Shown one piece after another: positions 1-64,000 of a stretch of 64,000 nucleotides of DNA. The stretch's first letter is position 1. Every line of letters begins with the position of its first letter. Below the pieces are notes generated by a model that was given only the letters and a program-made list of their open reading frames with translations, was not told the DNA's origin and made no database searches. This stretch comes from Erysipelatoclostridium sp. An173 (lineage in GTDB: Bacteria > Bacillota_I > Bacilli_A > Erysipelotrichales > Coprobacillaceae), in the NCBI RefSeq assembly GCF_002160495.1, contig NZ_NFKR01000011.1, positions 1-64,000 of the forward strand. The letters run 5' to 3'. The translations under genes were made by a program, and so were the position numbers.

Positions 1-227
1 GTAAATCTATTGCGCAAGTAATTTTAAGATGGTTAGTACAAAGAGGAATTGTACCACTAGCAAAATCAGTTAAAAAAGAAAGAATGCAAGAAAATATTAA
101 TATCTTTGATTTTGAATTAAATTATGAAGATATGGAAATAATTGAAAGTATGAATCGTAATAAAAGCTGTTTCTTTGATCATTATAATGCAGCAACTGTA
201 GAAATGATTGCTGGACTAGATCGTTAA
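1..227 (+). CDS. Aldo/keto reductase, C-terminal fragment (runs in from the left edge)
   Basis: The reading frame is open from base 3 and ends at TAA 225-227, giving the last 74 residues of a protein whose start lies outside the window. The text IAQVILRWLVQRGIVPLAKS followed by an acidic helix is the typical C-terminal cofactor-binding part of NADPH-dependent aldo/keto reductases, which reduce small aldehydes and ketones in the cytosol. A second, divergent aldo/keto reductase starts 19 bases downstream behind its own AAAAGGAG site, so the two probably form one operon. The substrate cannot be told from the sequence. Confidence 0.8.
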   Translation, partial: KSIAQVILRWLVQRGIVPLAKSVKKERMQENINIFDFELNYEDMEIIESMNRNKSCFFDHYNAATVEMIAGLDR

Positions 228-246
228 TTATAAAAGGAGAATTTTA

Positions 247-1221
247 ATGAGAAAACAAAAATTAGGTAAAGATTTAGAAGTGTCTGCAGTTGGTTTAGGA
301 TGTATGGGAATGACTCATGCATATGGTAAACCAGCCAACAAAGAGGAAATGAAAAAATTAATTATTCAAGCAGTTGAACAAGGATGTAATTTCTTTGATA
401 CTGCTGAATGTTATGTAGCAGAAAATGAAGATGGTACTATTGAATATAATGAAGAATTAGTTGGTGAAGCATTAGCACCTTATCGTGATCAAGTTATTAT
501 TGCAACAAAATGTGGGGTTCATCATCAAGGTACAAATCTTGTAATGGATGCTCGTCCAGAAACAATAAAAAAAGCAATTGAAGGAAGTTTGAAACGATTA
601 AAAACTGATTATATTGATTTATATTATTTACATCGTATTGATCCTAATGTACCAATTGAAACAGTAGCTAAAACAATGAAAGAGCTAATGGAAGCTGGAA
701 AAATTAGATATTGGGGTATTTCTGAAGCTGATGAAGATACAATTAGAAGAGCTCATGCAATTTGTCCATTAACAGCAATTCAAAACCGTTATTCTATGAT
801 GTATCGTGATTATGAAACACTATTCCCAGTTCTTGAAGAATTAAATATTTCTTTAGTTGCTTTTTCACCACTAGCCAATGGTTTATTATCTGATGCTTAT
901 AATAAAGATGTTAAATTTACTGATAAAGATGACTTTAGAACAAGAATGCCTCAATTTACACCTGAAGCATATGATGCTAATCAAGAATTAATGGAAATGA
1001 TTAGAGCAATTTCTAAAGAAAAAAATTGTACCCCAGCTCAACTTTCATTAGCATGGATGATCAATAAAAAACCATATATTATCCCAATTCCAGGGACTCG
1101 TAAAAGTAACCGTTTAAAAGAAAACTTAGAATCAGCTAATGTTTATTTAACTGAAGAAGAAGTTGCTAAAATTGATTCTCTATTAGATAAAGTGCCAATG
1201 TCTGATTTATATGGACGTTAA
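247..1221 (+). CDS. Aldo/keto reductase
   Basis: 324-aa cytosolic NAD(P)H-dependent oxidoreductase of the aldo/keto reductase superfamily, full length for the family. Visible features are the N-terminal GLGCMGM strand, the catalytic tetrad (Asp51 and Tyr56 in FDTAECY, Lys88 in ATKCG, His129 in YYLHRID) and the C-terminal cofactor-binding IPIPGTRKS segment. AAAAGGAG lies about 7 bases before the ATG. It follows another aldo/keto reductase by 19 bases and ends at a terminator. The family acts on sugar-like, quinone or methylglyoxal-type carbonyls; the substrate here is unknown. Confidence 0.9.
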   Translation: MRKQKLGKDLEVSAVGLGCMGMTHAYGKPANKEEMKKLIIQAVEQGCNFFDTAECYVAENEDGTIEYNEELVGEALAPYRDQVIIATKCGVHHQGTNLVMDARPETIKKAIEGSLKRLKTDYIDLYYLHRIDPNVPIETVAKTMKELMEAGKIRYWGISEADEDTIRRAHAICPLTAIQNRYSMMYRDYETLFPVLEELNISLVAFSPLANGLLSDAYNKDVKFTDKDDFRTRMPQFTPEAYDANQELMEMIRAISKEKNCTPAQLSLAWMINKKPYIIPIPGTRKSNRLKENLESANVYLTEEEVAKIDSLLDKVPMSDLYGR

Positions 1222-1224
1222 AAA

Positions 1225-1249
1225 AAGCCAAAATAATTTTGGCTTTTTT
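1225..1249. terminator. Bidirectional Rho-independent terminator
   Basis: A perfect stem AAGCCAAAA / TTTTGGCTT with a 3-base loop is followed by T6 on the plus strand and has a matching A run on the other side. It lies between the convergent aldo/keto reductase and the DUF3783 gene and can serve both. Confidence 0.85.
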
Positions 1250-1250
1250 G

Positions 1251-1637
1251 TTAATTAGTTTGTTTCATACCTGTAAATTCTAAATATTCTTTTTTAACAT
1301 TTTCTAAAAGCTGTTTAAAAGTCCAGTCTATATTAGTTTTTGTAACAATAGCCTTTAAAGGAATAAATGGAATATTTGCTTCTTTGAAGATTTGTAATAA
1401 AATATCAACTTGCCCATCTTCAAAACCAGCTAAAACCATCATATCATCATGAGGAATAGACGTTAAAGCTTCAGTTCCTCGCTGGTAATCTTCAATACCT
1501 AAAATATAACCAATAGGACTCATTAAATCACTAGTTTTAACAATTATTACTTCAACATTTAATTTTTCTAATATTGAAATAATGGCTTTTCCCGCTTCAG
1601 TCTTATCAATATTATATAATAATACAGTTTCTTGCAT
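1251..1637 (-). CDS. DUF3783 domain protein
   Basis: 128-aa cytosolic protein resembling the DUF3783 family: an N-terminal alpha/beta half (ETVLLYNIDKTEAGKAI), a central DDMMVLAGFEDGQVD segment and a C-terminal FIPLKAIVTKTNIDWT motif that is the hallmark of the family. Function is unknown; in other Firmicutes the family stands alone, as here. It has a good ribosome site (AGAGGCAATAATT before ATG on the minus strand) and shares a terminator with the gene facing it. Monocistronic. Confidence 0.75.
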   Translation of the reverse strand: MQETVLLYNIDKTEAGKAIISILEKLNVEVIIVKTSDLMSPIGYILGIEDYQRGTEALTSIPHDDMMVLAGFEDGQVDILLQIFKEANIPFIPLKAIVTKTNIDWTFKQLLENVKKEYLEFTGMKQTN

Positions 1638-1794
1638 AATTATTGCCTCTCTTTCGTAAATAAGATTATCATATTTTATTTATAGATTCAACTAAGATGA
1701 TTTATTTGCAAAATAGTGCTAATAAAAGTAATGATTTCAATGCAAAAAATCTGAAAATATCTTTTATTTTTGTAAAAAATTATGTTATTTTATA

Positions 1795-1823
1795 TTGTAA
1801 TATAATTGTGCTATAATTATAAT
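1795..1823 (+). promoter_or_regulatory. Sigma-A-type promoter of the teichoic-acid-like operon
   Basis: TTGTAA (1795-1800), a 17-base spacer and TATAAT (1818-1823) lie just before the TagG-like gene, whose AGCTTGGAGG site follows. The upstream stretch 1640-1790 is very AT-rich and could act as an UP element. No operator repeat is obvious. Confidence 0.65.
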
Positions 1824-1860
1824 GATATTGTTGTAAATTAAAGTAGCTTGGAGGTATAAG

Positions 1861-2682
1861 ATGCTAAAAAGTATAAAATATGTTCTAAAAGAGAATTTTA
1901 GTAATTTATTTAGAATATATTCTATTTCTAAATATGAACTACTATCAGATATGCGAGATTCAAAACTTGGAATCTTTTGGAATTTTGCAAATCCTTTTAT
2001 TCAAATTTTAACTTATTATTTTGTTTTTGGATTTGTAATGAATCGAAATGCTGTTGATGGCTTTCCATTTATTCAATGGATGTTAGCCGGGATGGTAGTC
2101 TGGTTTTTTATTAATCCATGCATAACTCATGGAGCTAATGCGATTTTTTCAAAAATTGGAGTTATTACTAAAATGAAATTTCCAGTTAGCGTTTTGCCGG
2201 CTACTGTGGTCTTAAAAGAATTATTTAATCATGCTTGTATCTTGATTTTATTAGTATTGTTTTATTTTACACAAGGTATATATCCTTCTATACACTGGTT
2301 GGGTTTAATATATTATTGTTTTGCAGCATGTTGTTTTGCAATCAGTCTAGCAATGGTAACATCGGTTTTAAATATGATTGCTCGTGATACTAGAAAGTTA
2401 ATTCTTGCTTGTATGCGTTTGATTTTATATTTAACACCAATCTTGTGGCCAATTTCTCGTTTTAGTGGACAAACACCTTTATTTAATTTTATTCGTTTTA
2501 TAATGAATATTAATCCAATCTATTATATTGTTTGTGGATATCGTGATTGCTTTTTATATCATTATGGATTTATGCATTATTGGAAACAAATGGGTGTGTT
2601 CTGGTTGATTACAATTGTTTTATTTGTAATTGGATGCATGATGATGTATAAATTTAAACATAAGATTATTGATTTGATTTAG
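1861..2682 (+). CDS. tagG: Wall teichoic acid / polysaccharide ABC exporter permease (TagG-like)
   Basis: 273-aa integral membrane protein of the ABC-2 permease family with about six hydrophobic segments. The N-terminal YELLSDMRDSKLGIFWNFA stretch before the first membrane segment is typical of TagG/Wzm-type permeases that flip undecaprenyl-linked wall polymers. TTGGAGG precedes the ATG. It is followed 8 bases later by its ATPase and then by tagD and glycerophosphotransferases, which fixes the likely cargo as a glycerol-phosphate polymer. Whether the polymer is a canonical wall teichoic acid is inference. Confidence 0.88.
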   Translation: MLKSIKYVLKENFSNLFRIYSISKYELLSDMRDSKLGIFWNFANPFIQILTYYFVFGFVMNRNAVDGFPFIQWMLAGMVVWFFINPCITHGANAIFSKIGVITKMKFPVSVLPATVVLKELFNHACILILLVLFYFTQGIYPSIHWLGLIYYCFAACCFAISLAMVTSVLNMIARDTRKLILACMRLILYLTPILWPISRFSGQTPLFNFIRFIMNINPIYYIVCGYRDCFLYHYGFMHYWKQMGVFWLITIVLFVIGCMMMYKFKHKIIDLI

Positions 2683-2690
2683 GTGATAAA

Positions 2691-3518
2691 ATGGAAAATT
2701 ATGCTATTAAATTTGAACATGTTTCAAAAATATATAAATTAAAAAAGAAAAATACTGGTAAAGGGAAAAGTAATGAAGCAAAACGCTTCTATGCTTTAAA
2801 AGATATTAGTTTTGAAATTCCTAAAGGTGAGGTTGTTGGGATTTTAGGAACTAATGGTTCTGGAAAGTCAACTTTATCACTTATTTTAGCTGGTATTAGT
2901 GAGATAGATGAGGGTGTTATGCATATAAATGGTGAACAGTCTTTAGTTGCAATCAATACTGGTTTAAATAAGCAGCTTACTGGTTTGGAAAATATTAATG
3001 TTAAAGGTGCTTTATTAGGACTTTCGAAAAAGAAAATTCAAGAAATCATCGATGGTGTTATTGAATTTGCAGAACTTGGTGATTTTTTGTATCAGCCTGT
3101 AAAGAAATATTCTAGTGGTATGAAATCCCGACTTGGATTTTCTATTTCAATTTATTTGGATCCTGATATTATTATTGTTGATGAGGCTTTATCAGTAGGT
3201 GATAAAGGTTTTGCTCAAAAATGTTTGAATAAAATGAATGAGCTAAAAGATAAGGGAAAAACAATTATATTTATTTCCCATTCATTACCTCAAGTAAGAA
3301 AGTTTTGCCAAAGTGCCATGTGGATAGAAGGTGGCATGCTTAAAGAATATGGGGAAGTTAACGAAGTATGTGATCATTATGGTGAATATGTAGACTATTA
3401 CAATAGTCTTTCTAATAAAGAAAAAGCAAAAATCAGAGATAAAAAATTTGAAAAAAGAATTGTCCAAAACCCACAGATTAGTTTTTGGGAAAAAGTTATA
3501 GATCGCATAAAAGGATAG
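2691..3518 (+). CDS. tagH: Wall teichoic acid / polysaccharide ABC exporter ATPase (TagH-like)
   Basis: 275-aa ABC ATPase partner of the preceding permease. Walker A is GTNGSGKST (residues 53-61), the signature is SSGMKSRLGFS, Walker B is IIIVDEALS and the switch histidine is in FISHSL. TagH of Bacillus subtilis is much longer because of an extracytoplasmic tail; this version has only a short basic C-terminus after the ATPase domain, like TagH/RfbE forms in many Firmicutes. RBS is GGTGAT, 8 bases after tagG. Confidence 0.88.
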   Translation: MENYAIKFEHVSKIYKLKKKNTGKGKSNEAKRFYALKDISFEIPKGEVVGILGTNGSGKSTLSLILAGISEIDEGVMHINGEQSLVAINTGLNKQLTGLENINVKGALLGLSKKKIQEIIDGVIEFAELGDFLYQPVKKYSSGMKSRLGFSISIYLDPDIIIVDEALSVGDKGFAQKCLNKMNELKDKGKTIIFISHSLPQVRKFCQSAMWIEGGMLKEYGEVNEVCDHYGEYVDYYNSLSNKEKAKIRDKKFEKRIVQNPQISFWEKVIDRIKG

Positions 3519-3528
3519 GTGAATTAAA

Positions 3529-3915
3529 ATGAAGAAGGTAATTACATATGGAACATTTGATCTATTTCATGTAGGTCATTTGAATATTTTAAAAAGAGCT
3601 AAAGAGTTAGGTGATTATTTAATTGTTGCTGTAAGCAGTGATGCATTTAACGCTCAAAAAGGAAAAAAAGCATATCATAGTGAACAAGATCGTAAGTTAA
3701 TTTTAGAGGCTATTAGATATGTTGATGAAGTAATTCTTGAAGAATCTTGGGATCAAAAGATAAGAGATATTCAAGAACATGATGTTGATGTATTTGTTAT
3801 GGGTGACGATTGGAAAGGAAAATTTGATTTCTTAAAAGATTATTGTGAAGTTGTTTATTTACCACGTACAGAAGGTATTTCTACAACTAAAATAAAAGAT
3901 GATTTACATAAGTAG
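3529..3915 (+). CDS. tagD: Glycerol-3-phosphate cytidylyltransferase
   Basis: 128-aa enzyme that makes CDP-glycerol from CTP and glycerol-3-phosphate, the donor for the three transferases downstream. The nucleotidyltransferase motif GTFDLFHVGHLNIL (HxGH) is at residues 9-22 and the C-terminal ISTTKIK motif is intact. Length matches TagD/TarD. RBS AGGTGAAT; 10 bases after the ABC ATPase gene. High confidence from motifs and context. Confidence 0.95.
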   Translation: MKKVITYGTFDLFHVGHLNILKRAKELGDYLIVAVSSDAFNAQKGKKAYHSEQDRKLILEAIRYVDEVILEESWDQKIRDIQEHDVDVFVMGDDWKGKFDFLKDYCEVVYLPRTEGISTTKIKDDLHK

Positions 3916-3923
3916 GTAAAAAG

Positions 3924-6140
3924 ATGAAGTTAAGTATAATTATTCCTTACGATCGTTATGAACAATATTTATATGATTGTTTAGAAAGTATTAGTGAACA
4001 AAATCTAGATGATTTTGAAACATTATTAATAGCTAGTAAAAGCGCTAAAATTGATCAACAAATTCAAGAATATCCTGTTAATTTAAAAATTATTACGGTA
4101 GAAGATGGCTTAAATGTCGCTAAAAAACGTAATATTGGATTAGAAAATGCTTGTGGTGAATATATTTATTTTATTGATTGGGATGATTATTTAATGCCAG
4201 GATCATTAAATACTTTATTAACACGAGCAAGTCAGGATAATTTAGATTTAGTTGCTGGAATTCGAAAAGTTACCTGGTTTAAAAAGAAAGTTTTTGAAAC
4301 TATGGGTGATGAAAAGAACAATGAGTTGAATCTAAAAGATAAAGATCATGATCTTGATAATAAATTTCTTGAAAAGGAATATAATGAAGATAATTATAGT
4401 GAATATGCTACTGATATTTTAATAAGAACTAGACATGCAATTAGAAATATATCAGTTTTGAATATTTTAATTAAAGCACAATTAATCAAAGAACATCAAT
4501 TGCGATTCAATGAAGATTTTAATTATTATTGTGATGCACCATTTGTAGTGCAGTTATTAAATTTTGCTCGCAGTTTTGATCGTGTTGATCAAGCTATTTA
4601 TGTAAAAAGAAAGCACAATGATCCAATTAATAATCCAGCATTATCTCAGATAAAAGATTCAGAAAATAAATTTGATGAATTTATAGCTGCTTATCGTTAT
4701 TGTGCGGCTATTATTCCACCAGAAAGCTATATTCGTTATTATCTGGATTCAAAAATGTTGCGTTATTATACTAAATTTTTTGCTCGAAAGATTCGTCGTA
4801 GTAAAAATGATTTATGGCGCACAGAGCGTTTTGAAGTGATGTCTGAAGTTCTAAAGAATATTCAACCAAGACTATTGTCTAGATGCTCTCGTTACAGTAA
4901 AAAAATTGTTAATGCTTGTATCAATAAAGATTTAGCGACTGTAAAAAGAGCGGTGAATCGTCATCTTGCAAAAATCAAATTTAAGAAAATTCTTAAAAAT
5001 AAAAACGAGATGAACAAATATCTTTATCAACATAAATATATTAATAAACCAATTAAAGAAAATTTAATTATGTTTGAAACATTTATGGGAAAAAGTTATG
5101 CTGATTCACCTAAATATATCTATGAATATCTAGGGAAAAATTATCCAGGTAAATATGAATTTGTTTGGGTTTTAAATGATCCTCATGAAAAATTACCATA
5201 TGGTGGTAAAATTGTAAAAAGATTTACACGTGAATATGCTTATTATTTAGGGGTTAGTAAATATTTTGTTTTTAATATTCGTCAGCCATTATGGTTTAGA
5301 AAACGTGAAGAACAAGTATTTTTAGAAACCTGGCATGGAACACCGCTAAAACGATTAGCATTTGATCAAGAAGAAGTAACTGCTGCTTCACCAACTTATA
5401 AAGCACAGTTTTATCGTCAAAAGAAAGAATGGGATTATTTGATTGCCCCAAATAAATTTTCTAGTGATATTTTTAAAAGCTGTTTTATGTACGATGGTAA
5501 TATGTTAGAAACTGGATATCCTCGTAATGATTTATTATCTGCTAGTAATCGTGATGAAATAGCATTAAATTTAAAGAAAAAACTTGGAATTCCTTTAGAT
5601 AAGAAAACTATTTTATATGCACCAACCTGGCGTGACGATGAATATTATGGAAATGGTAGATATAAGTTTAAATTGAAGTTAGATTTAGATTTATTGAAAA
5701 AAGAATTAGGAGATCAATATGTTGTGTTGTTAAGAACACATCATTACATTGCTGATAATTTAGATGTAACAGGTTTAGAAGATTTTGCATTTAATTTAAG
5801 TAAATATGATGATATTACTGAAATATATTTAATTAGTGATATTTGTATTACTGATTATTCTAGTGTTTTCTTTGATTATGCTAATTTAAAAAGACCGTTA
5901 TTATTTTATACCTATGATTTAGATAAATATCGTGATGTATTACGAGGTTTTTATATTGATATGGAAACTGAATTACCAGGTCCATTAGTATTTTCTAGTG
6001 AAGAAGTGGTTGACAAAATTAAAAATATTGATCAGTTAAATGCTGATTATCAAGAAAAATATCAACAATTTTATCAACGCTTTTGTTCATGGGAAGATGG
6101 CAATGCTAGTAAACGTGTTGTTGAAGAAGTGTTTAAATAA
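3924..6140 (+). CDS. GT2 glycosyltransferase fused to CDP-glycerol glycerophosphotransferase (TagF-like)
   Basis: 738-aa two-domain enzyme. Residues 1 to about 120 are a GT-A glycosyltransferase (LSIIIPYDRYEQYLYDC, with FIDWDDYL as the metal-binding acidic motif). From about residue 375 it is a CDP-glycerol:poly(glycerophosphate) glycerophosphotransferase with ETWHGTPLKRL, ETGYPRNDLL, ILYAPTWRD, LLRTHHYI and DYSSVFFDYANLKRP. The middle contains a basic helical stretch that may sit on the membrane. The fusion suggests one protein both adds a sugar and extends the glycerol-phosphate chain. RBS AGGTAAAAAG. Confidence 0.88.
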   Translation: MKLSIIIPYDRYEQYLYDCLESISEQNLDDFETLLIASKSAKIDQQIQEYPVNLKIITVEDGLNVAKKRNIGLENACGEYIYFIDWDDYLMPGSLNTLLTRASQDNLDLVAGIRKVTWFKKKVFETMGDEKNNELNLKDKDHDLDNKFLEKEYNEDNYSEYATDILIRTRHAIRNISVLNILIKAQLIKEHQLRFNEDFNYYCDAPFVVQLLNFARSFDRVDQAIYVKRKHNDPINNPALSQIKDSENKFDEFIAAYRYCAAIIPPESYIRYYLDSKMLRYYTKFFARKIRRSKNDLWRTERFEVMSEVLKNIQPRLLSRCSRYSKKIVNACINKDLATVKRAVNRHLAKIKFKKILKNKNEMNKYLYQHKYINKPIKENLIMFETFMGKSYADSPKYIYEYLGKNYPGKYEFVWVLNDPHEKLPYGGKIVKRFTREYAYYLGVSKYFVFNIRQPLWFRKREEQVFLETWHGTPLKRLAFDQEEVTAASPTYKAQFYRQKKEWDYLIAPNKFSSDIFKSCFMYDGNMLETGYPRNDLLSASNRDEIALNLKKKLGIPLDKKTILYAPTWRDDEYYGNGRYKFKLKLDLDLLKKELGDQYVVLLRTHHYIADNLDVTGLEDFAFNLSKYDDITEIYLISDICITDYSSVFFDYANLKRPLLFYTYDLDKYRDVLRGFYIDMETELPGPLVFSSEEVVDKIKNIDQLNADYQEKYQQFYQRFCSWEDGNASKRVVEEVFK

Positions 6141-6161
6141 GGGGCAATACCCCTTATTTTT
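6135..6161 (+). terminator. Intercistronic hairpin, terminator-like attenuator
   Basis: AAATAAGGGG / CCCCTTATTT (6135-6144 and 6150-6159) with a 5-base loop, followed by a few T residues. It overlaps the stop codon of the GT2/TagF fusion and ends just before the TAGGAGG site of the next transferase. A partial terminator that lowers expression of the two distal transferases, or an RNA-stability hairpin, is likely. Confidence 0.6.
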
Positions 6162-6174
6162 ATAGGAGGAAAAA

Positions 6175-7353
6175 ATGAAGCTGATAAAAAAATTTTTAGG
6201 AAAAATGATACGTATAATTTATCGCTTAGGATATCGTTTTATTCCTTGTGATAAAAACACGATTTTGTTTATTTCTTTTCATGGTCGTGGTTATTCTGAT
6301 AATCCGATGGCCTTACATCAATATATGACGGCACATCAAGAATATCAAAAATATCGTTGCATTTTTGCAATAAAACATCATCGAAAAAAGAATATCCAGA
6401 TACCAAATGCTAAGATTATTGAATATTTTAGTATACCATATTTCTTTTATTTAGCCCGCAGTAAATATTGGATTTCTAATTGTAAATTACCAAAGTATGT
6501 CTTAAAGAAAAAAAATCAAATATATTTACAAACTTGGCATGGTACACCGCTAAAAAAATTAGCTCATGATATTGAAGTTCCTGAAGGAACAACTTTTTAT
6601 CGTAGTGAAATGTCAGTTGAAGAAATGCGTTCAACTTATGATAATGATGTAAGTAAATATAATTATATGATTAGCCCTAGTAGTTTTACTACTGAAGTAT
6701 TTCAAAGTGCGTTTGCTATTAATAAAGAAAGATTAATTGAAACAGGCTATCCTCGTAATGATATTTTATCTAATTATACTGAGGATGATGTTATGAAAAT
6801 TAAAGCTAAATTGAACTTGCCTAAAGATAAAAAAATTATTTTATATGCGCCAACCTGGCGTGATAATTCATATAATTTAAAAGGTTATACTTTTAAGCTT
6901 GAAGTTGATTTTAAAAAATGGCAGCAAGTTTTACAAGATGAATATATTGTATTATTTAAGCCGCATTATTTAATTGTAAATGATTTTGATTTAGAAGCCG
7001 TTAAGGATTTTGTTTATTTTATCGATCCTCAATCAGATATTAGTTCATTATATCTAATTGCTGATGTTTTAATAACTGATTATTCAAGTGTTTTCTTTGA
7101 TTATGCAATTTTAAAAAGACCAATTTATTTCTATATGTATGATTTAGATAGTTATCGTGATGAATTAAGAGGTTTTTATTTAGATATTTATAATGATCTT
7201 CCTGGTGAAGTTATTGAAAATGAAGATGATCTTTTATATAAAGTTGCCAATCATTGTTATGATTATTCAAAACTAGAAGTATTTAACCAGCGGTTTAATA
7301 ATCATGAAGATGGAAATGCAAGTAAACGTGTTGTTGAAATATTATTTAAGTAG
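6175..7353 (+). CDS. CDP-glycerol glycerophosphotransferase (TagF/TagB family)
   Basis: 392-aa peripheral membrane GT-B enzyme transferring glycerol-phosphate from CDP-glycerol to a lipid-linked or polymer acceptor. Motifs: TWHGTPLKKLAHDI, ISPSSFTTEVF, ETGYPRNDIL, ILYAPTWRDN, LFKPHYLI, DYSSVFFDYAILKRP. A short basic N-terminus (KLIKKFLGKMIRIIYRLGY) probably anchors it to the membrane. Strong TAGGAGG site. It is close in sequence to the C-terminal half of the preceding fusion protein, so the pair looks like a duplication. Confidence 0.9.
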   Translation: MKLIKKFLGKMIRIIYRLGYRFIPCDKNTILFISFHGRGYSDNPMALHQYMTAHQEYQKYRCIFAIKHHRKKNIQIPNAKIIEYFSIPYFFYLARSKYWISNCKLPKYVLKKKNQIYLQTWHGTPLKKLAHDIEVPEGTTFYRSEMSVEEMRSTYDNDVSKYNYMISPSSFTTEVFQSAFAINKERLIETGYPRNDILSNYTEDDVMKIKAKLNLPKDKKIILYAPTWRDNSYNLKGYTFKLEVDFKKWQQVLQDEYIVLFKPHYLIVNDFDLEAVKDFVYFIDPQSDISSLYLIADVLITDYSSVFFDYAILKRPIYFYMYDLDSYRDELRGFYLDIYNDLPGEVIENEDDLLYKVANHCYDYSKLEVFNQRFNNHEDGNASKRVVEILFK

Positions 7354-7361
7354 GTGAGAAA

Positions 7362-8468
7362 ATGGGAATAAAAAAGATTATAATTTATATTATTCTTAAA
7401 ATAAGTAATATTTTTGTAAGTCGTTTTTCTATTAAGCAAAATCAAATTGCATTTGTTTCGCTAGAATCTAATCATTTAGAAAGTGATTTAAAGATTATTT
7501 ATGATGGTCTTAAAAATAAAAAAGATTATGATTTAAAAACAGTATTAATAAATTATAATAAGAAATCATTGATAAATAATTTTTTGTACATGTTGAATTG
7601 TATTAAACAAATATATGTTATAAACACTTCAAAATTAGTTTTAATTACTGATAATAATTATGTTATAAGTAATTTTAAACGAGAAGGGGTAACTGTTGTT
7701 CAAGTCTGGCATGCAACAGGAGCAATTAAAAAATTTGGAAATGCGATTAAGCGTGAATATCCAATTAGAAATTACGATTATGTCATAAGTAATAGTGATT
7801 ATTGGAAAGAACCATATCATGAAGCTTTTGCGGTAAGCAAAGATCATGTAATTACTACGGGGATGCCGCGTGTTGATCATTTAAATGATGATAATTATTT
7901 AAATACTACTAAACAAAAACTGATTAGTAAGTACCCTGTTTTAGAAAATAAAAAGATAATTTTATATGCACCAACATTTAGAGGAAATATTTATCAAGGT
8001 TTTAAAGCAGTAGATTTTGATGCTACAAAAGTTTTAAATGCTTTAGGTGATGATTATGTTTTAATTTATAAATTCCACCCTTTATTGTTAAAAGCAAAAT
8101 TACAAGATGATAAACGGATCATAAATTTAAATCATGAAGATACTCATGATTTATTTACAGTTAGTGATATGCTGATCTCTGATTTTTCTTCGATAATCTT
8201 TGATTATTCTTTATTAAATAAACCGATGTATTTTTATGTTCCGGATTTAGATGAATATTTGAAGACATTAGGATGTTTTGTTGATTATAGTCAAGTGATG
8301 CCAGGGGCAATTTGTAAAAATGAAACTGAAGTAATTGATGCTATTAAGGAAAATAAAAGCTATGATATTAAAGAATTTAGTCAAATGTTTTTTAAATATC
8401 AAGATGGAAAAAATAGCGAACGAGTTATTCAATTAATTGATCAGATAATGAATGATGTAGTAAAATAA
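7362..8468 (+). CDS. CDP-glycerol glycerophosphotransferase (TagB-like)
   Basis: 368-aa member of the same GT-B family but clearly diverged: VWHATGAIKKFG replaces WHGTPLKKL, then TTGMPRVDHL, ILYAPTFRGN, YKFHPLLL and DFSSIIFDYSLLNKP. That pattern is closer to the primases/short transferases (TagB type) than to TagF. N-terminal amphipathic basic helix. RBS AGGTGAGAAA, 8 bases after the previous gene. Last gene of the operon; a terminator follows. Confidence 0.87.
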   Translation: MGIKKIIIYIILKISNIFVSRFSIKQNQIAFVSLESNHLESDLKIIYDGLKNKKDYDLKTVLINYNKKSLINNFLYMLNCIKQIYVINTSKLVLITDNNYVISNFKREGVTVVQVWHATGAIKKFGNAIKREYPIRNYDYVISNSDYWKEPYHEAFAVSKDHVITTGMPRVDHLNDDNYLNTTKQKLISKYPVLENKKIILYAPTFRGNIYQGFKAVDFDATKVLNALGDDYVLIYKFHPLLLKAKLQDDKRIINLNHEDTHDLFTVSDMLISDFSSIIFDYSLLNKPMYFYVPDLDEYLKTLGCFVDYSQVMPGAICKNETEVIDAIKENKSYDIKEFSQMFFKYQDGKNSERVIQLIDQIMNDVVK

Positions 8469-8497
8469 TTTAAGATTATTAATTTATAAGTGTTGAT

Positions 8498-8542
8498 AAA
8501 AAGATTAGGATTTGTAGACATACAGTATGCTAATCTTTTTTT
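8498..8542 (+). terminator. Rho-independent terminator after the glycerophosphotransferase operon
   Basis: AAAAAGATTAG (8498-8508) pairs with CTAATCTTTTT (8530-8540), and the T run extends to 8542. It lies 30 bases after the last transferase gene. Confidence 0.75.
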
Positions 8543-8575
8543 AGTTAGTATCAAAAAAGGAATCGATTATGAAAT

Positions 8576-8611
8576 GAACTCAATTATTTGGGTATCCAAA
8601 TAATTGAGTTC
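8576..8611. repeat. Perfect 16-bp palindromic hairpin
   Basis: GAACTCAATTATTTGG (8576-8591) and its exact reverse complement (8596-8611) enclose GTAT. There is no T run on either side, so it is not a classical terminator. It lies between two convergent genes, directly after a real terminator. Candidate roles are a second transcription stop, an RNA 3'-end protector or a footprint of a small mobile hairpin. Confidence 0.7.
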
Positions 8612-8628
8612 ACTTCATTAATTCCTCC

Positions 8629-9285
8629 TTATTTATTGTTTTCTTCTAAAAAATCTTTTACCTGGAATAAGTTATCCATGATCTTATAAGTCATTTTAAC
8701 ATATTTTTCTTCAGGATATTTCATATCAGGAATCCCGATTACTTTTATCTCAGCATTATAAGCGGCATTGATACCTGATTCAGAGTCTTCTAAAACTAAG
8801 GCATCTTGTGGTGATACTTGTAGTTTTTGACAAGCTTTTAAGAATACTTCAGGATTTGGTTTTCCTTTTGTTACTTCATCACCGCAAATAGAATCATCAA
8901 AATATTGATCGATTTGGGCTTGTTTAACAATTAAGTCAACTCGATTACGATGAGAACTTGTTGCAATAATTGTTTTATAATTATTTTCTTTTAAATATTT
9001 TAATAATTCAACTAATCCTGGTTTTAAAGGTACGCCCTCAGTTTCAAAACGTTTAGCAATATAAGCATGAACATCTTTAATAATTTGGTCAACATCATAT
9101 TGTGGACCATAATCTTCTTTAAATAAATCATGAACAGCTTTTACTGGTTTTCCTAAAAGCGTTTTGTATTTTTCTTCACTCATTGTTAGGTTTTCTTTAG
9201 CTAAAACATGTTGATACCCCTCAAAGGTTACACGTTCGCTGTCAATCATTAAACCATCCATATCAAAAATTACTGCTTTTATCAT
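8629..9285 (-). CDS. HAD-superfamily hydrolase (beta-phosphoglucomutase-like)
   Basis: 218-aa cytosolic HAD phosphatase/phosphomutase. Motif I is FDMDGLMIDSE at residues 7-17 with the nucleophile Asp, motif II is the threonine/serine in IIATSSHRN, the lysine is in GKPNPEVF and motif III is VLEDSESGI. The helical cap between motifs I and II is of the C1 type found in beta-phosphoglucomutases and small sugar-phosphate phosphatases. Good AGGTAAAC site. Substrate cannot be assigned. Confidence 0.88.
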   Translation of the reverse strand: MIKAVIFDMDGLMIDSERVTFEGYQHVLAKENLTMSEEKYKTLLGKPVKAVHDLFKEDYGPQYDVDQIIKDVHAYIAKRFETEGVPLKPGLVELLKYLKENNYKTIIATSSHRNRVDLIVKQAQIDQYFDDSICGDEVTKGKPNPEVFLKACQKLQVSPQDALVLEDSESGINAAYNAEIKVIGIPDMKYPEEKYVKMTYKIMDNLFQVKDFLEENNK

Positions 9286-9387
9286 TTTTGTTTACCTCCA
9301 TATTGATAAGATAATCATACCATATAACTCTTTTATTGGGTATAAAATTTATCTTTAATCATATATTGCAATAAAGGAGTTGTTGTT

Positions 9388-9723
9388 ATGATACATAGAG
9401 GGGAAATCTATTATGCTGATTTATCACCAGTTGTAGGAAGTGAACAAGGTGGATATCGACCAGTAATAATATTACAAAACAATAAAGGTAATCGTTATTC
9501 AACAACAGTTATTATTGCACCGATATCATCAAGGTTAACTAAAAATCCTTTGCCAACCCATGTTATGTTAGAGACGGGGTCATTAGAAAAAAAGAGTGTT
9601 GTATTATTAGAACAGATTAGAACGATTGATAAAAAGCGTATTAAAGAAAAGGTTGGAAAAATTGATAATCGAATTATGAAACAGATTAATCAAGCTATAA
9701 AAACTAGTTTAGACATCAAATAA
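9388..9723 (+). CDS. MazF/PemK-family endoribonuclease (orphan toxin)
   Basis: 111-aa protein of the MazF/NdoA family: RGEIYYADLSPVVGSEQGG, RPVIILQN, TTVIIAPISS and LLEQIRTIDKKRI are all present, so the fold and the RNA-binding groove appear intact. Such enzymes cut single-stranded mRNA at short motifs and are normally neutralised by a small upstream antitoxin. Here only 102 bases separate it from the divergent HAD gene and no antitoxin ORF is seen there. RBS AAAGGAG. The antitoxin may be elsewhere, or this may be a chromosomally domesticated NdoA. Confidence 0.88.
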   Translation: MIHRGEIYYADLSPVVGSEQGGYRPVIILQNNKGNRYSTTVIIAPISSRLTKNPLPTHVMLETGSLEKKSVVLLEQIRTIDKKRIKEKVGKIDNRIMKQINQAIKTSLDIK

Positions 9724-9772
9724 TTCCCTTTAATGCTATTATTTGATATAATAATAACATGGAGGGATTAGT

Positions 9773-10624
9773 ATGAATGTTCGTGATATAAAGACCAAGG
9801 CTAGAAGTATGATTGCTACTAATCGTAGTAGTATTGTAATGATATTTTTATTTATTGGTATCATGATGGTTGCTATAAATTATTTAATTCAATTAATTGG
9901 AAGTAGTATTCCGTTTTTGATAACTATATTGGGTTTTTTGGTTTTACCGTTTTCACATGGTAAAGTAGTAACTGCTTTAAAAACAGTTAATGAACGAAGT
10001 GATGAATTATCAATAGAACAAGATGGTTTAGTTGGGATAAAAAGGTATAAAGATTTATTTTTTACTTATTTTATTAAAGAATTATTGTTGTTATTTTTAT
10101 TGATGTTAGTTCTTTTAATTATTGCTCTGGTTTCAAAGTTAATAATTGGCGATGCTGCCTTTAATAGTATTATATCGTTTATTATGCAATCAGGATTTGA
10201 AACAACAGATATTAGTACTATTTTAAATGATCCAAAAATGGTTACAGTGATAGAAAATATTGGTAATATCTTTTTTTGGGGTAGTATTGTGTTGATAGTT
10301 GTTTTAATAATGTATTCATTATATTTTGCTTTAACACCATATTTATTAGAAAAATACAATATAAAGGGTGCTAAGGCGATGAGTGAATCAGCTCGGTTAA
10401 TGAAAGGGCATAAATCAACTTTAGTAGTACTATATCTTTCTTATATTGGCTGGTATTTTTTAGCGGTACTTATTATGACTGTTGTTACAATGATTATTCC
10501 AGTACCAATTATTGTAGATGTACTTACGACAATTGTGGGTGTTTATTTATTTACAGCTGAACTAGAAGTATGTAAAGCAGTATTTTTTGAAGAAATTGAT
10601 TTAGAAGATAAAAACCAGATTTAG
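9773..10624 (+). CDS. DUF975-family integral membrane protein
   Basis: 283-aa membrane protein with about five to six hydrophobic segments and the N-terminal MNVRDIKTKARSMIATNRS motif that marks DUF975 proteins of Firmicutes. Function is unknown. GGAGGG precedes the ATG. The following CPBP-type gene starts 12 bases after its stop, so the two are co-transcribed. Confidence 0.8.
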   Translation: MNVRDIKTKARSMIATNRSSIVMIFLFIGIMMVAINYLIQLIGSSIPFLITILGFLVLPFSHGKVVTALKTVNERSDELSIEQDGLVGIKRYKDLFFTYFIKELLLLFLLMLVLLIIALVSKLIIGDAAFNSIISFIMQSGFETTDISTILNDPKMVTVIENIGNIFFWGSIVLIVVLIMYSLYFALTPYLLEKYNIKGAKAMSESARLMKGHKSTLVVLYLSYIGWYFLAVLIMTVVTMIIPVPIIVDVLTTIVGVYLFTAELEVCKAVFFEEIDLEDKNQI

Positions 10625-10636
10625 CGGGGTGTTAAT

Positions 10637-11371
10637 TTGAATTTGATTGAAACAGTGAAGTTAAATAATCGGCAAAAAGCAATTGGGGTAATTCTTCTTT
10701 TTCCCTGGTATTTGTATTTTGCACCGACAATTTTGAATTTTTTAATAAATCTTTATTTAATGTATATTAGCAATGCTTATTCAGCTGATTTTGTAAATAT
10801 TATTTATAATATGTTAATAGGGATTGCTTCGGCTATACCGATAATATTTGTTTTAAAAGATTTCTTAATTGAAAATTGGAAAATTTTTAAAGATAAATTT
10901 TTAGAAAATATTATTTGGGTACTTACAATCGGTTTAGTTGTATCTTATGGGTTAGCTTTCGTTGGTACAGCTATTGAAACTTTGATTTTAGGATCTCAGG
11001 CTTCTGATGCTACTAATCAAGTATTTGTAGAATCATTAGTGAAATCTAATCTGCCATTAATGTTTATCCAAAGTGTTATTTTAGCTCCTTTTGTTGAAGA
11101 AATGTTATTTAGAGGGGTTATTTTCAATACATTAAGGCAAAAAAATAAAGTTTTAGCGCATATACTTTCAGCATTTTTGTTTGGTTTATTACATGTTTAT
11201 ACTTACATTCTTGCAGGGGACATGACTGAATGGATTAAGCTGATTCCATATATGGCAACAGGGTTATCACTTTCTTATGTATATGAAAAAAGACAGACGA
11301 TTTTTGCGTCTATCTTGTTACATATGGCAAAGAACTTGATTGCGGTTTTAAGTATTGGATTATTAATTTAG
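10637..11371 (+). CDS. CPBP-family intramembrane metalloprotease (Abi/CAAX type)
   Basis: 244-aa polytopic membrane protein with the three CPBP motifs: EEMLFRG (glutamates of motif 1), FGLLHVYTY (histidine of motif 2) and ASILLHMAKN (motif 3). Members cleave prenylated or other membrane peptides and some process bacteriocins; the substrate here is unknown. Start is taken at TTG 10637, 5 bases after GGGGTG. It follows the DUF975 gene in an apparent operon and ends at a terminator. Confidence 0.85.
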   Translation: MNLIETVKLNNRQKAIGVILLFPWYLYFAPTILNFLINLYLMYISNAYSADFVNIIYNMLIGIASAIPIIFVLKDFLIENWKIFKDKFLENIIWVLTIGLVVSYGLAFVGTAIETLILGSQASDATNQVFVESLVKSNLPLMFIQSVILAPFVEEMLFRGVIFNTLRQKNKVLAHILSAFLFGLLHVYTYILAGDMTEWIKLIPYMATGLSLSYVYEKRQTIFASILLHMAKNLIAVLSIGLLI

Positions 11372-11396
11372 TGCCAGTTTTTGGCACTTTTTTTTA
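11370..11396 (+). terminator. Rho-independent terminator
   Basis: AGTGCCA / TGGCACT with a 5-base loop followed by a run of eight or more T. It overlaps the end of the CPBP gene and the end of the convergent PAP2 gene. Confidence 0.85.
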
Positions 11397-11912
11397 TATT
11401 AACATAACAATTACTCCTACTAAAATACCTAAAATCATTCCAAAAGTAACATCACTTAAATAATGGACAAACAGATATAATCTAGAAAATGCCATTATAA
11501 AAGCGAAGATCATAAAAATTACCCCTGCTTTAGGAAATAAAAAACATACTGTCGTTGCACAAGCAAAGCTTGAAGTAGTATGTCCAGATGGAAATGAATA
11601 GTCATTAGGAATAGCTATTAACATGTTTACATCTGTAAATGTATGACAAGGACGTTTTCTTTTTACAAGTGATTTAATAGTTACTTGACCAATGATTGTT
11701 GAAGCAAGTAGGGCTGTTAACATTCTTTGGGCAAGAAAACGAGTTTGACTATGAAGACTCAATATTAAAATTAAGCCAAGCCAAATCATTCCAAAATCAC
11801 CAATTCCAGTGATCAGTATCATGATCTTATTTAGAAAATGGTGATGATAGTATTTTAAAAAATAGTGTGATGTTTTTACATCTATTTCTTTAATTTTATT
11901 AATTATCTTCAT
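11394..11912 (-). CDS. PAP2-family membrane phosphatase (undecaprenyl-diphosphatase type)
   Basis: 172-aa membrane protein with the tripartite acid phosphatase signature: KRKRPCH, PSGHTTSS and SRLYLFVHYLSDV. Around five membrane segments. Such enzymes dephosphorylate undecaprenyl diphosphate or other lipid phosphates at the outer face of the membrane, recycling the carrier used for wall polymers. The start overlaps the end of the upstream HAD-like gene by 14 bases, so the two are translationally coupled. Confidence 0.85.
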   Translation of the reverse strand: MKIINKIKEIDVKTSHYFLKYYHHHFLNKIMILITGIGDFGMIWLGLILILSLHSQTRFLAQRMLTALLASTIIGQVTIKSLVKRKRPCHTFTDVNMLIAIPNDYSFPSGHTTSSFACATTVCFLFPKAGVIFMIFAFIMAFSRLYLFVHYLSDVTFGMILGILVGVIVMLI

Positions 11913-13362
11913 TTTCGACTCCGATGTTTTTAATTAATCGATAAACTAATTTACATATATAAATAATGATAATATTAAATATAATGGCAAAAAGAAGTTC
12001 TATCGCTAAAGTTGATAAAAACTGATTTCCAGCAGTTATTGTTGAATAATCAGGAACTAGGCTAATTAAGCTATTTAAACCGTTAAAAATCAATTTAAAT
12101 GGTGCTAAGGCAATAGTAATATATAATTCAATGATTTTACTTACAATACTAGCACCAATACCAGGACCATTAATAAAATCTTCAAAACCAACATAAAGTA
12201 ATAATGCTATAAATGATACTAAGGCATCAATAATTAAAGTATAGCCAAAATCAGCAAGTTTTGATCCGATAGTTTTTTCTTTTTCTATTTGTAGTTTTTC
12301 TTGTTTGTTTTCTTCAATATTTTCGTTAGAAACATTTCCATTGATCTGGTCAATTAAATTATTGACTTCATTTAAATCAGTACCAATAGAAGTTTTTGTA
12401 TTTTTTTGATTTTTTAATAATGATGATAAATCATTGTTTTTTTTATTTATAGAAGAATCTTTGTTGGATTCGTTATTTGAATATTCTTTAAAAAAACTAG
12501 GTTCTATTATTGGATAATTATCTTCACTTACAATTTGTCCTAAAAAATAATGATATGTATCGCGTACTAATTCAATTAATTGTTCATCATTTTTATATTC
12601 TTCTAATAAATGATGATAGGTTTGATTTAAGGTTTCTAAATCCATATCTTTAGACATGCCAAGTAATGGTGAATAAATTTCCATAGTATCATATGGTGAA
12701 AACAAAAAGACATTAATAACGTCAAAGTTGTTTTTAGCAATTTTAAAAACACGAGGAATTACTGTTTCATTGGCACTGCATAAATCATTAAGATAGATTA
12801 CATTCATTAATATTTGATTTCCAGCTGATAATAAACTTGGGAAATTGGCAACTAACATTGCTTCGCTAGGTTGACAATCTAATTGTTCTAAAGTGGTTGT
12901 TAAAACAGCTGGATCAGGTAAGCCAGGTAATTCACTATCGCCACCAATGATAAAATCAATTTGATTATATAATTTTGTTAATTGTAAATATCTAATAGCA
13001 CTTTTTATTTTATGGGTTGATAAAACAGCAACTTTTATTTTTCTTTGATTAAAGAAATGTAATAATTCTTCAGTACCTTCCTTTTTTATAGCATCAGGTT
13101 TTAATTTTGCGTATTCAAATAAATCACGTTCAATAACATTATTAATTTCTTCACTGCTATAATTATTACTAATAGGGAATTGTTGATACATTGTTTTCAT
13201 ATTACCTAAAGAATCTTCAAATTCTTTTTTAGTAATATTATAATTATGTTTTTTACATATTCTTTTGAAATAGTTAAAACGAAGCCGATTTAAATCTAAT
13301 AAACCGCCATCTAGTGGAATTATAACTACTTTTATATTATTAACCGTTTGTTTGTAAAACAT
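11899..13362 (-). CDS. HAD-like (probably inactive) domain fused to a membrane domain
   Basis: 487 aa. Residues 1 to about 200 follow the HAD fold, but motif I reads IPLDGGLLD: the nucleophile Asp is replaced by Pro, so phosphatase activity is doubtful. Downstream, SELPGLPDPAVL occupies the place of motif III regions. A charged, Asn/Lys-rich linker (about 285-365) leads to two to three C-terminal membrane segments (DALVSFIALLLYVGF, IELLFAIIFNIIIIYICKL). ATG 13362 is preferred over TTG 13368 because GGGGTGA stands 7 bases before it. Function unknown; coupled to the PAP2 phosphatase. Confidence 0.7.
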   Translation of the reverse strand: MFYKQTVNNIKVVIIPLDGGLLDLNRLRFNYFKRICKKHNYNITKKEFEDSLGNMKTMYQQFPISNNYSSEEINNVIERDLFEYAKLKPDAIKKEGTEELLHFFNQRKIKVAVLSTHKIKSAIRYLQLTKLYNQIDFIIGGDSELPGLPDPAVLTTTLEQLDCQPSEAMLVANFPSLLSAGNQILMNVIYLNDLCSANETVIPRVFKIAKNNFDVINVFLFSPYDTMEIYSPLLGMSKDMDLETLNQTYHHLLEEYKNDEQLIELVRDTYHYFLGQIVSEDNYPIIEPSFFKEYSNNESNKDSSINKKNNDLSSLLKNQKNTKTSIGTDLNEVNNLIDQINGNVSNENIEENKQEKLQIEKEKTIGSKLADFGYTLIIDALVSFIALLLYVGFEDFINGPGIGASIVSKIIELYITIALAPFKLIFNGLNSLISLVPDYSTITAGNQFLSTLAIELLFAIIFNIIIIYICKLVYRLIKNIGVENEDN

Positions 13363-13468
13363 TGCCAAGTCACCCCATTCATTGATTAATTATATCATAG
13401 CTATTTAGTTTTTTCATTATTTTTCACTTGCTTTTCTTATAAGGTTGATGTATTATAATATTTGTCAT

Positions 13469-13544
13469 CTCTCCTTAGCTCAGCTGGCAGAGCAACTGAC
13501 TCTTAATCAGTGGGTCTAGGGTTCGAATCCCTAAGGGGAGACCA
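13469..13544 (+). tRNA. tRNA-Lys (anticodon CTT)
   Basis: 76 bases including encoded CCA. Acceptor CTCTCCT pairs with AGGGGAG, the D arm is GCTC...GAGC, the anticodon arm is ACTGA-CTCTTAA-TCAGT with CTT at the centre, and the T arm is TAGGG-TTCGAAT-CCCTA. The 3' half is duplicated at 47905-47949, so this gene is the prophage attachment site and its 3' end is now supplied by the prophage boundary without change of sequence. Confidence 0.95.
13500..13544 (+). other. attL core (prophage left end)
   Basis: 45 bp running from the anticodon loop to CCA of tRNA-Lys, identical to 47905-47949. Flanks differ immediately outside (GA before and GAGAAA after here; TAT before and TTATAA after at the right end). 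Confidence 0.95.
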
Positions 13545-13554
13545 GAGAAAAAAT

Positions 13555-13597
13555 CGGCTAAAATCCTTGATTTTACTAGGGTTTAGCCGTTTTTTAT
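13555..13597. terminator. Bidirectional terminator inside the left prophage end
   Basis: CGGCTAAA (13555-13562) pairs with TTTAGCCG (13582-13589), followed by T6; the minus strand also ends in a T run. It separates tRNA-Lys from the convergent integrase gene. Its second half (13565-13593) is repeated exactly at 47865-47893 next to the right attachment site. Confidence 0.75.
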
Positions 13598-13652
13598 TTT
13601 TGTTATTGACTTTGTTATTACATCTAATTTAATCGGATTTAATTGAATTGTT

Positions 13653-13675
13653 AGTAGTCAAAAAGTAGTCAAAAT
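13653..13675. repeat. Tandem GTAGTCAAAA repeats, possible integrase arm sites
   Basis: AGTAGTCAAAAAGTAGTCAA is a direct repeat with a 12-bp period just before the integrase stop. A similar pair based on GTTGTCAAA lies at 47821-47845 near the other end. Direct repeats at both attP arms are what tyrosine integrases of temperate phages use as arm-type binding sites. Confidence 0.5.
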
Positions 13676-13690
13676 AATAGAGAAAAAAAG

Positions 13691-14830
13691 TTACTTTGTT
13701 TCAAGTAACTTTTTATTAAAAAATTTTTTTGTATTATTTAATTTATTTTCTATATATTGATCCATTACGTTATTGTTTCTTAATTTTTCTTTATCCAAGT
13801 GAATATATACATCATTTAACATTTTGCTATCACTATGCCCCATATAATATTCAGCATCTTTTAATTTTATTCCAGAATAATACAAAAGTGTTGCATAAGT
13901 ATGTCTAAAAATATAAGGTGTAAATCCATCTGGATTAAATTGAATATCCAGTTCCAATGCTTTAGCAGTTATTTTATCAATTATTTTTTTAAATAGCCAT
14001 TTATAACCTTGGTAGGTTAAATAATCGTTACCATCGCTTAAATTTGTAAATAGCTTATCATATTTTAAGGTACTAAGATAATACTCTATAAAAGGAATTG
14101 TATTAGTAAATAAAGGTACCTCTCTATTGCTGCTATTATTTTTTGTAAACTTTTGAAAAATTGCTTTGTTTGAAACATATACAACAGTCTTATTAACAAT
14201 TACATATCCGTAATCATTATTAATTATAAAATCTTTTTTAGTTAACGCTCGTGTTTCTTCTGGTCTAAGTCCACAATACTTGCTCATAATAACAAACATT
14301 TTCTCACGATCAGTAAAATCAGCAACTTCAGTTAGATAGAATTCTTCATTTGTTAATATTCTTTTCTTTTTAGCTTCTAATTTGGGCTTTTTTATTCGTC
14401 TACATGGATTTTTAAGAATGATTTCATCATCAATAGCATTTTCCATTATTTGATTTACAGTCATATAAACCTTGTTTGCGGTATTAGGTTTATCAATTAA
14501 GTCATTAATAAGCATTTGTATATCAGTTTTTTTTATATCACTAACTTTTTTATAATCAATTCTACTAAAATGATTATTTAATAAAGATTTATAACTATGC
14601 TGTGATTTAATGTTTATCGATGGTTTCTTACTATCAAACCAAATCCATTTGTAATCTATAAATTTAATATCATTAGTTCTTAATGATTTACCCTGTTTAT
14701 AATTAACTAGCATGTCTATTTTCTTTTTATCCAATTCTTTAACAGATTTAGCATATAATACATATCTTTTGCCATCCAGCGTTAATGATGTACTATATCT
14801 GCCATCTTTTCTTTTTTTATATTTGGCCAT
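13691..14830 (-). CDS. int: Phage integrase (tyrosine recombinase)
   Basis: 379-aa tyrosine recombinase. An N-terminal arm-binding domain (KKRKDGRYSTSLTLDGKRY, residues about 3-22) is followed by a SAM-like core-binding domain and a catalytic domain with the first Arg in CGLRPEETRAL, the HxxR box in FRHTYATLLYYSG, the second His in YMGHSD and the nucleophile Tyr in NDVYIHLDKE. It lies next to attL, oriented toward it. AAAGGACGTG precedes the start. It performs integration at tRNA-Lys and, with an excisionase, excision. Confidence 0.95.
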   Translation of the reverse strand: MAKYKKRKDGRYSTSLTLDGKRYVLYAKSVKELDKKKIDMLVNYKQGKSLRTNDIKFIDYKWIWFDSKKPSINIKSQHSYKSLLNNHFSRIDYKKVSDIKKTDIQMLINDLIDKPNTANKVYMTVNQIMENAIDDEIILKNPCRRIKKPKLEAKKKRILTNEEFYLTEVADFTDREKMFVIMSKYCGLRPEETRALTKKDFIINNDYGYVIVNKTVVYVSNKAIFQKFTKNNSSNREVPLFTNTIPFIEYYLSTLKYDKLFTNLSDGNDYLTYQGYKWLFKKIIDKITAKALELDIQFNPDGFTPYIFRHTYATLLYYSGIKLKDAEYYMGHSDSKMLNDVYIHLDKEKLRNNNVMDQYIENKLNNTKKFFNKKLLETK

Positions 14831-14970
14831 ATAAACACGTCCTTTCTTGTTTGCCTTGAACGTGCTGAAATGATATAATTAAACACGTAAAAGGACTTTC
14901 GTAGGTTATTTTACATTAGTGCATTGCCAGTGCACTTAAGACTTCACTGTTGCCAGCAGTGAAGTTTTTT
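14831..14970. terminator. Hairpins between repressor and integrase genes
   Basis: ACTTCACTG (14941-14949) pairs with CAGTGAAGT (14957-14965), followed by T6 on the plus strand. A second small hairpin GTGCA / TGCAC with the same TTGCCAG loop lies at about 14919-14935. On the minus strand these follow the repressor gene without a T run. They probably limit read-through between repressor and integrase and stop stray plus-strand transcripts. Confidence 0.5.
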
Positions 14971-15208
14971 ATTTTTCTCGATCCTTTAAGTCATCAACAA
15001 TTTCTTGTAACAAATCAATATAATTATAATTCATTGCATCACAAATACTTTTTAAAACATGAACACTTATCGATATCTTTCCTTTTTCGTAAGCGTGTAT
15101 TGTATTTCTAGCTTTCCCAACTTTAGTACCAACATCATTCAGTGATAGATTTTTAGATTCTCTTAATTTTTTTAATTTTATGCCAATTCTAACATCAATA
15201 TCACTCAT
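14969..15208 (-). CDS. XRE-family helix-turn-helix regulator (second immunity-region gene)
   Basis: 79-aa single-domain HTH protein: LKKLRESKNLSLNDVGTKVG, then KARNTIHAYEKGKISI as recognition helix and following helix. No dimerisation or peptidase domain follows. Its start overlaps the stop of the upstream HTH gene by 4 bases (ATGA), so both are made from the same lysogenic transcript. Probably a co-repressor or modulator of the early switch. Confidence 0.85.
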   Translation of the reverse strand: MSDIDVRIGIKLKKLRESKNLSLNDVGTKVGKARNTIHAYEKGKISISVHVLKSICDAMNYNYIDLLQEIVDDLKDREK

Positions 15209-15450
15209 AATTTTTCTTGTAACTCATCAATTTTAAGTGATATTTCATCTAAAGTAATATTATATAAAGAACATAAAATTTTCATATCATCAAAATAAAT
15301 TCTATTCCTACCACTTTCAATATCCCCTAGCCATCCTACAGATTTTCCGCATTTTTTTGCCACTTCAGTCAATGTTAAATTTTGCTTTTTTCGTGCTTCT
15401 TTTAAAAGAGAACCGTTTATTTTATTAAAATCATTTTGCATAGATTTCAC
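15205..15450 (-). CDS. XRE-family helix-turn-helix repressor (CI-like)
   Basis: 81-aa HTH protein: LKEARKKQNLTLTEVAKKCG and KSVGWLGDIESGRNRIYFD. It is the first leftward gene from the operator region and so the best candidate for the lysogeny repressor. It is far shorter than lambda-type CI and lacks a LexA-like domain, so induction must work by another route, for instance the antirepressor at 17388. Confidence 0.85.
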   Translation of the reverse strand: MKSMQNDFNKINGSLLKEARKKQNLTLTEVAKKCGKSVGWLGDIESGRNRIYFDDMKILCSLYNITLDEISLKIDELQEKL

Positions 15451-15459
15451 CTCACATAT

Positions 15460-15487
15460 ATAATATCACATATCGTTACGTTTGTAA
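15460..15487 (-). promoter_or_regulatory. Lysogenic promoter (PRM-like)
   Basis: Reading leftward, TTACAA (15487-15482), a 16-base spacer and TATTAT (15465-15460) precede the first repressor gene. The -35 box overlaps operator copy 15479-15489, consistent with autoregulation. Confidence 0.55.
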
Positions 15488-15572
15488 CGTGAAAAAATAA
15501 AAAAATGTGCTCAAATTCGTTGACAACGTAAATATATAGTGTTATATTTGATTTGTAAGTTCGTTAACAACG
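15479..15572. promoter_or_regulatory. Immunity operators, three CGTTnnnAACG sites
   Basis: Three 11-bp palindromes share CGTT-N3-AACG: 15479-15489 (TGT centre), 15518-15528 (GAC) and 15562-15572 (AAC). A fourth lies at 15797-15807. They sit between the divergent repressor and Cro-like genes, overlapping the -35 boxes of both promoters, the classical layout of a lambda-like switch. Confidence 0.8.
15520..15548 (+). promoter_or_regulatory. Early lytic promoter (PR-like)
   Basis: Consensus TTGACA (15520-15525), 17-base spacer and TATATT (15543-15548). The -35 box is inside operator 15518-15528 and a further operator lies at 15562-15572, so the repressor would block it. It drives the Cro-like gene and the early region. 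Confidence 0.8.
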
Positions 15573-15591
15573 TAAAATCAAGGAGGAATAT

Positions 15592-15777
15592 ATGGAAAAA
15601 ATATCAATAAAAGCTATTAGAATTAATTTAGAAATGACACAAAAGGAAATGGCAGATTATTTGAATATATCATTAAGAGCATATGTTGATAAAGAAAATG
15701 GTGTTAACAAATTTTACTTTGATGAAGTAAAAAAAATTGCTGATTTAGGTAAAGTTAGTTTAGATATTATTAGATAA
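15592..15777 (+). CDS. Cro-like XRE regulator
   Basis: 61-aa HTH protein (KAIRINLEMTQKEMADYLNI, then LRAYVDKENGVNKFYFDE), first rightward gene of the switch. Very strong AAGGAGGAA site. By position and size it is the Cro counterpart that would turn down repressor synthesis once lytic growth starts. Confidence 0.85.
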   Translation: MEKISIKAIRINLEMTQKEMADYLNISLRAYVDKENGVNKFYFDEVKKIADLGKVSLDIIR

Positions 15778-15796
15778 TTTTTTTACAAAAAAATTA

Positions 15797-15807
15797 CGTT
15801 GATAACG
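15797..15807. promoter_or_regulatory. Fourth CGTTnnnAACG operator
   Basis: CGTTGATAACG lies between the Cro-like gene and the next early gene, matching the three upstream operators. It may cover a second early promoter or act as a roadblock or loop partner. Confidence 0.65.
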
Positions 15808-15833
15808 AAAATATAAAATAAGGAGGGTAATTA

Positions 15834-16190
15834 ATGTTTAACAAATTGTTTTGCAATCATGAATTTGTATATGTTGATAAAGAGCTCATTACTCATTTCC
15901 CCGAAGAAGATGAATATTTATTTAAATTCATGTGCAAGAAATGCAAAAAGAAAAAATATATTTCTTCTTCATTTGTGGAAAAAATATATCGTCGTTTTGT
16001 TCGTGATTTAAATGAAATGGTTGTTATTGATGGATTTATTGATACTTCTGAACCGGCTTTTGTTTTACCAACAAGATGTGGAAGTTTTCATATAGATACA
16101 AGGCTTACTGGTTATGCAGCCGACAAAACAATTGAGTATTTTAAAAATAAATATTCTGTTGACATAACACAAATCAGAAGTGGTTTTTAA
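15834..16190 (+). CDS. Hypothetical early protein with a Cys/His zinc-knuckle-like N-terminus
   Basis: 118 aa, not recognised. The pattern FCNHEFVYVD ... MCKKCKKKKYIS (Cys, His, then CxxC) could bind zinc, as in small phage zinc-ribbon proteins; the rest is a mixed alpha/beta sequence ending in a helix. Strong AAGGAGGG site. Located just after the Cro-like gene in the immediate-early position. Confidence 0.6.
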   Translation: MFNKLFCNHEFVYVDKELITHFPEEDEYLFKFMCKKCKKKKYISSSFVEKIYRRFVRDLNEMVVIDGFIDTSEPAFVLPTRCGSFHIDTRLTGYAADKTIEYFKNKYSVDITQIRSGF

Positions 16191-16284
16191 TGTTTAAATA
16201 ATATCATTGGTCTCGATGAAACATCAAACACAGAAGTGTGATTAGAAGTCATAAAAATGGATTTAAAATTTATGAGGTGAGAAG

Positions 16285-16449
16285 ATGGGATTAATTCTTA
16301 GTTGTATATGTAGCATCGTAATTTCAATTGCGATTGGTAATATTGTTGGAATTTATTATTTAGAAAAAAATGATAAAGACTGGCAAAGAATTTTCGATGA
16401 AGCAACCAAATTTGTATTAGAAGAAATTAAAAATTCAAAAAAAAATTAG
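16285..16449 (+). CDS. Small single-span membrane protein
   Basis: 54 aa. One N-terminal membrane segment (LILSCICSIVISIAIGNIVG) followed by a charged amphipathic helix (WQRIFDEATKFVLEEIKNS). GAGGTGAGAAG site. It has the same plan as the 45-aa protein at 17247 (one span plus an amphipathic tail with FDEAT/LDETF), so the two may be paralogues flanking the reversed gene at 16686. Function unknown. Confidence 0.6.
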   Translation: MGLILSCICSIVISIAIGNIVGIYYLEKNDKDWQRIFDEATKFVLEEIKNSKKN

Positions 16450-16462
16450 GGGAGTAATATTA

Positions 16463-16705
16463 ATGAAAAGGTTTTATGAAGATGGCACCGGTAAAATAAA
16501 AATGGAGCAAAAGGAAAAGCACCCTGCTCGAAAAATTTTAGAGCAAGGTGGTTGGATAGATGAAGATAGTTTTGAACTCATGCTAAGAGAAGAAGCAGAA
16601 GATAATAGAATGAGCACATTAGAATCAATCGAGGAAAATCTTATACAAGTAAATAAAACTTTATATGCGATCTTAAAATATATTTCTAATAATCCACAAG
16701 ATTAA
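16463..16705 (+). CDS. Hypothetical early phage protein
   Basis: 80 aa, acidic helical protein of unknown function. Contains HPARKILEQGGWIDEDSFELML and a C-terminal coiled-coil-like helix (LESIEENLIQVNKTLYAIL). GGGGAG site 10 bases before ATG. Its end overlaps the end of the reversed gene at 16686-17150 by 20 bases. Confidence 0.6.
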   Translation: MKRFYEDGTGKIKMEQKEKHPARKILEQGGWIDEDSFELMLREEAEDNRMSTLESIEENLIQVNKTLYAILKYISNNPQD

Positions 16706-17150
16706 AATCTTCTTCATCTATTAATGCATATTCTCTATAAGTATTTAGTTCAAGTCTGAATGTATAGAGTTTATTTGTTAATGTATCACGATATTTTACT
16801 GAAATCCAATGATTGTTATTTAAGTATTTATTATTAATTAAGGCAATTTTTGAAGTTTTGGGTGCTAAATAGATATTTTTTAATCCAACTAAAGGAAATG
16901 GGAGTTTATCAGATGTGTTAGCTTTGTTTACATTTATATCTGTTTCAAATGTGAGTAATAAAGCATCAAAATTTCCAAAGTTTTTAATCTTGATATAAGT
17001 ACCCTTTTTTGAAGAGATAAGGTACATAGAAACCATTGCACGATTTGAAAGTTTTATAGTTCTAGATGTTTGATAACAAGCAAAAATTGCAGTTGCTAAA
17101 GATAGGATAGAAATAAAAGTTGAATAGATATCAAAATTTATATTATTCAT
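16686..17150 (-). CDS. Membrane-anchored hypothetical protein, reverse-oriented moron candidate
   Basis: 154 aa. An N-terminal membrane segment (FISILSLATAIFACYQ) is followed by a predicted beta-rich extramembrane domain (NFGNFDALLLTFETDI ... HWISVKYRDTLTNKLYTFRL). It is transcribed against the early genes and has its own promoter with a palindrome over the start site, so it is probably expressed in the lysogen. Such morons often serve superinfection exclusion or defence; that role is inference here. Confidence 0.65.
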   Translation of the reverse strand: MNNINFDIYSTFISILSLATAIFACYQTSRTIKLSNRAMVSMYLISSKKGTYIKIKNFGNFDALLLTFETDINVNKANTSDKLPFPLVGLKNIYLAPKTSKIALINNKYLNNNHWISVKYRDTLTNKLYTFRLELNTYREYALIDEEDFNLVDY

Positions 17151-17176
17151 GATTTCACCTCGCTTTCATTAAAATT

Positions 17177-17229
17177 TCGACATGGTGGTGTCGATATTTA
17201 AATTATAGCATTGGTGAAAAATAAATCAA
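17177..17229 (-). promoter_or_regulatory. Promoter plus palindromic operator of the moron gene
   Basis: Leftward TTGATT (17229-17224), 16-base spacer, TATAAT (17207-17202). The palindrome TCGACA-N6-TGTCGA (17177-17194) covers the expected transcription start. The half-site TGTCGA recurs downstream of the -10 box of the other reversed gene (about 19957) and at 27509. Confidence 0.6.
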
Positions 17230-17246
17230 AAAAAGGAGATTGAACA

Positions 17247-17384
17247 ATGGAATATATATTTTCGATACTGACAAGTGTATGTATTTCATACATAATTGCC
17301 AGTCAATTGTTTCAAAAATATATGTTAGAGATCGAAAGGATACTTGATGAAACATTTAAAGAAATAAAAAGAAAGGAACGTTAA
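17247..17384 (+). CDS. Small single-span membrane protein
   Basis: 45 aa: a membrane segment (IFSILTSVCISYIIASQLF) and a basic/acidic amphipathic tail (LEIERILDETFKEIKRKER). AAAAGGAG site. Similar plan to the 54-aa protein at 16285. Ends 3 bases before the antirepressor gene. Confidence 0.6.
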   Translation: MEYIFSILTSVCISYIIASQLFQKYMLEIERILDETFKEIKRKER

Positions 17385-17387
17385 AAA

Positions 17388-18089
17388 ATGAATGAATTAC
17401 AAGTATTTAAAAACGAAGAATTTGGAGAAGTAAGAAGTTTAAAGATTGGAGATGAGCCTTGGTTTGTTGGTAAAGATGTAGCGGACATCTTAGGTTATAC
17501 AAACAGTAGAAAAGCAATTAGTGATCATGTTGATGATGAAGATAAGGGAGTAACGAAATGTGACACCCTTGGAGGTAAACAGGATTTAACTATTATCAAC
17601 GAATCAGGCTTATACAGTTTGATCTTATCCAGCAAATTACCAACTGCTAAGAAATTCAAACGCTGGGTAACAAGTGAAGTGTTGCCGGCAATCAGAAAAA
17701 CAGGAAGTTATCAGATTCCAGATAATCCCATGGATGCTCTTAAGTTGATGTTTGAAGCTCAAACTCAAACAAATGATAAAGTCGAACACATCCAGGAAGA
17801 TGTAAAAGAATTAAAGGATAACAAACTATTAAATCCTGGTCAGTATAACTATTTAGGTACACAAATCAGGAAAAGAGTTAGAGCAATCAAAGAAGTTAGA
17901 AAATTAAATCTTACAACAAAGCAAAATAGTAAATTATACAGCTTTATTAATCGGGACCTTAACAAATATGTAGGAATTCGTACTAGAAGTCAGTTCAAAG
18001 AAAAAGACTTTGAAAAAGCATTGAATTTTATCAGTGAATGGGATTTAAGCTATACAGACTTAAAAATTATTGAAGAAATGGAGAGTTAA
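17388..18089 (+). CDS. Phage antirepressor (BRO-N domain plus C-terminal ORF6C-like domain)
   Basis: 233 aa. The N-terminal BRO/Ant domain is clear: EVRSLKIGDEPWFVGKDVA, DILGYTNSRKAISDHV, NESGLYSLILSSKLP and FKRWVTSEVLPAIRKTG. A helical C-terminal domain follows (LGTQIRKRVRAIKEVRKLNL). Such proteins bind or bypass the lysogeny repressor. Because the repressors here lack a LexA-type cleavage domain, this is the likely inducer of the lytic switch. AAAGGAACG site. Confidence 0.9.
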   Translation: MNELQVFKNEEFGEVRSLKIGDEPWFVGKDVADILGYTNSRKAISDHVDDEDKGVTKCDTLGGKQDLTIINESGLYSLILSSKLPTAKKFKRWVTSEVLPAIRKTGSYQIPDNPMDALKLMFEAQTQTNDKVEHIQEDVKELKDNKLLNPGQYNYLGTQIRKRVRAIKEVRKLNLTTKQNSKLYSFINRDLNKYVGIRTRSQFKEKDFEKALNFISEWDLSYTDLKIIEEMES

Positions 18090-18091
18090 GT

Positions 18092-18289
18092 ATGAGAACC
18101 ATGAATATGTATCCAAAACGATACATGACAATTAAAGAATTAGTACCATATGGGTTTACTAAATATGAATTAGAAAAGTATGTAAAAATTAGAGGATTTC
18201 CAGCATATAAGGCTCCAGGAACTACAAGCCCATGGAAAATTGATACTGCTAAATTAGACTCATGGTTAAAAAGAAATTTTGGAGCATAA
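18092..18289 (+). CDS. Excisionase-like small DNA-binding protein
   Basis: 65 aa with a MerR/excisionase-type wing: MTIKELVPYGFTKYELEKYV, GFPAYKAPGTTSPWKIDTAK and LDSWLKRNFGA. The layout (helix-turn, short wing with Pro, DxWL end) is that of phage Xis or helix-turn-helix 17 proteins. It lies 2 bases after the antirepressor gene. Excisionase function is plausible, not proven. Confidence 0.6.
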   Translation: MRTMNMYPKRYMTIKELVPYGFTKYELEKYVKIRGFPAYKAPGTTSPWKIDTAKLDSWLKRNFGA

Positions 18290-18371
18290 AGAAAAATAGC
18301 CGTTGCGCCAACAACGACTAATTAAACAAAAAAGCAATTAGATTATAAAGGATAAAACGGAGGTTGTCAAA

Positions 18372-18572
18372 ATGAAAAAGAAAGCAATTATTAAAGAATT
18401 AGAAAATATTAGAAAAATCTCAAAGATGAATCGCAAAGAACTTTATGAAAATTATCCTTTTACTCGTGAATTTATAAGTGAAGATGATTCTATTTATCCT
18501 GCATTAACAGGACTTATTGAAAGTGAATTAGAACATTTGATCAGGAGGATTGAACGAAATGGACTTAAATAA
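18372..18572 (+). CDS. Hypothetical small helical early protein
   Basis: 66 aa, largely alpha-helical and charged (KELENIRKISKMNRKELYEN ... YPALTGLIESELEHLIRRIE). GGAGG site. Its 3' end carries the ribosome site of the next 33-codon gene. Function unknown. Confidence 0.55.
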   Translation: MKKKAIIKELENIRKISKMNRKELYENYPFTREFISEDDSIYPALTGLIESELEHLIRRIERNGLK

Positions 18573-18660
18573 ATTGAGTGCTAGAGGCACTTTAACAATA
18601 ACAGTTATATTAATCCTAGCTACTTTTACAGTAGCAGGAATTATAGAAAAAATACTATAA
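18559..18660 (+). CDS. 33-aa single-span membrane peptide
   Basis: Starts inside the previous gene with AGGAGG 9 bases upstream. The peptide is a short polar start followed by one membrane segment (LTITVILILATFTVAGII). One of several tiny membrane proteins in this early region (also at 20644, 23256 and 24291). Confidence 0.5.
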   Translation: MDLNKLSARGTLTITVILILATFTVAGIIEKIL

Positions 18661-18673
18661 AGAAATATTAGGA

Positions 18674-18864
18674 TTTGTTCCCTCAAGGCAGTGCATCTAA
18701 AAGGCATGCTTACTGCATGCCTAAGAGTTTTAAAATCAGACTAACTATAATTGAAACAATTATTTCTTTAACAAGAACTGGCATTTCTTGTTTGAATGAT
18801 TTGAAAATTTTACCCCTTTCGTTAAAAAAGTATGTCATATGGTGCACTGCCTTGAGGGAACAAA
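18674..18864. repeat. 191-bp element framed by a 24-bp inverted repeat (ncRNA or MITE-like)
   Basis: Positions 18674-18697 pair with 18841-18864 (22 perfect Watson-Crick pairs plus a G-T and a C-G). Inside are two further hairpins, GGCATGC / GCATGCC near 18703-18722 and AACAAGAA / TTCTTGTT near 18769-18792. An ORF crosses the element but includes both arms and lacks a ribosome site. The element lies directly before a NUMOD4-type endonuclease gene. It could be a structured RNA, a small non-autonomous mobile element or both. Confidence 0.7.
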
Positions 18865-18890
18865 GAAGCTAAACAAGGAGTTGATAGATT

Positions 18891-19403
18891 TTGATGTCTG
18901 TTAAAAAAATTGAAAATCTTAAAGGTGAGATTTGGAAGCAATATGAGGATACCGGTTATTATTTTTCAAATTTTGGACGTGCAAAAAGAAAATATAAATG
19001 TGGTAATGAAAGGTTGTTGCGTCCTTATAAGGTTGTTCCCAAAAAAGGCTCATGGAGATATGTAATTAAAATTTATGGTAAAGAAAAGACTTTTGCACCT
19101 ATTATTTACAAACTTTTCAATGGTGAAATACCTGATGATCATGTTGTAGTGCATAGAAATAAAGTTCTTAGTGATAATAGTGCTATTAACCTTAAAGCGA
19201 TGCCACGTACGATGTTAGGGACCTTATATGGTGGCAGGACATCTAAACGGAAACTTATTTATTGTTTTGATAATAAGAAGATTTATAAAGGCACACGAGA
19301 AGCTGCTAAAGATTTGCATATCAATCGTCAGTCTGTCTGTGATTACTGCAATAATAAAGTGAAAAATCCTCTATATCGGCTTAAATGGTTTGAAGAAAGA
19401 TAA
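18891..19403 (+). CDS. NUMOD4/HNH-type homing endonuclease-like protein
   Basis: 170 aa. The N-terminus has a NUMOD4-like motif (EIWKQYEDTGYYFSNFGRAK), the centre an HNH-like part (VVVHRNKVLSDNSAINLKAM) and the C-terminus a NUMOD1-like DNA-binding segment (IYKGTREAAKDLHINRQSVC). Start taken at TTG 18891, 10 bases after AAGGAG; ATG 18894 is the alternative. Free-standing homing endonucleases of this class invade phage genomes and often sit beside introns or repeats, which fits the framed element just upstream. Confidence 0.8.
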   Translation: MMSVKKIENLKGEIWKQYEDTGYYFSNFGRAKRKYKCGNERLLRPYKVVPKKGSWRYVIKIYGKEKTFAPIIYKLFNGEIPDDHVVVHRNKVLSDNSAINLKAMPRTMLGTLYGGRTSKRKLIYCFDNKKIYKGTREAAKDLHINRQSVCDYCNNKVKNPLYRLKWFEER

Positions 19404-19405
19404 TC

Positions 19406-19594
19406 ATGTATAAATTTACAGTATTTGTCGAAGCAGAAAGCTTTGTTTTACCACTTGTTGTTTATGCAGATAATAAAAAAGATGCTGGTAAAAAGGGAAT
19501 AAGACTGTTTAACAAAACATTCAAAAACAAAAAAAGAATTGTTTCAGTGACTGTGCATAAGGATAAATATTACTTTGGTTGGTATATATACTAA
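19406..19594 (+). CDS. Hypothetical small beta-rich protein
   Basis: 62 aa, basic (YKFTVFVEAESFVLPLVVYA, DNKKDAGKKGIRLFNK). The pattern of strand, loop, helix, strand resembles small phage proteins of unknown function. Starts 2 bases after the endonuclease stop. Confidence 0.5.
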   Translation: MYKFTVFVEAESFVLPLVVYADNKKDAGKKGIRLFNKTFKNKKRIVSVTVHKDKYYFGWYIY

Positions 19595-19614
19595 AAATGT
19601 TAGAGATTTTCTGA

Positions 19615-19944
19615 TTAATATAAAGAAATGATTAGAGAAATGATAGAAATGATAAGAGCTAAAAGTCCTATCCAGTTGTCTTTGAAGTAATTGATTTTAT
19701 TAATTCTATTGAATTCCTTTTGGTGTTTGCTGGTATGTGATAAGCCAAAACATACAACGCCAGGTGAATATCTAGATTTTCTTAAATAATTTTTTTCGGT
19801 TAGATACTTTATACATGATATGACATCATCTGATTTAATATTCAATTCGTTAGCAGCTTTAGCTATGTCTGGATTAGTGTAAGGTAATTTCTGATTAGGT
19901 AATTGTTTAATATAGTCTAATAATTTTTTACTTGTTTTATCCAT
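19615..19944 (-). CDS. Winged-helix-like protein with a C-terminal membrane anchor (moron candidate)
   Basis: 109 aa. Residues 1 to about 75 look like a winged helix (KLLDYIKQLPNQKLPYTNPD, IAKAANELNIKSDDVISCIK, YLTEKNYLRKSR). Residues about 88-108 form a single membrane anchor (WIGLLALIISIISLIISLY). It runs against its neighbours and has its own promoter. A tail-anchored DNA-binding-like domain is unusual; it could sense phage DNA at the membrane or simply be an effector of unknown type. Confidence 0.65.
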   Translation of the reverse strand: MDKTSKKLLDYIKQLPNQKLPYTNPDIAKAANELNIKSDDVISCIKYLTEKNYLRKSRYSPGVVCFGLSHTSKHQKEFNRINKINYFKDNWIGLLALIISIISLIISLY

Positions 19945-19956
19945 ATTTTTTCCTCC

Positions 19957-19970
19957 TTTTCGACATTATA
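19957..19970 (-). promoter_or_regulatory. -10 box and TGTCGA motif of the reversed gene
   Basis: Leftward TATAAT (19970-19965) is followed at once by GTCGAAAAGGAGG, so the transcript has a very short leader. The GTGTTAT...GTCGAAAAG arrangement is shared with 27494-27518. Confidence 0.5.
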
Positions 19971-19996
19971 ACACAAAAAATAAAAGAGGTGATAGC

Positions 19997-20647
19997 TTGG
20001 CAAGAAGAATTAAGCGTTTTGGTGGACAACATGAAACCCTGCCGATTAAAGATCCACGTCAATTGAATGAGTTTATGTTTAATCTTTTGAGAAAAAGGGA
20101 TAGAGCAAAAACTCCAGTAAAGCGATACCAGGCAGACAGAAACTGGATGTTATGTATGCTGGGATTTAATACAGCTTTTAGAGCAGAGGATTTACTGCAA
20201 TTAAGAGTTATCGATGTAAAAAAAGGTTACGTTCATATCAAAGAAAATAAAACATCAAAAATGCAGAATTTTAGAATGAACAAGAAGCTGCATAAAGATG
20301 TTTTAGATTATATTAAACGTAACAAATTAACAGATTACGATTATCTGTTTATGGGACAAAAAAAGATTCAAAACGGCAAAAAATACGTCTATCCGATCAC
20401 TCGACAGAGAGCTCATAAAATAGTAAGTCAAAATGCTAAAGAAATAGGTATAGATTTTGTGTTTGGAATGCATAGTCTGCGAAAGACATTTGGTTATCAA
20501 TATTATAAAAATGGTGGTAACCTGCTAACGCTAATGAAGATGTATAACCACGATGAGCCGAACGTCACTTTATTATACATTTGTTGGGGAAAAGAAGATG
20601 CTGAAAATGATAGAGAAGCGGTATATTTAGGAGGTGTACATAAATGA
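19997..20647 (+). CDS. Minimal tyrosine recombinase (second recombinase of the prophage)
   Basis: 216 aa, catalytic domain without an N-terminal core-binding domain. Key residues are visible: Arg in TAFRAEDLLQLR, HxxR in HSLRKTFGYQYY, the second His in MYNHDEPN and the probable nucleophile Tyr in TLLYICWG. TTG start 5-6 bases after AGAGGTG. It is distinct from the integrase at 13691. Such short recombinases in early regions may resolve multimers, act as helper recombinases or invert DNA; no matching inversion site was found nearby. Confidence 0.8.
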   Translation: MARRIKRFGGQHETLPIKDPRQLNEFMFNLLRKRDRAKTPVKRYQADRNWMLCMLGFNTAFRAEDLLQLRVIDVKKGYVHIKENKTSKMQNFRMNKKLHKDVLDYIKRNKLTDYDYLFMGQKKIQNGKKYVYPITRQRAHKIVSQNAKEIGIDFVFGMHSLRKTFGYQYYKNGGNLLTLMKMYNHDEPNVTLLYICWGKEDAENDREAVYLGGVHK

Positions 20648-20748
20648 GCCAGTTTATATTAGGAATCGCAGTAACAATATTAATAGAAGTTTTAGTAGTG
20701 GTTGTTCTTATTGATTTGTGTGATAGAAAGGATGATGAAGATGTGTAA
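20644..20748 (+). CDS. 34-aa single-span membrane peptide
   Basis: Overlaps the recombinase stop by 4 bases (ATGA). Sequence is one membrane segment (LGIAVTILIEVLVVVVLIDL) with an acidic tail (DRKDDEDV). Translational coupling to the recombinase is likely. Function unknown. Confidence 0.5.
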   Translation: MSQFILGIAVTILIEVLVVVVLIDLCDRKDDEDV

Positions 20749-20902
20749 TACAGGAATGTATCTTAAACTGAAAAACAATGGAGCAGTATTTAAGTTTACA
20801 AACGGTACATCAGTTTTTGTTAAGAAAAAAGGAGACCGTTATGAGATTAAGAAAAAAAGGAGCGGAAAACATGATCGAAAAGAAAACATGGAAAGAATTT
20901 AG
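20741..20902 (+). CDS. Hypothetical small basic protein
   Basis: 53 aa (GAVFKFTNGTSVFVKKKGDR in the centre, then a Lys/Arg-rich end). ATG 20741 overlaps the previous stop by 8 bases and has GAAAGG upstream. Its 3' end contains the ribosome sites of the following gene. Confidence 0.45.
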   Translation: MCNTGMYLKLKNNGAVFKFTNGTSVFVKKKGDRYEIKKKRSGKHDRKENMERI

Positions 20903-21320
20903 AGATAGTGGTTTATTGTGGTTTGTGAATACAATATTACATTTATTTGGTTGGGCTATTGCTGTTGAAATTGAAAAAGGAAAAACAATAAATGTATATC
21001 CGGTTAGAACAAAGTTTAGAGGATTCGATGTAAAAACTAATGATGAAGGTTATATAAAAGTTACAGAGTATTTAAAAGAAAATATAGATGATTTAACAAA
21101 GGAAGTGAAAGATGAAGTTTTTAATAACTCTAAATCTTGTTCAATATTTATTCCTAAAAATAAAAAAAATATTGAAAAGGACAAAATAGTATATTTATGT
21201 GATCATCGAGCATGTAAAGAATGTGGTAGTGGTCTTTATTGTAATCACACTCATAAAATTGAACATGCTAAAAATTTTATAAAAATAGGAGATACATATT
21301 TTGAAGATGAAAAAGAATAG
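20871..21320 (+). CDS. Hypothetical phage protein
   Basis: 149 aa from ATG 20871 (AAGGAGCGG 8 bases upstream); ATG 20841 in the same frame, behind GGAGACC, is an equally possible start. N-terminal part WKEFRDSGLLWFVNTILHLF is hydrophobic and conserved-looking; the C-terminal part has Cys pairs (CDHRACKECGSGLYCNHTH) that may bind zinc. Function unknown. Confidence 0.6.
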   Translation: MIEKKTWKEFRDSGLLWFVNTILHLFGWAIAVEIEKGKTINVYPVRTKFRGFDVKTNDEGYIKVTEYLKENIDDLTKEVKDEVFNNSKSCSIFIPKNKKNIEKDKIVYLCDHRACKECGSGLYCNHTHKIEHAKNFIKIGDTYFEDEKE

Positions 21321-21592
21321 AGCATATTTAAAACCGTATATAAGAAGAGCTAAAAAGAAAGATTTTGAACCTCAAAAAGCAAGTAGTTTAAGAACTTGTA
21401 TAAGAGCAGCATTTTTTTGAAGATATGCCTAAGTGCTATGTATTAGTTCAAAGAGGAAGCAATAAAGTTATAGACTATGGTTTATCAAAAGATGAATTAA
21501 AATCTTCAATCCTTTTCTGTCAAGGAAAACATAGAAATAAAAAGTTTAATCAATGGACAAACGTGGTTAAAAATTATGCACAAAATCATTAG
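21307..21592 (+). pseudogene. Small early gene split by a frameshift in a T7 run
   Basis: Frame one from ATG 21307 gives 37 aa and stops at 21418-21420 directly after seven T (21412-21418). Removing one T joins it to the downstream frame, which continues from about 21421 to TAG 21590-21592 and gives a continuous 95-residue protein with no other break. Alternatives are a real mutation, slippage-based switching, transcriptional slippage on the T run, or a sequencing error. The downstream half can also start alone at ATG 21425 (55 aa). Function unknown. Confidence 0.65.
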
Positions 21593-21604
21593 CAGGAGAA
21601 GAAC

Positions 21605-21964
21605 ATGGATAATTTAGAAGATATTAAAACATATTTAGATAATTGTATAAGATATTGGAGAAGTAAAAGAGATAAAGAAAACTGTGAATATGCTATTTAT
21701 TACATAGATTGTTTTCAATCAGTTAGGAGTTCTATTTTTGGGGAATGTTTGCCAGTTGAAGAAAAGGAAGTGACGGTAAAAGAAGCGATAGCAAGTTACC
21801 ATATCGTTAAACAATTAATTGAATTAGGGTATCCACATAATTTTCAACATGAAAATAAATGGGTAGTTGATTATTGTTACAAAATTTCTGAAATTGTCAA
21901 ACAAGCAATAGAAATTAAAAAATACCAAGAAGAATTTAAAAAAGAAGGTGAAAATGATGTATAG
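21605..21964 (+). CDS. Hypothetical phage protein
   Basis: 119-aa helical protein (LEDIKTYLDNCIRYWRSKRD, EVTVKEAIASYHIVKQLIEL). AGGAGAAG site before ATG. Not recognised. It sits in a run of tightly packed small genes between the recombinase and MazG. Confidence 0.55.
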   Translation: MDNLEDIKTYLDNCIRYWRSKRDKENCEYAIYYIDCFQSVRSSIFGECLPVEEKEVTVKEAIASYHIVKQLIELGYPHNFQHENKWVVDYCYKISEIVKQAIEIKKYQEEFKKEGENDV

Positions 21965-22136
21965 ACATTGCTTAAATTGTAAGCATTGCGAAGAATTAAG
22001 ATTTCAGCATAGAAATATTGTTACTGGTGGTCGTAATAATGCACATTGTAAATTAAAACATAAATATTTTTTTGCAAGTAGAATAAGAGCTTTATTTTGT
22101 TTGAAATTTAAAAAAAGGAGTGTACACAATGGATAA
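21954..22136 (+). CDS. Small Cys-rich protein
   Basis: 60 aa from ATG 21954, overlapping the previous gene by 11 bases; GAAGGTGA lies just upstream. CLNCKHCEELRF, CKLKHKYFF and LFCLKF give a CxxCxxC...C...C pattern suggestive of a metal-binding knuckle. Function unknown. Confidence 0.5.
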   Translation: MMYRHCLNCKHCEELRFQHRNIVTGGRNNAHCKLKHKYFFASRIRALFCLKFKKRSVHNG

Positions 22137-22440
22137 ATTTGTTGAAAAAATATTAAATCAAAAGTTAATGGAAGGTAAATTATCATTAACAGAATTTAAT
22201 TGCATTGTAAATTATATTGAAAAACTAATTGATAAGGAAATAGCTAAGAAACCAGTCTTAAATAAAAATTGGGCAGATAAAGATCAAAAAGATATATATG
22301 ATGAAAATGGATATATTGATCCTGATGTATGTGTCTGTCCTAGATGTAAAGAGCCTGCAATTTATGGTTTTAAATATGGTGCTAAGTTTGATTATTGCAC
22401 AGATTGTGGTCAAAGAAAAGATTGGAGTGATGAAGAATGA
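22129..22440 (+). CDS. Zinc-ribbon phage protein
   Basis: 103 aa. N-terminal helical half (DKFVEKILNQKLMEGKLSLT) and a C-terminal zinc ribbon with CVCPRCKEPAI ... YCTDCGQRKDW (two CxxC pairs). ATG 22129 is 8 bases after AAGGAG; the upstream GTG 22120 is too close. Overlaps both neighbours. Such ribbons in early phage genes often adapt to host polymerase or nucleases, not provable here. Confidence 0.6.
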   Translation: MDKFVEKILNQKLMEGKLSLTEFNCIVNYIEKLIDKEIAKKPVLNKNWADKDQKDIYDENGYIDPDVCVCPRCKEPAIYGFKYGAKFDYCTDCGQRKDWSDEE

Positions 22441-22640
22441 TTGAACTTAAACCATGTCCTTTCTGTGGAGGGCAAGCAAGACTTTATGTAAATGGTGGAG
22501 TACGTGTTATATGTAATAATTATAATTGCAACTGTCAAACACCTATTATAAGAGATGGAGAATATTCAACAGGAGTTGGTGATACTGCTGTAAGTAGAGT
22601 AATTGAAAAATGGAATAGGAGAGTAAAAGATGATGACTAA
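22437..22640 (+). CDS. Lar-like zinc-ribbon protein (restriction alleviation family)
   Basis: 67 aa beginning ELKPCPFCGGQARLYVNGG, then VICNNYNCNCQTP and a C-terminal VIEKWNRRV. This is the form of the Lar family, whose Rac prophage founder relieves type I restriction; most phage members are annotated by similarity only. Start overlaps the previous stop by 4 bases. Confidence 0.65.
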   Translation: MIELKPCPFCGGQARLYVNGGVRVICNNYNCNCQTPIIRDGEYSTGVGDTAVSRVIEKWNRRVKDDD

Positions 22641-23088
22641 TGAAGAAAGATTATTACATGCATTATATAGTATCAAAAAGGTACTTAATGATTTTGGATT
22701 AGAAGCTATCAAAAATGAAGTACAATTTAAAAATGGAAACACTGAAACAATTGACTGCATAAGTGTTTTACAAGAATTTGTTGTCAATTATGTAAATAGT
22801 TCCCAGTTATATAAATTTGAAGAACTTCATAAGGTAAATGAATGGATACTTTTTAAAAAAAGAGAAGCCACAAAAGAAGAAAAAGAAATGTACCAATGGG
22901 ATTATGTTCTTGATTGTGAAATTCCTAATGATGGACAAGAAATACTTGTGTCAGATGGTGAAGTGGTATGGTCAGATGTGTTTATTAATTTTGGTGATTG
23001 TTATGGTTTGGAATCGAATACTGAATTAACTGGATTAGCATGGATGCCATTACCTGAACCGTACAAAAGGAAGATTAGTAAACAATGA
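22630..23088 (+). CDS. Hypothetical phage protein with DUF551-like C-terminus
   Basis: 152 aa. The N-terminal half is helical. The C-terminal half IPNDGQEILVSDGEVVWSDV followed by LAWMPLPEPY matches the pattern of DUF551-type phage proteins (P-x-x-G-x-x-V-L ... W-M-P-L-P). AGGAG 8 bases before ATG. Function unknown. Confidence 0.6.
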   Translation: MMTNEERLLHALYSIKKVLNDFGLEAIKNEVQFKNGNTETIDCISVLQEFVVNYVNSSQLYKFEELHKVNEWILFKKREATKEEKEMYQWDYVLDCEIPNDGQEILVSDGEVVWSDVFINFGDCYGLESNTELTGLAWMPLPEPYKRKISKQ

Positions 23089-23249
23089 AGCAATATTACA
23101 TATTATTAGCAAAGTTGTATAAATGTTGTGAGATACCTACAGAGTACCCATTAGCACCAGTATTAATAGATGTAGATGAAATTAGCGAATTACTAGAAGA
23201 AGAATTTATTAAAGCTGGATTATTAGAAAATGAAGAAAGTGAAGGTTAG
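23085..23249 (+). CDS. Hypothetical small acidic protein
   Basis: 54 aa (YYILLAKLYKCCEIPTEYPL, then an acidic helix ISELLEEEFIKAGLL). Overlaps the preceding stop by 4 bases. Not recognised. Confidence 0.45.
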   Translation: MKQYYILLAKLYKCCEIPTEYPLAPVLIDVDEISELLEEEFIKAGLLENEESEG

Positions 23250-23255
23250 CAAACA

Positions 23256-23402
23256 ATGAAGAAAAGAATAAAATCAAATATATTAGGGATATTATTATTT
23301 ATTATTACTGCCCTAGGAGTTATTGGCTCATGGTCATTGTTTAATCCGGTTTTAGGTACGTTGATATATATTTTATTAATAATAGCTATCTGTCTTGTTT
23401 AA
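23256..23402 (+). CDS. Small two-span membrane protein
   Basis: 48 aa, almost entirely two hydrophobic segments separated by a short turn (SNILGILLFIITALGVIGSW and PVLGTLIYILLIIAICLV). The basic start KKRIKSN orients it with N-terminus inside. AAGGTTAGC is a weak ribosome site. Function unknown. Confidence 0.5.
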   Translation: MKKRIKSNILGILLFIITALGVIGSWSLFNPVLGTLIYILLIIAICLV

Positions 23403-23412
23403 GTGATAATAA

Positions 23413-23496
23413 ATGAAAAATTGTCAAAAAGGCTGTGAAAATTGTTATGCAAAAAAATGCAAATTTAGAATAAAAGAAAGGATTAGCAAACAATGA
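23413..23496 (+). CDS. 27-aa Cys-rich peptide
   Basis: NCQKGCENCYAKKCKF has Cys spaced as CxxxCxxCxxxxC in a Lys-rich peptide; ends in TGA that overlaps the next ATG by 4 bases. The cysteine density and coupling suggest a real gene, but it is too short to be sure. Confidence 0.35.
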   Translation: MKNCQKGCENCYAKKCKFRIKERISKQ

Positions 23497-23795
23497 AAAA
23501 AATAATAGGTAATTTATTATATGACACTGAAAAAGCTGAAAAAATATACAGTTATCGAAGCAAAAGAAAAACAGGAAGTTTTGGAGCTGTTAATTTTTAT
23601 AGCTGGTTTGATATAGATGTTTATAAAACTAAAAAAGATAACTATTTTATCTACGGATGTCCAAGTGATGAGTATAAGTATTCTCTTAAACCTTTTATCG
23701 AAGAATTCAGTGAACCTGAATTTAAAGAAATTCTAAAAAAAATAGATCCTGATAGGTATACAGAATTTGGATTTGATGATATCGAAGAAGCTTAA
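23493..23795 (+). CDS. Hypothetical phage protein
   Basis: 100 aa. The start KKIIGNLLYDTEKAEKIYSY and the aromatic-rich centre (FYSWFDIDVYKTKKDNYFIY) followed by LKPFIEEFSEP are typical of a small phage family of unknown function. GAAAGGATTAG upstream. Confidence 0.55.
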   Translation: MKKIIGNLLYDTEKAEKIYSYRSKRKTGSFGAVNFYSWFDIDVYKTKKDNYFIYGCPSDEYKYSLKPFIEEFSEPEFKEILKKIDPDRYTEFGFDDIEEA

Positions 23796-23995
23796 ACAGC
23801 ACCTACAAAAAGCACCCTCAAAGTGTGATTTTACGTATTTAGAAGACATGGTAACTTTTTTTGAAAATCTTAAATAATAAAAATCTCTAAAAGTGTTGAT
23901 ATATCTAGAGTTTATAGAAATTTATATCTCTCTGGAAAAAATTTACACTCTTAGGGATTATGTAACATTTTTTAGTAGAGTTAGGAGGACACAAA
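23796..23995 (+). other. 200-bp gene-free stretch with a structured RNA candidate
   Basis: No ORF with a ribosome site. 23882-23896 pairs with 23945-23959 over 13 of 15 positions (one of them a G-T), enclosing a 48-base region that can form a second helix (CTAGAG near 23905 with CTCTCTGG near 23928). It ends shortly before the AGGAGG site of the MazG gene, so a regulatory leader is possible. Confidence 0.4.
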
Positions 23996-24301
23996 ATGGA
24001 AATGGAAAAAGTTATTAATTTTTATGGTAAAAAAGCTCAATGTAATCAAGCAATGGAAGAATGTGCTGAATTAATCGTAGCAATAAATAAATGTTTACGT
24101 TATCCACATGATGATCAACGAATTAATAATTTAATTGAGGAAATAGCAGATGTCATAATTATGATTTGTCAGCTTAAAGTTATATTTCAAATCCCTAACA
24201 GTGAAGTTGAGTCAATGATTAAATTTAAAGAAGATAGAATTATTAAACGTTTTGAGCAAGAAAAAAAGAAAAGAGAGAAATCGCAACAATATGGGAGCTA
24301 A
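23996..24301 (+). CDS. MazG-like nucleotide pyrophosphohydrolase
   Basis: 101 aa. The metal-binding pattern EECAEL (residues about 21-26) plus EEIADVIIM (about 48-56) is that of MazG/all-alpha NTP pyrophosphatases, which hydrolyse (d)NTPs or the alarmone pool. Phages often carry one to shape nucleotide pools before replication. GGAGG 8 bases before ATG. Confidence 0.85.
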   Translation: MEMEKVINFYGKKAQCNQAMEECAELIVAINKCLRYPHDDQRINNLIEEIADVIIMICQLKVIFQIPNSEVESMIKFKEDRIIKRFEQEKKKREKSQQYGS

Positions 24302-24395
24302 AGAAATGGCTTTTATATTATTTCTGATGATGCTGATTTTGTTTATATTGTCATTGATCATTGGAATAAGGATTTTAAAAAAAATGTGGAGGTAA
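24291..24395 (+). CDS. 34-aa single-span membrane peptide
   Basis: ATG 24291 lies inside the end of the MazG gene. Sequence is a membrane segment (FILFLMMLILFILSLIIGIR) with a basic end (LKKMWR). Its stop is 3 bases before the initiator gene and its last codons carry that gene's GGAGG site. Function unknown. Confidence 0.45.
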   Translation: MGAKEMAFILFLMMLILFILSLIIGIRILKKMWR

Positions 24396-24397
24396 TT

Positions 24398-25099
24398 ATG
24401 GAAACCAAGGTTAATAATAACAATTTTATAACTGTCCAAGGATGGATGGCCAATGATTTAAATCTAAAAGGTAACAGTCTTTTAATATATGCTATTATCT
24501 ATGGATTTTCACAAGTAGAGGGTCAAACATATAATGGTAGTTATCAATATCTTGCAGACTGGTGTGGCACCTCAAAACGGCAAGTAATTAGAATTTTAAA
24601 TACATTAGTTGAAGATGGCCTGATTTCAAAAAAAGAGAAAGAGATTAATGGTGTAAAATTCAATGAGTATTCTACTATGTCAAAAATGTCACTAGGGGTG
24701 ACAAAATGTCATGGGGCAGTGACAAAATGTCACGGGGGTAGTGACAAAATGTCACCCAATAATATAGATAATAATATAGATAATAATATAGATAATATAT
24801 ATAGTGCGAATAGTGCGAATTTTGACAAAAATGATGCATTTGAAAGATTCTGGAGTGCATACCCTAGAAAGACTAACAAGAAAAAAGCTAAAGATGCTTT
24901 TATAAAAAAATGCACAGATGAAATTATGTTTCAAAAGATGCTGAGTGCACTAGTAGACCAGAAACGATCTGAACAATGGCAAAATCCTAAATTTATACCT
25001 CATGCCAGCACATGGTTAAATGGCGAAAGATGGAATGATGTTTTAAATGTACACAATAATAGAAATTCTAATAGGGATTGGAGCTGGTTTAATGAATAA
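24398..25099 (+). CDS. DnaD/replisome-organizer-like replication initiation protein
   Basis: 233 aa. Residues about 8-90 form a winged-helix domain (FITVQGWMANDLNLKGNSLL, LADWCGTSKRQVIRILNTLV, EDGLISKKEKEI). The C-terminal domain with FERFWSAYPRKTNKKKAKDA ... FIPHASTWLNGERWND is typical of phage replisome organizers. Between them, codons about 94-135 carry DNA iterons and an AT-rich repeat (NIDNNIDNNIDN), so the origin is inside the gene. ATG 24398 is 5 bases after GGAGG. Confidence 0.85.
   Translation: METKVNNNNFITVQGWMANDLNLKGNSLLIYAIIYGFSQVEGQTYNGSYQYLADWCGTSKRQVIRILNTLVEDGLISKKEKEINGVKFNEYSTMSKMSLGVTKCHGAVTKCHGGSDKMSPNNIDNNIDNNIDNIYSANSANFDKNDAFERFWSAYPRKTNKKKAKDAFIKKCTDEIMFQKMLSALVDQKRSEQWQNPKFIPHASTWLNGERWNDVLNVHNNRNSNRDWSWFNE
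24678..24755. repeat. Four origin iterons with consensus GTGACAAAATGTCAC
   Basis: Copies at 24678-24692 (TGTCAAAAATGTCAC), 24698-24712, 24719-24733 and 24741-24755. The last three start 21 and 22 bp apart, two helical turns, and each copy is itself palindromic (TGACA...TGTCA). They lie within the initiator gene, as in many phages, and are followed by an AT-rich stretch. Confidence 0.8.
24756..24806. other. AT-rich DNA-unwinding element beside the iterons
   Basis: Three copies of the 12-bp unit AATATAGATAAT plus an ATATATAT run lie directly after the iterons. In the protein this is a low-complexity Asn-Ile-Asp linker, so the DNA rather than the peptide seems to be under selection. Likely strand-opening site. 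Confidence 0.65.
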
Positions 25100-25316
25100 A
25101 GAAGATGTTAAAGAATTAATCTGCATCATTGATGGTACATATCCGAATTTTTTAAATGGCCGTGATTTGAAAACAGTATTCAATGCATGGTATCGCTTTT
25201 TTAATGGGAAAGACAAGAAGAAGGTATTTAGAAAGCTTGATGAATGGATAGCTAATAACAGTTATCCACCAACGCCGCACAATTTAAATGTGGCAGACTG
25301 GAGCAAATATGAATAA
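25092..25316 (+). CDS. Helicase loader/inhibitor-like protein (G39P type)
   Basis: 74 aa (NKEDVKELICIIDGTYPNFL ... FRKLDEWIANNSYPPTPHNL). Size, the TYPNF motif and the position between initiator and DnaB match phage helicase-loading proteins that bind the replicative helicase and hand it to the initiator. ATG 25092 overlaps the previous gene by 8 bases. Confidence 0.65.
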   Translation: MNKEDVKELICIIDGTYPNFLNGRDLKTVFNAWYRFFNGKDKKKVFRKLDEWIANNSYPPTPHNLNVADWSKYE

Positions 25317-26496
25317 TTATCAAGACGATTTACTTGGCATGTTTCTTACAAAACCGGAGCTGTTAGATATAACGATTTTGAAACCTCAATTTTTTGATAA
25401 AAAACATAGAATTATATTTAATGCAGTAAAAAAATCATATCATGAAAATAAAACAATTATTTTAGAAGATATTATTGCTCAAAAAGATGTAGATATGGAT
25501 TTAGTTGTAGCATGTGCATCCAGCACTGCTACAACTGCATATTTTGAATATTATCAGGATTATGCAATAAGGGAATTTAAAAAGAAAGCTGTTATCGCTA
25601 CATCAAAACGTTTAAAAGACGGTGAAATAGATTTAGATGAATATTATAAAACGGTCAATGATTATTCAGTATTAGGAGCTTCATCATCAACAAAATTGAG
25701 TAAAGATATTCTAATTGAATCGATTTCAAAACATAAAAAGAACATCAAGTTTGATAAATTTACTATTTTAGAGAAGAAATTAAATCTAAAAGAAAATGAT
25801 TTTGTGATACTTGCGGGAGGTACAGGAGTTGGTAAAAGTGCTTTAGCATTAAACCTTATGGATGATCTATCAAAAAATTATCCATGTGTTTATTTTAACC
25901 TGGAAATGGTAAGCGAGGAATTATATCAAAGATTGATATCTATTAATTCAACATTTGCTGCTAAGACATTAGAACAGTATGAAACACTACCGCAAATTAA
26001 ATTAGAGCAGGTAAACAATGCGATTGATTCTATTGCAAGCAGAAAGATAGATATTGTTAATAATTCGATTACTCTTGATAAACTAAGAAGTTTTATTATG
26101 ACCTATAAAAGTGATAAGCATTTCATAGTGTTTGTTGATCATATCGGTCTAATAGGTGTAAGAGCTAAGGGAAGTTATGAAAGAATGACAGAAATAGCCA
26201 AAGAGTTAAGAAAGATATCATTAGATAATAACTGTACCATAATCGGTTTATGTCAATTAAACCGTGATGCTACAAAGTCTAATTCAAAGCCTAACTTGGC
26301 AATGCTAAGAGATAGTGGAGAGATCGAGCAAAGTGCTAGTAAAGTAATGTTCATCTGGAGAGAAGAAGATGATGATTACAGTATCATTATCGAAAAAAAC
26401 AGAAGCGGAGCTAAAGCAAGGATTCCAATCGGTTATAATAAACAGAATCAAATTATGTATGAACTTAGTGATAAAAGAGATTTAAGAGGAGGGTAA
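25309..26496 (+). CDS. Replicative DNA helicase (DnaB-like)
   Basis: 395 aa. Short N-terminal domain (about 1-110) and a RecA-like helicase domain with Walker A AGGTGVGKSALAL, YFNLEMVSEELYQRL, Walker B FIVFVDHIGLIG and motif IGLCQLNRD followed by MLRDSGEIEQSASKVMF. ATG 25309 follows CTGGAG and overlaps the loader gene by 8 bases. It unwinds the phage origin region for replication. Confidence 0.92.
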   Translation: MNNYQDDLLGMFLTKPELLDITILKPQFFDKKHRIIFNAVKKSYHENKTIILEDIIAQKDVDMDLVVACASSTATTAYFEYYQDYAIREFKKKAVIATSKRLKDGEIDLDEYYKTVNDYSVLGASSSTKLSKDILIESISKHKKNIKFDKFTILEKKLNLKENDFVILAGGTGVGKSALALNLMDDLSKNYPCVYFNLEMVSEELYQRLISINSTFAAKTLEQYETLPQIKLEQVNNAIDSIASRKIDIVNNSITLDKLRSFIMTYKSDKHFIVFVDHIGLIGVRAKGSYERMTEIAKELRKISLDNNCTIIGLCQLNRDATKSNSKPNLAMLRDSGEIEQSASKVMFIWREEDDDYSIIIEKNRSGAKARIPIGYNKQNQIMYELSDKRDLRGG

Positions 26497-26498
26497 CT

Positions 26499-26852
26499 AT
26501 GATTAATGATTATAAATTATATAAAGCTCGAAAGAGCGATAGAGATATGATTGAAAAAGCTAATAAAAATGATGCAATTATTATTTGCGTTAACGAAAAC
26601 AGAAGATATGAAATAATGTATAGTGCTAAAGTATTTAATATTGATATTCATAAACCTTTAATTATTGATGAAGTAATTAGTTATAACTTTACAAAAGGTA
26701 ATTATATTATTGATCATATAGATGATATAGCACAAATGATTATCTATCGATATATCTTAAAACCGCTATGGCAAAAAGGAACTATCTGTTTTGCTACAAC
26801 AAGTAAGATTTATTTGCCAGACGTTTTAGAGGCTGAATATGATACTAGATAA
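26499..26852 (+). CDS. Hypothetical phage protein of the replication region
   Basis: 117 aa, AGAGGAGGG site. IIICVNENRRYEIMYSAKVF and FTKGNYIIDHIDDIAQMIIY suggest an alpha/beta protein. Not recognised. Its stop overlaps the next gene start by 14 bases. Confidence 0.55.
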   Translation: MINDYKLYKARKSDRDMIEKANKNDAIIICVNENRRYEIMYSAKVFNIDIHKPLIIDEVISYNFTKGNYIIDHIDDIAQMIIYRYILKPLWQKGTICFATTSKIYLPDVLEAEYDTR

Positions 26853-27078
26853 TATTCCAATTGCTGAACTCGAAAGAATATTAGAAGCTTTCGAATATGC
26901 AAGAGATTATAGTTTTGATAGTCATACAAGTCAGCAACCAGCACTTTATGCGATTAAAAGACAGAAAATAAGCGGTCTTGATATTAATACATATATCTAT
27001 GTCGCAGATAATTATAAAGAATTGAAGGAGAAAGTTAGAAGATGGAAATCACGAACGCAGACATCAAACAGTTTATAA
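26839..27078 (+). CDS. Hypothetical small phage protein
   Basis: 79 aa (IPIAELERILEAFEYARDYS ... LDINTYIYVADNYKELKEKV). Mixed helix/strand protein, not recognised. Overlaps both neighbours (14 bases before, 37 after). Confidence 0.5.
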   Translation: MILDNIPIAELERILEAFEYARDYSFDSHTSQQPALYAIKRQKISGLDINTYIYVADNYKELKEKVRRWKSRTQTSNSL

Positions 27079-27467
27079 GAGATGTTACTTCATGCGGTTA
27101 TTATAATCGCAAGATAATAGGCATCAACAATGATCTAGAAAACATCAGAAACGAAATGACCGGTATTAAATCATTAGCACCAAAGAATTATGTTATAGAG
27201 AATAAAAGGCCATTCAGTTTGCAAAAGCTTAACAGTCTTATTGTTGATGAAGAAAAACTGATAATTAGTAGAGATTACTATCAGCAAAGAATATTAGAAG
27301 TTGATTATTATTTTAGTAAGTTGCCGTTAGAAATACAGGAAATAATGATAAAGATATATATCGTAGGCATGAATCATGAAAGGACAGCAAGAATATATCA
27401 TTTAGATAGAAGTACTTTGTATCGAAATATCAATAAAGAAATTAAAAAAATATTAGCAGAAAAGTAA
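27042..27467 (+). CDS. ArpU/sigma-70-region-4-like late transcription regulator
   Basis: 141 aa. A helical N-terminal region with DUF1492-like character and a C-terminal sigma region 4-like HTH: LPLEIQEIMIKIYIVGMNHE then RTARIYHLDRSTLYRNINKE. Proteins of this type stand last before the terminase genes in Firmicutes phages and switch on late transcription. AAGGAGAAAG upstream. A terminator follows, so the early transcript ends here. Confidence 0.8.
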   Translation: MEITNADIKQFIRDVTSCGYYNRKIIGINNDLENIRNEMTGIKSLAPKNYVIENKRPFSLQKLNSLIVDEEKLIISRDYYQQRILEVDYYFSKLPLEIQEIMIKIYIVGMNHERTARIYHLDRSTLYRNINKEIKKILAEK

Positions 27468-27560
27468 AGTTGCAACAATGTTCACGAAAAAATGTGTTAT
27501 TATGATATTGTCGAAAAGTTAGGAACGACGAAACAACCTTGAAATTTATCCAGCAGGCAG

Positions 27561-27599
27561 GAGAAACTGTATTGAATATAGTTTCTCTTGTCTTTTTTT
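27561..27599 (+). terminator. Rho-independent terminator at the end of the early region
   Basis: GAGAAACT (27561-27568) pairs with AGTTTCTC (27580-27587), followed by TTGTCTTTTTTTG. It isolates early from late transcription. Confidence 0.8.
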
Positions 27600-27654
27600 G
27601 TAAAGTTTACACATTATTTTATTTTTTTATTCAAAAAGTTTTACATTTAAAAAT

Positions 27655-27708
27655 CCCCCCGGGTTTGCTCAAAATCAAGGTGCCATGGGGAAAACGGTGA
27701 ATGGGGGG
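27655..27708. other. Candidate cos site
   Basis: In DNA of very low G+C, C6G3 at 27655-27663 and G6 at 27703-27708 frame a locally G+C-rich stretch with GCCATGGGG. It lies just before the small terminase gene, the usual place of cos in HK97-type Firmicutes phages with 3' overhangs. The exact nick cannot be read from one prophage. Confidence 0.45.
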
Positions 27709-27802
27709 CAATCTTTTGAGAATTGAAATCAAAAAAAGGGCTTTACATCTAGTATAGAAGTTTACAGAACATGTGTAAATGTCCAGGAAAGGAGGTACAA
27801 AG

Positions 27803-28315
27803 TTGACGATAACTAAATTAGCAAAATTAGCCGGGACCACAAGACCAACTATTTATAAATATTTTGAAAAAATGGGTTTTGATAAAAAGAATATAACCCC
27901 GGAAGTTGAAAAGAATGTTATCGACCATTTTTCAAAAAGAATAAAAAGCAACAGTAAAATAAAAGCCTCCAGTAAGAAAAGTATTATCAAACCTAAATTT
28001 AAAGCAAAAAAACTTACAACTGATGTAGTTGAAACCGTTGAAGAAAGACTTCTAAATGCCAAAAGTGATTATAACTTTAATGTTACGATGATTTCTAAAT
28101 TTAAAAATGAAATTGATTTATATATTGAAGAAAACGGTTGTACAACTTATGAAAATTCATCTGGCGGGACATCTGCAATCCCGCAGATCAAGCAGTTGGA
28201 AAATTATATCAAGATGAACATTGCTTTGAATAAAACTATCCAGGAACTGGAACAGACACTGGACATTATAAGATTAAATGGAAACAGTTCGGAGGATAAT
28301 CCATTTGCAAACTAA
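27803..28315 (+). CDS. terS: Terminase small subunit
   Basis: 170 aa from TTG 27803, 6 bases after a perfect AAAGGAGGT; the upstream ATG 27779 lacks a site. N-terminal HTH (ITKLAKLAGTTRPTIYKYFE) for cos/pac recognition, basic linker, and a C-terminal helical oligomerisation part (IPQIKQLENYIKMNIALNKT). Overlaps the large subunit gene by 11 bases. Confidence 0.8.
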   Translation: MTITKLAKLAGTTRPTIYKYFEKMGFDKKNITPEVEKNVIDHFSKRIKSNSKIKASSKKSIIKPKFKAKKLTTDVVETVEERLLNAKSDYNFNVTMISKFKNEIDLYIEENGCTTYENSSGGTSAIPQIKQLENYIKMNIALNKTIQELEQTLDIIRLNGNSSEDNPFAN

Positions 28316-30269
28316 TCCGTTTTTAGAGTTTATCGAAAGAACAAAAAAATTCCCTGATGAATATTCGCAAAAGATTCATCAGCAGGTTGAATTACAGGAA
28401 GAAATGCTGAAGATATATGATTTCGATGAAGAAAGAGGAAGAAAATGTGTAGACTGGATTGAAAAATTCTGTATCCTGACAGAAGGTGAAAATGCAGGTC
28501 AAAAAGTAAAACTGCTTTTGTGGCAGAAATGGTGGTATTACTCTATTTTCTGTTTTTATGGAGAATTCGAGGAACCTGACTATGATACAGATGGAAATTA
28601 CATTGGAACCAAGATCAAATACTCAAGGGTTGTAAATGATGTCCTGCTGGTCATTGCATCAGGAAATGCAAAGACCACGACGATAGCTTTTTTGAATGCA
28701 TATATTTTATACAGCAGTGCGTTTAAAGCACCGAACATTTTTATTGGTGCTAATTCACATCAGCAGGCAAGACTATGTTTTGACTGTACCATGGAGATTA
28801 TCAAGAAGAACCGCAATTTAAAAAAATATGCAAGGATAGTTGACAGTAAATCAAGAATAAGCGTAGAGAAAACAAATTCTCTGCTGGTTGCAGTATCCAG
28901 CGATGGGGATAACCAGGAAGGTATTATTCCAGCAGTAATTGAATTAGATGAGATCCATGTTATGAAGGATTCAAGTTATGCGGACAATTTAAGAAAGTCT
29001 ACTAAAAGAAGTGATATGCTCATTGTTGAGAGTTCTACGCATGGAACCGTGCGTGGAGGATATCTTGATAACAGATATGATTTTGCTACAAAAGTACTGA
29101 CTAAAGAAACTGCAAAAAGACAGTATCGAAGCTTTTTTGCTGTTTTTGAACAGGATAGCGAAAATGAAGTATTTGATGCTTACCGTCTTAAAAAATATGA
29201 TGTATATAAAAAATCAAATCCTTCTTTAGGTTTTGCAGTAGATACAACTATGCTTATAAAAAAAGTAGAAGAAATGATAGAAGATGCATCCAAAAGAGTT
29301 GTAATTCTGACAAAGAATTTTAATATTCCTCAAAACGGTGAATCCAGCTTTTTTACTAAAAACGAATGTATAACAAAAACATACAATGAAGAAATATTTA
29401 AAGGGGCACCGATATTCGTTGGTCTGGACATGGCCTGGACGAGGTCACCGACTGCCGATTTAACCTGTCTTTCATTGCTGATAGTAAATCCGTTTACAGA
29501 AGAACGGTATTTTAAAGATATTTATTTTCTGCCTAAATACTATGATTATCAGGAAATGATAAACGGTTCGCTGAATTCAAAACTTTTAGATATGATTGAA
29601 TTAAAAAGCAAGGAAGATTCAAATATTCTTTACAACAAAAAAAAGAAAAAATACGGTTATCAGCTGTATGCCAACCGTGGTGATGTAGTTATCATCAACG
29701 AAGATTTATGTAACAGGATAACCGAAAAATATGGAACTGGTGCAAAGCCGGATATGACAGGGATAACAGAAGATTTTGTTATCTATTTTTTAGCTTATCT
29801 GGAACTTAATTTAAATATACAGATATGTAAATTCGGTCTTGATCCAAACAAAGCCAGCAAGATAGAAAGTTATTTTAATGGCAATGTTAAAAGCGTTGAT
29901 GGGCGTGATATCTGTGTAAAATTCCAGATGGAAAAGTCGGCATTATCAAATCCGATATTAGAGAAGATGAAAGATATAAGGGCCCAGAATAAAGTTTTCA
30001 ATAACAACAAATTAACAGAGCTGCATTTTGCCGAGGCACAAAGAAAAGATACAGCAACAGGATTTAAGCTTGTTAATCCAAACGCTAAGAAAAAAGATGG
30101 TGTTATTGCTGAAGCAGCAGCCGAGAGTGCTTACAACGTTTTTACTACAAATAAATATACCGGAGTTCAAAATCTTGAACTTTTAAAACAATGGTGGAGT
30201 GCAAATGAAACAAGAATCAATGCCCTATTGGAAAAAGGCAGTTTATCAATCACGGCTCTGGAAAAATGA
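28305..30269 (+). CDS. terL: Terminase large subunit
   Basis: 654 aa from TTG 28305, 9 bases after GGAGG. ATPase part: LVIASGNAKTTTIAF (Walker A variant) and AVIELDEIHVMKD (Walker B). Nuclease part: FVGLDMAWTRSPTADLTCLS with the metal-binding Asp, and later DPNKASKIESYF. Belongs to the HK97-like TerL group. Pumps DNA into proheads and cuts at cos. Confidence 0.93.
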   Translation: MQTNPFLEFIERTKKFPDEYSQKIHQQVELQEEMLKIYDFDEERGRKCVDWIEKFCILTEGENAGQKVKLLLWQKWWYYSIFCFYGEFEEPDYDTDGNYIGTKIKYSRVVNDVLLVIASGNAKTTTIAFLNAYILYSSAFKAPNIFIGANSHQQARLCFDCTMEIIKKNRNLKKYARIVDSKSRISVEKTNSLLVAVSSDGDNQEGIIPAVIELDEIHVMKDSSYADNLRKSTKRSDMLIVESSTHGTVRGGYLDNRYDFATKVLTKETAKRQYRSFFAVFEQDSENEVFDAYRLKKYDVYKKSNPSLGFAVDTTMLIKKVEEMIEDASKRVVILTKNFNIPQNGESSFFTKNECITKTYNEEIFKGAPIFVGLDMAWTRSPTADLTCLSLLIVNPFTEERYFKDIYFLPKYYDYQEMINGSLNSKLLDMIELKSKEDSNILYNKKKKKYGYQLYANRGDVVIINEDLCNRITEKYGTGAKPDMTGITEDFVIYFLAYLELNLNIQICKFGLDPNKASKIESYFNGNVKSVDGRDICVKFQMEKSALSNPILEKMKDIRAQNKVFNNNKLTELHFAEAQRKDTATGFKLVNPNAKKKDGVIAEAAAESAYNVFTTNKYTGVQNLELLKQWWSANETRINALLEKGSLSITALEK

Positions 30270-30531
30270 AGTAAGACCAGCAGTGATAAGACGTGATAAA
30301 GCAATCTGTTATTTTTGCGGAAAACTTATAAAGGGAAGATTAGATGTACATCATCTAATCGAATTAACTGAAAAGAATTATCAGGATCCTCATATAGCAT
30401 TTGGACTTGATAACTTAGTATGTGCACATAAAAAATGTCATGACATCCATCATCATCGTTTTTCTGCAGTATTAGAAAAAGAAACAATTGTTGATGATGA
30501 ACTGAATATTGATTATGAAAGGAGGATGTGA
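30205..30531 (+). CDS. HNH endonuclease
   Basis: 108 aa. CYFCGKLIKGRLDVHHLIEL ... NLVCAHKKCHDIHHHRF gives the two CxxC zinc pairs and the HH...N...H catalytic set of phage HNH nucleases that partner the terminase at cos. ATG 30205 overlaps TerL by 65 bases, behind GGTGGAG. It is placed after TerL instead of the commoner position upstream of TerS. Confidence 0.9.
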   Translation: MKQESMPYWKKAVYQSRLWKNEVRPAVIRRDKAICYFCGKLIKGRLDVHHLIELTEKNYQDPHIAFGLDNLVCAHKKCHDIHHHRFSAVLEKETIVDDELNIDYERRM

Positions 30532-31757
30532 TGAATTTAATAAATCGAGTTAGATTTGCCTGGAATCTTGTGAGGCGGGGAATTAATTTTGTTGACAGCA
30601 ATGGCAACAGATTAAGCTGGGCTGACTGGTCTACAAAATTCATTCAAACAAAGCATAGTCCAATCACCGAGACCACATATACTGCATTTGCTAATGAATT
30701 CTCTAAACTGGATTTTTATGCTTACAGAGAGTATACAGATAAAGATGGCAAACCGCAGTATGATGATTTGAATAAAGATCGTCTTAATCAGTTGCTGGGA
30801 CTTAGACCAAATCCGCTTCTAACAGCTCATGATTTCAAATTTATAATGGCATATCAGTATGCAAAATACGGCAATGCCATTGCAGTAATAAATCGTGATG
30901 TAAATGGAAATGTATTTGATTATACACCGCTGGACATGGCAAATTATGAATTCGGTCATGGATACCAGCTGGACAATGGAAAAATCTTATTGAAAGTAAG
31001 AAATAAAACGAGCTCTAAAATAGAGCTTTTTGTTTATGATGATCTGCTGTTTTTAAGACAGAATCCTAATCAGATTTTTCAAGGCGATAAAAGCAACAAT
31101 GATAATGCAACAGATACATTAACAAGATTATATGATACACAGCTGAATGTACTTCTTAATGAAATGATGCAGAGCGGTGAAATCCGTGGAATCGTAGAAG
31201 TGGGGTCATCGGCTGTCGGTGGTCTTAACCAGGCACTTATGGGAACAAATGAAAAAAACAGCAAGCAGGACGAAATAACTGAACGTATCAAAAAGGCCAA
31301 TGGCGGAGTACTTGTATTAGATGCCGGTGAAAAATGGATAGATATGAAAGCACCATTCAGAACGTTAAGTGTTGATGAACAGAATACTTTGACTAAGATG
31401 ATTTATTCGTTTAAAGGCATAAATGAAAAAGTTGTAAATGGTACTGCAAATGAAGATGAGATGGAAATTTATTTCAACAAGATAATTGCTCCTTTTGCTG
31501 AGCAGTTTACTGAAGAAATAAATTATAAATCATTGACACCTACTGCTCGAACACAAGGTAAAAAAATTGATTTTAGAAGAAATCCATTTGAATATGTATC
31601 GATTACAAAAGCTATTGACTGCGCATATAAAGGTGCAATGTATGCGACTAAGAATGAAATGAGAAAGATGTTATTTAAATTCGGTCCGCTTGAAGGCGGT
31701 GACGAACTGCTTGACAATTTAAATTTTACGACAAAGGAGGGAAATAAAGATGAGTGA
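30531..31757 (+). CDS. HK97-type portal protein
   Basis: 408 aa. Features of the HK97 portal family: ITETTYTAFANEFSKLDFYA, LGLRPNPLLTAHDFKFIMAY, YGNAIAVINRD and the C-terminal FNKIIAPFAEQFTEEIN segment. Forms the dodecameric DNA entry ring. ATG shares its first base with the HNH stop TGA and follows AGGAGG. Confidence 0.92.
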   Translation: MNLINRVRFAWNLVRRGINFVDSNGNRLSWADWSTKFIQTKHSPITETTYTAFANEFSKLDFYAYREYTDKDGKPQYDDLNKDRLNQLLGLRPNPLLTAHDFKFIMAYQYAKYGNAIAVINRDVNGNVFDYTPLDMANYEFGHGYQLDNGKILLKVRNKTSSKIELFVYDDLLFLRQNPNQIFQGDKSNNDNATDTLTRLYDTQLNVLLNEMMQSGEIRGIVEVGSSAVGGLNQALMGTNEKNSKQDEITERIKKANGGVLVLDAGEKWIDMKAPFRTLSVDEQNTLTKMIYSFKGINEKVVNGTANEDEMEIYFNKIIAPFAEQFTEEINYKSLTPTARTQGKKIDFRRNPFEYVSITKAIDCAYKGAMYATKNEMRKMLFKFGPLEGGDELLDNLNFTTKEGNKDE

Positions 31758-32361
31758 TCTGATTAGACGTTCGTTCAATGTTGAGATGCGAGCTGTTGAA
31801 AGTGATGACAATCAGGAGATGATCGTTGAAGGATATGCGATACGTTTCAATGAAGATACGGTAATCGGGCAAGCTCCATGGGGATTTATTGAAAGCATTA
31901 GCCCTGAAGCTATGAGTACAGCAAAACTTGATGATGTTGTATTTAATCTAAACCACGATGATTCTAAGATTGCTGCTAGAACATCAAACGGTTCTCTCGA
32001 GCTTACTGTCGATGACAAAGGATTAAAGATTAGAGCAAAATTAGCTAATACTCAAATTGGACGAGATATCTATGAGATGATCAGAGCCGGTTTAATAACA
32101 ACGATGTCATTCTGTGCATATGTAATTAAATCGCAGTGGACAGAAACAAACGATGAAGAAATGGATCGTCGTAAAATCGTTGAATTTGGCCGTTTTTTTG
32201 ATGTAAGTGCGGTTACGTTTGCAGCTTATGAGCAGACAGAAATTGCAGTTGCAAGAAGCAGTAAATTTATTGATGAAGATGTAAAAAAACATTTTGAAGA
32301 AAAAGAATACAGAAAACAGATAAAAGAACTAGATAAAATAATGGAGGATGTATATGAATAA
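31750..32361 (+). CDS. HK97-type prohead protease
   Basis: 203 aa serine protease of the U35 family. MIVEGYAIRFNEDTVIG, catalytic His in FNLNHDDSKIAART and catalytic Ser in TTMSFCAYV are present. It degrades the scaffold (delta) part of the capsid protein during maturation. Overlaps both portal and capsid genes by 8 bases. Confidence 0.92.
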   Translation: MSDLIRRSFNVEMRAVESDDNQEMIVEGYAIRFNEDTVIGQAPWGFIESISPEAMSTAKLDDVVFNLNHDDSKIAARTSNGSLELTVDDKGLKIRAKLANTQIGRDIYEMIRAGLITTMSFCAYVIKSQWTETNDEEMDRRKIVEFGRFFDVSAVTFAAYEQTEIAVARSSKFIDEDVKKHFEEKEYRKQIKELDKIMEDVYE

Positions 32362-33532
32362 AGAAGAAATTTTAAAACTGATCAAACAGAAAGAAACAGA
32401 AGCCAGAAGCAAGGATATTACACCTGAACAAAGAGCACAGCTTATTAGTGAAATTGAAAATCTTAAAAGAGATTTAAAAAACTTTGAACCTGATCCACAG
32501 CCACAGCCAAATTACCGAGGTATGGATGTATTTCATGATATGGAAGGAAATGAAGTAGATAATATTTATGATAGCCGTGAATATCGAAATGCATGGTTTG
32601 AATCTGTAAGAAGACAGGATAGTGGCGATTATGTAAGAAGATTTATTTCTACAAATGACAGCGGAACTTCTCAAGGAGGTTCTGTTTTAGTACCGACTAT
32701 GCTTGAAAGTGCAATTGAACATGCAGTAAGACATGGCGGTTCTATTATTTCTTTATGTAACATTACTACATATCCTGGCTTGGTGTCTGTACCATATGAA
32801 AAAGATTCCGGTGAAGAAGGACAAACAAGAACTGAAGGCGGTAATGCACCAGAAGAATCTGAAATTACATTAGGTGAAGCTTCATTACAGCCGGAAACAA
32901 TTGTAAAATGGATCTCAATTACTAAGGAAATGGAAGTAATGGCAATCGATGCATTCGCTGATTATGTAACTGAATTGCTTGTTGATAAAATTCTTGGTGC
33001 ATGTGATACAAAAGTTCTAACCGGGACAAAAGCAACAAAAGGGTTAAACGGTATTACAACTGTTGCAGATAAAACCATCGTAGCCGAACTTGAAACGGAT
33101 ACATTAGGACCAGCTACTGGTTTTTCTGCTCAGGCTGAACTTGATGACAATGTTGAACCTGTTGTTGTTATGAACAAAAAAACATTGTTCAATTCAATTA
33201 TGGGCATGAAAGATAAAAATGACCGGCCAATTTTTACGTCTATGATTGACCCTACGACTGGTAAAGCAGTTTATTATTATAATGGAATGCGTGTTGAAAC
33301 CTCAAATAAGATCAAGGATTTTGATAGTGCAGCAGCTGGTGAAGTATTTATGGTAGTCGGTGATTTTAAAGGATATCGTGCTAATTTCCCAAATGGATTT
33401 GCATGTTCTTTATTAAGAGATCCATATACAAAATCACCAGATGGACAAGTAAGATATATCGCCGATATCATGGCCGGAGGACGTCCAACAAAAATTCTTC
33501 ACTTCTGTGTTGTTAAAAAACCGGCAGCTTAA
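32354..33532 (+). CDS. HK97-fold major capsid protein
   Basis: 392 aa. The N-terminal charged coiled coil (EEILKLIKQKETEARSKDIT, about residues 3-50) is the delta/scaffold domain removed by the protease; the mature part begins after about residue 90 with GTSQGGSVLVPTMLESAIE. The C-terminal IADIMAGGRPTKILHF is typical. ATG 32354 chosen, 6 bases after GGAGG, over ATG 32348. Confidence 0.93.
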   Translation: MNKEEILKLIKQKETEARSKDITPEQRAQLISEIENLKRDLKNFEPDPQPQPNYRGMDVFHDMEGNEVDNIYDSREYRNAWFESVRRQDSGDYVRRFISTNDSGTSQGGSVLVPTMLESAIEHAVRHGGSIISLCNITTYPGLVSVPYEKDSGEEGQTRTEGGNAPEESEITLGEASLQPETIVKWISITKEMEVMAIDAFADYVTELLVDKILGACDTKVLTGTKATKGLNGITTVADKTIVAELETDTLGPATGFSAQAELDDNVEPVVVMNKKTLFNSIMGMKDKNDRPIFTSMIDPTTGKAVYYYNGMRVETSNKIKDFDSAAAGEVFMVVGDFKGYRANFPNGFACSLLRDPYTKSPDGQVRYIADIMAGGRPTKILHFCVVKKPAA

Positions 33533-33545
33533 AATGGTGTAATTA

Positions 33546-33842
33546 ATGGATCAGAAAAACAAGTCATTTTATCTTGAGAAAATAAAAATTCTGCTTGATA
33601 TTGATGATACTGATATTTATGATTCAAAAATAGAAATTCTGCTTAGCGGGGCCATAAATACCTTAAAAAAAGCCGGGATACCGGAAATAGAAAAAGATAG
33701 CGAGTTGGCAACCAACTACGCTATCTGCCTTGCTTTGGAAACATCTAAACTCATGGATATGGATTTTAACAGCGACATTTTACAAAGACTGTATATAACT
33801 TCTGTAGTAACATTAAGGACAGAATTTACAGATGAAAAGTGA
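33546..33842 (+). CDS. Head-tail connector (gp6-like adaptor)
   Basis: 98 aa, all-helical (FYLEKIKILLDIDDTDIYDS, INTLKKAGIPEI, YAICLALETSKLMDMD). Matches the gp6-like connector family that forms a ring under the portal. GGTGTAATTA upstream of ATG. Followed by overlapping head-closure gene. Confidence 0.85.
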   Translation: MDQKNKSFYLEKIKILLDIDDTDIYDSKIEILLSGAINTLKKAGIPEIEKDSELATNYAICLALETSKLMDMDFNSDILQRLYITSVVTLRTEFTDEK

Positions 33843-34143
33843 ATGCAAGCTGGTATATGTAATCGAAGATTATGATGACAGTGGAAATCCGGTCAATGAT
33901 GAGTTCAGAATATCTGTTAAATGTGATGATCTGGGACAGTGGAGCAGCGGTTATTATGAAGATCGTAACCGTTCTATGATGAAATCAATAAATTTCAGGA
34001 TTGGTAGAAACTATCTGAATTCATGTAGAGGTGAACTTAGATATGTTGACTACAAAGGAATAAGATATGAAATCAAGCAGGTTTTAAAAGATAATCAAAG
34101 AAAACTTAAATGTATTCTCGACTGTGAGGAGTTTATAGTATGA
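33832..34143 (+). CDS. Head-closure / head-tail adaptor protein
   Basis: 103 aa beta-rich protein (YDDSGNPVNDEFRISVKCDD, INFRIGRNYLNSCRGELRYV, YKGIRYEIKQVLKDNQRKLK). Position and pattern fit SPP1 gp16/HK97 gp7-type closure proteins. Starts 11 bases before the end of the connector gene. Confidence 0.7.
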   Translation: MKSECKLVYVIEDYDDSGNPVNDEFRISVKCDDLGQWSSGYYEDRNRSMMKSINFRIGRNYLNSCRGELRYVDYKGIRYEIKQVLKDNQRKLKCILDCEEFIV

Positions 34144-34478
34144 TTGGGTTTGTTAAACAGAAAGAGCTGCTTGATCTTTTAGAAGAAAATAGTGAAAATA
34201 CAAAATGTTATTTTGAAGAGGTTAAAAATAAAAATGAAGATTATATCTATGTAAGAAGAATAGAGGATGCATCTATTCCGGCAGATAACACTAATTTTTT
34301 TATTTATAATCGTATAGAAATAACTGTATACAGTAAAACGGTATTAAAAAGGACGAATCTATGCAGATACATAATTTCTGTTTTTGATACCGTTTTTAGT
34401 TTTGCAAGAGCAAATGATATATATACTGCTACATGTACTGTTAATTTAAAGGTGGATGAGTGGAATGCCGGTCCATGA
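34140..34478 (+). CDS. Tail terminator/completion-like protein (tentative)
   Basis: 112 aa (VKQKELLDLLEENSENTKCY, then FFIYNRIEITVYSKTVLKRT). By size and position between head closure and major tail it would be a tail-completion or neck component. No decisive motif is visible. Overlaps its neighbours by 4 and 14 bases. Confidence 0.55.
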   Translation: MIGFVKQKELLDLLEENSENTKCYFEEVKNKNEDYIYVRRIEDASIPADNTNFFIYNRIEITVYSKTVLKRTNLCRYIISVFDTVFSFARANDIYTATCTVNLKVDEWNAGP

Positions 34479-34785
34479 TTTTGATGTCGAACTGGATCTT
34501 GATGATTTTTTAAAAGCTCTTGCAGAAGATGCCCGTGAAACTGCTGAAAGAAACAGTCCGCAAAGAAAAGGCAATTATGCAAAAGGATGGAAAACAAAAA
34601 AAGTAAAAGGCGGTTATATAGTCTACAACGAAAACTATAGACTGCCTCATCTTTTAGAAAATGGTCATCTTAGTAAAAATTTAGGATGGGTCAAAGGAAA
34701 AAAACACATCATTATTGCAGAAGATGCTGTTAAAAACAGCATTTCAAAACGGGCAGACAAAATAAAAATAAATATCAAAAGTTAG
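34465..34785 (+). CDS. HK97 gp10-like minor tail/neck protein
   Basis: 106 aa. DFLKALAEDARETAERNSPQ, RKGNYAKGWKTKKVKGGYIV, YNENYRLPHLLENGHLSKN and HIIIAEDAVKN form the gp10-like signature: helix, then strands with ...LTHLLEFGH-type motif. ATG 34465 is 9 bases after GGTGG. A neck/tail joining protein. Confidence 0.85.
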   Translation: MPVHDFDVELDLDDFLKALAEDARETAERNSPQRKGNYAKGWKTKKVKGGYIVYNENYRLPHLLENGHLSKNLGWVKGKKHIIIAEDAVKNSISKRADKIKINIKS

Positions 34786-34794
34786 GAGGATAGT

Positions 34795-35406
34795 ATGGAA
34801 AAAAAGATTATATACGGTAATGATAATTTCGGCTATGCTTTGATCGATACCAGTGAAGAAACACCTGAATTTTCTGCACCAGTTTTAATGCCAGGGATGA
34901 AATCAAGTACTATTGAAGTTGAGGAAAACAGTACAAAAATTCATGCAGATAATACTACGTTTGCTATTATTACCGGTGAAAAAGTAAGAACATGTGAGGC
35001 TACTGTTACATATATTCCGGAAAGTTATTATACGAACTGTTTAGGATATAAAGCAAATACAAATGGAATGTTAACTGACACTGGTACTAAAAAACCGCAC
35101 TGTTTCTTTTTTACTACAAATGAGCTGAATGCCGTAACCGGTGAAGAAACACAAACATTGCATTATGTTTATGACGTTACAGCTAAAGAGCCGAATTTAG
35201 AAACAAGTACGGTCGAAGATGAAATTGAAGCTGCTGATCTTGTGATCAGCTATGAATCAAAACGAAGTGATTTTGTAAAAGATACTGACGGGAAACTGGT
35301 AGGCTATGCTAGAATTACCAGAACAGAAGAAAATAAAACATGGTTCGATACTTTTAAAACTAAGGTATTATTACCTACAGATGAAGTTGCTGGAGCAGGA
35401 GGATAA
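34795..35406 (+). CDS. Major tail tube protein
   Basis: 203 aa (MEKKIIYGNDNFGYALIDTS ... VEENSTKIHADNTTFAIITG ... DLVISYESKRSDFVKDTDGK). Length and beta-rich character match phi13/TP901-type major tail proteins, and the tail chaperone genes follow immediately. GGAGG site 6 bases before ATG. Confidence 0.85.
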   Translation: MEKKIIYGNDNFGYALIDTSEETPEFSAPVLMPGMKSSTIEVEENSTKIHADNTTFAIITGEKVRTCEATVTYIPESYYTNCLGYKANTNGMLTDTGTKKPHCFFFTTNELNAVTGEETQTLHYVYDVTAKEPNLETSTVEDEIEAADLVISYESKRSDFVKDTDGKLVGYARITRTEENKTWFDTFKTKVLLPTDEVAGAGG

Positions 35407-35407
35407 T

Positions 35408-35872
35408 ATGAAGATATTTAAATACAGTTTTATTCCTGAAAAGATAGTTATCGATAAGAAAAACGGTGAGCCAAAAGTTATAAGAGGAAAAGAGCGCAAG
35501 CTCTTTTTTGCTTATACTCACGAATCGAGCGGTATTTTTGAAGAATTATTTGAACAGCCGCTTTTAACGGTACTTGATGTAAAAGACAAAGAAAATAAAA
35601 CACAGAAATATCTGAAGATTATCACTGATAAAAAATTTATACTGTGTCTTGCCGCAAGTTCTTATCTGGAAATAAACGACGGCAAGTACTGCAACAGCAT
35701 ATTCAATGCAGATAAGTTTATCGAAACAGATGGTATTGAAGTTTTAGCTAATGATATGAACTTTATCACCGGCCTTTTAGACTGCGTTTTTGATTCTCTG
35801 CCATCATCATCAAACAAAAAAGCAAATAGAAAAAAGTCTAATACTGTTTCTTCAAAAAAAAAGCGGTATTAA
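35408..35872 (+). CDS. Tail assembly chaperone gpG (zero-frame product)
   Basis: 154 aa (KIFKYSFIPEKIVIDKKNGE, HESSGIFEELFEQPLLTVLD, LAASSYLEINDGKYCNSIFN, FITGLLDCVFDSLP). Coats the tape-measure protein during tail assembly. Its end has nine A residues (35854-35862), with the heptamer AAAAAAG at 35857-35863 for -1 slippage into the gpT frame. Starts 1 base after the tail tube gene, RBS GGAGGAT. Confidence 0.88.
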   Translation: MKIFKYSFIPEKIVIDKKNGEPKVIRGKERKLFFAYTHESSGIFEELFEQPLLTVLDVKDKENKTQKYLKIITDKKFILCLAASSYLEINDGKYCNSIFNADKFIETDGIEVLANDMNFITGLLDCVFDSLPSSSNKKANRKKSNTVSSKKKRY

Positions 35873-36090
35873 GTTACAGTTATATAACTGCTCTATTAAT
35901 AAAATTAAACATTGATCTTACATGGGCCGGACAGCAAACATGGAAAACTCTGTTTAATTTAATGGAATCTATCAGCAGTTTAAGTTTAAATTCTAAAAAA
36001 GTAAGAAAGAAAGCAACCCCTCAGCAGGTTGCTTCTTTTGTCAGAAAGGATGGTGACACATGTCAGGGACAACAAAAGTCAAAGGCTTAA
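35408..36090 (+). CDS. Tail assembly chaperone gpGT made by -1 ribosomal frameshift
   Basis: A -1 shift at A-AAA-AAG (35857-35863) joins gpG to a frame open until TAA 36088-36090, giving a 227-aa fusion. The added part reads LSYSYITALLIKLNIDLTWA then QQTWKTLFNLMESISSLSLN and ends with VASFVRKDGD, the usual gpT type helix that binds the tail tube. The frame has no start codon or ribosome site of its own and overlaps the tape-measure start by 31 bases, as in lambda and many siphoviruses. Confidence 0.85.
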
Positions 36091-38057
36091 CAATTCAAAT
36101 TTATGGCGATGATAAAGAGTTTCAGGATACTGTCACCGGTACAAAAAAGGCATTAAATGAACTGCAAAAAGAGTCAATGACCCTTAATTCGCATCTTAAA
36201 TTTGACCCTAAAAATGTCGATAAATTAAATCAGCGTTTAAAATCACTTCAGCAGCAGGTCAAATTGAATGAATCGCTGATTGAAAAATACAATGCTGAAC
36301 TTAGTAAAATGGATAAAGCAGATATTGGTTCTGATCAGTGGCTTACTTTACAGAAAAATATTGCAACAGCTGAAAAAAATATAGCTCAATGTAATAGATA
36401 TATAAAAGATACTGAAGATGCTTTAAAAAAAGTTGATAATCAGAATTTAAGCAAAGTAAGAAAAGCAATAAACGGTCTTGCAGACAATGCTGAAAAAATC
36501 GGTAATACGCTGACTGATAAACTGACTAAACCGATTGCAGCAATTGCAACTGCTACCGCTGCAACTACTCAGGCAACTAAAGAATACCGTGAAGATGTGG
36601 CAAAGCTTGAAACAAATGCTTTGACAGCAGGCGCTAATCTTGAAATTACCAATCAGGCATTAAAAGATTTGAATGCAATCACCGGTGAAAGCGACAGTAA
36701 CGTTGAAGGATTATCAAATCTATTGCAGGCTGGTTTTAAAGATAACAACCTTACAAGGGTCGTTGAAGAATTAAGCGGGGCGGTTATCAAGTTTCCGGAT
36801 ACTTTAAAAATAGAAAGTTTAGCAGACGGTTTGCAGGAAACATTAGCAACCGGTGAAGCAACTGGGCAGTTTGGAGAATTATTAGACCGTTTAGGAATAG
36901 GTGCAGATAATTTCACTGAAAAACTGAAAAAATGTAAGACCGAAGCTGAAAAACAGCAGCTTGTCTTAGATACGCTTGCCAGTGCTGGACTTGCAGATGT
37001 TAATAAGGCGTATAGAGAAAACAATAAAAGTCTTATTGAAAACAGTGATGCACAATACGATCTTAATGAAGCGATTTCTGATTTAGGAAAAACAATGGAA
37101 CCGGTCGTAGCGAAGGTCACTCAATTTGTAGCCGATCTTTTAAAATGGTTCAATGATCTTGACCCTAAGATAAAAGTAATAATTGCAGCAGTAGCAGGAA
37201 TTGCAGCTGCAATTGGTCCAGTGATAACTATTGTAACGAAACTGAAAGGAGCAGTAAGTGCACTAGAAGGAGTTTTTGGAAAACTGAATTCCAGGTTTGC
37301 GATCATAGCCGGGGTGATAGCTGGTGTGATTGCACTTTTTGTATATCTGTATAACACAAACGAAAATTTTAGAAATCTTATTAATACTATTGCAGCAGAG
37401 GTATTACCCGCATTGCAGACTGCATTCGAGACGATATCAACGTTTATCAGTGAAACTGTGATACCAATCTTACAAAAATTATGGGACTGGTTCAATACGT
37501 ACATAATGCCTGTTATCGGGGCCGTAGCTACATTTTTAGTAGAAAAATTATGGAATGCATTTAAAGAGGTAGCAGATATTGTAAGTATGGTCTTACAGCC
37601 TATTTTAGATGGATTGATAGATGTTTTTGAAGGACTATACAACTTTATGGTCGATGTTAAAGATGCATTCAATAATGCATATGATGCTTTTTCTAAAACA
37701 AAAGCATTCGAAGTGATTCGAGATATAATTATTGCTATCGCAGATGGTGTAAATGAAATCATCGAGGGATTTAAATGGATTATTGAACACATTGATGATT
37801 TAACAAGTGTTGATGATAAAATTGAAGAGATAGCTAAAAAATCATCTGAAGCTTCAAACATATTAGGCTCAGCTTCAGGTCTTTTTGATAGTGGTGGATT
37901 TGGCAATAGTGTAAATGGCGGAGATACTACTTTATATTTAAGTACAAATTTTAATGTGACTAATAACGGTACCCCAATTTCAGTTCAAACGTTGAGAAAA
38001 TGGGGAAATGTTATTACAGATATAGTAGATGAAAATCTAGGAAGGCGAGGGCGATAA
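36060..38057 (+). CDS. Tail tape measure protein
   Basis: 665 aa. Coiled-coil N-terminus (TKKALNELQKESMTLNSHLK, LNQRLKSLQQQVKLNESLIE), an alanine-rich region, a hydrophobic central part (IIAAVAGIAAAIGPVITIVT, FAIIAGVIAGVIALFVYLYN) that would serve in DNA delivery across the membrane, and a glycine-rich end. Length predicts a tail of about 100 nm (about 0.15 nm per residue). RBS AAAGGATGG. Confidence 0.93.
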   Translation: MSGTTKVKGLTIQIYGDDKEFQDTVTGTKKALNELQKESMTLNSHLKFDPKNVDKLNQRLKSLQQQVKLNESLIEKYNAELSKMDKADIGSDQWLTLQKNIATAEKNIAQCNRYIKDTEDALKKVDNQNLSKVRKAINGLADNAEKIGNTLTDKLTKPIAAIATATAATTQATKEYREDVAKLETNALTAGANLEITNQALKDLNAITGESDSNVEGLSNLLQAGFKDNNLTRVVEELSGAVIKFPDTLKIESLADGLQETLATGEATGQFGELLDRLGIGADNFTEKLKKCKTEAEKQQLVLDTLASAGLADVNKAYRENNKSLIENSDAQYDLNEAISDLGKTMEPVVAKVTQFVADLLKWFNDLDPKIKVIIAAVAGIAAAIGPVITIVTKLKGAVSALEGVFGKLNSRFAIIAGVIAGVIALFVYLYNTNENFRNLINTIAAEVLPALQTAFETISTFISETVIPILQKLWDWFNTYIMPVIGAVATFLVEKLWNAFKEVADIVSMVLQPILDGLIDVFEGLYNFMVDVKDAFNNAYDAFSKTKAFEVIRDIIIAIADGVNEIIEGFKWIIEHIDDLTSVDDKIEEIAKKSSEASNILGSASGLFDSGGFGNSVNGGDTTLYLSTNFNVTNNGTPISVQTLRKWGNVITDIVDENLGRRGR

Positions 38058-38059
38058 AG

Positions 38060-38944
38060 ATGGCTGTTAGAAAATTCTGGCTTATCAACGGAAATGGACA
38101 GAAATTTGATCTTACTGATTTTAAAGACGGTTTTCTTAATAATCCTGCCGGATTAGGATTTACAGCTACTGTAACTTTAACAAGATTAGGCAATGCTCAA
38201 AAACTTAACAGTATCACCGATGATTTGAATAATATCAGCGGTGAACTGCTTTTGAAAAACAATGATGATAATGCACTTGCATATGATGCTTATACAGAGT
38301 TTATTAAATTTGCTAGTGTACTGCCGTTGTTTCTGCATTATCAGACCCCGGCAATGTCTAATTATTCTTTTTATAGAGAAATAGTATTAAGCAGTATCGA
38401 AAAAGGTGAAGTTGATTATGAAACGAATATGTTGCGATGCAATGTAGTATTCACACCGCTGACAATGTGGAGAAACAATAGTTTAAAAACTGTTGTTGCA
38501 ACAGCAAAAAAGAATACTGGAAAAAAATACAATCTAAACCGGCCATATGCGTATGCAAGTGCCGGCTATGAAAATATAACGTTAAATAACAACAGTCCAT
38601 CAAGTGTTCCTTTGATAATTGAAATCGAAGGAGAATGCAGTAATCCGGCTTTTTCATTATATGATCAAAACGGTGATGTATATGGTATCTGTCGTATAAA
38701 CGGAGAATTCGATTATGTATATATCAATTCTGATGATTTAGAAGAAGAAATAAAATTAAGCAAAGATGGTGCATGGCTTAATAATGCTGTTAACTATCAG
38801 GATTTTTCTATTGCGATGCCTAATAAGGCTTATTTAACTTTCTGCTATCTAAGGCCTGGAAAATCAGGAATGAAATTTACTTTTGCAGACGAATTTGATG
38901 GAAAAATAAGTGTAAGCTGGAGAGATGAATATGCATCAGTCTAG
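38060..38944 (+). CDS. Distal tail protein (Dit)
   Basis: 294 aa. Begins MAVRKFWLINGNGQKFDLTD, the conserved Dit N-terminus, with GLGFTATVTLTRLGNAQ and FNNISGELLL-like segments (DLNNISGELLLKNNDDNALA), and a galectin-like C-terminal half. Forms the hexameric hub at the tail tip linking tube to Tal/fibres. Ends overlapping the next gene. Confidence 0.85.
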   Translation: MAVRKFWLINGNGQKFDLTDFKDGFLNNPAGLGFTATVTLTRLGNAQKLNSITDDLNNISGELLLKNNDDNALAYDAYTEFIKFASVLPLFLHYQTPAMSNYSFYREIVLSSIEKGEVDYETNMLRCNVVFTPLTMWRNNSLKTVVATAKKNTGKKYNLNRPYAYASAGYENITLNNNSPSSVPLIIEIEGECSNPAFSLYDQNGDVYGICRINGEFDYVYINSDDLEEEIKLSKDGAWLNNAVNYQDFSIAMPNKAYLTFCYLRPGKSGMKFTFADEFDGKISVSWRDEYASV

Positions 38945-39992
38945 AAAAGGTTATTTTCGTTTGTATTTTAAAGGACGTTTTGCATTAAATGAAAAAGCAT
39001 ACGGTTATGCCAGAGTTCTTTCATTTAATGTAAGAGAGGATTTGCTTACTTCTCAAAACAGCAGTTTTAAACTCGAAACAGTTCCAAACGCCGCTGTAGA
39101 AGGTGATATTGTAATTTTAATCGATGCATACGGTAAAAAACTGTACACTGGTGTTATTAAACAGATAGAAGATATTCAGATTGATGCAAATGGAATTTTA
39201 ACTCTATTTGATGATAATGATTTTTATCAAATCGGTTCTTACAGCAATTCAAACTGCAATGAAAGAACAGAATATATATTAAATCATTATAAAAACAATA
39301 ACAGTGATGATCCTAAAATTTCAGAGCTGATTGAGCAGTTTGAAATTTCACATGATGATGAATGTCCACGGGGATGGCAATATGATTATACAGAAGTACA
39401 TACGCTTAATGTTTATGAACAGTTGCTTAAAATGTTTGATGATTATAGTGTAAAAATAACGGTCGACATTCCGCTTAATGAAGGACAGAGTACAATATTT
39501 ACCGGTCCAGTAAATACTGGAGTGCATAAATTTATAGATAATACTGTGGTGTTGACAAGTATTACTCCAACCATAGAAGTGCAGTCAACAAATAAACTTG
39601 TTATCTATAATCAGGACGGTACTCAAAAAAGAGGTATTTACTATCTGACAGAAAACGGAGTTACTCAGGATGCAAATGATCTTACCCGTTTAAATATAGT
39701 TAATACAAATATCGTTAATTCTGATGAAGAACTGTCTACAGTCGTAGCGAACAATCTTGAAAAAGAAATGTATAATCATAAAATTGTCGTTAATATGATG
39801 CTTGATAATAAATTATATGATTATTACACTTTTGAATTAGGCGGTAATTTTATTATCAGCGTCAAGGCAAAATATTATGAAACTATTTGGACTGCTTATG
39901 AACTTGATTTAGAAGAAAAAGGCGATTTAGATATAGTCACAATGACTTTTGGGAAAGTAAGGACTAAAGCAAGCGAGAGGTATTTTCAATGA
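38931..39992 (+). CDS. Tail-tip hub protein (Tal N-terminal-domain type, prophage tail endopeptidase family)
   Basis: 353 aa, start ATG 38931 7 bases after TGGAGAG. Pattern of the gp27-like hub: YARVLSFNVREDLLTSQNSS, TVPNAAVEGDIVILIDAYGK, YTGVIKQIED. It stops where longer Tal proteins continue into a lysin domain; here the lysin is a separate gene starting within its stop codon. So the usual hub-plus-hydrolase is split in two polypeptides. Confidence 0.75.
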   Translation: MHQSRKGYFRLYFKGRFALNEKAYGYARVLSFNVREDLLTSQNSSFKLETVPNAAVEGDIVILIDAYGKKLYTGVIKQIEDIQIDANGILTLFDDNDFYQIGSYSNSNCNERTEYILNHYKNNNSDDPKISELIEQFEISHDDECPRGWQYDYTEVHTLNVYEQLLKMFDDYSVKITVDIPLNEGQSTIFTGPVNTGVHKFIDNTVVLTSITPTIEVQSTNKLVIYNQDGTQKRGIYYLTENGVTQDANDLTRLNIVNTNIVNSDEELSTVVANNLEKEMYNHKIVVNMMLDNKLYDYYTFELGGNFIISVKAKYYETIWTAYELDLEEKGDLDIVTMTFGKVRTKASERYFQ

Positions 39993-40444
39993 TAGATGAA
40001 AATAAAAAATTGCAGTTTAGCGGAGGGTCAATGACCGCTCTAGGTATTACTATTCATAACACAAATAATCAGTATTCAGCCGAAGAAAATTATCAGCTCA
40101 TGCTGAATTCATCAATGAGCTATTCAGCTCATTTTTTTGTTGATAAAGATATTGCAATTCAGGCAATGCCCCTTGATGTCCAGGCATTTCACACAGGGAA
40201 AGCGTATGACAACGGTAATAAATATACTATTGCTATTGAAATATGTTCAAAGGGCAATGATGAAGAATTTAACAAAGCAGTTGAAAATACAATTCTTCTG
40301 ATACAGATGATAAGAAATGAATTAGGCAATCTGCCGATTTATTTCCACAATGATTTCGATAGAACAAAATACTGTCCGCATCGACTTCTTGATCAGTATC
40401 AGAATAAAGAAAATTTTATCAGGAGGTGGAACCTTGTCAATTAA
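39989..40444 (+). CDS. Tail-associated N-acetylmuramoyl-L-alanine amidase (amidase_2/PGRP type)
   Basis: 151 aa. ALGITIHNTNNQYSAEENYQ has the first zinc His, SAHFFVDKDIAIQAMPLDVQ and TIAIEICSKGN follow, and YFHNDFDRTKYCPHRLL carries the second His and the Cys of T7-lysozyme-like zinc sites. It cuts the amide between muramic acid and the stem peptide. Position in the tail-tip module, away from holin/endolysin, implies local wall opening during infection. ATG overlaps the hub gene stop (ATGA). Confidence 0.85.
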   Translation: MIDENKKLQFSGGSMTALGITIHNTNNQYSAEENYQLMLNSSMSYSAHFFVDKDIAIQAMPLDVQAFHTGKAYDNGNKYTIAIEICSKGNDEEFNKAVENTILLIQMIRNELGNLPIYFHNDFDRTKYCPHRLLDQYQNKENFIRRWNLVN

Positions 40445-40883
40445 AGTGATGGCAGATAATGATGCTGATATTTCAGCAAAGCAGGATGCTGCCTTATATT
40501 ATTTTTTGAGCGGATATAAAAAACATTCTATTTTTAAAGATTACGAAAGCGAAATGGAAGTTTCTATATCAAATCTGCAAGCCACTTTAAAAGCCGGTGG
40601 AGCAATGGTATATGGGCATCATATATATTGTGATGGAACAGATACATTGACATTACCATCAAACAGCGAATGTTATATCGTTGTTCGAATTGATATGACC
40701 CAGCCGGCAACCCATGAAGGTGAATTTACAACTGTAACACTGTTAAAAGAAGAAAATATTTTAGCTGATGGAAACATCTATGATATTCCTTTGTATAAGA
40801 TTACTACTGGAGTTAACAGTGTTACAGAAACAGAAGATATAAGAAATATTGATGAAAACATGATTGTTTTTTTCGATGAATAA
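40434..40883 (+). CDS. Baseplate/tail fibre structural protein
   Basis: 149 aa from TTG 40434 behind AGGAGGTGG; the in-frame ATG 40350 lies inside the amidase gene. KAGGAMVYGHHIYCDGTDTL, TLPSNSECYIVVRIDMTQPA and ILADGNIYDIPLYKITTG are typical of the N-terminal domain of baseplate/receptor-binding proteins in Firmicutes siphoviruses. It may be the adaptor for the fibres that follow. Confidence 0.7.
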   Translation: MSIKVMADNDADISAKQDAALYYFLSGYKKHSIFKDYESEMEVSISNLQATLKAGGAMVYGHHIYCDGTDTLTLPSNSECYIVVRIDMTQPATHEGEFTTVTLLKEENILADGNIYDIPLYKITTGVNSVTETEDIRNIDENMIVFFDE

Positions 40884-40897
40884 AGAAAGGAGAATAT

Positions 40898-41788
40898 ATG
40901 GCAATAAAAAGTGTAAAAGCGACAATAAACGGACAGGAGTATACATTAACTCTTAATTCTGGAACTGGTAAGTATGAAGCTACAATTACAGCTCCGGCGA
41001 CTTCCAGCTTTAACAACAATGATGATCATTATTATCCAGTTGAAGTTAAAGTAACAGATATGGCTGATAATGTTACAACAAAAAATGATACTGATCCTAA
41101 TTTGGGAGATAATTTGAAATTAGTTGTAAAAGAAAAAGTTGCACCTATTATTGAGATTATTAGTCCTACGCAAGGGCAGTTAACACCACAAAATAAACCA
41201 CAAGTAACATTTAAAGTTACTGACAATGATTCCGGTGTAAGCTTAACATCTGTTAAGTTAAAAATTGATAACGTAGAAGTGTCAGGGTTACAAAATTCCA
41301 GCATTGAAGACGGATATCAGTTTACATATACACCTTCAGAACCGTTGGACGATGGTGAACATACTGTTACTGTTAATGCATCAGATAATGACGGAAACGC
41401 TGCTGAGCCTGAAACAGTTACATTTAATGTCTTGGCTACTGCACCAAATCTATCTGTTGATGCTCCAACGAACAATATTTGGACAAACAACACAACAGTT
41501 GCTTACAGTGGTACTACAGACGGGGCTAGTTTGACTGTTAAAATCAATAACGGGCAAGCACAAAGCGTTGACATTTCAGGAGGCTCATTTAGCGGAAACG
41601 TTACATTGACAAAGGAAGGTGCAAACACATTAACGTTTGTTGCTACTTCTGCAGCAGGTATCGAAACTACAGTTACTCGAACGGTTAACTTAGATACAAA
41701 ACCGCCTGTTATTACAGAAGTTAGTATCACTCCAAATCCAGTTGATGCCGGTAGCACATATGTTCTAGCGGTAAAAATTACGGATTAA
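40898..41788 (+). CDS. Tail protein with repeated bacterial Ig-like domains
   Basis: 296 aa. At least three Ig-like repeats can be seen: IIEIISPTQGQLTPQNKPQV, APNLSVDAPTNNIWTNNTTV and PPVITEVSITPNPVDAGSTY, each followed by VTVNASDNDG/TLTFVATSAAG-type strands. Such domains decorate tails and bind surface carbohydrate weakly. RBS AAAGGAG. Codon use is not unlike neighbours. Confidence 0.8.
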   Translation: MAIKSVKATINGQEYTLTLNSGTGKYEATITAPATSSFNNNDDHYYPVEVKVTDMADNVTTKNDTDPNLGDNLKLVVKEKVAPIIEIISPTQGQLTPQNKPQVTFKVTDNDSGVSLTSVKLKIDNVEVSGLQNSSIEDGYQFTYTPSEPLDDGEHTVTVNASDNDGNAAEPETVTFNVLATAPNLSVDAPTNNIWTNNTTVAYSGTTDGASLTVKINNGQAQSVDISGGSFSGNVTLTKEGANTLTFVATSAAGIETTVTRTVNLDTKPPVITEVSITPNPVDAGSTYVLAVKITD

Positions 41789-41790
41789 TT

Positions 41791-42108
41791 ATGGTTAATC
41801 GAGTAATAGCTAAAAATCCTCAATTCGAGGTTATTTTAGAATTAGATGAAAACGATGGACTATGGAAAGGCTCTATGCCTTCCGTAGCTATCGGTGAATA
41901 TTATGTTGATATATATGCATGGGATTTAGCAGGAAATCAAGCATATATGTCTAAAGCTTTATTTGTTGTAGATACGAACGGTATACATATAATGCCTTTA
42001 ATATCTAATTTTTATTGTCGTATCAAAGATAATTTTCATGTTCAAATGTATGAAAATACCAGATTTAATTTAAGCGTAAAGGATGTGTGCAAATGCAATG
42101 CAGTGTAG
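41791..42108 (+). CDS. Tail/fibre-associated Ig-like hypothetical protein
   Basis: 105 aa. EVILELDENDGLWKGSMPSV, GEYYVDIYAWDLAGNQAYM and a VVDTNGIH end of an Ig-like domain are seen. It starts 3 bases after the previous stop without a strong ribosome site, so reinitiation is likely. Function unknown beyond likely virion role. Confidence 0.55.
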   Translation: MVNRVIAKNPQFEVILELDENDGLWKGSMPSVAIGEYYVDIYAWDLAGNQAYMSKALFVVDTNGIHIMPLISNFYCRIKDNFHVQMYENTRFNLSVKDVCKCNAV

Positions 42109-42377
42109 ATAAATTAAAATTTTATAAGGGTGAAATTAGAAAAGTAACTCTAGAAGTTAAAAGCTGTCTAGATGAAGAATTCTCTATCCTAAGAGCAAAT
42201 GTAGAGATAAAACAATATGCTACAGTTGCATTAGAGATAACTCCGTCTATTAACGAACATGATATCATTTTTACAATTGATACGACAAAATTAGAAAAGG
42301 CAAAATATAAAGTTTACTGCGAGTATGTAATTGCTGATGAAACACTTATTGATGTCTTAGATTTGGAGGTAAGATAA
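42093..42377 (+). CDS. Hypothetical beta-rich tail-region protein
   Basis: 94 aa from ATG 42093 behind AAAGGATG; GTG 42087 possible. VDKLKFYKGEIRKVTLEVKS, SLRANVEI-like strands and ITPSINEHDIIFTIDTTKLE suggest an Ig-like sandwich. Overlaps its upstream neighbour by 16 bases. Confidence 0.55.
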   Translation: MQCSVDKLKFYKGEIRKVTLEVKSCLDEEFSILRANVEIKQYATVALEITPSINEHDIIFTIDTTKLEKAKYKVYCEYVIADETLIDVLDLEVR

Positions 42378-42557
42378 ATGGCACAAAGCGAATATCTAAT
42401 TCTAAATGTAGAATTAACTAAGAATATAGTTAATGTTAATGAAAATTTTATTATAAGAGTTTCTATCAACACATGGGATTTCTTAGCAAAAAATTACACG
42501 TGGCAATCACTTTACAACAATTACGAGAAATGGAGTGATCTAATAAATGGCAGTTGA
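42378..42557 (+). CDS. Hypothetical 59-aa tail-region protein
   Basis: Starts at the base after the preceding stop (GGAGGTAAGATAA upstream) and ends 11 bases inside the next gene. NVELTKNIVNVNENFIIRVS then ISTWDF-like INTWDFLAKNYTWQSLYNNY. The same short TWQSLYNNY-type end is seen in small phage proteins near fibres. Function unknown. Confidence 0.55.
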   Translation: MAQSEYLILNVELTKNIVNVNENFIIRVSINTWDFLAKNYTWQSLYNNYEKWSDLINGS

Positions 42558-42729
42558 GATTCCTACTAAATTAACTGTTCCAAAAGATATTGACATGTCA
42601 AATCCTGCGGATATTAGAGAAATCTGGAATGAAATACAGGTTATTGTACCGAAAATAAACGAAGTAATAGATGTATTATCAGAACATGATACATCTTTAA
42701 ATGATGCAGTATATTATCAGGAGGATTAA
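42547..42729 (+). CDS. Hypothetical 60-aa helical protein
   Basis: VPKDIDMSNPADIREIWNEI and VPKINEVIDVLSEHDTSLND form an amphipathic helix pair. GGAGTGATC site. It is the last gene before the first repeat-bearing leader and its end carries that leader's AGGAGG site. Possibly a chaperone or connector for the fibre tips; this is a guess from position. Confidence 0.5.
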   Translation: MAVEIPTKLTVPKDIDMSNPADIREIWNEIQVIVPKINEVIDVLSEHDTSLNDAVYYQED

Positions 42730-42731
42730 AT

Positions 42732-42866
42732 ATGATTGAGAAATTAAAACGCTCGGGTGCGTTGTACACACACACACACACACGGGTATACAAATTTATA
42801 CTATTAAAGAGGTACTTTTTAAGTGCCTTTTTAATTGTAAAAGAAAGTGTGGTGACAAGCATTTAG
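42732..42866 (+). CDS. Leader ORF 1 with (AC)9 repeat, upstream of fibre-tip genes
   Basis: 44 codons from ATG 42732 behind CAGGAGGATTAA. The protein starts MIEKLKRSGALYTHTHT and resembles leader ORF 2 (MIKSVKILSGG). Codons 12-17 are the (AC)9 tract. With nine units the frame stops at TAG 42864-42866, in the loop of a hairpin. With eight units the frame would end at TAG 42890-42892, overlapping the ATG of the fibre gene at 42885. With ten it would stop at TAA 42805-42807, just before a terminator-like hairpin. Likely a regulatory leader and not a functional protein. Confidence 0.65.
   Translation: MIEKLKRSGALYTHTHTRVYKFILLKRYFLSAFLIVKESVVTSI
42766..42783. repeat. (AC)9 dinucleotide microsatellite
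   Basis: Nine perfect AC units inside leader ORF 1. Dinucleotide runs of this length are unexpected in this genome and change by slippage, shifting the frame by two bases per unit. Typical of contingency loci. Confidence 0.9.
42811..42832 (+). terminator. Terminator-like hairpin inside leader 1
   Basis: GGTACTT (42811-42817) pairs with AAGTGCC (42821-42827, one G-T), loop TTT, followed by T5. Translation through it in two of three repeat states would prevent its folding. Confidence 0.6.
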
Positions 42867-42875
42867 ACTTGTCAC
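42852..42875 (+). promoter_or_regulatory. Hairpin abutting the ribosome site of fibre gene 1
   Basis: GTGACAAG and CTTGTCAC pair perfectly around an 8-base loop that contains the TAG of leader 1 (42864-42866). The stem ends directly before GGTGG, the ribosome site of the gene at 42885, so leader translation may open or close this site. Confidence 0.6.
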
Positions 42876-42884
42876 GGTGGTTAT

Positions 42885-43205
42885 ATGACTAGGCTTTACA
42901 ATAAAGAAGGAAATTTACTTCCAGAAAAATTTGTTCAATTAGGTACTAATCAAGGTACCTATACCATTGACAACCTGAATAAATACAAAGAAATTGTTGC
43001 TTTTGGCTGGGGATATGGATGGATTACAATTGGGAGATTAAATTTAACACTCATTCAAAATCCGCATTTTCCAACTGAATCTACAGTATATGAAGCAGGG
43101 GCTGCTGATGGTTATGAAATCTATTTTCAAAAAATGGGAGATAATCAAATTCGAGTTGGACACGGTGGAAATATTTCTAACATTGTTGTTGGTCTAGTCT
43201 ATTAA
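42885..43205 (+). CDS. Fibre-tip protein 1 (paralogue array)
   Basis: 106 aa. Begins MTRLYNKEGNLLP, matching the DKNGN-type start of the following paralogues, then a beta-rich, Gly/Asn-rich domain (IVAFGWGYGWITIGRLNLTL ... NQIRVGHGGNISNIVVGLVY) as expected for a receptor-binding head. RBS GGTGG only 4 bases before ATG and flanked by a hairpin, so translation is probably coupled to leader 1. Role as receptor-binding or decoration protein is inferred from position and composition. Confidence 0.7.
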   Translation: MTRLYNKEGNLLPEKFVQLGTNQGTYTIDNLNKYKEIVAFGWGYGWITIGRLNLTLIQNPHFPTESTVYEAGAADGYEIYFQKMGDNQIRVGHGGNISNIVVGLVY

Positions 43206-43225
43206 TTACAAGTTTAAATGCCTAC

Positions 43226-43576
43226 ATGGGTAGATTTACAGATAAAAATGGAAACAAAATATTAGCTGGGACTGTTTTATACGATGGCGATACTACCAGT
43301 GATTTTATTTTGAATGATGAATATGACAATTATGATTATATAGAAGTTATCTATCGTCCGCATCCTAGCTTAGGTCAGTGTAGTGATAAAATGATTACTT
43401 CAAAATCTGCTAGAATGCACTTAAGCAGTGCACAAACAATCAATGGCGTAACTACAATTTATCGCTGTCAAATGGATTTTGAAGGTAAAAATGTGCGATT
43501 GACAGGAACTAGTCAGGCTATAGGCGGAGCAAGTGCAGGAAATGAAGTAACTATATATAGAGTAATTGGTTATTAA
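43226..43576 (+). CDS. Fibre-tip protein 2 (paralogue array)
   Basis: 116 aa, start MGRFTDKNGNKILAGTVLYD, then a different beta-rich domain (YIEVIYRPHPSLGQCSDKMI, TTIYRCQMDFEGKNVRLTG). No ribosome site is visible; it lies 20 bases after fibre gene 1 in another frame, so reinitiation after gene 1 is likely. The shared N-terminus with divergent remainder is the pattern of exchangeable tips. Confidence 0.7.
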   Translation: MGRFTDKNGNKILAGTVLYDGDTTSDFILNDEYDNYDYIEVIYRPHPSLGQCSDKMITSKSARMHLSSAQTINGVTTIYRCQMDFEGKNVRLTGTSQAIGGASAGNEVTIYRVIGY

Positions 43577-43591
43577 AAGGCACTAAAAAAG

Positions 43592-43618
43592 ACCTCTCTA
43601 AAATAAAGAAAGAGAGGT
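43592..43618 (+). promoter_or_regulatory. Hairpin covering the ribosome site of leader 2
   Basis: ACCTCTCT (43592-43599) pairs perfectly with AGAGAGGT (43611-43618). The 3' arm is the AGAGAGG ribosome site of leader ORF 2, so the site is hidden when the hairpin forms. Confidence 0.6.
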
Positions 43619-43626
43619 AAAAAATA

Positions 43627-43674
43627 ATGATAAAATCAGTAAAAATTCTTTCGGGGGGGGGTACTGTTTACTAA
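43627..43674 (+). CDS. Leader ORF 2 with G9 tract, upstream of the second fibre-tip group
   Basis: 15 codons in the present state: MIKSVKILSGGG then TVY and stop TAA 43672-43674. AGAGAGG is 9 bases before ATG. With G8 the frame would run to TAG 43724-43726, in the loop of the next hairpin. With G10 it would run through the hairpin to TAA 43758-43760, overlapping the ATG of the fibre gene at 43753. The design repeats that of leader 1 with a different repeat type. Confidence 0.65.
   Translation: MIKSVKILSGGGTVY
43653..43661. repeat. G9 homopolymer tract
   Basis: Nine consecutive G in a genome of about 30 percent G+C, inside the start of leader ORF 2. Poly-G tracts of this length slip at high frequency and are the commonest contingency repeat in bacteria. 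Confidence 0.9.
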
Positions 43675-43710
43675 CACAGTATCTTATACCCCTGCTACTA
43701 ACCAAAGAGG

Positions 43711-43740
43711 AGGTGCAGCTAAATAGCTACACACCTTTTT
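43711..43740 (+). terminator. Terminator-like hairpin between leader 2 and fibre gene 3
   Basis: AGGTG-C-AGCT (43711-43720) pairs with AGCT-ACA-CACCT (43725-43736) with a small internal loop, followed by T4. The loop contains TAG 43724-43726, the G8-state stop. GGAGGTGGG and ATG 43753 follow. Confidence 0.6.
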
Positions 43741-43752
43741 GGAGGTGGGTAT

Positions 43753-44046
43753 ATGACTAAATTCAAAAATTCTACAAATCAAACGATACTAGAAACAGGT
43801 ACTACAACTTTATTTTATCAAGATGCTAGTACATTATCTCAAGCAGTTACTTTAGAAAAAGAAGTAGAAAATATTATATTTTCACTAAGAGGAACTGCAA
43901 CAAATCCACGTGATCAAATAGATAGATATTATGCCCAGCTTAACTGGAACAACGATCCTAAGACTGTTTGTTTTATCGCTAAAGGCAGTGGATTTGTAAA
44001 TGGCCACGCTATGCCGTTGGATTTTATAGTTAAATATAAGAATTAG
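43753..44046 (+). CDS. Fibre-tip protein 3 (paralogue array)
   Basis: 97 aa, start MTKFKNSTNQTILETGTTTL, then beta-rich domain (EVENIIFSLRGTATNPRDQI, CFIAKGSGFVNGHAMPLDFI). GGAGG 7 bases before ATG. It ends in TAG 44044-44046, after which the same frame stays open through 8 sense codons into fibre gene 4. Confidence 0.7.
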   Translation: MTKFKNSTNQTILETGTTTLFYQDASTLSQAVTLEKEVENIIFSLRGTATNPRDQIDRYYAQLNWNNDPKTVCFIAKGSGFVNGHAMPLDFIVKYKN

Positions 44047-44070
44047 TCATATAAGCTATTTGCTAAAAAT

Positions 44071-44388
44071 ATGAGCAAATTTAGAGATAAAAATGGAAAC
44101 GTTTTGTTAGATACGGTTAGACTTCTTCTTTATAAGAAGAAAGTTAATAATGTTCAATACGATACTTTTGAAACTGGGTTATACGCTTATGGAAGCTATG
44201 CTACAGGAGCACCGACGGATTGGGCAGGTACAGTATTGAATATTTACAAACCAACCGAGTTTAGAAATGATAGTGATAATGATACTTCTATTTTTAAAAT
44301 CGCATTCGATCGAACCGGGATTTATGCAATGCGATTTAATGAAGAAGGAGTATCACAAACCAGCTGGGTTCAAATCGTTTCCTTTTAG
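44071..44388 (+). CDS. Fibre-tip protein 4 (paralogue array)
   Basis: 105 aa, start MSKFRDKNGNVLLDTVRLLL, then a Tyr/Gly-rich domain (YDTFETGLYAYGSYATGAPT). No ribosome site; in frame with fibre gene 3 across a single TAG, so it may be made by reinitiation or by amber read-through as a two-domain fusion. Confidence 0.7.
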   Translation: MSKFRDKNGNVLLDTVRLLLYKKKVNNVQYDTFETGLYAYGSYATGAPTDWAGTVLNIYKPTEFRNDSDNDTSIFKIAFDRTGIYAMRFNEEGVSQTSWVQIVSF

Positions 44389-44407
44389 TGTTAGTAAATG
44401 GGCGATT

Positions 44408-44764
44408 ATGCCAAATACAAATGGAAAATTAGTAGATAAAAATGGAAATGAAATTTTTCCTATTGAACGTGGCACTGTAGAAAGTGCGGTTGGATCAATT
44501 ACATATGTAAAACGTGGGAAAATTGTAATATATACAATAGATTTTGTAACTTCATCTATAAGCGCAGCAACAAGTGAATTAGCTACTGCCCCATATTTTA
44601 ATAAAAATATGGAATTTGAAGGTGGAGCAATATTAAGAGTAGCTAACACACCAGTTGGATACGCTTGTTGTTCAGTTACAGAGGAAGGTAGAATAAAAGC
44701 AATACACTCTGCATATGATAATCAGGTTCAATTTATCGGCAGTGTAACAGTCATATTAGAGTAA
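44408..44764 (+). CDS. Fibre-tip protein 5 (paralogue array)
   Basis: 118 aa, start MPNTNGKLVDKNGNEIFPIE, then a domain with SAVGSITYVKRGKIVIYTID, a Thr/Ser/Ala-rich patch and VQFIGSVTVILE. The frame is already open from 44267 within gene 4, so a +1 shift near TCC-TTT-TAG (44381-44388) could also fuse it to gene 4. No clear ribosome site. A terminator follows. Confidence 0.7.
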   Translation: MPNTNGKLVDKNGNEIFPIERGTVESAVGSITYVKRGKIVIYTIDFVTSSISAATSELATAPYFNKNMEFEGGAILRVANTPVGYACCSVTEEGRIKAIHSAYDNQVQFIGSVTVILE

Positions 44765-44789
44765 AGGCATCTAAAAAATGCCTTTTTTT
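44763..44789 (+). terminator. Terminator after the fibre-tip array
   Basis: AAAGGCAT (44763-44770) pairs with ATGCCTTT (44778-44785), T run to 44789. It separates the fibre group from the lysis genes. Confidence 0.75.
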
Positions 44790-44811
44790 ATATTATATGA
44801 AGGTGAGGAAA

Positions 44812-45291
44812 ATGAAAAAAATGGTCTTAAATAATTTGAATTATATGGATGCTTATAATGCGATAGTTGGAGGCATTATTGCTTTTTTTAGTTTTATTTT
44901 TGGTGAGCACTGGTTGTTATTTGCGGTATTTTTACTTCTAAATGTAATCGACTGGATTACCGGGTGGATGAAATCACGGATTGCTAAACAAGAAAATAGT
45001 GTAAAAGGATGGCAGGGTGTCCTAAAAAAAATTGGATACTGGCTAATGATCATGGTTTCTTTTGCGTTATCTGCGATTTTTATTGAATTAGGAGATACGT
45101 TAGGAATTGATCTAGGTGTGACAACGCTATTAGGATGGTTTGTTTTAGCAAGTTTGCTGGTCAATGAAGCAAGAAGTATTGTTGAAAATTTTGTTGAAGC
45201 TGGGTTTAATGTACCAGCTATTTTGATAAATGGTTTAGAAGTAGCAGACAAAATTATTAATAAAGAAAACGAAAATGAGGAGGAAGAATAA
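44812..45291 (+). CDS. Phage holin (holin_4 / TcdE-like family)
   Basis: 159 aa. Three to four membrane segments (GGIIAFFSFIFGEHWLLFAV, DWITGWMKSR motif after the second, WLMIMVSFALSAIFIEL, TLLGWFVLASLLVNEARSIV) and an acidic tail. The FLLLNVIDWITGWMKS plus ENxxxGWxG segments are typical of the toxin-secretion/phage-lysis holin family. ATG 44812 follows AAGGTGAGG; ATG 44797 is an alternative. Makes the membrane hole that lets out or activates the endolysin. Confidence 0.9.
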   Translation: MKKMVLNNLNYMDAYNAIVGGIIAFFSFIFGEHWLLFAVFLLLNVIDWITGWMKSRIAKQENSVKGWQGVLKKIGYWLMIMVSFALSAIFIELGDTLGIDLGVTTLLGWFVLASLLVNEARSIVENFVEAGFNVPAILINGLEVADKIINKENENEEEE

Positions 45292-45292
45292 T

Positions 45293-46276
45293 ATGAAATT
45301 CGGGATTAATTGTGGACATACAAAATCAGGACCAGGTAGTGGGGCAGTTGGACGTATTGTTGAAAGTGACGAAACAAGAAATGTTGGATATAAATTAATG
45401 GATAAATTTAGAGCAAATGGGCATACAGTTGTAGATTGTACAATTAATAGTGCTAGTTCTCAAAATGCTTATCTATCTCAAGCTGTAAATTTAGCAAATC
45501 GACAGGATTTAGATTATTTTATTAGTATTCATTTCAATGCTGGAGGCGGACGAGGTGTAGAAACTTATACATACGAAGGACGTCAATTTGCAGATGCGCT
45601 AGAAACTTGTGCGAATATTGCAGCTTTAGGTTTCAGAAATAGAGGTGTTAAAGCAGGTACAGGTCTTTATGTTATTAGAAAAACAAAAGCAAAATCAATG
45701 CTGATCGAAGTTTGTTTTGTTGATACAGATGATGCAAATTATTATTTAACAGTAGGTGCTGATGCTGTTGCACAAGCAATTTATAATGCAGTAGTTGATG
45801 TTAATAACGGTACTGCGAGCGAGGGAAATACAGCTGTAGATAATGTAAATAATGGAGTAGCAAATGCTTCTAAAGATATTATCAAAGCAGGACAGCAACA
45901 TTCAATTAATTTCACTGGTCGAAGTATTGCAGTGGATGGTATTTACGGTACTAACACAAAGAAAAATGGTATCCGTTGTGTTCAAAATGCTTGCAATTTA
46001 GATTATGGAAGTGGATTAGCAGTAGATGGTGCTTATGGAACTAAAACAAAAACAGCTTTAGGTTCTCATTATGTAAAAAAAGGTGAAACTCAATATATGG
46101 TCACTGCGGTTGAAATTTTATTAATGTTAAGAGGTTATAACCCAAACGGTGTCGAATGTCCTGGTATCTTTGCTAGTGGATTAGAGACTGCTGTTAGACA
46201 ATATCAAAAAGATGCAGGGTTGAAAGTTGATGGTATTGCCGGTAAAAACACAATTAAATCATTAATGAATATTTAA
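45293..46276 (+). CDS. Endolysin: amidase_3 with C-terminal peptidoglycan-binding domains
   Basis: 327 aa from ATG 45293 (AGGAGGAAG 8 bases upstream). N-terminal zinc amidase: INCGHTKSGPGSGAVGRIVE (first His), ISIHFNAGGG (second His), SMLIEVCFVDTDDANYY (catalytic Glu). C-terminal half has two peptidoglycan-binding type repeats: VDGIYGTNTKKNGIRCVQNA and AVRQYQKDAGLKVDGIAGKN. Hydrolyses MurNAc-L-Ala bonds at lysis. No signal peptide, so it depends on the holin. Confidence 0.93.
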   Translation: MKFGINCGHTKSGPGSGAVGRIVESDETRNVGYKLMDKFRANGHTVVDCTINSASSQNAYLSQAVNLANRQDLDYFISIHFNAGGGRGVETYTYEGRQFADALETCANIAALGFRNRGVKAGTGLYVIRKTKAKSMLIEVCFVDTDDANYYLTVGADAVAQAIYNAVVDVNNGTASEGNTAVDNVNNGVANASKDIIKAGQQHSINFTGRSIAVDGIYGTNTKKNGIRCVQNACNLDYGSGLAVDGAYGTKTKTALGSHYVKKGETQYMVTAVEILLMLRGYNPNGVECPGIFASGLETAVRQYQKDAGLKVDGIAGKNTIKSLMNI

Positions 46277-46283
46277 TATTATT

Positions 46284-46565
46284 ATGAAAAAATCAAATAT
46301 TAAAAGTTTTCTCAAAATATTTATTTGTATTTCATTGTTAGCTAATTTATTTTTTGCTATTCGTTTGGTTCAAGTAGAAAAAAATTACAATAGCAATATT
46401 TCTGCAAAACAAGAGGAAATAAACGAATTAAAAAAAGATAAAAAAAGATTAGAAAGTAACAATGATACATTATTAGATGATAATGATATTTTTAAGGAAC
46501 AATACAAAAAATACTTTGAACTCTGCGAAGAACTAGAAAATCAGATGGGCGTTTACTATGAATGA
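46284..46565 (+). CDS. Membrane-anchored coiled-coil protein in the lysis cassette
   Basis: 93 aa. One N-terminal membrane segment (FLKIFICISLLANLFFAIRL) and a long coiled coil (QEEINELKKDKKRLESNNDT). By plan it resembles Rz/spanin i-subunits, but Gram-positive hosts have no outer membrane, so a structural or lysis-timing role is more likely. Weak ribosome site. Confidence 0.55.
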   Translation: MKKSNIKSFLKIFICISLLANLFFAIRLVQVEKNYNSNISAKQEEINELKKDKKRLESNNDTLLDDNDIFKEQYKKYFELCEELENQMGVYYE

Positions 46566-46731
46566 TACAGTTTATTTAAAACGAGGTGCACAAGATATCT
46601 ACGGTAATTATTTAAATATCAGATTAGAATATTTTATAAGACACCGTGGCGATATATACAGTGTAATTTCAAACGGTTATTGTGATATTGTCATAAATAA
46701 TAAATATATAAAAAAATTTCCTAGAGCTTAA
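46558..46731 (+). CDS. Hypothetical 57-aa protein (XkdX-like position)
   Basis: DTVYLKRGAQDIYGNYLNIR and IRHRGDIYSVISNGYCDIVI. Starts 8 bases before the previous stop and ends within a terminator stem. Small beta-rich protein of unknown function at the end of the late operon. Confidence 0.5.
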   Translation: MNDTVYLKRGAQDIYGNYLNIRLEYFIRHRGDIYSVISNGYCDIVINNKYIKKFPRA

Positions 46732-46747
46732 TGCTCTAGGATTTTTT
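46720..46747. terminator. Late-operon terminator (bidirectional)
   Basis: CCTAGAGC (46720-46727) pairs perfectly with GCTCTAGG (46733-46740), then T7. It overlaps the ends of the late operon and the convergent gene at 46728. Confidence 0.85.
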
Positions 46748-47024
46748 TATTATAATAATCGATATCTGTTATTTTAATAATGGTATCTAAAACTTCATCT
46801 TCATCTTCTTTTTTTTCTAGAATTTCCCAAATATAATTGATCCATTGATTATCAGCGATTGGATAACTGTAACTTCCTTCTTCAGGTTCGATATATTGAG
46901 CTCCGTCCCAAACATCATTGAAGGTACAAACATCTCCAACTTCTAAATCTGGAAGATTAGTTTTATATATATCATAATCTTCATTTTTCATTATTTCATA
47001 TGCTTTTTCAACTGTCTTATTCAT
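46728..47024 (-). CDS. Hypothetical acidic protein, lysogenic-conversion candidate
   Basis: 98 aa, highly acidic (Asp/Glu rich), EKAYEIMKNEDYDIYKTNLP, DLEVGDVCTFNDVWDGAQYI, WINYIWEILEKKEDEDEVLD. The acidic, DNA-mimic-like charge and its reverse position at the prophage edge suggest a conversion or anti-defence gene, but no family is recognised. AAAGAGAGGT site. Confidence 0.6.
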   Translation of the reverse strand: MNKTVEKAYEIMKNEDYDIYKTNLPDLEVGDVCTFNDVWDGAQYIEPEEGSYSYPIADNQWINYIWEILEKKEDEDEVLDTIIKITDIDYYNKKILEH

Positions 47025-47127
47025 TATTTTTTACCTCTCTTTATTATATTTTATACTATGCGGTTAAATTTATAAATAGTGTTTTAAATGTTGCGCTTCA
47101 TTTTGCTTAATTTTTTTCTTTCTTAAA

Positions 47128-47385
47128 TTAAAATTCAACAAAATTATTTCTTTTGCTATTCCAATATTTGCTCATTCCATTAGTAGTATAGTAAGCACGT
47201 CTCTTACCATAACCGCTCCACAATTTGAATTCAAAATTATATGTATTATCTATATCATAATAATTTCTTACTGAGGCTTCACGTTTAATGCAAGCCCACG
47301 CCATTTTCAAACCCGTTGAAATATTTACTTTAAATTTTCTAACACATTGCCATGCAATTTTAAATAATTTACTTCTGTTTAACAT
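47128..47385 (-). CDS. Hypothetical basic protein with AW-C motif repeats
   Basis: 85 aa. LFKIAWQCVRKFKVNISTGL and KMAWACIKREASVRNYYDID contain two AW-C helices of a kind common in plasmid and phage accessory proteins. Basic, Tyr-rich C-terminus. Strong own promoter. Function unknown. Confidence 0.55.
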   Translation of the reverse strand: MLNRSKLFKIAWQCVRKFKVNISTGLKMAWACIKREASVRNYYDIDNTYNFEFKLWSGYGKRRAYYTTNGMSKYWNSKRNNFVEF

Positions 47386-47446
47386 TTTTCTTATCTCCTT
47401 TACTTTTTTTGTTTTTCTGTTCTACCTATCCCTACCTTACAACTAT

Positions 47447-47475
47447 ATTGTACATCTTTTTGATTATATTGTCAA
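47447..47475 (-). promoter_or_regulatory. Strong leftward promoter of the 47128-47385 gene
   Basis: TTGACA (47475-47470), 17-base spacer and TACAAT (47452-47447). A near-consensus promoter at the prophage edge implies expression in the lysogen. Confidence 0.75.
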
Positions 47476-47583
47476 CCTTTTTTATAACTTTTTATGTTAT
47501 TTTATAAATATTTTTAATTTATTATATAATCAAATAGATTTATTTTAAAAAATGTGATAATATAAATATGAAGAGGTGGTATC

Positions 47584-47820
47584 ATGATAAAAAACAAAAT
47601 AAAAATGTTGTTTAATTATAAGAATGTTAAACAATCAGATTTTATTGAATTGCTGGATATGTCTAGCAGACAAGCTTTAAATAATAAATTTGCAAAAGAT
47701 CGCTTTACTGTTCAAGATGTTATCAAAATTTGTAATGAATTGGATTGTACTTTGCAAATAGTAGACAATACCAGTAAAAATACAATTGTTTCATTTGATA
47801 TAGAAGATACAACAATATAA
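47584..47820 (+). CDS. XRE-like helix-turn-helix regulator at the prophage right end
   Basis: 78 aa. IKMLFNYKNVKQSDFIELLD then MSSRQALNNKFAKDRFTVQD, FKICNELD-type end: a Cro/CI fold of the small DUF739-like kind. AGAGGTGG site. It is the last prophage gene, immediately before the right attachment arm, a frequent place for lysogeny-expressed regulators. Confidence 0.75.
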   Translation: MIKNKIKMLFNYKNVKQSDFIELLDMSSRQALNNKFAKDRFTVQDVIKICNELDCTLQIVDNTSKNTIVSFDIEDTTI

Positions 47821-47845
47821 AGTTGTCAAAATAGTTGTCAAATTA
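47821..47845. repeat. Tandem GTTGTCAAA repeats, possible integrase arm sites
   Basis: AGTTGTCAAAATAGTTGTCA with a 12-bp period, similar to 13653-13675 at the left end and in the same orientation. Confidence 0.5.
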
Positions 47846-47856
47846 TTTTTTTAACT

Positions 47857-47897
47857 GCCAAACCCCTTGATTTTACTAGGGTTTAGCCGTTTTAACA
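47857..47897 (+). terminator. Terminator-like repeat at the right prophage arm
   Basis: AAACCC (47860-47865) pairs with GGGTTT (47879-47884), then TTTT. 47865-47893 is an exact 29-bp copy of 13565-13593 next to attL. Confidence 0.6.
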
Positions 47898-47904
47898 TCG
47901 TTAT

Positions 47905-47949
47905 CTCTTAATCAGTGGGTCTAGGGTTCGAATCCCTAAGGGGAGACCA
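47905..47949 (+). other. attR core (prophage right end)
   Basis: 45 bp identical to the 3' part of tRNA-Lys (13500-13544) including CCA. The 5' half of a tRNA is absent, so it is an attachment duplication and not a tRNA gene. Confidence 0.95.
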
Positions 47950-47982
47950 TTATAAATACTATGGGATTATCAAAATCTCTTT

Positions 47983-48023
47983 AAGCCCTCATTCTAGAGT
48001 ATATTCTAGTTGAGGGCTTTTTT
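47983..48023 (+). terminator. Original host terminator of tRNA-Lys
   Basis: AGCCCTCA and TGAGGGCT with inner CTAGA / TCTAG pairs, then T6. It lies 34 bases after attR and must have followed tRNA-Lys before phage integration. Confidence 0.75.
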
Positions 48024-48062
48024 ATTTTGTTCTTTCATCACATTTTTTATCAAAAATAGTGT

Positions 48063-48314
48063 TTATTTATGTTTTTCCTGGATATGTGTATAAACGCTCG
48101 TAGTAGTATTGATATTACTATGTCTCATTAGATCATGCGAAGTTTCTAAATCAATATTATTGATTGTCGGTATTGTGATACAGGTGTGTCTTATTATATG
48201 AAAATTAAATGGAGTAATGATATGTTTCACTAAATTGGAAAATTTTGGGTCATATGCATCGATAATAGCCTATGCCAGTGCAACTTTTTTAGGATTACGT
48301 TTTATTCTTGCCAT
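48063..48314 (-). pseudogene. Chimeric remnant: IS256-like transposase start joined to an integrase C-terminus
   Basis: Read leftward, the frame starts MARIKRNPKKVALA, hits TAG, then continues AIIDAYDPK, the N-terminal pattern of IS256-family transposases. It then passes without a break into a tyrosine recombinase C-terminus: FNFHIIRHTCITIPTI (HxxR), DLMRHSNINTTTS (second His) and VYTHIQEKHK (Tyr), ending at 48063. It cannot be functional. It records insertion and deletion of mobile elements just outside the prophage. Confidence 0.6.
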
Positions 48315-48505
48315 ATTCATATATCTCTTCTTTTTTTATTATAACATAGATATAAATAAAAACTGTGAAGCTGAGCCGTACGCTCTCAACTTATACAGTT
48401 TATTTTACACTCTCAAAATAACAGATACAATTTTCTTACAGAAATGACATTATAAATCTTTTATATGTTTCTCTTCTCATACTCTTTTGTCCCAGAATGG
48501 GGAAC

Positions 48506-48573
48506 TTGGATAGGTTACACTAAATTGTAACAGTTCTCTTAGAAACTGTTACAATTTAGTGTAACCTATCCAA
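48506..48573. repeat. Perfect 30-bp palindrome (IS end junction candidate)
   Basis: 48506-48535 and 48544-48573 are exact reverse complements around an 8-base spacer CTCTTAGA; core TAGGTTACACTAAATTGTAA. There is no T run. Two abutted inverted-repeat ends of an insertion sequence would look like this; an IS256-like remnant lies 190 bp to the left and the ERF pseudogene begins 4 bases to the right. Confidence 0.7.
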
Positions 48574-48576
48574 AGT

Positions 48577-49264
48577 AACTACTGATCCATATGAAAATAC
48601 TAAAACTGATTGGTCAGCAATGGATTTAAGAAAGAAAATGACTATTGCAAATTACCGTATCAATCTTATTCCAAAAAAGAAGTCTGGTCATAACAGCAAG
48701 CTAAAATATAACTATTTTAAATTAGGTGATATCATGCCAGCTATTCTAAAAGTCTGTGCAGAAATGAGAATCTTCCATCGTGCTTTTACTGATGAAAATC
48801 AGCTTAAACTTATGATTCAAAACGCAGATAAACTTGATGATGAGTGGTTAGATCTTGTATAAGGTACATCATATAATGATTATCAACAGCCTATGTATAA
48901 TAATGTAGCTTCTAAATCTATATAGCCACAGAAAATGTCTTCAAAACAGGATGAGCTTATCAAGAAGTTGTTCAAGGTATTGTTCAATGATTCTGAATAT
49001 AAAGATAGTGTTAAAGTATCAAAGCAAGAAAGCTCATGATAAAGAAGCAGAAGAAAACATTGTAGTAGATAATGAGACCGGTGAAGTTAAGAAAGATGAA
49101 GCTAAAACTGTTGCTGAACCAAAGAAAACGGTAGTGTAGGAAGCTGATTCTGATGAAGAAACTGTTGAAGAAATTGAATTAGGTGGCGATAATGAAAATA
49201 TTGATAACGAAGAAATCACTATTATCGATGTTGATGAAATTGAAGGTATTGAAGCGTTTAATTA
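48577..49264 (+). pseudogene. ERF-family single-strand annealing recombinase, decayed
   Basis: The frame reads LRKKMTIANYRINLIPKKKS, GHNSKLKYNYFKLGDIMPAI and LKVCAEMRIFHRAFTDENQL, the typical ERF N-terminal domain, stopping at 48860. Fragments of the rest follow in other frames with several stops (MSSKQDELIKKLFKVLFNDS; VVDNETGEVKKDEAKTVAEP; a final acidic tail ending IEGIEAFN). The 5' end is cut at the palindrome 48506-48573. Relic of an older prophage. Confidence 0.65.
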
Positions 49265-49270
49265 AATAAG

Positions 49271-49310
49271 CTGACATCCTCCCATGGTTTTAACCGTGGG
49301 AGGATGTCAG
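49271..49310. repeat. Long hairpin, possible IS200/IS605-type end
   Basis: CTGACATCCTCCCATGG and its near-exact reverse complement meet with almost no loop (49271-49289 with 49292-49310, one G-T). Hairpins of this text are seen at ends of IS200/IS605-like elements, but no transposase is present, so it may equally be a terminator of the ERF relic. Confidence 0.5.
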
Positions 49311-49336
49311 TGAAGTACTTTATTTATTTGCAAAAA

Positions 49337-49387
49337 ATGACTGTTTCTTTATATCATAAAGATGATATAAACGAAACAGTCATTTAG
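49337..49387. terminator. Large hairpin after the recombinase cassette
   Basis: AAATGACTGTTTC (49337-49349) pairs with GAAACAGTCATTT (49375-49387) and the inner TTTATATCAT with ATGATATAAA, one bulged base. It lies to the left of the recombinase pseudogene, outside its inverted repeats, where leftward transcripts would end. Confidence 0.6.
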
Positions 49388-49484
49388 ATTGTTCCATAAC
49401 TTATAATAAAGTATTTAAAACTTTTTAACAAAAAAACGTTAATTTTTTGTGGATATATTTGGGATTTATACAAAAATATGTCAT

Positions 49485-49504
49485 AGAATAATCAATTCTG
49501 CGAC
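49485..49504 (+). repeat. Left 20-bp inverted repeat of the recombinase cassette
   Basis: AGAATAATCAATTCTGCGAC; 19 of 20 bases match the reverse complement of 50579-50598. It ends 3 bases before the stop codon of the recombinase gene. Confidence 0.85.
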
Positions 49505-49507
49505 TCA

Positions 49508-50440
49508 TTATTTAGGAATTTTATTAATCTGTTGAGATTTGAACTCTAATGTAGGATGTACATATAAATTCATTGTAGTTGTTATGTTAGCGTGACCCAA
49601 CAACTCACTTAAAACTTTTAAATCCATATCATACTTAATGCAGTTAGTTGCAAAAGTATGTCTCAAAATGTGAAAATTAATATCAATATCTAATATATTA
49701 CAAACTTTTTTAAAATTTCTCTGAATATTCCTTGGTTCTGGGATCGTTATACTGTTGGTAAGAATAAAATGCTCTGAAGAGACAGGGTCGCAGGAATTCT
49801 TATAATTATAGAGGTATTCTGCTAAAAAATCTGTCATTACCACTATACGTTTTGATGAGACTGTTTTAGGGGGAAAAATTAGTAACTTGGTTTTACTATT
49901 GCTATCACTATCAGATTTAAGTCTCTGAACAGTTCTAAGGACTTCTATTGTTTTATTATCAAAGTTTATATTTTCCTACTTTAATCCACAAATTTCGCCA
50001 ATTCTCATTCCAGAATACATGCTAATATAAACAGCTATCTGTACCGGTCTGTATCCTGATTGACAAAATTCTGCTAATCTGATACGCTCATTATCATTTA
50101 GTACATGTATTTCATGTTTATAAGTCTCTATTTTCAAACATGAAAGGTTGATATGTTCAATATTATAATTACGTTCACCATGGTTAATTATTGATTTCAG
50201 TACATATATGATAGTCTTTACCGTAGCAGCAGCCAAACCTTTTTCTGATAGCTCTTTTAATAGACTTTTATAATCAGTTATACTCCAGCTTAATAATTCA
50301 CTTTGTTCTAATAAATCCGATAAATGAACATCAATTATATTTGAATATTTTGCATATGTAGTCTGTTTTACAGATAACTTTTTCAGTTCTAACCATTCAT
50401 ATGTTAAATGTTTAAATGTAATTTCATTATTGTTTGTCAT
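49508..50440 (-). pseudogene. Tyrosine recombinase with one amber codon, framed by inverted repeats
   Basis: 311-codon frame interrupted only by TAG 49976-49978 (context GLK-stop-ENINFDN, where relatives have Trp, so a TGG to TAG change). Residues: N-terminal SAM-like domain (WLELKKLSVKQTTYAKYSNI), Arg in SGMRIGEICGL, HxxR in FHILRHTFATNC, second His in LLGHANITTT, Tyr in MNLYVHPT. The family is the one used for promoter inversion or mobile-element transposition. It may be recently dead, or read through at low level. Confidence 0.8.
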
Positions 50441-50491
50441 GATACTTATTCTCCTTTTTATATTAATTTTTTGGTGTTAAAACACTCAATC

Positions 50492-50521
50492 ATTATAATA
50501 AACTAAGGATAAATGTCTCAA
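50492..50521 (-). promoter_or_regulatory. Leftward promoter of the recombinase gene
   Basis: TTGAGA (50521-50516), 18-base spacer and TATAAT (50497-50492), then AAAAGGAGAA before the start. It lies inside the inverted repeats, so inversion would turn it toward loaP. Confidence 0.7.
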
Positions 50522-50578
50522 TTATGGCAAATTTGTCATTTTTACTTTTTTTTCTAATTTATTTGTGATATATTTGTT

Positions 50579-50598
50579 GTCGTAGAATTGATTATTCT
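50579..50598 (-). repeat. Right 20-bp inverted repeat of the recombinase cassette
   Basis: GTCGTAGAATTGATTATTCT, partner of 49485-49504 with one mismatch. It is 40 bases before the first loaP start codon. Confidence 0.85.
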
Positions 50599-50638
50599 GC
50601 TATTTTCATTTAATTATGATAAAGAAAGATGTGAAAGA

Positions 50639-51142
50639 ATGTATTGGTATTTTTTACGGTATAAGTCCGATTCTTCGGAAAATTTGATTAATTTCTTCAA
50701 TAGTCAGCAAAATACTTTTGCTTTTATACCTAAAACTGAAAAATGGTACAGTATAAATGGTGTTAAAAGCTGGGTTGTCAAAAATATGTATCCTGATTAT
50801 GTATTTGTTAGATGTGATCTTGATGAAATTTCTTTTATGAGAAAATATAAGGAGTTTTTGGAATCTGTTAAAAATTCAGTTACTCTTGTAAATCAGGGAA
50901 ATTCTTTATCTCTTCAGCAATCTTTATCAGCTATATATGACAAGCTTTTTAATGGCGAAGATACTATAAGGCACTTTGTTGGCAATATTGTCAATTCTAA
51001 ACTGATTGTTGATACTGGACCAATAATGGGGCTTGAGGATTATGTTATAAAAATTAATCGCCATCATCGTATTGCTATGCTGGATTTTCGTTTAAATAAT
51101 TCAGTTATTAAGATACCATTGGAAGTAGTCAGCAAAAGCTGA
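50639..51142 (+). CDS. loaP: LoaP-like NusG paralogue 1 (specialised antiterminator)
   Basis: 167 aa from ATG 50639; the earlier ATG 50588 lies in the inverted repeat. NusG N-terminal domain: YWYFLRYKSDSSENLINFFN, FAFIPKTEKWYSINGVKSWV, VKNMYPDYVFVRCDLDEISF; then a KOW-like end DTGPIMGLEDYVIKINRHHR. LoaP proteins of Firmicutes bind an RNA hairpin in the leader of long polysaccharide or antibiotic operons and suppress termination. It sits upstream of the capsule operon and just outside the recombinase cassette. Weak ribosome site. Confidence 0.85.
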   Translation: MYWYFLRYKSDSSENLINFFNSQQNTFAFIPKTEKWYSINGVKSWVVKNMYPDYVFVRCDLDEISFMRKYKEFLESVKNSVTLVNQGNSLSLQQSLSAIYDKLFNGEDTIRHFVGNIVNSKLIVDTGPIMGLEDYVIKINRHHRIAMLDFRLNNSVIKIPLEVVSKS

Positions 51143-51155
51143 TAGGAGAGTCAAG

Positions 51156-51387
51156 ATGTTTGAAATGAAAAATATTTATGGCAAGATGAATAAAGAGCAT
51201 CAAAAGCTGATGGAAGATAATCAGACACATATTGAAAATATGCTAGATTATGCCATCATGGAATTAGGAGAGATTGCTAAAAATAATGATATCTTCTTGG
51301 TTGATAATCTTAATCTCTGCAATATATGAAGAAGTATTTGAGTGTTTAAAACATCGTTCTCAAAAAAGGATAGATCGAAGCAAATAG
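51156..51387 (+). pseudogene. Small gene between the loaP copies, frameshifted
   Basis: From ATG 51156 (TAGGAGAG site) a 57-codon frame (NIYGKMNKEHQKLMEDNQTH, MLDYAIMELGEIAKNNDIFL) stops at 51327. Shifting frame near 51315 continues AIYEEVFECLKHRSQKRIDR to TAG 51385-51387, two bases before the second loaP. The joined product would be about 76 aa, helical. A one-base change or reading error is the simplest cause. Function unknown. Confidence 0.5.
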
Positions 51388-51388
51388 A

Positions 51389-51889
51389 ATGAATTATTAT
51401 GTATTGTACTGTCAGACACTTAAAGCTGAAAAAGTCTGTTCTAGGTTAAACAAAAAAGATGGTATTTATGCTTATATTCCAAAAATGGAATATTATTTTC
51501 GATTACATGATGAAATAGTTTTGAAAGTCATGTTTCCTGGATATGTTTTTATTAAGACAAAGCTGAATCAACTTGAATTCGATAATTTATTGTATTCACT
51601 AAACGAAGAACGTGATGGGATTATTAAGGAACTTAAGAAGACTGATGTTTCAGCACTTACTAAAGATGAAGTAAATCTGTTTAAAAAACTTCTTGATGAC
51701 AGAGGAATTCTTAGAATGTCATATGGATATAAAGAAGATGGTAAGACAGTTGTTACAGGTGGACCACTGATTCATTTTGAAAACTGTATCATCAAGAGCG
51801 ACAAAAGAGATATGATTGCTGTTTTAGATATCAAATTTTTTGACAGGTATATTAAAGCCGGACTTTTTATAAACAAAACAAACAGGTAA
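51389..51889 (+). CDS. loaP: LoaP-like NusG paralogue 2 (specialised antiterminator)
   Basis: 166 aa. YYVLYCQTLKAEKVCSRLNK, YAYIPKMEYYFRLHDEIVLK, VMFPGYVFIKTKLNQLEFDN, then GGPLIHFENCIIKSDKRDM as the KOW domain. It is clearly diverged from the first copy, so both may have different RNA targets or one may be the active regulator. Directly followed by the leader hairpin and terminator of the capsule operon. Confidence 0.88.
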   Translation: MNYYVLYCQTLKAEKVCSRLNKKDGIYAYIPKMEYYFRLHDEIVLKVMFPGYVFIKTKLNQLEFDNLLYSLNEERDGIIKELKKTDVSALTKDEVNLFKKLLDDRGILRMSYGYKEDGKTVVTGGPLIHFENCIIKSDKRDMIAVLDIKFFDRYIKAGLFINKTNR

Positions 51890-51897
51890 AATAAATA

Positions 51898-51930
51898 AGA
51901 TAATGCGTGTGGCTGTCTCTGCCATTATCT
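51898..51930 (+). promoter_or_regulatory. Leader hairpin, candidate LoaP-binding RNA
   Basis: AGATAATG pairs with CATTATCT around a 17-base interior that can form a small inner helix. It stands between loaP and the operon terminator, the location known for LoaP recognition hairpins. Confidence 0.55.
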
Positions 51931-51939
51931 AAATTATTT

Positions 51940-52002
51940 GAACATAGTTTTTCTGCTCAAGGTAGATGTTTATCTTGAGTAGGAGGACTATGTTCTTTTT
52001 TT
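51940..52002 (+). terminator. Large leader terminator before the capsule operon
   Basis: Outer stem GAACATAGT / ACTATGTTC (51940-51948, 51987-51995), inner stem CTCAAG / CTTGAG (51956-51961, 51974-51979), then T7 (51996-52002). A strong intrinsic terminator that must be passed to express the operon from a promoter upstream of or within loaP; it fits processive antitermination control. Confidence 0.8.
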
Positions 52003-52071
52003 GTTTATATTATCACAAATTAATAACAATAATTCTTTTATAGCACATAGAAAGGGGAGAGGGTATTAGAA

Positions 52072-52119
52072 TTGATTGATGATTACAGATTCATTAGTCA
52101 ACTAAAAAACAATGAATAA
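52072..52119 (+). CDS. Possible 15-codon leader peptide of the capsule operon
   Basis: TTG 52072 lies 8 bases after GGGGAGAGGG, by far the best ribosome site here. The frame IDDYRFISQLKNNE ends at TAA 52117-52119, overlapping ATG 52112 of the dehydratase gene, which itself has no ribosome site. Translational coupling through this short ORF is likely. Confidence 0.45.
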   Translation: MIDDYRFISQLKNNE

Positions 52120-53965
52120 CCATAAAATAAGAGTCAGACAGATAATTCTAATGATCGTGGATGTTCTGTGTATTATATTTTCGCTTTATGGTTCTTTAAT
52201 ACTTCGATTTGAAGGGACGATAAATCAAGAATATATAAGGAATATCAATCAGGTATTACCAATCATTATTATATTAAACTTAATCGTTTTTATCTGGATG
52301 AAAATGTATAAAAGCCTATGGCAGTTTGCCTCAATGGTCGAATTGTTTAATATCGTATGTGCAACGATTGTGGGTAGTTTGATCAATATTGCGGTATTTG
52401 AAATAACTAATAACGATTTACCAGAATCTTGTTATTTCTTATATTTTCTATTATTAACATTATGTTTAGGCTTTACAAGATTTACTTATCGATTACTTAG
52501 AATCTATAAGTTACATATTCATCCAAAAAGTCGTAGAGAATTACAACGGGTAATGATCATTGGAGCTGGTTTGGCTGGTGAAAAGACTTACCGAGAGATT
52601 ATTTATAATCCAACGATCTTTAAACAAGTTGTCTGTTTTATTGATGATGATGTTAATAAACAGAAAAAACAAATTCATAATGTCAGTGTTTATGGTGGTC
52701 GTGACAAGATCATTGAAGCAGCTAAAAAATTTAAAATTGATGAGATTTTATTAGCGATTCCTTCGATTGATCATCAGGATATGGCAGATATCTTAAATAT
52801 CTGTAAAGAAACAAAATGTCAAATTAAAAGATTACCTGGTATTTATCAGATGATAAATGGTGATATTCATATCAGTGATTATAAAGATGTTGAGATTCAG
52901 GATTTATTAGGCCGAGAACCAATCAAAGTCAACCTGGAAAATATCATGCGATATGTAAATGGAAAAGTAGTAATGGTAACTGGTGGTGGCGGATCAATCG
53001 GTAGTGAATTATGTCGTCAGATTGCTGCCAGTGGTCCTAAACAGCTGATCATTGTTGATATCTATGAAAATAATGCCTATGACATTCAATTAGAATTACG
53101 ACATAATTATCCAACACTTAATTTAGAAGTCATGATCGCTTCAGTAAGAAATTCCAAGAAAATGGATAAATTGTTTGCCACATATCAGCCTGATATCGTT
53201 TATCATGCAGCAGCTCATAAACATGTTCCATTGATGGAAGACAGTCCTAATGAAGCTGTTAAAAACAATGTGTTTGGAACTTTGAATGTCGTAAAAGCAG
53301 CTGATAAATATAAAACAGAGAAATTTATTTTGATATCAACCGATAAAGCAGTAAATCCAACCAATATCATGGGAGCTACTAAAAGAATCTGTGAAATGAT
53401 CGTTCAAACTTACAACAAACATTCCCAAACTGAATATGTAGCTGTCAGATTTGGAAATGTTTTAGGGTCAAACGGATCAGTCATTCCATTATTTAAAAAG
53501 CAGATTAAAGAAGGAGGCCCGGTAACGGTAACTCATCCAGATATTATCAGATATTTCATGACAATACCTGAAGCTGTTTCTTTAGTCTTACAAGCTGGAG
53601 CCTATGCCAAAGGTGGCGAAATCTTTATCTTAGATATGGGAGAACCAGTAAAAATAGCAGATATGGCTCGTAATTTAATTAAACTTTCAGGATATGAACC
53701 GGATGTTGATATCAAGATTGAATATACTGGATTAAGACCGGGTGAAAAATTATATGAAGAATTATTAATGAAAGAAGAAGGATTACAGGATACACCAAAT
53801 CATCTGATCCATATTGGTAAACCAATTGAATTAGATGAAACAACATTCTTTAATAAACTAACAAACTTAAAAGAAGCGGTTTATAAAGAAGACAGTAATG
53901 TTCGATTATTAGTAAAAGACATTGTACCAACTTATAAACCTAAGGAAGAGGATGTATCAAAATGA
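52112..53965 (+). CDS. Membrane nucleoside-diphosphate-sugar 4,6-dehydratase (PglF/CapD-like)
   Basis: 617 aa. Four N-terminal membrane segments (ILMIVDVLCIIFSLYGSLIL, VLPIIIILNLIVFIWMKM and following), a CoA-binding-like Rossmann domain (VMIIGAGLAGEKTYREI) and a C-terminal extended SDR (VTGGGGSIGSELCRQIAASG, STDKAVNPTNIMGATKR). It forms the 4-keto-6-deoxy sugar nucleotide used with the acyltransferase and initiating transferase next in line, as in bacillosamine-type pathways. Confidence 0.9.
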   Translation: MNNHKIRVRQIILMIVDVLCIIFSLYGSLILRFEGTINQEYIRNINQVLPIIIILNLIVFIWMKMYKSLWQFASMVELFNIVCATIVGSLINIAVFEITNNDLPESCYFLYFLLLTLCLGFTRFTYRLLRIYKLHIHPKSRRELQRVMIIGAGLAGEKTYREIIYNPTIFKQVVCFIDDDVNKQKKQIHNVSVYGGRDKIIEAAKKFKIDEILLAIPSIDHQDMADILNICKETKCQIKRLPGIYQMINGDIHISDYKDVEIQDLLGREPIKVNLENIMRYVNGKVVMVTGGGGSIGSELCRQIAASGPKQLIIVDIYENNAYDIQLELRHNYPTLNLEVMIASVRNSKKMDKLFATYQPDIVYHAAAHKHVPLMEDSPNEAVKNNVFGTLNVVKAADKYKTEKFILISTDKAVNPTNIMGATKRICEMIVQTYNKHSQTEYVAVRFGNVLGSNGSVIPLFKKQIKEGGPVTVTHPDIIRYFMTIPEAVSLVLQAGAYAKGGEIFILDMGEPVKIADMARNLIKLSGYEPDVDIKIEYTGLRPGEKLYEELLMKEEGLQDTPNHLIHIGKPIELDETTFFNKLTNLKEAVYKEDSNVRLLVKDIVPTYKPKEEDVSK

Positions 53966-54489
53966 AGAAAAAGTTATTAATAATTGGAGCTGGTGGACAT
54001 GGAAGATGCTGCTTTGATATTGCAAATCGAATGAATCGATATGATATGATTCATTTTTTAGATGATAATTCAAATGATAACTATGTAGTAGGTAAAATAA
54101 ATGATTTATCTAAATTTAAAAATGATTATGATGAAGTGTTTATAGCGATCGGAAATAATCAAATGCGTTATCAGCTAATTAAAAAATGTAAAGAAATAAA
54201 TTTGACTGTTACCACTTTGATAGATCCGATGTCTTTTATTTCACCAGAATCAATTATTGAAGAAGGAACAGTTATCTTTCCATTTGCATCAGTTGAATCA
54301 AAAGCAATAGTAAAAGAAGGATCGATTATCAGCAGTAATACGATTATTCATCATGATACTATCATTGATAAATTTGCATTGATATATGGTCATTGTGTAA
54401 TCAGACCAAAAACACATATTCAATCATTTGAAACTATTGGTAGTTCAATGGTTATTGATAGAAAGAATATTATCGAAGAAAGGGGATAA
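53962..54489 (+). CDS. PglD-like sugar O/N-acyltransferase (left-handed beta helix)
   Basis: 175 aa. LLIIGAGGHGRCCFDIANRM is the PglD nucleotide-sugar-binding start; hexapeptide repeats follow (SPESIIEEGTVIFPFASVES, AIVKEGSIISSNTIIHHDT). Usual members end with a longer helix; this one ends with a slightly atypical SFETIGSSMVIDRKNIIEE. Overlaps the previous stop by 4 bases. Confidence 0.82.
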   Translation: MKKKLLIIGAGGHGRCCFDIANRMNRYDMIHFLDDNSNDNYVVGKINDLSKFKNDYDEVFIAIGNNQMRYQLIKKCKEINLTVTTLIDPMSFISPESIIEEGTVIFPFASVESKAIVKEGSIISSNTIIHHDTIIDKFALIYGHCVIRPKTHIQSFETIGSSMVIDRKNIIEERG

Positions 54490-54492
54490 TGG

Positions 54493-55113
54493 ATGTATAA
54501 AAAGGGGATAAAAAGAATTATTGATTTTATTTTATCGCTTTGTGGATTGATAGTATTAAGTCCAGTATTTCTAATTTTGTGTGTCTGGATAAAATTAGAT
54601 AGTAAAGGACCAATATTATTTAAACAAGAACGAGTTGGTATCAATAAAACATATTTTAATATTTATAAATTCAGAACGATGTATATTGATACACCCAAAG
54701 ATATGCCAACTCATATGTTAGCAAATCCTGATCAGTATATTACTAAGGCAGGACATTTTCTCAGAAAGACATCATTAGATGAATTACCACAGATACTTAA
54801 TATTCTAAAAGGTGAGATGTCAATCATTGGACCAAGACCAGCTCTTTGGAATCAGGATGATCTAGTGCCTCAAAGGGATAAGTATCACGCTAATGATGTA
54901 AGACCAGGATTGACCGGTTGGGCACAAATAAATGGTAGAGATGAATTAGAAATACCAGTGAAAGCAAAATTAGATGGAGAATACGTAGAACGTATCTCTT
55001 TTTTATTTGATGTTAAATGCTTCTTTGGAACTATTTTGTCAGTTATTAAATCTGATGGAGTAGTTGAAGGAGGAACTGGAGAATTACATAAAAAAGATGG
55101 TGGTATAACATGA
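54493..55113 (+). CDS. Initiating sugar-phosphate transferase (PglC/WbaP family)
   Basis: 206 aa. One N-terminal membrane hairpin (IIDFILSLCGLIVLSPVFLI) and the catalytic core: FKQERVGINKTYFNIYKFRT, LRKTSLDELPQILNILKGEM, SIIGPRPAL, VRPGLTGWAQINGRDEL. It transfers a sugar-1-phosphate to undecaprenyl phosphate and so starts each repeat unit. RBS AAAGGGG. Confidence 0.93.
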   Translation: MYKKGIKRIIDFILSLCGLIVLSPVFLILCVWIKLDSKGPILFKQERVGINKTYFNIYKFRTMYIDTPKDMPTHMLANPDQYITKAGHFLRKTSLDELPQILNILKGEMSIIGPRPALWNQDDLVPQRDKYHANDVRPGLTGWAQINGRDELEIPVKAKLDGEYVERISFLFDVKCFFGTILSVIKSDGVVEGGTGELHKKDGGIT

Positions 55114-55994
55114 AGAAAATATTAATAACTGGAGCCAATAGTTATATCGGTACATCGTTTGAAAAGTATATCGAAGAAAACTATTCAGATGATTATCATA
55201 TAGATACATTAGATATGATCAATCCAAACTGGAAAGAATGTGATTTTAGTGGATATGATTCAGTCTTTCATGTTGCTGGGATAGCTCATGCAGACGTAGG
55301 ACATGTAAGCGAAGAGAGAAAGAAACTATATTATCAGGTCAATTGTGATTTAACATATGAAACTGCAATAAAAGCTAAAAAATCAAAAGTAAAGCAATTT
55401 ATCTATATGTCATCGATTATAGTTTATGGGGAAAGTGCACCCTATGGAAAGAAAAAGTTAATAACCAAAGATACAAAGCCTGAACCGGCCAATTTTTATG
55501 GTGACAGTAAATTACAGGCAGAAATAAAATTAAAAACATTAGATGATGATAACTTTAAAATATGTATCTTAAGACCACCAATGATATATGGACCTGGAAG
55601 TAAAGGAAATTATCAGATGCTATCAAAACTGGCTAAAAAATTACCAGTATTTCCAGATATCAAAAATGAAAGAAGCATGCTTTATATTGGAAATTTATGT
55701 TATTTCATAAAAGAATGTATTAATAAGGAAAATAGTGGAATCTATTTTCCGCAGGATGAAGAATATGTATCAACATCAAAGATGGTACAGGAGATAGCAA
55801 AAGCAAATGGAAAGAATATACACCTGACAAAGCTATTGAATCCATTTGTTTTTATATTATCTAAATTTCCAGGAAAGATTGGTGGTATGTGTAATAAAGC
55901 ATTTGGAAATATGAGTTATGATTTCTTGAATCCTATAAATAGTGTTTCTATAAACAAAGGCATTCTAGAAACGGAAGTGGAGACGAATGAATAA
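55110..55994 (+). CDS. NAD-dependent epimerase/dehydratase (extended SDR)
   Basis: 294 aa. ILITGANSYIGTSFEKY (cofactor loop), YMSSIIVYGES (Ser) and NFYGDSKLQAEIKLK (YxxxK) with FKICILRPPMIYGPGSKGNY. Close in type to epimerases placed next to WbuB and PglC in O-antigen and capsule loci. Overlaps the upstream gene by 4 bases. Exact sugar unknown. Confidence 0.88.
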   Translation: MKKILITGANSYIGTSFEKYIEENYSDDYHIDTLDMINPNWKECDFSGYDSVFHVAGIAHADVGHVSEERKKLYYQVNCDLTYETAIKAKKSKVKQFIYMSSIIVYGESAPYGKKKLITKDTKPEPANFYGDSKLQAEIKLKTLDDDNFKICILRPPMIYGPGSKGNYQMLSKLAKKLPVFPDIKNERSMLYIGNLCYFIKECINKENSGIYFPQDEEYVSTSKMVQEIAKANGKNIHLTKLLNPFVFILSKFPGKIGGMCNKAFGNMSYDFLNPINSVSINKGILETEVETNE

Positions 55995-57198
55995 AAAAGT
56001 ATTAATTATTAGTCAATATTATTTTCCGGAACAATTTATGATTACTGATATTGCTGAAAGCTTGTCAAACAAAGGGTATGACATAACTGTTTTAACAGGA
56101 ATACCTAATTATCCACTTGGTAAAAAAATTAGTAATTATAAAAATAAATTTCAAGAAGAAATGATCAATGGTATTCGGGTAAAAAGAGTACCGATCATTC
56201 TTAGAGGTAGTGGATTAAAAATGATATTAAATTATTTGTCGTATGCGTTTATGGCGAGTATTTCAGCATTAAAATTAAGCAATGATTTTGATATTGTTTA
56301 TGTATATGAGGTTTCACCGGTGACCCAAATATTTCCAGCTTATTTATATAAGAAGTTAAAAAATAAAAAAACTAAATTACTAGTAAATTGTCAAGATATT
56401 TGGCCAGAAGTACTAAAAACATATGGATTTACTGATAAGTCAACTATATTTAGGGCCGGAAAAGCTATCAGTAAGTACTTATATAAAAAAGCCGATAGGA
56501 TTTTAGTATCTTCATCAATGTTTAAGGATTATCTTATTGGTATGTTTAATATCGACGATGATCGAATTAATTATTTGCCTAATTATGGTGATGATTGGGT
56601 TTTACAAGTAAGTAATCAAACCAATTACGACGATAAAATACATTTATTGTTTGCTGGGAATATGGGGAAAACTCAAAATTTATCATTAATTATCAATAGC
56701 GTGCATCAATGCTTTTATAAAGATAGAATCATCGTAGATTTTGTTGGCGATGGATCTGAAATGAATGCGTTAATAGATCTGACAGAGCAACTTGGATTAA
56801 ATGACATTATTATATTTCATGGCAGAAAGAATAAGAAAGAGTTAAAAGATTTTTATGAGAGAGCATCTGCCTTTTTATTAACCTTGATATGTGATAATAA
56901 AGTGTGTTATACAGTGCCATCAAAGGTTCAGGGATATATGGGAGCAGGTAAACCGATTATTGCTTCAATATTAGGTGGGGCCAAAGATTTGATTGAAAAA
57001 AGTGATTGTGGCTTGATAGCTGCTTACAATGATACAAAAGATTTATCAAATAGTTTGGATGATTTCATATGTAATTACAGTAAATATAAAAAATTAGGGG
57101 ATAATGGAAGGAAATATTTTAAAGAACATTTTACCTTTGATAAATATCTATCAAAATTAATCAGTTATTTGGAGGATAAAGATGAATCAGTTATTTAA
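55987..57198 (+). CDS. Glycosyltransferase family 4 (WbuB-like)
   Basis: 403 aa. VLIISQYYFPEQFMITDIAE at the start and VTQIFPAYLYKKLKNKKTKL, NCQDIWPEVLKTYGF and LFAGNMGKTQNLSLIINSVH are typical of WbuB, a transferase for N-acetyl-L-fucosamine or quinovosamine. C-terminal part VPSKVQGYMGAGKPIIASIL with the retaining motif. Its presence beside fnlABC-like genes supports L-FucNAc as donor sugar. Confidence 0.88.
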   Translation: MNKKVLIISQYYFPEQFMITDIAESLSNKGYDITVLTGIPNYPLGKKISNYKNKFQEEMINGIRVKRVPIILRGSGLKMILNYLSYAFMASISALKLSNDFDIVYVYEVSPVTQIFPAYLYKKLKNKKTKLLVNCQDIWPEVLKTYGFTDKSTIFRAGKAISKYLYKKADRILVSSSMFKDYLIGMFNIDDDRINYLPNYGDDWVLQVSNQTNYDDKIHLLFAGNMGKTQNLSLIINSVHQCFYKDRIIVDFVGDGSEMNALIDLTEQLGLNDIIIFHGRKNKKELKDFYERASAFLLTLICDNKVCYTVPSKVQGYMGAGKPIIASILGGAKDLIEKSDCGLIAAYNDTKDLSNSLDDFICNYSKYKKLGDNGRKYFKEHFTFDKYLSKLISYLEDKDESVI

Positions 57199-58231
57199 GA
57201 ATAAGGTATTGATGATTACAGGAGGAACAGGTTCCTTTGGTAATGCAGTATTAAAGAGATTTCTAGAAACGGATATCAAAGAAATTAGAATTTTTTCTAG
57301 AGATGAATTAAAACAAGATAACATGAGACATGAGTATCAGGCAAAATATCCTGATACTTTTTATAAGCTTAAGTTTTATATTGGTGATGTAAGAGACATC
57401 AAGAGTATTAAAAATGCCATGCATGGAGTTGATTTCATCTTCCATGCAGCAGCATTGAAACAAGTTCCTAGTTGTGAGTTCTTTCCAATTGAAGCGGTTA
57501 AAACAAATGTTTTAGGTACTGAAAATGTTTTAACTGCGGCAATTGAATGTGGCGTAAAAAGAGTAGTTTGTCTGTCAACTGATAAAGCTGCATATCCAGT
57601 AAATGCAATGGGGACAAGTAAAGCGATGATGGAAAAAGTAATTGTAGCTAAGTCTAGAACGGTTGATCCAGACAAAACAAGTATTATGTGTACAAGATAT
57701 GGAAATGTATTGGCATCAAGAGGTAGTGTAGTACCTCTTTTTATTAACCAGATAAAAGAAGGAAATGATTTAACAGTTACAGATCCAACAATGACAAGAT
57801 TTGTCATGACATTAGAAGAAGCAGTAGATTTAGTGTTATTTGCATTTGAACATGGAGAAAGTGGTGATATCTTTGTTCAAAAAGCACCAGCATGTACAAT
57901 TGGGGTTTTAGCACAGGCAGTAAGAGAATTATTTAATGCAGATAATGAAATCAAGATAATCGGAATCCGACATGGGGAAAAGATGTATGAAACGTTATTG
58001 ACAAATGAAGAATGTGCTAATGCAATTGATATGGGAGATTTCTATCGAGTACCAGCCGATAAGAGAGATTTAAACTATGATAAATATTTTACCAAAGGTA
58101 ATGTTGAAAGAGATGTTTTGACAGAATTTAATTCAAATAATACTGAATTAATGACTCTTGAACAAGTTAAAAATAAATTACTAGAAGTTGTTTTAGTAAA
58201 AAGTGAAGTTGAATCTTGGGGAGGAAAATAG
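57182..58231 (+). CDS. fnlA: UDP-GlcNAc 4,6-dehydratase/5-epimerase (FnlA/CapE-like)
   Basis: 349 aa extended SDR. LMITGGTGSFGNAVLKRFL, VDFIFHAAALKQVPSCEFFP, LSTDKAAYPVNAMGTSKAMM and MTRFVMTLEEAVDLVLFAFE. The pattern is that of CapE/WbjB/FnlA, first step from UDP-GlcNAc toward UDP-N-acetyl-L-fucosamine. Followed by the other two pathway genes. Starts 17 bases before the end of the upstream gene, RBS TTGGAGG. Confidence 0.88.
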   Translation: MNQLFKNKVLMITGGTGSFGNAVLKRFLETDIKEIRIFSRDELKQDNMRHEYQAKYPDTFYKLKFYIGDVRDIKSIKNAMHGVDFIFHAAALKQVPSCEFFPIEAVKTNVLGTENVLTAAIECGVKRVVCLSTDKAAYPVNAMGTSKAMMEKVIVAKSRTVDPDKTSIMCTRYGNVLASRGSVVPLFINQIKEGNDLTVTDPTMTRFVMTLEEAVDLVLFAFEHGESGDIFVQKAPACTIGVLAQAVRELFNADNEIKIIGIRHGEKMYETLLTNEECANAIDMGDFYRVPADKRDLNYDKYFTKGNVERDVLTEFNSNNTELMTLEQVKNKLLEVVLVKSEVESWGGK

Positions 58232-58234
58232 GAA

Positions 58235-59101
58235 ATGAAGTATTTGATTTTAGGCGCTGGTGGCATGGCTGGGCATATGATTGTTAATTATTTAAAAGAA
58301 CAAGGGGAAGAAGTTGATGGATTAGAAAAGAGAAAATTATCTTATTGTAAGACTTATATTATGGATGCCACTAAATTTAATGAGCTACATCAACTTATTG
58401 AATTAGGAAAATATGATATAGTGATAAATTGCATAGGATTGTTGAATGATAACGCTGAAAATAATATAGATCAAGCAATTCTATTAAATTCATACTTGCC
58501 ACACTATTTAGCTAAAGTAACTAAAAATATGAAAACAAAAATAATACATATGAGTACTGATTGTGTTTTTTCTGGGAAAAGAGGTCATTATACAGAAAAT
58601 GATATTCCTGATGGTGAAACATATTATGACAAGACAAAAGCATTGGGAGAATTAAATGATGATAAAAATCTTACATTTAGAAATTCAATAATTGGTCCAG
58701 ATATCAACATAAATGGTATTGGACTTTTTAATTGGTTCATGAAACAAAGTGGTGAAATTACCGGTTTTGAAAAGTCTATTTGGACCGGAGTAACTACTTT
58801 AACGTTGGCTAAGGCCATGCATAGGGCTAGTTATACAGGATTAACAGGACTATATAATCTTGTTAATAATGAAACAATAAATAAATATGAATTAATCAAT
58901 TTGTTTAATAAATATACTGATAAAAAATTAGTAGTTAAAAAAGTGGATGGAGTAATTCAGGATAAATCGTTATACAGAACACGAAATGATTTTGACTTTA
59001 TCGTACCTTCATATGAAAAGCAAGTCGAAGAAATGTGTGAATGGATTCAAAATCATCAGGAGTTATATTCGCATTATGAAAGTATGGTGGTAAGTGTATG
59101 A
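58235..59101 (+). CDS. fnlB: UDP-sugar 4-ketoreductase (FnlB/RmlD-like SDR)
   Basis: 288 aa. YLILGAGGMAGHMIVNYLKE, IIHMSTDCVFSGKRGHYTEN, YYDKTKALGELN (YxxxK), ending in a helical C-terminus. It is closer to the RmlD-like reductase that accompanies FnlA in some Gram-positive loci than to classical CapF with a cupin tail. Second step of UDP-L-FucNAc synthesis. Confidence 0.78.
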   Translation: MKYLILGAGGMAGHMIVNYLKEQGEEVDGLEKRKLSYCKTYIMDATKFNELHQLIELGKYDIVINCIGLLNDNAENNIDQAILLNSYLPHYLAKVTKNMKTKIIHMSTDCVFSGKRGHYTENDIPDGETYYDKTKALGELNDDKNLTFRNSIIGPDININGIGLFNWFMKQSGEITGFEKSIWTGVTTLTLAKAMHRASYTGLTGLYNLVNNETINKYELINLFNKYTDKKLVVKKVDGVIQDKSLYRTRNDFDFIVPSYEKQVEEMCEWIQNHQELYSHYESMVVSV

Positions 59102-60228
59102 GTAAATTAAAACTAATGACAATTCTTGGTACTAGACCAGAAATAATTAAAATGTCAGCAATTATGAAAAAATGTGATGAATATTTTGATCATATAATTG
59201 TTCATACAGGACAAAATTACGATTATGAATTAAATGAAGTTTTTTTTAAAGAACTTGGTTTAAGAGAACCAGATTATTTTTTAGGTGTAGCAGGAGATAA
59301 TTTAGGGGCTACAATGGGAAATGTATTAGAAAAATCATACAATCTGATCAAAGAAGTAAAACCAGATGCATTGATAGTGTTAGGAGATACTAATTCATGT
59401 TTGAGCGTTATTTCAGCAAAAAGATTGAAAGTACCTATTTTTCATATGGAGGCTGGAAATAGATGTTTTGATGAAAATTTACCAGAAGAAATCAATCGAA
59501 GAATAGTAGATGTAACTAGCGATGTTAATCTTTGTTATACAGAACATGCTAGAAGATACCTTAATGCCTCTGGAATTCCAAAAGAAAGAACATATGTAGT
59601 TGGCTCCCCTATGGCAGAAGTGTTACATGGATGTATTGATAAAATTAATGCCAGTACGGTGTTAGAACAACTAGATTTACAGAAAAAAAGGTATATTTTA
59701 TTATCAGCACATAGGGAAGAGAACATAGATAACGAAGACAACTTTTTTGGATTAATGAATGCAATCAATATCATGGCTGAAAAATATCAGATGCCTATAA
59801 TTTATAGTACTCATCCACGTAGCAGAAAATTTATTGAAAAAAGAAAATTTAAGTTTCATCCGCTAGTACAGACCCTAAAGCCATTTGGTTTTTATGATTA
59901 TAATTATTTACAAAAAAATGCATTTTGTGTTGTTTCGGATAGTGGTACTATTCCTGAAGAAGCTTCATATTTTAAATTTCCGGCTGTTTCGATTAGAACA
60001 AGTACAGAAAGACCAGAAGGATTAGACAAAGGGGTATTTATCATTGGGTCGATTACAACAAAAAACGTATTGCAGGCAGTTGACTTAGCTGTATCAATGA
60101 ATAATAATGGTGATTTAGGCATTTCAGTGCCTGATTACTTAGATGAAAATGTCAGTGTCAAGGTTGTTAAGTTGATACAATCTTATACAAGTATAGTTGA
60201 TAAGATGGTATGGAGGAAACGACTATGA
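59098..60228 (+). CDS. fnlC: UDP-N-acetyl-sugar 2-epimerase (FnlC/WecB-like)
   Basis: 376 aa. MTILGTRPEIIKMSAIMKK, VHTGQNYDYELNEVFF, VLGDTNSCLSVISAKRL, HMEAGNRCFDENLPEEINRR and SDSGTIPEEASYF are the non-hydrolysing 2-epimerase motifs. As third enzyme after FnlA and FnlB it gives UDP-N-acetyl-L-fucosamine. Overlaps the upstream gene by 4 bases. Confidence 0.9.
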   Translation: MSKLKLMTILGTRPEIIKMSAIMKKCDEYFDHIIVHTGQNYDYELNEVFFKELGLREPDYFLGVAGDNLGATMGNVLEKSYNLIKEVKPDALIVLGDTNSCLSVISAKRLKVPIFHMEAGNRCFDENLPEEINRRIVDVTSDVNLCYTEHARRYLNASGIPKERTYVVGSPMAEVLHGCIDKINASTVLEQLDLQKKRYILLSAHREENIDNEDNFFGLMNAINIMAEKYQMPIIYSTHPRSRKFIEKRKFKFHPLVQTLKPFGFYDYNYLQKNAFCVVSDSGTIPEEASYFKFPAVSIRTSTERPEGLDKGVFIIGSITTKNVLQAVDLAVSMNNNGDLGISVPDYLDENVSVKVVKLIQSYTSIVDKMVWRKRL

Positions 60229-61331
60229 ACATTGCAATCGTTGATATTGCAGCAGAGAACAGTGGAGCATTGTCAGTTCTTTTAGACTTTGTTGATTTTA
60301 TCGACAACAGCAATGATGCAAAACAATATAATTGGTTTGTATTTGTTAGTAACTGTAAACACTTTAACAAAAAAAATAACCATATTAATATTATCGAATT
60401 ACCTAATGTAAAAAAAAGCTGGGGTCATAGATTGTTATGGGATTTGATTTCTTGTTCAAAGTATTTTAATAAATATAAGATTGATTTAATAATTTCACTG
60501 CAAAATACAGGTTTTCCATTTGTACGGAATATCCCTCAAATAGTTTATTTTCATAACATGTTGTTATTAGAAGATAAAAATAAATATTCACTATTCAATG
60601 CTAATGAACGTAAATTTGCTATATATACAAAGGTATTATCAAGATATACCCAGTTTTCTTTAAAAAAGGTAAATGAAGTTATTGTACAAACAAAATCTGT
60701 AAAAGCGAATATGGAAAAAAAATGGAAAATTAATAAAATTATAGCTGTTAAACCTAATATTGAATTAAGTGGAATTACAGTTAATGAGAGAATTGGAAAA
60801 TCAATTAATGGATTAATATATCCTGCAAATAGTATTATTTTTAAACGACATGATGAAATAATTGAATGTATCAATAAGCATATGAATTGGTTTACTGATA
60901 ATGATTTTAAAATAATATTTACAATTGATGGAACGGAAAATAGTTTAGCAGAAGGTCTTTATGATAAGGCACGAAATAATAAAAATATTGAGTTTATGGG
61001 ATATGTTAAACGAGAAAAAATATATAACTTGATGAATTACTATGGTTTGTTTTTAAATTCGGAAATCGAATCATATCCAATACCATTTGAAGAAGCTAAG
61101 ACCAAAGGCATTCCAATTTTAGCTGCTGATTATCCTTATGCAAGGGAAATACTGGAGGAATATGAAAATAAATTATTGTTTAAAAAGCATGATTTAGAAG
61201 ATATGTTTGACAAGATAGTAGAAATATCAAAGAATAAAATTATTCCACAAAAAATAGTACCTATAAAATATAATACTTGGAATAATGTTCTACATGAAAT
61301 TAAAAATGTTTATAGTAAATGGGAAAAATAG
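60225..61331 (+). CDS. Glycosyltransferase (GT4-like)
   Basis: 368 aa from ATG 60225 behind GGAGGAAAC. AIVDIAAENSGALSVLLDFV, VRNIPQIVYFHNMLLLEDKN, IVQTKSVKANMEKKWKI, FMGYVKREKIYNLMNYYGLF and the retaining motif region ESYPIPFEEAKTKGIPILAA (EX7E type). Likely adds one sugar of the repeat unit. Specificity unknown. Confidence 0.83.
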   Translation: MNIAIVDIAAENSGALSVLLDFVDFIDNSNDAKQYNWFVFVSNCKHFNKKNNHINIIELPNVKKSWGHRLLWDLISCSKYFNKYKIDLIISLQNTGFPFVRNIPQIVYFHNMLLLEDKNKYSLFNANERKFAIYTKVLSRYTQFSLKKVNEVIVQTKSVKANMEKKWKINKIIAVKPNIELSGITVNERIGKSINGLIYPANSIIFKRHDEIIECINKHMNWFTDNDFKIIFTIDGTENSLAEGLYDKARNNKNIEFMGYVKREKIYNLMNYYGLFLNSEIESYPIPFEEAKTKGIPILAADYPYAREILEEYENKLLFKKHDLEDMFDKIVEISKNKIIPQKIVPIKYNTWNNVLHEIKNVYSKWEK

Positions 61332-61333
61332 GT

Positions 61334-62488
61334 ATGAGATTATTTTTTTATATATTGTATATTATTACAGTTATTTTTTTAATTTATAGAGCTCAATCTA
61401 AACAATATAGCAATAAAACTAAAAAAAGTCTTTATTTGTTAATTGCTTATATTTTGTATATTGTCGTTGCCGTTACCCGTAATATTGAGGGTCATTATAT
61501 AAATGGGGAATTTATAGCAGTTGGTGGAATTGATGCAATCTCTTACCGCAATAATTTTTATCTGGCAAATACCAGTCTTGTTAATTATATAAATCTTGTC
61601 CATGGTGAAATCGGATTCAATACATTTATGTGGGTTTGTTACCATTTATTTGGTGAGTTCGAATTTTTTTTATTTATAATTCATACAATAGCTTTCGTCT
61701 TGTTTTGGAAATATGTAAAACGTGGATTACAATTTAAAAGCTTTTTGTATTTATTGTTAGTAGGATCATCTCTATTCACAATCTTTAATACAATAAGAAA
61801 TGATTTAGCTATTTTGTTAATATTACATGTAATAAGTAATTTGAAGCAAAATCAAATATGTAAAGCATTAATAATTAATCTTATTGCCTTAAGCATACAT
61901 TCATCCAGCTTTGTCATATTAATAATTATTGTAGTTTATTTTTTATATAAAAATTGGGATATAAAAAAATATACAAAATACAGTGAATCAGTAGTAAAAA
62001 TTATTTTTTCTTTTTTTATTCTAGTCATACTATATATCATATTCTCTTATTTATTACCAATATTATTCTCATCTACTGAATACAATGTATACCTTAGTGA
62101 AACAATTGTTAGTGTGAGTATATATATCTTTCTAATATTTTTATTATTTATTACTTACAAGTATTATCACGATATATCTAATAAGATAGAACATCATATT
62201 ATTTTTATATATTTGATTATTATCGGGATATTAAATTATTTTATTCAAGGAAGAATGTATATTGCATATAGATTTATCTTAATAATATTGCCATTTGTCT
62301 ATGAGTATATGTTTGCATTAAAAAAATATGTTTTTATTCAGATCGATAGATCAAAATTACAACATTTCTGGTATAAGAAAAGAATTATAAATATTAGATA
62401 TATAATCAGAATTATTTTATATCTGTTTATATATTATAAAATTTACGATTTTTTCTTTGTTCAGCTACAAGTAGGTGGGATCGTTTAA
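61334..62488 (+). CDS. EpsG/Wzy-like polysaccharide polymerase
   Basis: 384 aa, about ten membrane segments. FNTIRNDLAILLILHVISNL and the HSSSFVILIIIVVYFLYKN stretch are hallmarks of the EpsG family (R-x-D loop and HSS motif), which polymerises exopolysaccharide repeat units on the outer face. Start taken at ATG 61334; ATG 61319 inside the previous gene is possible. Neither has a strong ribosome site, so coupling is likely. Confidence 0.82.
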   Translation: MRLFFYILYIITVIFLIYRAQSKQYSNKTKKSLYLLIAYILYIVVAVTRNIEGHYINGEFIAVGGIDAISYRNNFYLANTSLVNYINLVHGEIGFNTFMWVCYHLFGEFEFFLFIIHTIAFVLFWKYVKRGLQFKSFLYLLLVGSSLFTIFNTIRNDLAILLILHVISNLKQNQICKALIINLIALSIHSSSFVILIIIVVYFLYKNWDIKKYTKYSESVVKIIFSFFILVILYIIFSYLLPILFSSTEYNVYLSETIVSVSIYIFLIFLLFITYKYYHDISNKIEHHIIFIYLIIIGILNYFIQGRMYIAYRFILIILPFVYEYMFALKKYVFIQIDRSKLQHFWYKKRIINIRYIIRIILYLFIYYKIYDFFFVQLQVGGIV

Positions 62489-62544
62489 TAATCATTAATT
62501 ACAAAAAATAATTTTCATGTAGATTATACGAGGAGGAATGATAT

Positions 62545-63630
62545 GTGAAAGTTACTATTTTTATAAGTAGTTTGGAAGGTGGCGGTGCAGAGCGTGTTGT
62601 TTGTAATCTGTCAAACTATTTGTTAGAAAACGGTGAAAATGTAAACATTGTCATATTTAAACCAGGTGATATTAAATATGATCTAAATAAAAATGTCAAA
62701 GTTCACAGCCTTGTTTCAGCACAGGATTTTAACAACAATACAATTAAGAAATATCATTTATTATATCGAGAACTAAAAAAATTTATCAAACAAAATAAAA
62801 CGGATTGTTATCTTGTTTTTACAGAAACTCCAATATTATTGCTTCTTTTATTGAAATCAATCATTAAAGTCCCGGTTATTATTTCTGAAAGAAATGATCC
62901 GGATTCTTACATTAAGCCAATCAAAATTTTATTAAAGATATTACTGCGAAGATCGGATGGATACGTTTTTCAAACTGATACAGTAAAAAGTTGGTACAAA
63001 AAATATACTAAAAAAAAGCAGATGTGGGTTATACCAAACGCTATCAATGATGAATTTATAAATCAAAAAAATGATGATATCAAAGTGAAAAAAATTGTTG
63101 CAGTTGGTCGATTAGAAACACAAAAAAATTATCCGATGTTATTAAAAGCCTTTTCAATGATAGATAAAAAATATGATGAATATAAATTAGAAATATATGG
63201 AATAGGTCCGTTAGAAGCTGAAATAAAAAATATGATAGTGGAATTAGGGATAGAGCAAAGAGTCATTTTGCATGGTTTTTCTAAGTCAATCCAAAAAGAA
63301 ATAAAAAATGCCTCATTATTTGTTATGACTTCTACGCACGAAGGAATGCCAAATGCTTTAATTGAAGCAATGGCTTTGGGACTGCCGTGTGTAGTAACTG
63401 ATTGTGCTGGAGGTGGTCCTCGATATTTGATAAATGATGGTATTAATGGATTTTTAGTTCCTGTTGATGATGTGAAATTATTGAAAACAAGAATTGAGAT
63501 GGTCTTATCAGACCCAATACTAGCAAAAACACTATCTACTAATGCCATAAAAATACAGGATAGATTAAATCCTAAGAAAATATATAAACAGTGGCATGAA
63601 GTTCTAAAATCTATTTATATAGAAAACTAA
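62545..63630 (+). CDS. Glycosyltransferase family 4
   Basis: 361 aa. GTG 62545 is 8 bases after AGGAGG. VTIFISSLEGGGAERVVCNL at the start, VIISERNDPDSYIKPIKILL, IVAVGRLETQKNYPMLLKAF and TSTHEGMPNALIEAMALGLP (EX7E). Typical of GalNAc- or glucosyl-type transferases in capsule loci. A 56-base gap before it may hold a weak promoter or only the strong ribosome site. Confidence 0.9.
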   Translation: MKVTIFISSLEGGGAERVVCNLSNYLLENGENVNIVIFKPGDIKYDLNKNVKVHSLVSAQDFNNNTIKKYHLLYRELKKFIKQNKTDCYLVFTETPILLLLLLKSIIKVPVIISERNDPDSYIKPIKILLKILLRRSDGYVFQTDTVKSWYKKYTKKKQMWVIPNAINDEFINQKNDDIKVKKIVAVGRLETQKNYPMLLKAFSMIDKKYDEYKLEIYGIGPLEAEIKNMIVELGIEQRVILHGFSKSIQKEIKNASLFVMTSTHEGMPNALIEAMALGLPCVVTDCAGGGPRYLINDGINGFLVPVDDVKLLKTRIEMVLSDPILAKTLSTNAIKIQDRLNPKKIYKQWHEVLKSIYIEN

Positions 63631-63930
63631 TATTTTTAACTGATTCTAATGTCAATGACAAATATTGATAATATTTCTATGAATATCTTTATCTGTCAAC
63701 TTTTCTATAATCCGATATTTGTTAATCTTAGTAAATAAGTCTTATGAAAAAAATATTTAACGTATAAAAAAGGTGTTAAATTGAATTTTCAGAAAATTTA
63801 ATTGTACTAGAAAATATAGAAATAAAAATATATGTAGTAAATTATAGTTAATATACCACATAGAGTAATAAACTACATAATAAAAGCTCTTAATTTCTTA
63901 ACGAGTTAATGAAAGGAGGAATATATAGAG
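63631..63930 (+). other. 300-bp AT-rich intergenic region
   Basis: No ORF with a ribosome site and no good terminator hairpin. The AT content is extreme near 63720-63880, with several possible -10 boxes, so promoters of the next gene probably lie here. No operator repeat was recognised. Confidence 0.5.
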
Positions 63931-64000
63931 ATGAGCTCAGTTACACAAAGAATAAATCAAATAAAGCAGCCCTATGGTGGATATATAAAATTATCGCAAT
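63931..64000 (+). CDS. Start of a gene running off the right edge
   Basis: GAAAGGAGGAATATATAGAG before ATG 63931 is a strong start. The first 23 residues read MSSVTQRINQIKQPYGGYIK then LSQ. This N-terminus recurs in hypothetical proteins of Clostridia and Erysipelotrichia next to surface or polysaccharide loci; function unknown. Confidence 0.65.
   Translation, partial: MSSVTQRINQIKQPYGGYIKLSQ

Follow-up and report, generated by a model that had tools for sequence, protein, structure and literature searches.

Simple-sequence-repeat contingency loci underlie translational phase variation in bacteria such as Campylobacter, Neisseria and Haemophilus, and the way bacteria use such repeat-based variation in their conflict with phages is well studied. 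The locus described here resembles these systems in several respects: it carries short homopolymer or dinucleotide tracts near an ORF start that lie beyond chance expectation, differ in length among close relatives and change the frame end points, and it is tied to surface-exposed products. In contrast to contingency loci, each tract is housed in a short leader ORF of its own, the peptide of which seems unimportant, inside a phage tail-tip array, where control of the next genes by translational coupling and ribosome-site release is proposed and where the end points of all three frames are conserved. Translational attenuators of the erm and cat type offer a second likeness, in that leader translation opens a hairpin hiding the next ribosome-binding site, and a paired downstream ribosome-binding site of this kind is predicted at leader 2 (8/8 folds). 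The signals differ, however, where drug-induced ribosome stalling acts on erm/cat leaders and inherited DNA tract length would act here. Mu G-segment inversion and diversity-generating retroelements also vary the receptor-binding tail proteins of one phage lineage, reversibly or rapidly, but we propose neither an invertase nor a reverse transcriptase; slippage in the two tracts would instead set only how strongly unaltered tail-tip genes are expressed.

Repeat-tract contingency loci, leader-peptide attenuators, translational coupling and phage host-range switches are each known kinds of system, and a search of the open literature (subscription journals being mostly outside its scope) found no phage system that joins such parts. 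Homopolymer tracts are also present in the genomes of N4-like Vibrio phages, where polymerase slippage was suggested as one possible reason (PMC3670811), but those tracts involve no leader, no tail-tip link and no frame-tied length variation. In the present case, a phage appears to use repeat-based phase variation on its own receptor-binding array. We assign a probability of roughly three in four to the reading that each leader is a phase-variable translational switch, driven by DNA slippage and acting via leader translation and coupling. Placement of the tract in a leader would allow the downstream gene to be swapped with the switch undisturbed. If correct, this reading would provide a prophage population with a simple and testable route to hedge its host range, and would provide a recognisable DNA signature to seek in other phages.

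Layout of the prophage array and its two leaders

The array resides in a prophage within the window, that is, the whole 64,000-nt stretch of DNA analysed. The prophage boundary repeats are identical over 45 bp and correspond to the 3' end of tRNA-Lys, which marks tRNA-Lys as the integration site. Tail genes adjoin the array on one side (a Dit-like protein, a PHROG tail protein and Ig-like proteins) and holin and amidase-like genes on the other, which places lysis genes downstream of both leaders. The array itself comprises five small genes in two blocks, where a short repeat-tract leader ORF heads each block. Features are as follows.

13500..47949, no strand assigned: prophage holding the array, bounded by 45-bp direct repeats
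13691-14830, (-): integrase, inside the prophage
42547..42729, (+): conserved 60-aa gene, directly 5' of leader 1
42732..42866, (+): leader 1 ORF in its (AC)9 state, with a strong ribosome-binding site (AGGAGG)
42766..42783, (+): (AC)9 tract, inside leader 1
42809..42829, (+): hairpin T, terminator-like (GGTACTT..AAGTGCC plus a T run), kept in relatives
42852..42875, (+): hairpin H (GTGACAAG-CATTTAGA-CTTGTCAC), of the same sequence in six phages
42885..43205, (+): slot-1 putative tail-tip gene, 106 aa; its ribosome-binding site is weak, and weaker or lacking in the relatives computed
43226..43576, (+): slot-2 putative tail-tip gene, 116 aa, conserved; lacks a ribosome-binding site in the window
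43627..43674, (+): leader 2 ORF in its G9 state, recomputed
43653..43661, (+): G9 tract, inside leader 2
43662..43681, (+): hairpin A, its loop holding the early stop TAA 43672-43674
43702..43742, (+): hairpin B region, predicted with an upstream strand to lock the slot-3 ribosome-binding site
43741..43749, (+): slot-3 ribosome-binding site GGAGGTGGG, mostly paired in the predicted fold
43753..44046, (+): slot-3 putative tail-tip gene, 97 aa, its start overlapping a leader-2 stop
44071..44388, (+): slot-4 putative tail-tip gene, 105 aa, without an identified ribosome-binding site
44411..44764, (+): slot-5 putative tail-tip gene, start placed by the common N-terminal DKNGN motif
44763..44785, (+): terminator-like hairpin at the array end, ahead of the holin gene

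Each leader was recomputed for all three frames, and the tract lengths and frame fates reported in the first-pass annotation were reproduced at every coordinate. For leader 1 (ATG 42732), the stop ends at 42866 with (AC)9, at 42892 with n=8 and at 42807 with n=10. The (AC)9-frame stop, TAG 42864-42866, falls within the loop of hairpin H as originally described, and the window assembly is accordingly in a loop-stop state at this leader. The stop of the n=8/11 frame, TAG 42890-42892, overlaps the slot-1 ATG (42885). For leader 2 (ATG 43627), the stop ends at 43674 with G9, 43726 with G8 and 43760 with G10 or G7, where TAA 43758-43760 of the G7/G10 frame overlaps the slot-3 ATG (43753). The window assembly is in the early-stop state at leader 2. 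The G8-frame stop had been placed in a hairpin loop; its position stands (TAG 43724-43726), but it lies at the edge of the apical loop of hairpin B rather than squarely inside. A possible further hairpin (CCTCTCT..AGAGAGG, window 43593-43617) covers leader 2's own ribosome-binding site, and a similar one is found in L027 and L028 and is absent from L029 and L026.

Both tracts stand apart from the rest of the window, where G9 is the sole G run of at least 7 and (AC)9 the sole dinucleotide run of at least 6 units. A first-order Markov model yields, per 64 kb, an expectation of 0.016 G9/C9 runs and 3e-7 (AC)9/(GT)9 runs. Chance does not account for either tract.

Tract lengths and frame end points among related phages

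Related phages were collected from IMG/VR by pattern and protein searches, where relatives of the 60-aa gene served to find both leader-bearing and leaderless phages. Leader-bearing relatives comprise eight records (L026, L027/L024, L028, L029, L030, L034/L050, L039/L051 and L040), and L044, L045 and L046 are leaderless. One IMG/VR record, matched as L020, L021, L023, L025, L031 and L041, is the same as the window over the 8.3 kb compared and is therefore not independent evidence. The nine leader-bearing phages, window included, share ancestry, and all were compared as consensus assemblies. Relatives were absent from the phages collection, the genome contigs and 316 genomes of the order; the sole other match among those genomes (G283) is an unrelated region without tracts, and the short leader-2 pattern matches L032, L033 and L035-L038 are unrelated sequences.

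Tract length varies considerably across these phages. Leader 1 carries 7 AC units in L026, 9 in the window, 10 in L029, L039 and L040, 11 in L050, 13 in L027, 15 in L028 and 16 in L030. The leader-2 tract is G9 in the window, L026, L034, L039 and L040 and G8 in L029, and it is interrupted in L027 and L028 (GGGGAGGGGG). The first-pass annotation had proposed a search of related prophages for other repeat lengths and held that invariant lengths would count against a switch; IMG/VR relatives span 7-16 AC units and both G8 and G9. Two pairs isolate the change. L029 and L040 differ by a single G and are otherwise identical across ~480 bp around the G tract, and L027 and L030 are three AC units apart, where the first 389 aligned columns contain 2 mismatches. 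No further AC or G tracts of such size occur in the examined stretches of the leader-bearing phages, and none occur in those of the leaderless relatives. The two-leader layout is conserved and the tracts are restricted to these two sites. Independent isolate and metagenome assemblies have tracts of different lengths at the same site, which makes an assembly artefact unlikely.

Inspection of the stops relative to the next ATG reveals that the frames end at set positions. Leader-1 stops in six phages fall at +8/+11, -18 and -77/-80, where the coupled-frame stop overlaps the next ATG as ATGNNTAR (three bases later in L030), the middle-frame stop (-18) lies in the hairpin H loop and the early stop (-77/-80) precedes hairpin T. 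A chimeric leader in L050 has its three frames stop at +8, -29 and -87. Leader-2 stops fall at +8, about -26 to -32, and -78 to -90, the exception being L028, where the tract is interrupted and the middle stop class is lost. The coupled frame is open in 14/14 leaders, with a shuffling chance of 0.01-0.13 per leader, although these are not independent observations because the leader copies are related. L039 and L040 keep leader 1, yet no frame reaches the next ATG. These conserved stop positions support the earlier claim that the leader frame fixes whether ribosomes reach the overlapping tail-tip start.

All three states are represented among the leader-1 assemblies, with L026, L027 and L030 in the coupled frame, the window, L029 and L050 at the loop stop and L028 at the early stop. 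Pure-G leader-2 tracts are in the early-stop state in the window, L026, L039 and L040 and in the loop-stop state in L029 and L034, with none of the six in the coupled frame. Both interrupted tracts (L027 and L028) are in the coupled frame.

The leader peptides themselves do not appear to be conserved. The leader ORFs lack codon-position bias, and nonsynonymous changes generally exceed synonymous ones; a peptide-level function was rejected on these grounds. The suggestion that the two peptides are paralogous is not supported, where N-termini differ among relatives and no codon-level constraint is seen. Since the peptides are unconstrained at the codon level, the destination of the ribosome seems to be what matters, and the simplest mechanism is therefore translational. 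Leaderless relatives have the conserved slot-2 type gene directly after a strong ribosome-binding site, AGGAGGGAAT, with nothing between them. For this reason the leader cassette seems to have taken over the slot-2 position, and a leader that is the remnant of a longer fibre gene is unlikely.

The proposed switch and its alternatives

We infer that DNA slippage is the cause of the frame changes and that these alter expression, with an intermediate level among the outcomes. An AC or G tract would gain or lose units by slippage during prophage replication, which would change the leader frame. In the coupled frame, a ribosome would cross the downstream hairpins and stop on the codon overlapping the next ATG, where it would restart at the overlapping start for slots 1-2, or would free the sequestered ribosome-binding site for slot 3 onward. 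If the leader stops early, its hairpins would remain folded and the tail-tip genes would be poorly translated. The third frame, which stops in or beside a hairpin loop, would probably give an intermediate level. With two independent switches, one lysogen population could release virions with different tail-tip mixtures.

Predicted ribosome-binding strengths are consistent with this division of labor. Leaders have good ribosome-binding sites in the phages computed, and slot-1 genes mostly lack one, with binding energies of -5.7 in the window (a weak site) and 0 to -2.2 in L024, L028 and L029. Slot-2 energies are 0 in the window, L024, L028 and L029, which contrasts the -10.8 of leaderless L044 and L045. 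Slot-3 genes have a strong site of their own that is mostly paired in 8/8 predicted leader-2 folds. When leader 2 is folded separately, three relatives score z values between -5.7 and -6.2 and the window scores -3.8, and alignment of the leader-2 stem from six sequences pairs 97.5% of cells, compared with at most 59% when slid. Changes in this stem are one-sided, and covariation across the six sequences is consequently not above shuffles.

Stops are retained at three fixed points (ahead of the hairpins, in or next to a loop, and on the next start), and three expression levels per leader are plausible. A stronger reading, in which each frame is built for a distinct expression level in a ternary contingency switch, is tentative and to our minds somewhat less probable than its negation. 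If true, a prophage population with two switches would have as many as nine states of tail-tip expression.

The foremost alternative is that transcription attenuation is the main control, where an intrinsic terminator would form and truncate the transcript whenever the leader goes untranslated, and leader translation would prevent this. Hairpin T and its T run follow the leader-1 tract in all copies, just past the early stop, and a terminator scan of three phages flags it as terminator-like in L028 but not in the window or L029. At leader 2, the scan flags no terminator on the + strand over the hairpin (43702-43742) and the T run lies within the stem, so that a terminator was rejected there; the hairpin is better explained, on the predicted folds, as a lock on the ribosome-binding site. 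Complete termination would also silence the downstream lysis genes unless another promoter serves them. We consider attenuation as the main control unlikely. The first-pass annotation had invoked a terminator-like hairpin after each leader, which stands for leader 1 and fails for leader 2, and had proposed attenuation plus coupling, of which coupling agrees with the conserved stop-start overlap whereas attenuation appears weak and possible at leader 1 only.

Less likely still is a mechanism with no DNA change, in which RNA polymerase or the ribosome slips at the G tract and produces the frames in constant proportions, as in programmed frameshifting. Slippage is possible on G8-G9 runs, and most pure-G leaders are in the early-stop state. 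However, AC repeats occupy the same place as the G tract and to our knowledge are not a transcriptional slippage signal, and tract lengths vary freely among relatives, where programmed slippage sites are usually fixed in length. It is very improbable that the leaders are non-functional repeat expansions with tail-tip genes translated independently: the peptides lack codon-level constraint and slot 3 has its own strong ribosome-binding site, but the stop-start overlap, hairpins and tract positions are conserved, the coupled frame is open, tracts are absent elsewhere, and leaderless relatives have a strong direct ribosome-binding site.

Controlled genes and neighbouring loci

The slot-1 protein of L030 matches Pfam Gp10_C, a baseplate domain (4.4e-28), and a low-confidence structure model of the slot-2 family (mean pLDDT 68) has the phage phi812 baseplate as its sole significant PDB match (E 4.3e-5). 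Among the window's own small tail-tip proteins, none could be assigned to a family with confidence. On these sequence and model matches, the controlled genes are probably tail-tip, baseplate or receptor-binding proteins, from which we infer both the tail-tip function and the consequence for host range. Three of the small genes have a DKNGN-like N-terminal motif in common (direct repeat D1). The shared motif is encoded by a 35-nt direct repeat at window 43229, 44074 and 44423, copies of which are 74-77% identical to the reference copy.

Slot-1 genes differ strongly among phages and the hairpin in front of them is unchanged, which suggests cassette exchange of slot-1 genes. L039 (1-150) and L040 (8940-9110) lack the slot-1 gene as well as half of the conserved hairpin, and their leader 1 joins the next gene at GGTGACAAGCATTTAG. 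This junction indicates that the conserved hairpin may be an exchange point for tail-tip cassettes. L050 (8879-9042, - strand) is a natural chimera, where the leader-1 AC tract and first hairpin are joined to the leader-2 ribosome-site lock.

A host locus beside the prophage may also contain a switch. A tyrosine recombinase gene (window 49485-50598, - strand) encodes Phage_int_SAM_3 and Phage_integrase domains with one internal stop codon, and is flanked by 20-nt inverted repeats of 95% identity (49485-49504 and 50579-50598). The gene sits immediately upstream of a pair of NusG-like genes and of a polysaccharide-type cluster, and the recombinase and inverted repeats could possibly form an invertible switch of a host surface-polysaccharide locus. 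The two adjacent NusG-domain genes (window 50588-51889; Pfam NusG, 3.2e-07 and 1.8e-09) precede the polysaccharide-type cluster in an arrangement that resembles the specialised antiterminators of capsule operons.

Follow-up and report, generated by a model that had tools for sequence, protein, structure and literature searches.

Phase variation of bacterial surface genes by slippage in simple sequence repeats is an established phenomenon, as in the poly-G genes of Campylobacter jejuni (PMC6321876, PMC5808241). The opa genes of Neisseria, with their CTCTT repeats, are another case of this type. In phages, the switching of tail fibers and receptor-binding proteins is known to proceed by DNA inversion, represented by the Gin, Cin and Min systems and by the Rin shufflon of bifidobacterial prophages (PMC6109161). 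A further type of phage system, the diversity-generating retroelements, exemplified by Bordetella phage BPP-1, targets the receptor-binding protein of the tail tip. Finally, the control of a gene with a sequestered ribosome-binding site by a leader ORF, through coupling or re-initiation, has been described in work on re-initiation in E. coli (PMC2268962) and on coupling signatures (PMC3711429). Slippage phase variation (PMC6321876) and phage tail switching by inversion (PMC6109161) are, each taken separately, already known.

The locus described here belongs to a prophage within a stretch of 64,000 nt (hereafter the window; 30.0% G+C); the prophage is flanked by a perfect 45-bp repeat (13500–13544 and about 47905–47949) overlapping a tRNA gene. 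The tRNA at the attachment repeat has a CTT anticodon, the tRNA/repeat span being 13469–13544, and a search against Rfam gave no match besides this tRNA at the integration site. The genes around the G9 tract are all small (97–118 aa) and have large tail proteins on one side and a holin-amidase lysis pair on the other: A1 and A2 follow a leader with an AC repeat, while B1, B2 and B3 follow a leader with the G tract (Table 1). Searches with A1–B3 produced neither a family match nor a convincing homologue, protein searches of the window's tail-tip genes in viral contigs recovered the same prophage only, comparing the DNA of the region with phage records gave zero matches, and no convincing sequence relative of B3 was found in PDB. 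The orphan B1 had a poor single-sequence structure model (pLDDT 48), albeit an all-beta one. The tail-tip role of A1–B3 is, therefore, assigned by analogy and rests on position, layout and resemblance to the relatives discussed below. Beside the putative tail-tip array, the ORF list included only the holin, the amidase and small ORFs, with single recombinase-like genes far off; a dedicated search for inverted repeats was not performed.

Table 1. Position of the features discussed in the text (window coordinates, except for the last line)
Feature	Position	Strand	Remarks
Shine-Dalgarno site of the AC leader	42720..42724	+	GGAGG, from sequence
Leader ORF 1, native AC9	42732..42866	+	44 aa; stop 18 nt before A1
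(AC)9 repeat	42766..42783	+	only AC/GT run of at least 7 units in the genome
Hairpin with T run	42806..42832	+	terminator-like; between the AC tract and A1
Second hairpin	42852..42875	+	GTGACAAG...CTTGTCAC; just ahead of the Shine-Dalgarno region
Gene A1	42885..43205	+	106 aa; the coupled leader frame runs over its start codon
Gene A2	43226..43576	+	116 aa; ..DKNGN.. start
Hairpin before leader 2	43592..43618	+	could pair the leader 2 Shine-Dalgarno site (AGAGAGGT) with ACCTCTCT
Leader ORF 2, native G9	43627..43674	+	15 aa, MIKSVKILSGGGTVY; stop 78 nt before B1
G9 run	43653..43661	+	proposed slippage site
Hairpin immediately 3' of G9	43662..43681	+	TACTGT...ACAGTA
Strong stem	43702..43742	+	CCAAAGAGG...CCTTTTTGG; extends into the B1 Shine-Dalgarno site; followed by a T run
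Shine-Dalgarno site of B1	43741..43745	+	GGAGG; predicted mostly paired (0.12 unpaired)
Gene B1	43753..44046	+	97 aa; proposed switched gene
Gene B2	44071..44388	+	105 aa
Gene B3	44408..44764	+	118 aa; ..DKNGNEIFP..
Holin gene	44797..45291	+	anchor for finding related prophages
(AGAGC)23 in L048	5143-5257		long tract of a pentanucleotide unit, placed as in the other leaders

The G9 run starts 26 nt downstream of the ATG (43627) of leader ORF 2, which has AGAGAGG, usable as a Shine-Dalgarno site, in front of it. A preliminary description, made from sequence alone, was correct in the position of the tract, its distance from a start codon with a good ribosome site and the G+C content of about 30%, while the claim that such a run is very unlikely by chance held only in part, the improbability having been somewhat overstated. 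The G9 was the sole G or C run of at least 7 nt in the window and the sole one of at least 8 nt across the whole 2.93 Mb assembly. The base composition, however, predicts 0.009–0.013 G or C runs of at least 9 nt per 64 kb and about 0.4–0.6 per genome: the rarity of the tract represents a moderate rather than an extreme improbability and, taken by itself, is suggestive but not decisive. This expectation, together with the error-prone nature of homopolymers in some sequencing chemistries, is what can be said in favor of a chance run or a base-calling or assembly error in an ordinary tail operon. Such an explanation is all but excluded by the presence of the (AC)9 twin, by the clustering of tracts in the same region of independent assemblies and by the stop-start geometry of the leaders. 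It is its position and company that rule out the G9 as a coincidence: a genome-unique (AC)9 is present 0.9 kb upstream in an equivalent leader, and the relatives have tracts at the same place. An IMG/VR copy of the same prophage, with 100% identity over 10 kb, also had G9 and (AC)9, although it possibly originates from the same assembly and cannot be counted as independent evidence.

The poly-G was also considered as a promoter spacer, since some relatives have it in such a position, and rejected as such in the window, where no promoter-like site is present and the tract falls inside an ORF that has a Shine-Dalgarno site of its own. Apart from the G9, runs of six G or C occur in the window only as a C6 and a G6 at 27655–27708, positioned 43 nt apart between an ORF that ends at 27467 and one that starts at 27779.

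The frames computed for altered repeat lengths behaved in a parallel way in the two leaders. In leader ORF 2, G8 resulted in a 32 aa frame with the end at 43726, which is 26 nt short of B1, while G10 and G7 resulted in frames of 44 and 43 aa, respectively, whose end at 43760 is 8 nt beyond the B1 ATG (TATATGACTAA). In leader ORF 1, AC7 or AC10 placed the stop 77 nt before A1, while AC8 or AC11 moved the end to 42892, again 8 nt beyond the ATG, in this case of A1 (TATATGACTAG). The RNA between the tract and the downstream start folded more strongly than shuffled sequences in both leaders (z = -5.0 for the G9-to-B1 region and z = -4.1 for the AC-to-A1 region). The hairpin at 43592–43618, ahead of leader 2, could mask the leader's own ribosome site; part of it is 84% similar to an unrelated gene start on the opposite strand (47004–47053).

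The tract, the frames, the overlaps, the hairpin potential, the conservation of the layout and the difference in tract length among near-identical relatives (see below) are directly present in the sequences. Their most likely interpretation is that the G9 is a DNA-slippage phase-variation switch, which acts through a translationally coupled leader ORF on tail-tip, probably receptor-binding, proteins; the slippage rate, the coupling strength, the ON/OFF expression and the receptor binding are inferred. According to this model, replication slippage would alter the number of G in leader ORF 2. In the ON state (G10 or G7), the ribosomes would pass through the hairpins hiding the B1 ribosome-binding site and reach a stop 8 nt beyond the B1 ATG, allowing coupled translation. 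In the OFF state, translation of the leader would end 78 nt (native G9) or 26 nt (G8) before B1, the hairpin would stay and the tail-tip genes would be poorly expressed. The (AC)9 leader would be a further switch of this design, independent of the first and acting on A1/A2, being ON at AC8 or AC11, and with two such switches the phage population could hold mixed tip combinations.

Related prophages were gathered by holin alignment, resulting in 50 genome loci and 57 viral loci, 95 of them non-redundant. Within the non-redundant loci, the G/C runs of at least 9 nt, ten in total, were all confined to the 4 kb upstream of the holin (binomial p = 1.6e-5). The tracts were carried by Stoquefichus massiliensis (L091), an uncultured Firmicutes (L043) and the IMG/VR prophages L021, L022, L023, L027, L028 and L125. 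The equivalent place in the relatives was occupied either by G9–G12 or, in Sellimonas caecigallum (L048), by (AGAGC)23, so that three different units (G, AC and AGAGC) are found at the same leader position. All of these, i.e. the G9, the (AC)9, the G9–G12 of the relatives and the (AGAGC)23, meet the criterion of a hypermutable length, taken as at least eight G or several units of 2–5 bases. From the ATG up to the next gene, the leaders of L022, L023 and L027 differed in nothing but the length of the tract, which was G10, G12 and G10, respectively: direct evidence for the tract as the rapidly changing element. This natural length polymorphism is limited to a single orthologous leader group, and the variation in the strain of the window itself is inferred, no reads being available. 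The preliminary description had called the tract a high-frequency slippage substrate in a phage operon and proposed a comparison with relatives as a check: the G10/G12/G10 series and the exchange of units at one position support it, with the high frequency in this particular strain remaining an inference. It had overlooked the overlap of stop and start, the hairpins and the (AC)9 twin, and had not recognized what kind of genes are controlled.

The most extended arrangement was found in L321, with five tandem MANI..R..G genes and four G9 tracts between them. This array is on the reverse strand (4781–2582); of its four tracts, only the one within the end of gene 1 falls in the coupled frame. A scan for the pattern of a ribosome site, an ATG and a G9 was positive in 10 of the 315 genomes of the order, in comparison to 3 genomes with the reversed control, and the same pattern was present in many viral contigs, including leaders of low G+C and N-terminal tracts in tail genes. 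The strict form of the pattern (GGAGG..ATG..G9) misses the window itself, whose Shine-Dalgarno is AGAGAGG. Matches at high G+C, mostly ordinary coding runs, were set aside.

Tracts of a different placement were also observed. Two family genomes had a tract resembling a promoter spacer: a G9 near position 1493 of L339 (TTGCAA-18 nt-TATAAT) and a G12 near position 1489 of L326 (TTGACA-20 nt-TATCAT), hinting at a possible poly-G promoter phase variation in the host family as well. In the viral contigs L149, L157, L169, L198, L203, L204 and L213, a sequence similar to C5-cytosine methyltransferases had a G9–G14 tract near a conserved region; these might represent phase-variable phage methyltransferases.

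The stop-start geometry was examined in 13 leaders (nine from the holin-anchored set and four in L321). In all 13, one of the frames ended between -1 and +13 nt from the downstream start, while shuffled sequences are expected to give 1.8 of 13. The product of the separate p-values was 1e-13, the true value being weaker, since several of the leaders are homologous. The positional criterion of translational coupling, a leader stop overlapping or abutting the downstream start, is fulfilled in one frame of each of these leaders. A remaining alternative is that the leader encodes a functional small peptide which is altered by the tract, with the downstream genes unaffected. In favor of it, a frame of the G8/G11 type encodes short peptides that resemble one another in the window, L021 and L043. 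This likeness, however, partly results from the shared AAAGGNGGTGC motif being read as protein, and what unrelated leaders have in common is the frame that ends at the downstream start codon, making the peptide explanation very unlikely.

The tract-to-start RNA was more structured than its shuffles at z of -2.3 or below in eight of nine leaders, with values from -0.6 to -4.9 in leaders other than the two of the window. The downstream Shine-Dalgarno was less accessible than with a shuffled upstream sequence (21 leaders; Stouffer z = -4.3, Fisher p = 5e-6), except in L021, L022, L043 and L028, where no reduction was found; eight of the 21 leaders came from the pattern search and had been chosen for coupling, not for structure. 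Of the 21 leaders, about 3 have a native tract length in the coupled (ON) frame, fewer than one third (p = 0.046). Such a bias to OFF fits tips that are needed only in some hosts, yet it is unexplained.

A long homopolymer followed immediately by a hairpin, as found in the window and in several relatives, is also what might be expected from programmed recoding, in which a ribosome or RNA polymerase slips on the G tract with the aid of the hairpin to produce a fixed mixture of frames without any switching at the DNA level. This is unlikely: the (AC)9 of the window and the (AGAGC)23 of L048 are slippery for DNA polymerase but not for the ribosome or RNA polymerase, and the length of the tract varies among near-identical leaders. 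Ribosomal or RNA-polymerase slippage is disfavored as the main mechanism because AC and AGAGC units are used at the same site. A second possibility is not a competitor but a variant of the same phase-variable switch with a transcriptional output, where the hairpins would act as terminators or in polarity and the translation of the leader would decide how far RNA polymerase reaches. It remains possible, since T runs follow both hairpins of the window (42806–42832 and 43702–43742). On the other hand, the hairpins in most of the relatives are without T runs, while the stop-start overlap is constant, which points to translation. Because of the T runs, the output step in the window, i.e. coupling, relief of termination or both, is undecided. 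Replication slippage that changes the reading frame of the leader remains the preferred account with either output.

The nature of the controlled genes was better visible in the relatives than in the window. The first gene in L125 matched PF21882, the Gp53-like tail-fiber C-terminal domain, and a DUF859 tail protein of 578 aa, from a genome of the window's genus, has a C-terminal domain almost identical to the L027 gene product, the match to the DUF859 C-terminal domain holding for L027/L022. In L091, the leader was located directly 3' of a DUF859 tail protein. The family present in L021, L022 and L043 had the first 40 residues conserved and the remainder variable, as would be expected of tip proteins whose head varies on a constant mount. 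The structure model of this family was all-beta (pLDDT 75), and its best viral structure matches included tail-fiber proteins, although the likeness was weak; the fold search in PDB with this family gave no match at E <= 0.001, with an H-type lectin and an R-pyocin fiber as weak leads only. By analogy, the controlled genes resemble detachable C-terminal domains of tail fibers and are probably receptor-binding, with no binding data available.

A bolder reading, to which we lean by a small margin when all its parts are taken jointly, is that these loci represent a widespread and undescribed class of phase variation in gut-associated Bacillota phages: arrays of small interchangeable tip proteins, each with its own slippage repeat in a coupled leader ORF. 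One prophage would then be able to produce many tip combinations without a recombinase, from the two switches in the window to the four tracts and five genes in L321. The literature searched contained no account of phage tail-tip genes being switched by repeat slippage, which is weak evidence, as only open-access texts were covered. If true, a single clonal phage population would have a combinatorially variable host range, the consensus assemblies of gut phages would conceal this variation by reporting one tract length, and, in databases, many switchable tail-tip genes would give the impression of being broken or uncoupled.

In comparison with the known systems, the locus shares with bacterial repeat phase variation a repeat of comparable, hypermutable length close to a start codon and three frames, one of which would be ON. 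However, the bacterial repeat is usually inside the switched gene and its carrier is a bacterium, while here a phage tail operon carries the repeat, placed in a leader ORF of its own with a stop that overlaps the start of the gene proposed to be switched. Slippage phase variation is well known as a bacterial way to escape from phages; here a phage seems to apply the same trick to its own host-binding tip. With the inversion systems it would have in common a reversible diversification of host-recognition proteins within a phage population, but, in contrast to them, it apparently involves no invertase or inverted cassettes: repeat slippage needs no dedicated enzyme and would switch several genes independently. 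Similar to the diversity-generating retroelements, the target would be a probable receptor-binding protein of the tail tip. In contrast to them, neither a template repeat nor a reverse transcriptase was noted, and it is the expression that would vary, not the residues; variation of the phage tip would need neither an invertase nor a reverse transcriptase. Finally, similar to the described leader-ORF coupling, the stop and start codons are within about 10 nt of each other and the upstream translation would open the downstream site, but, in contrast to the known examples, the repeat would make the leader heritably variable.
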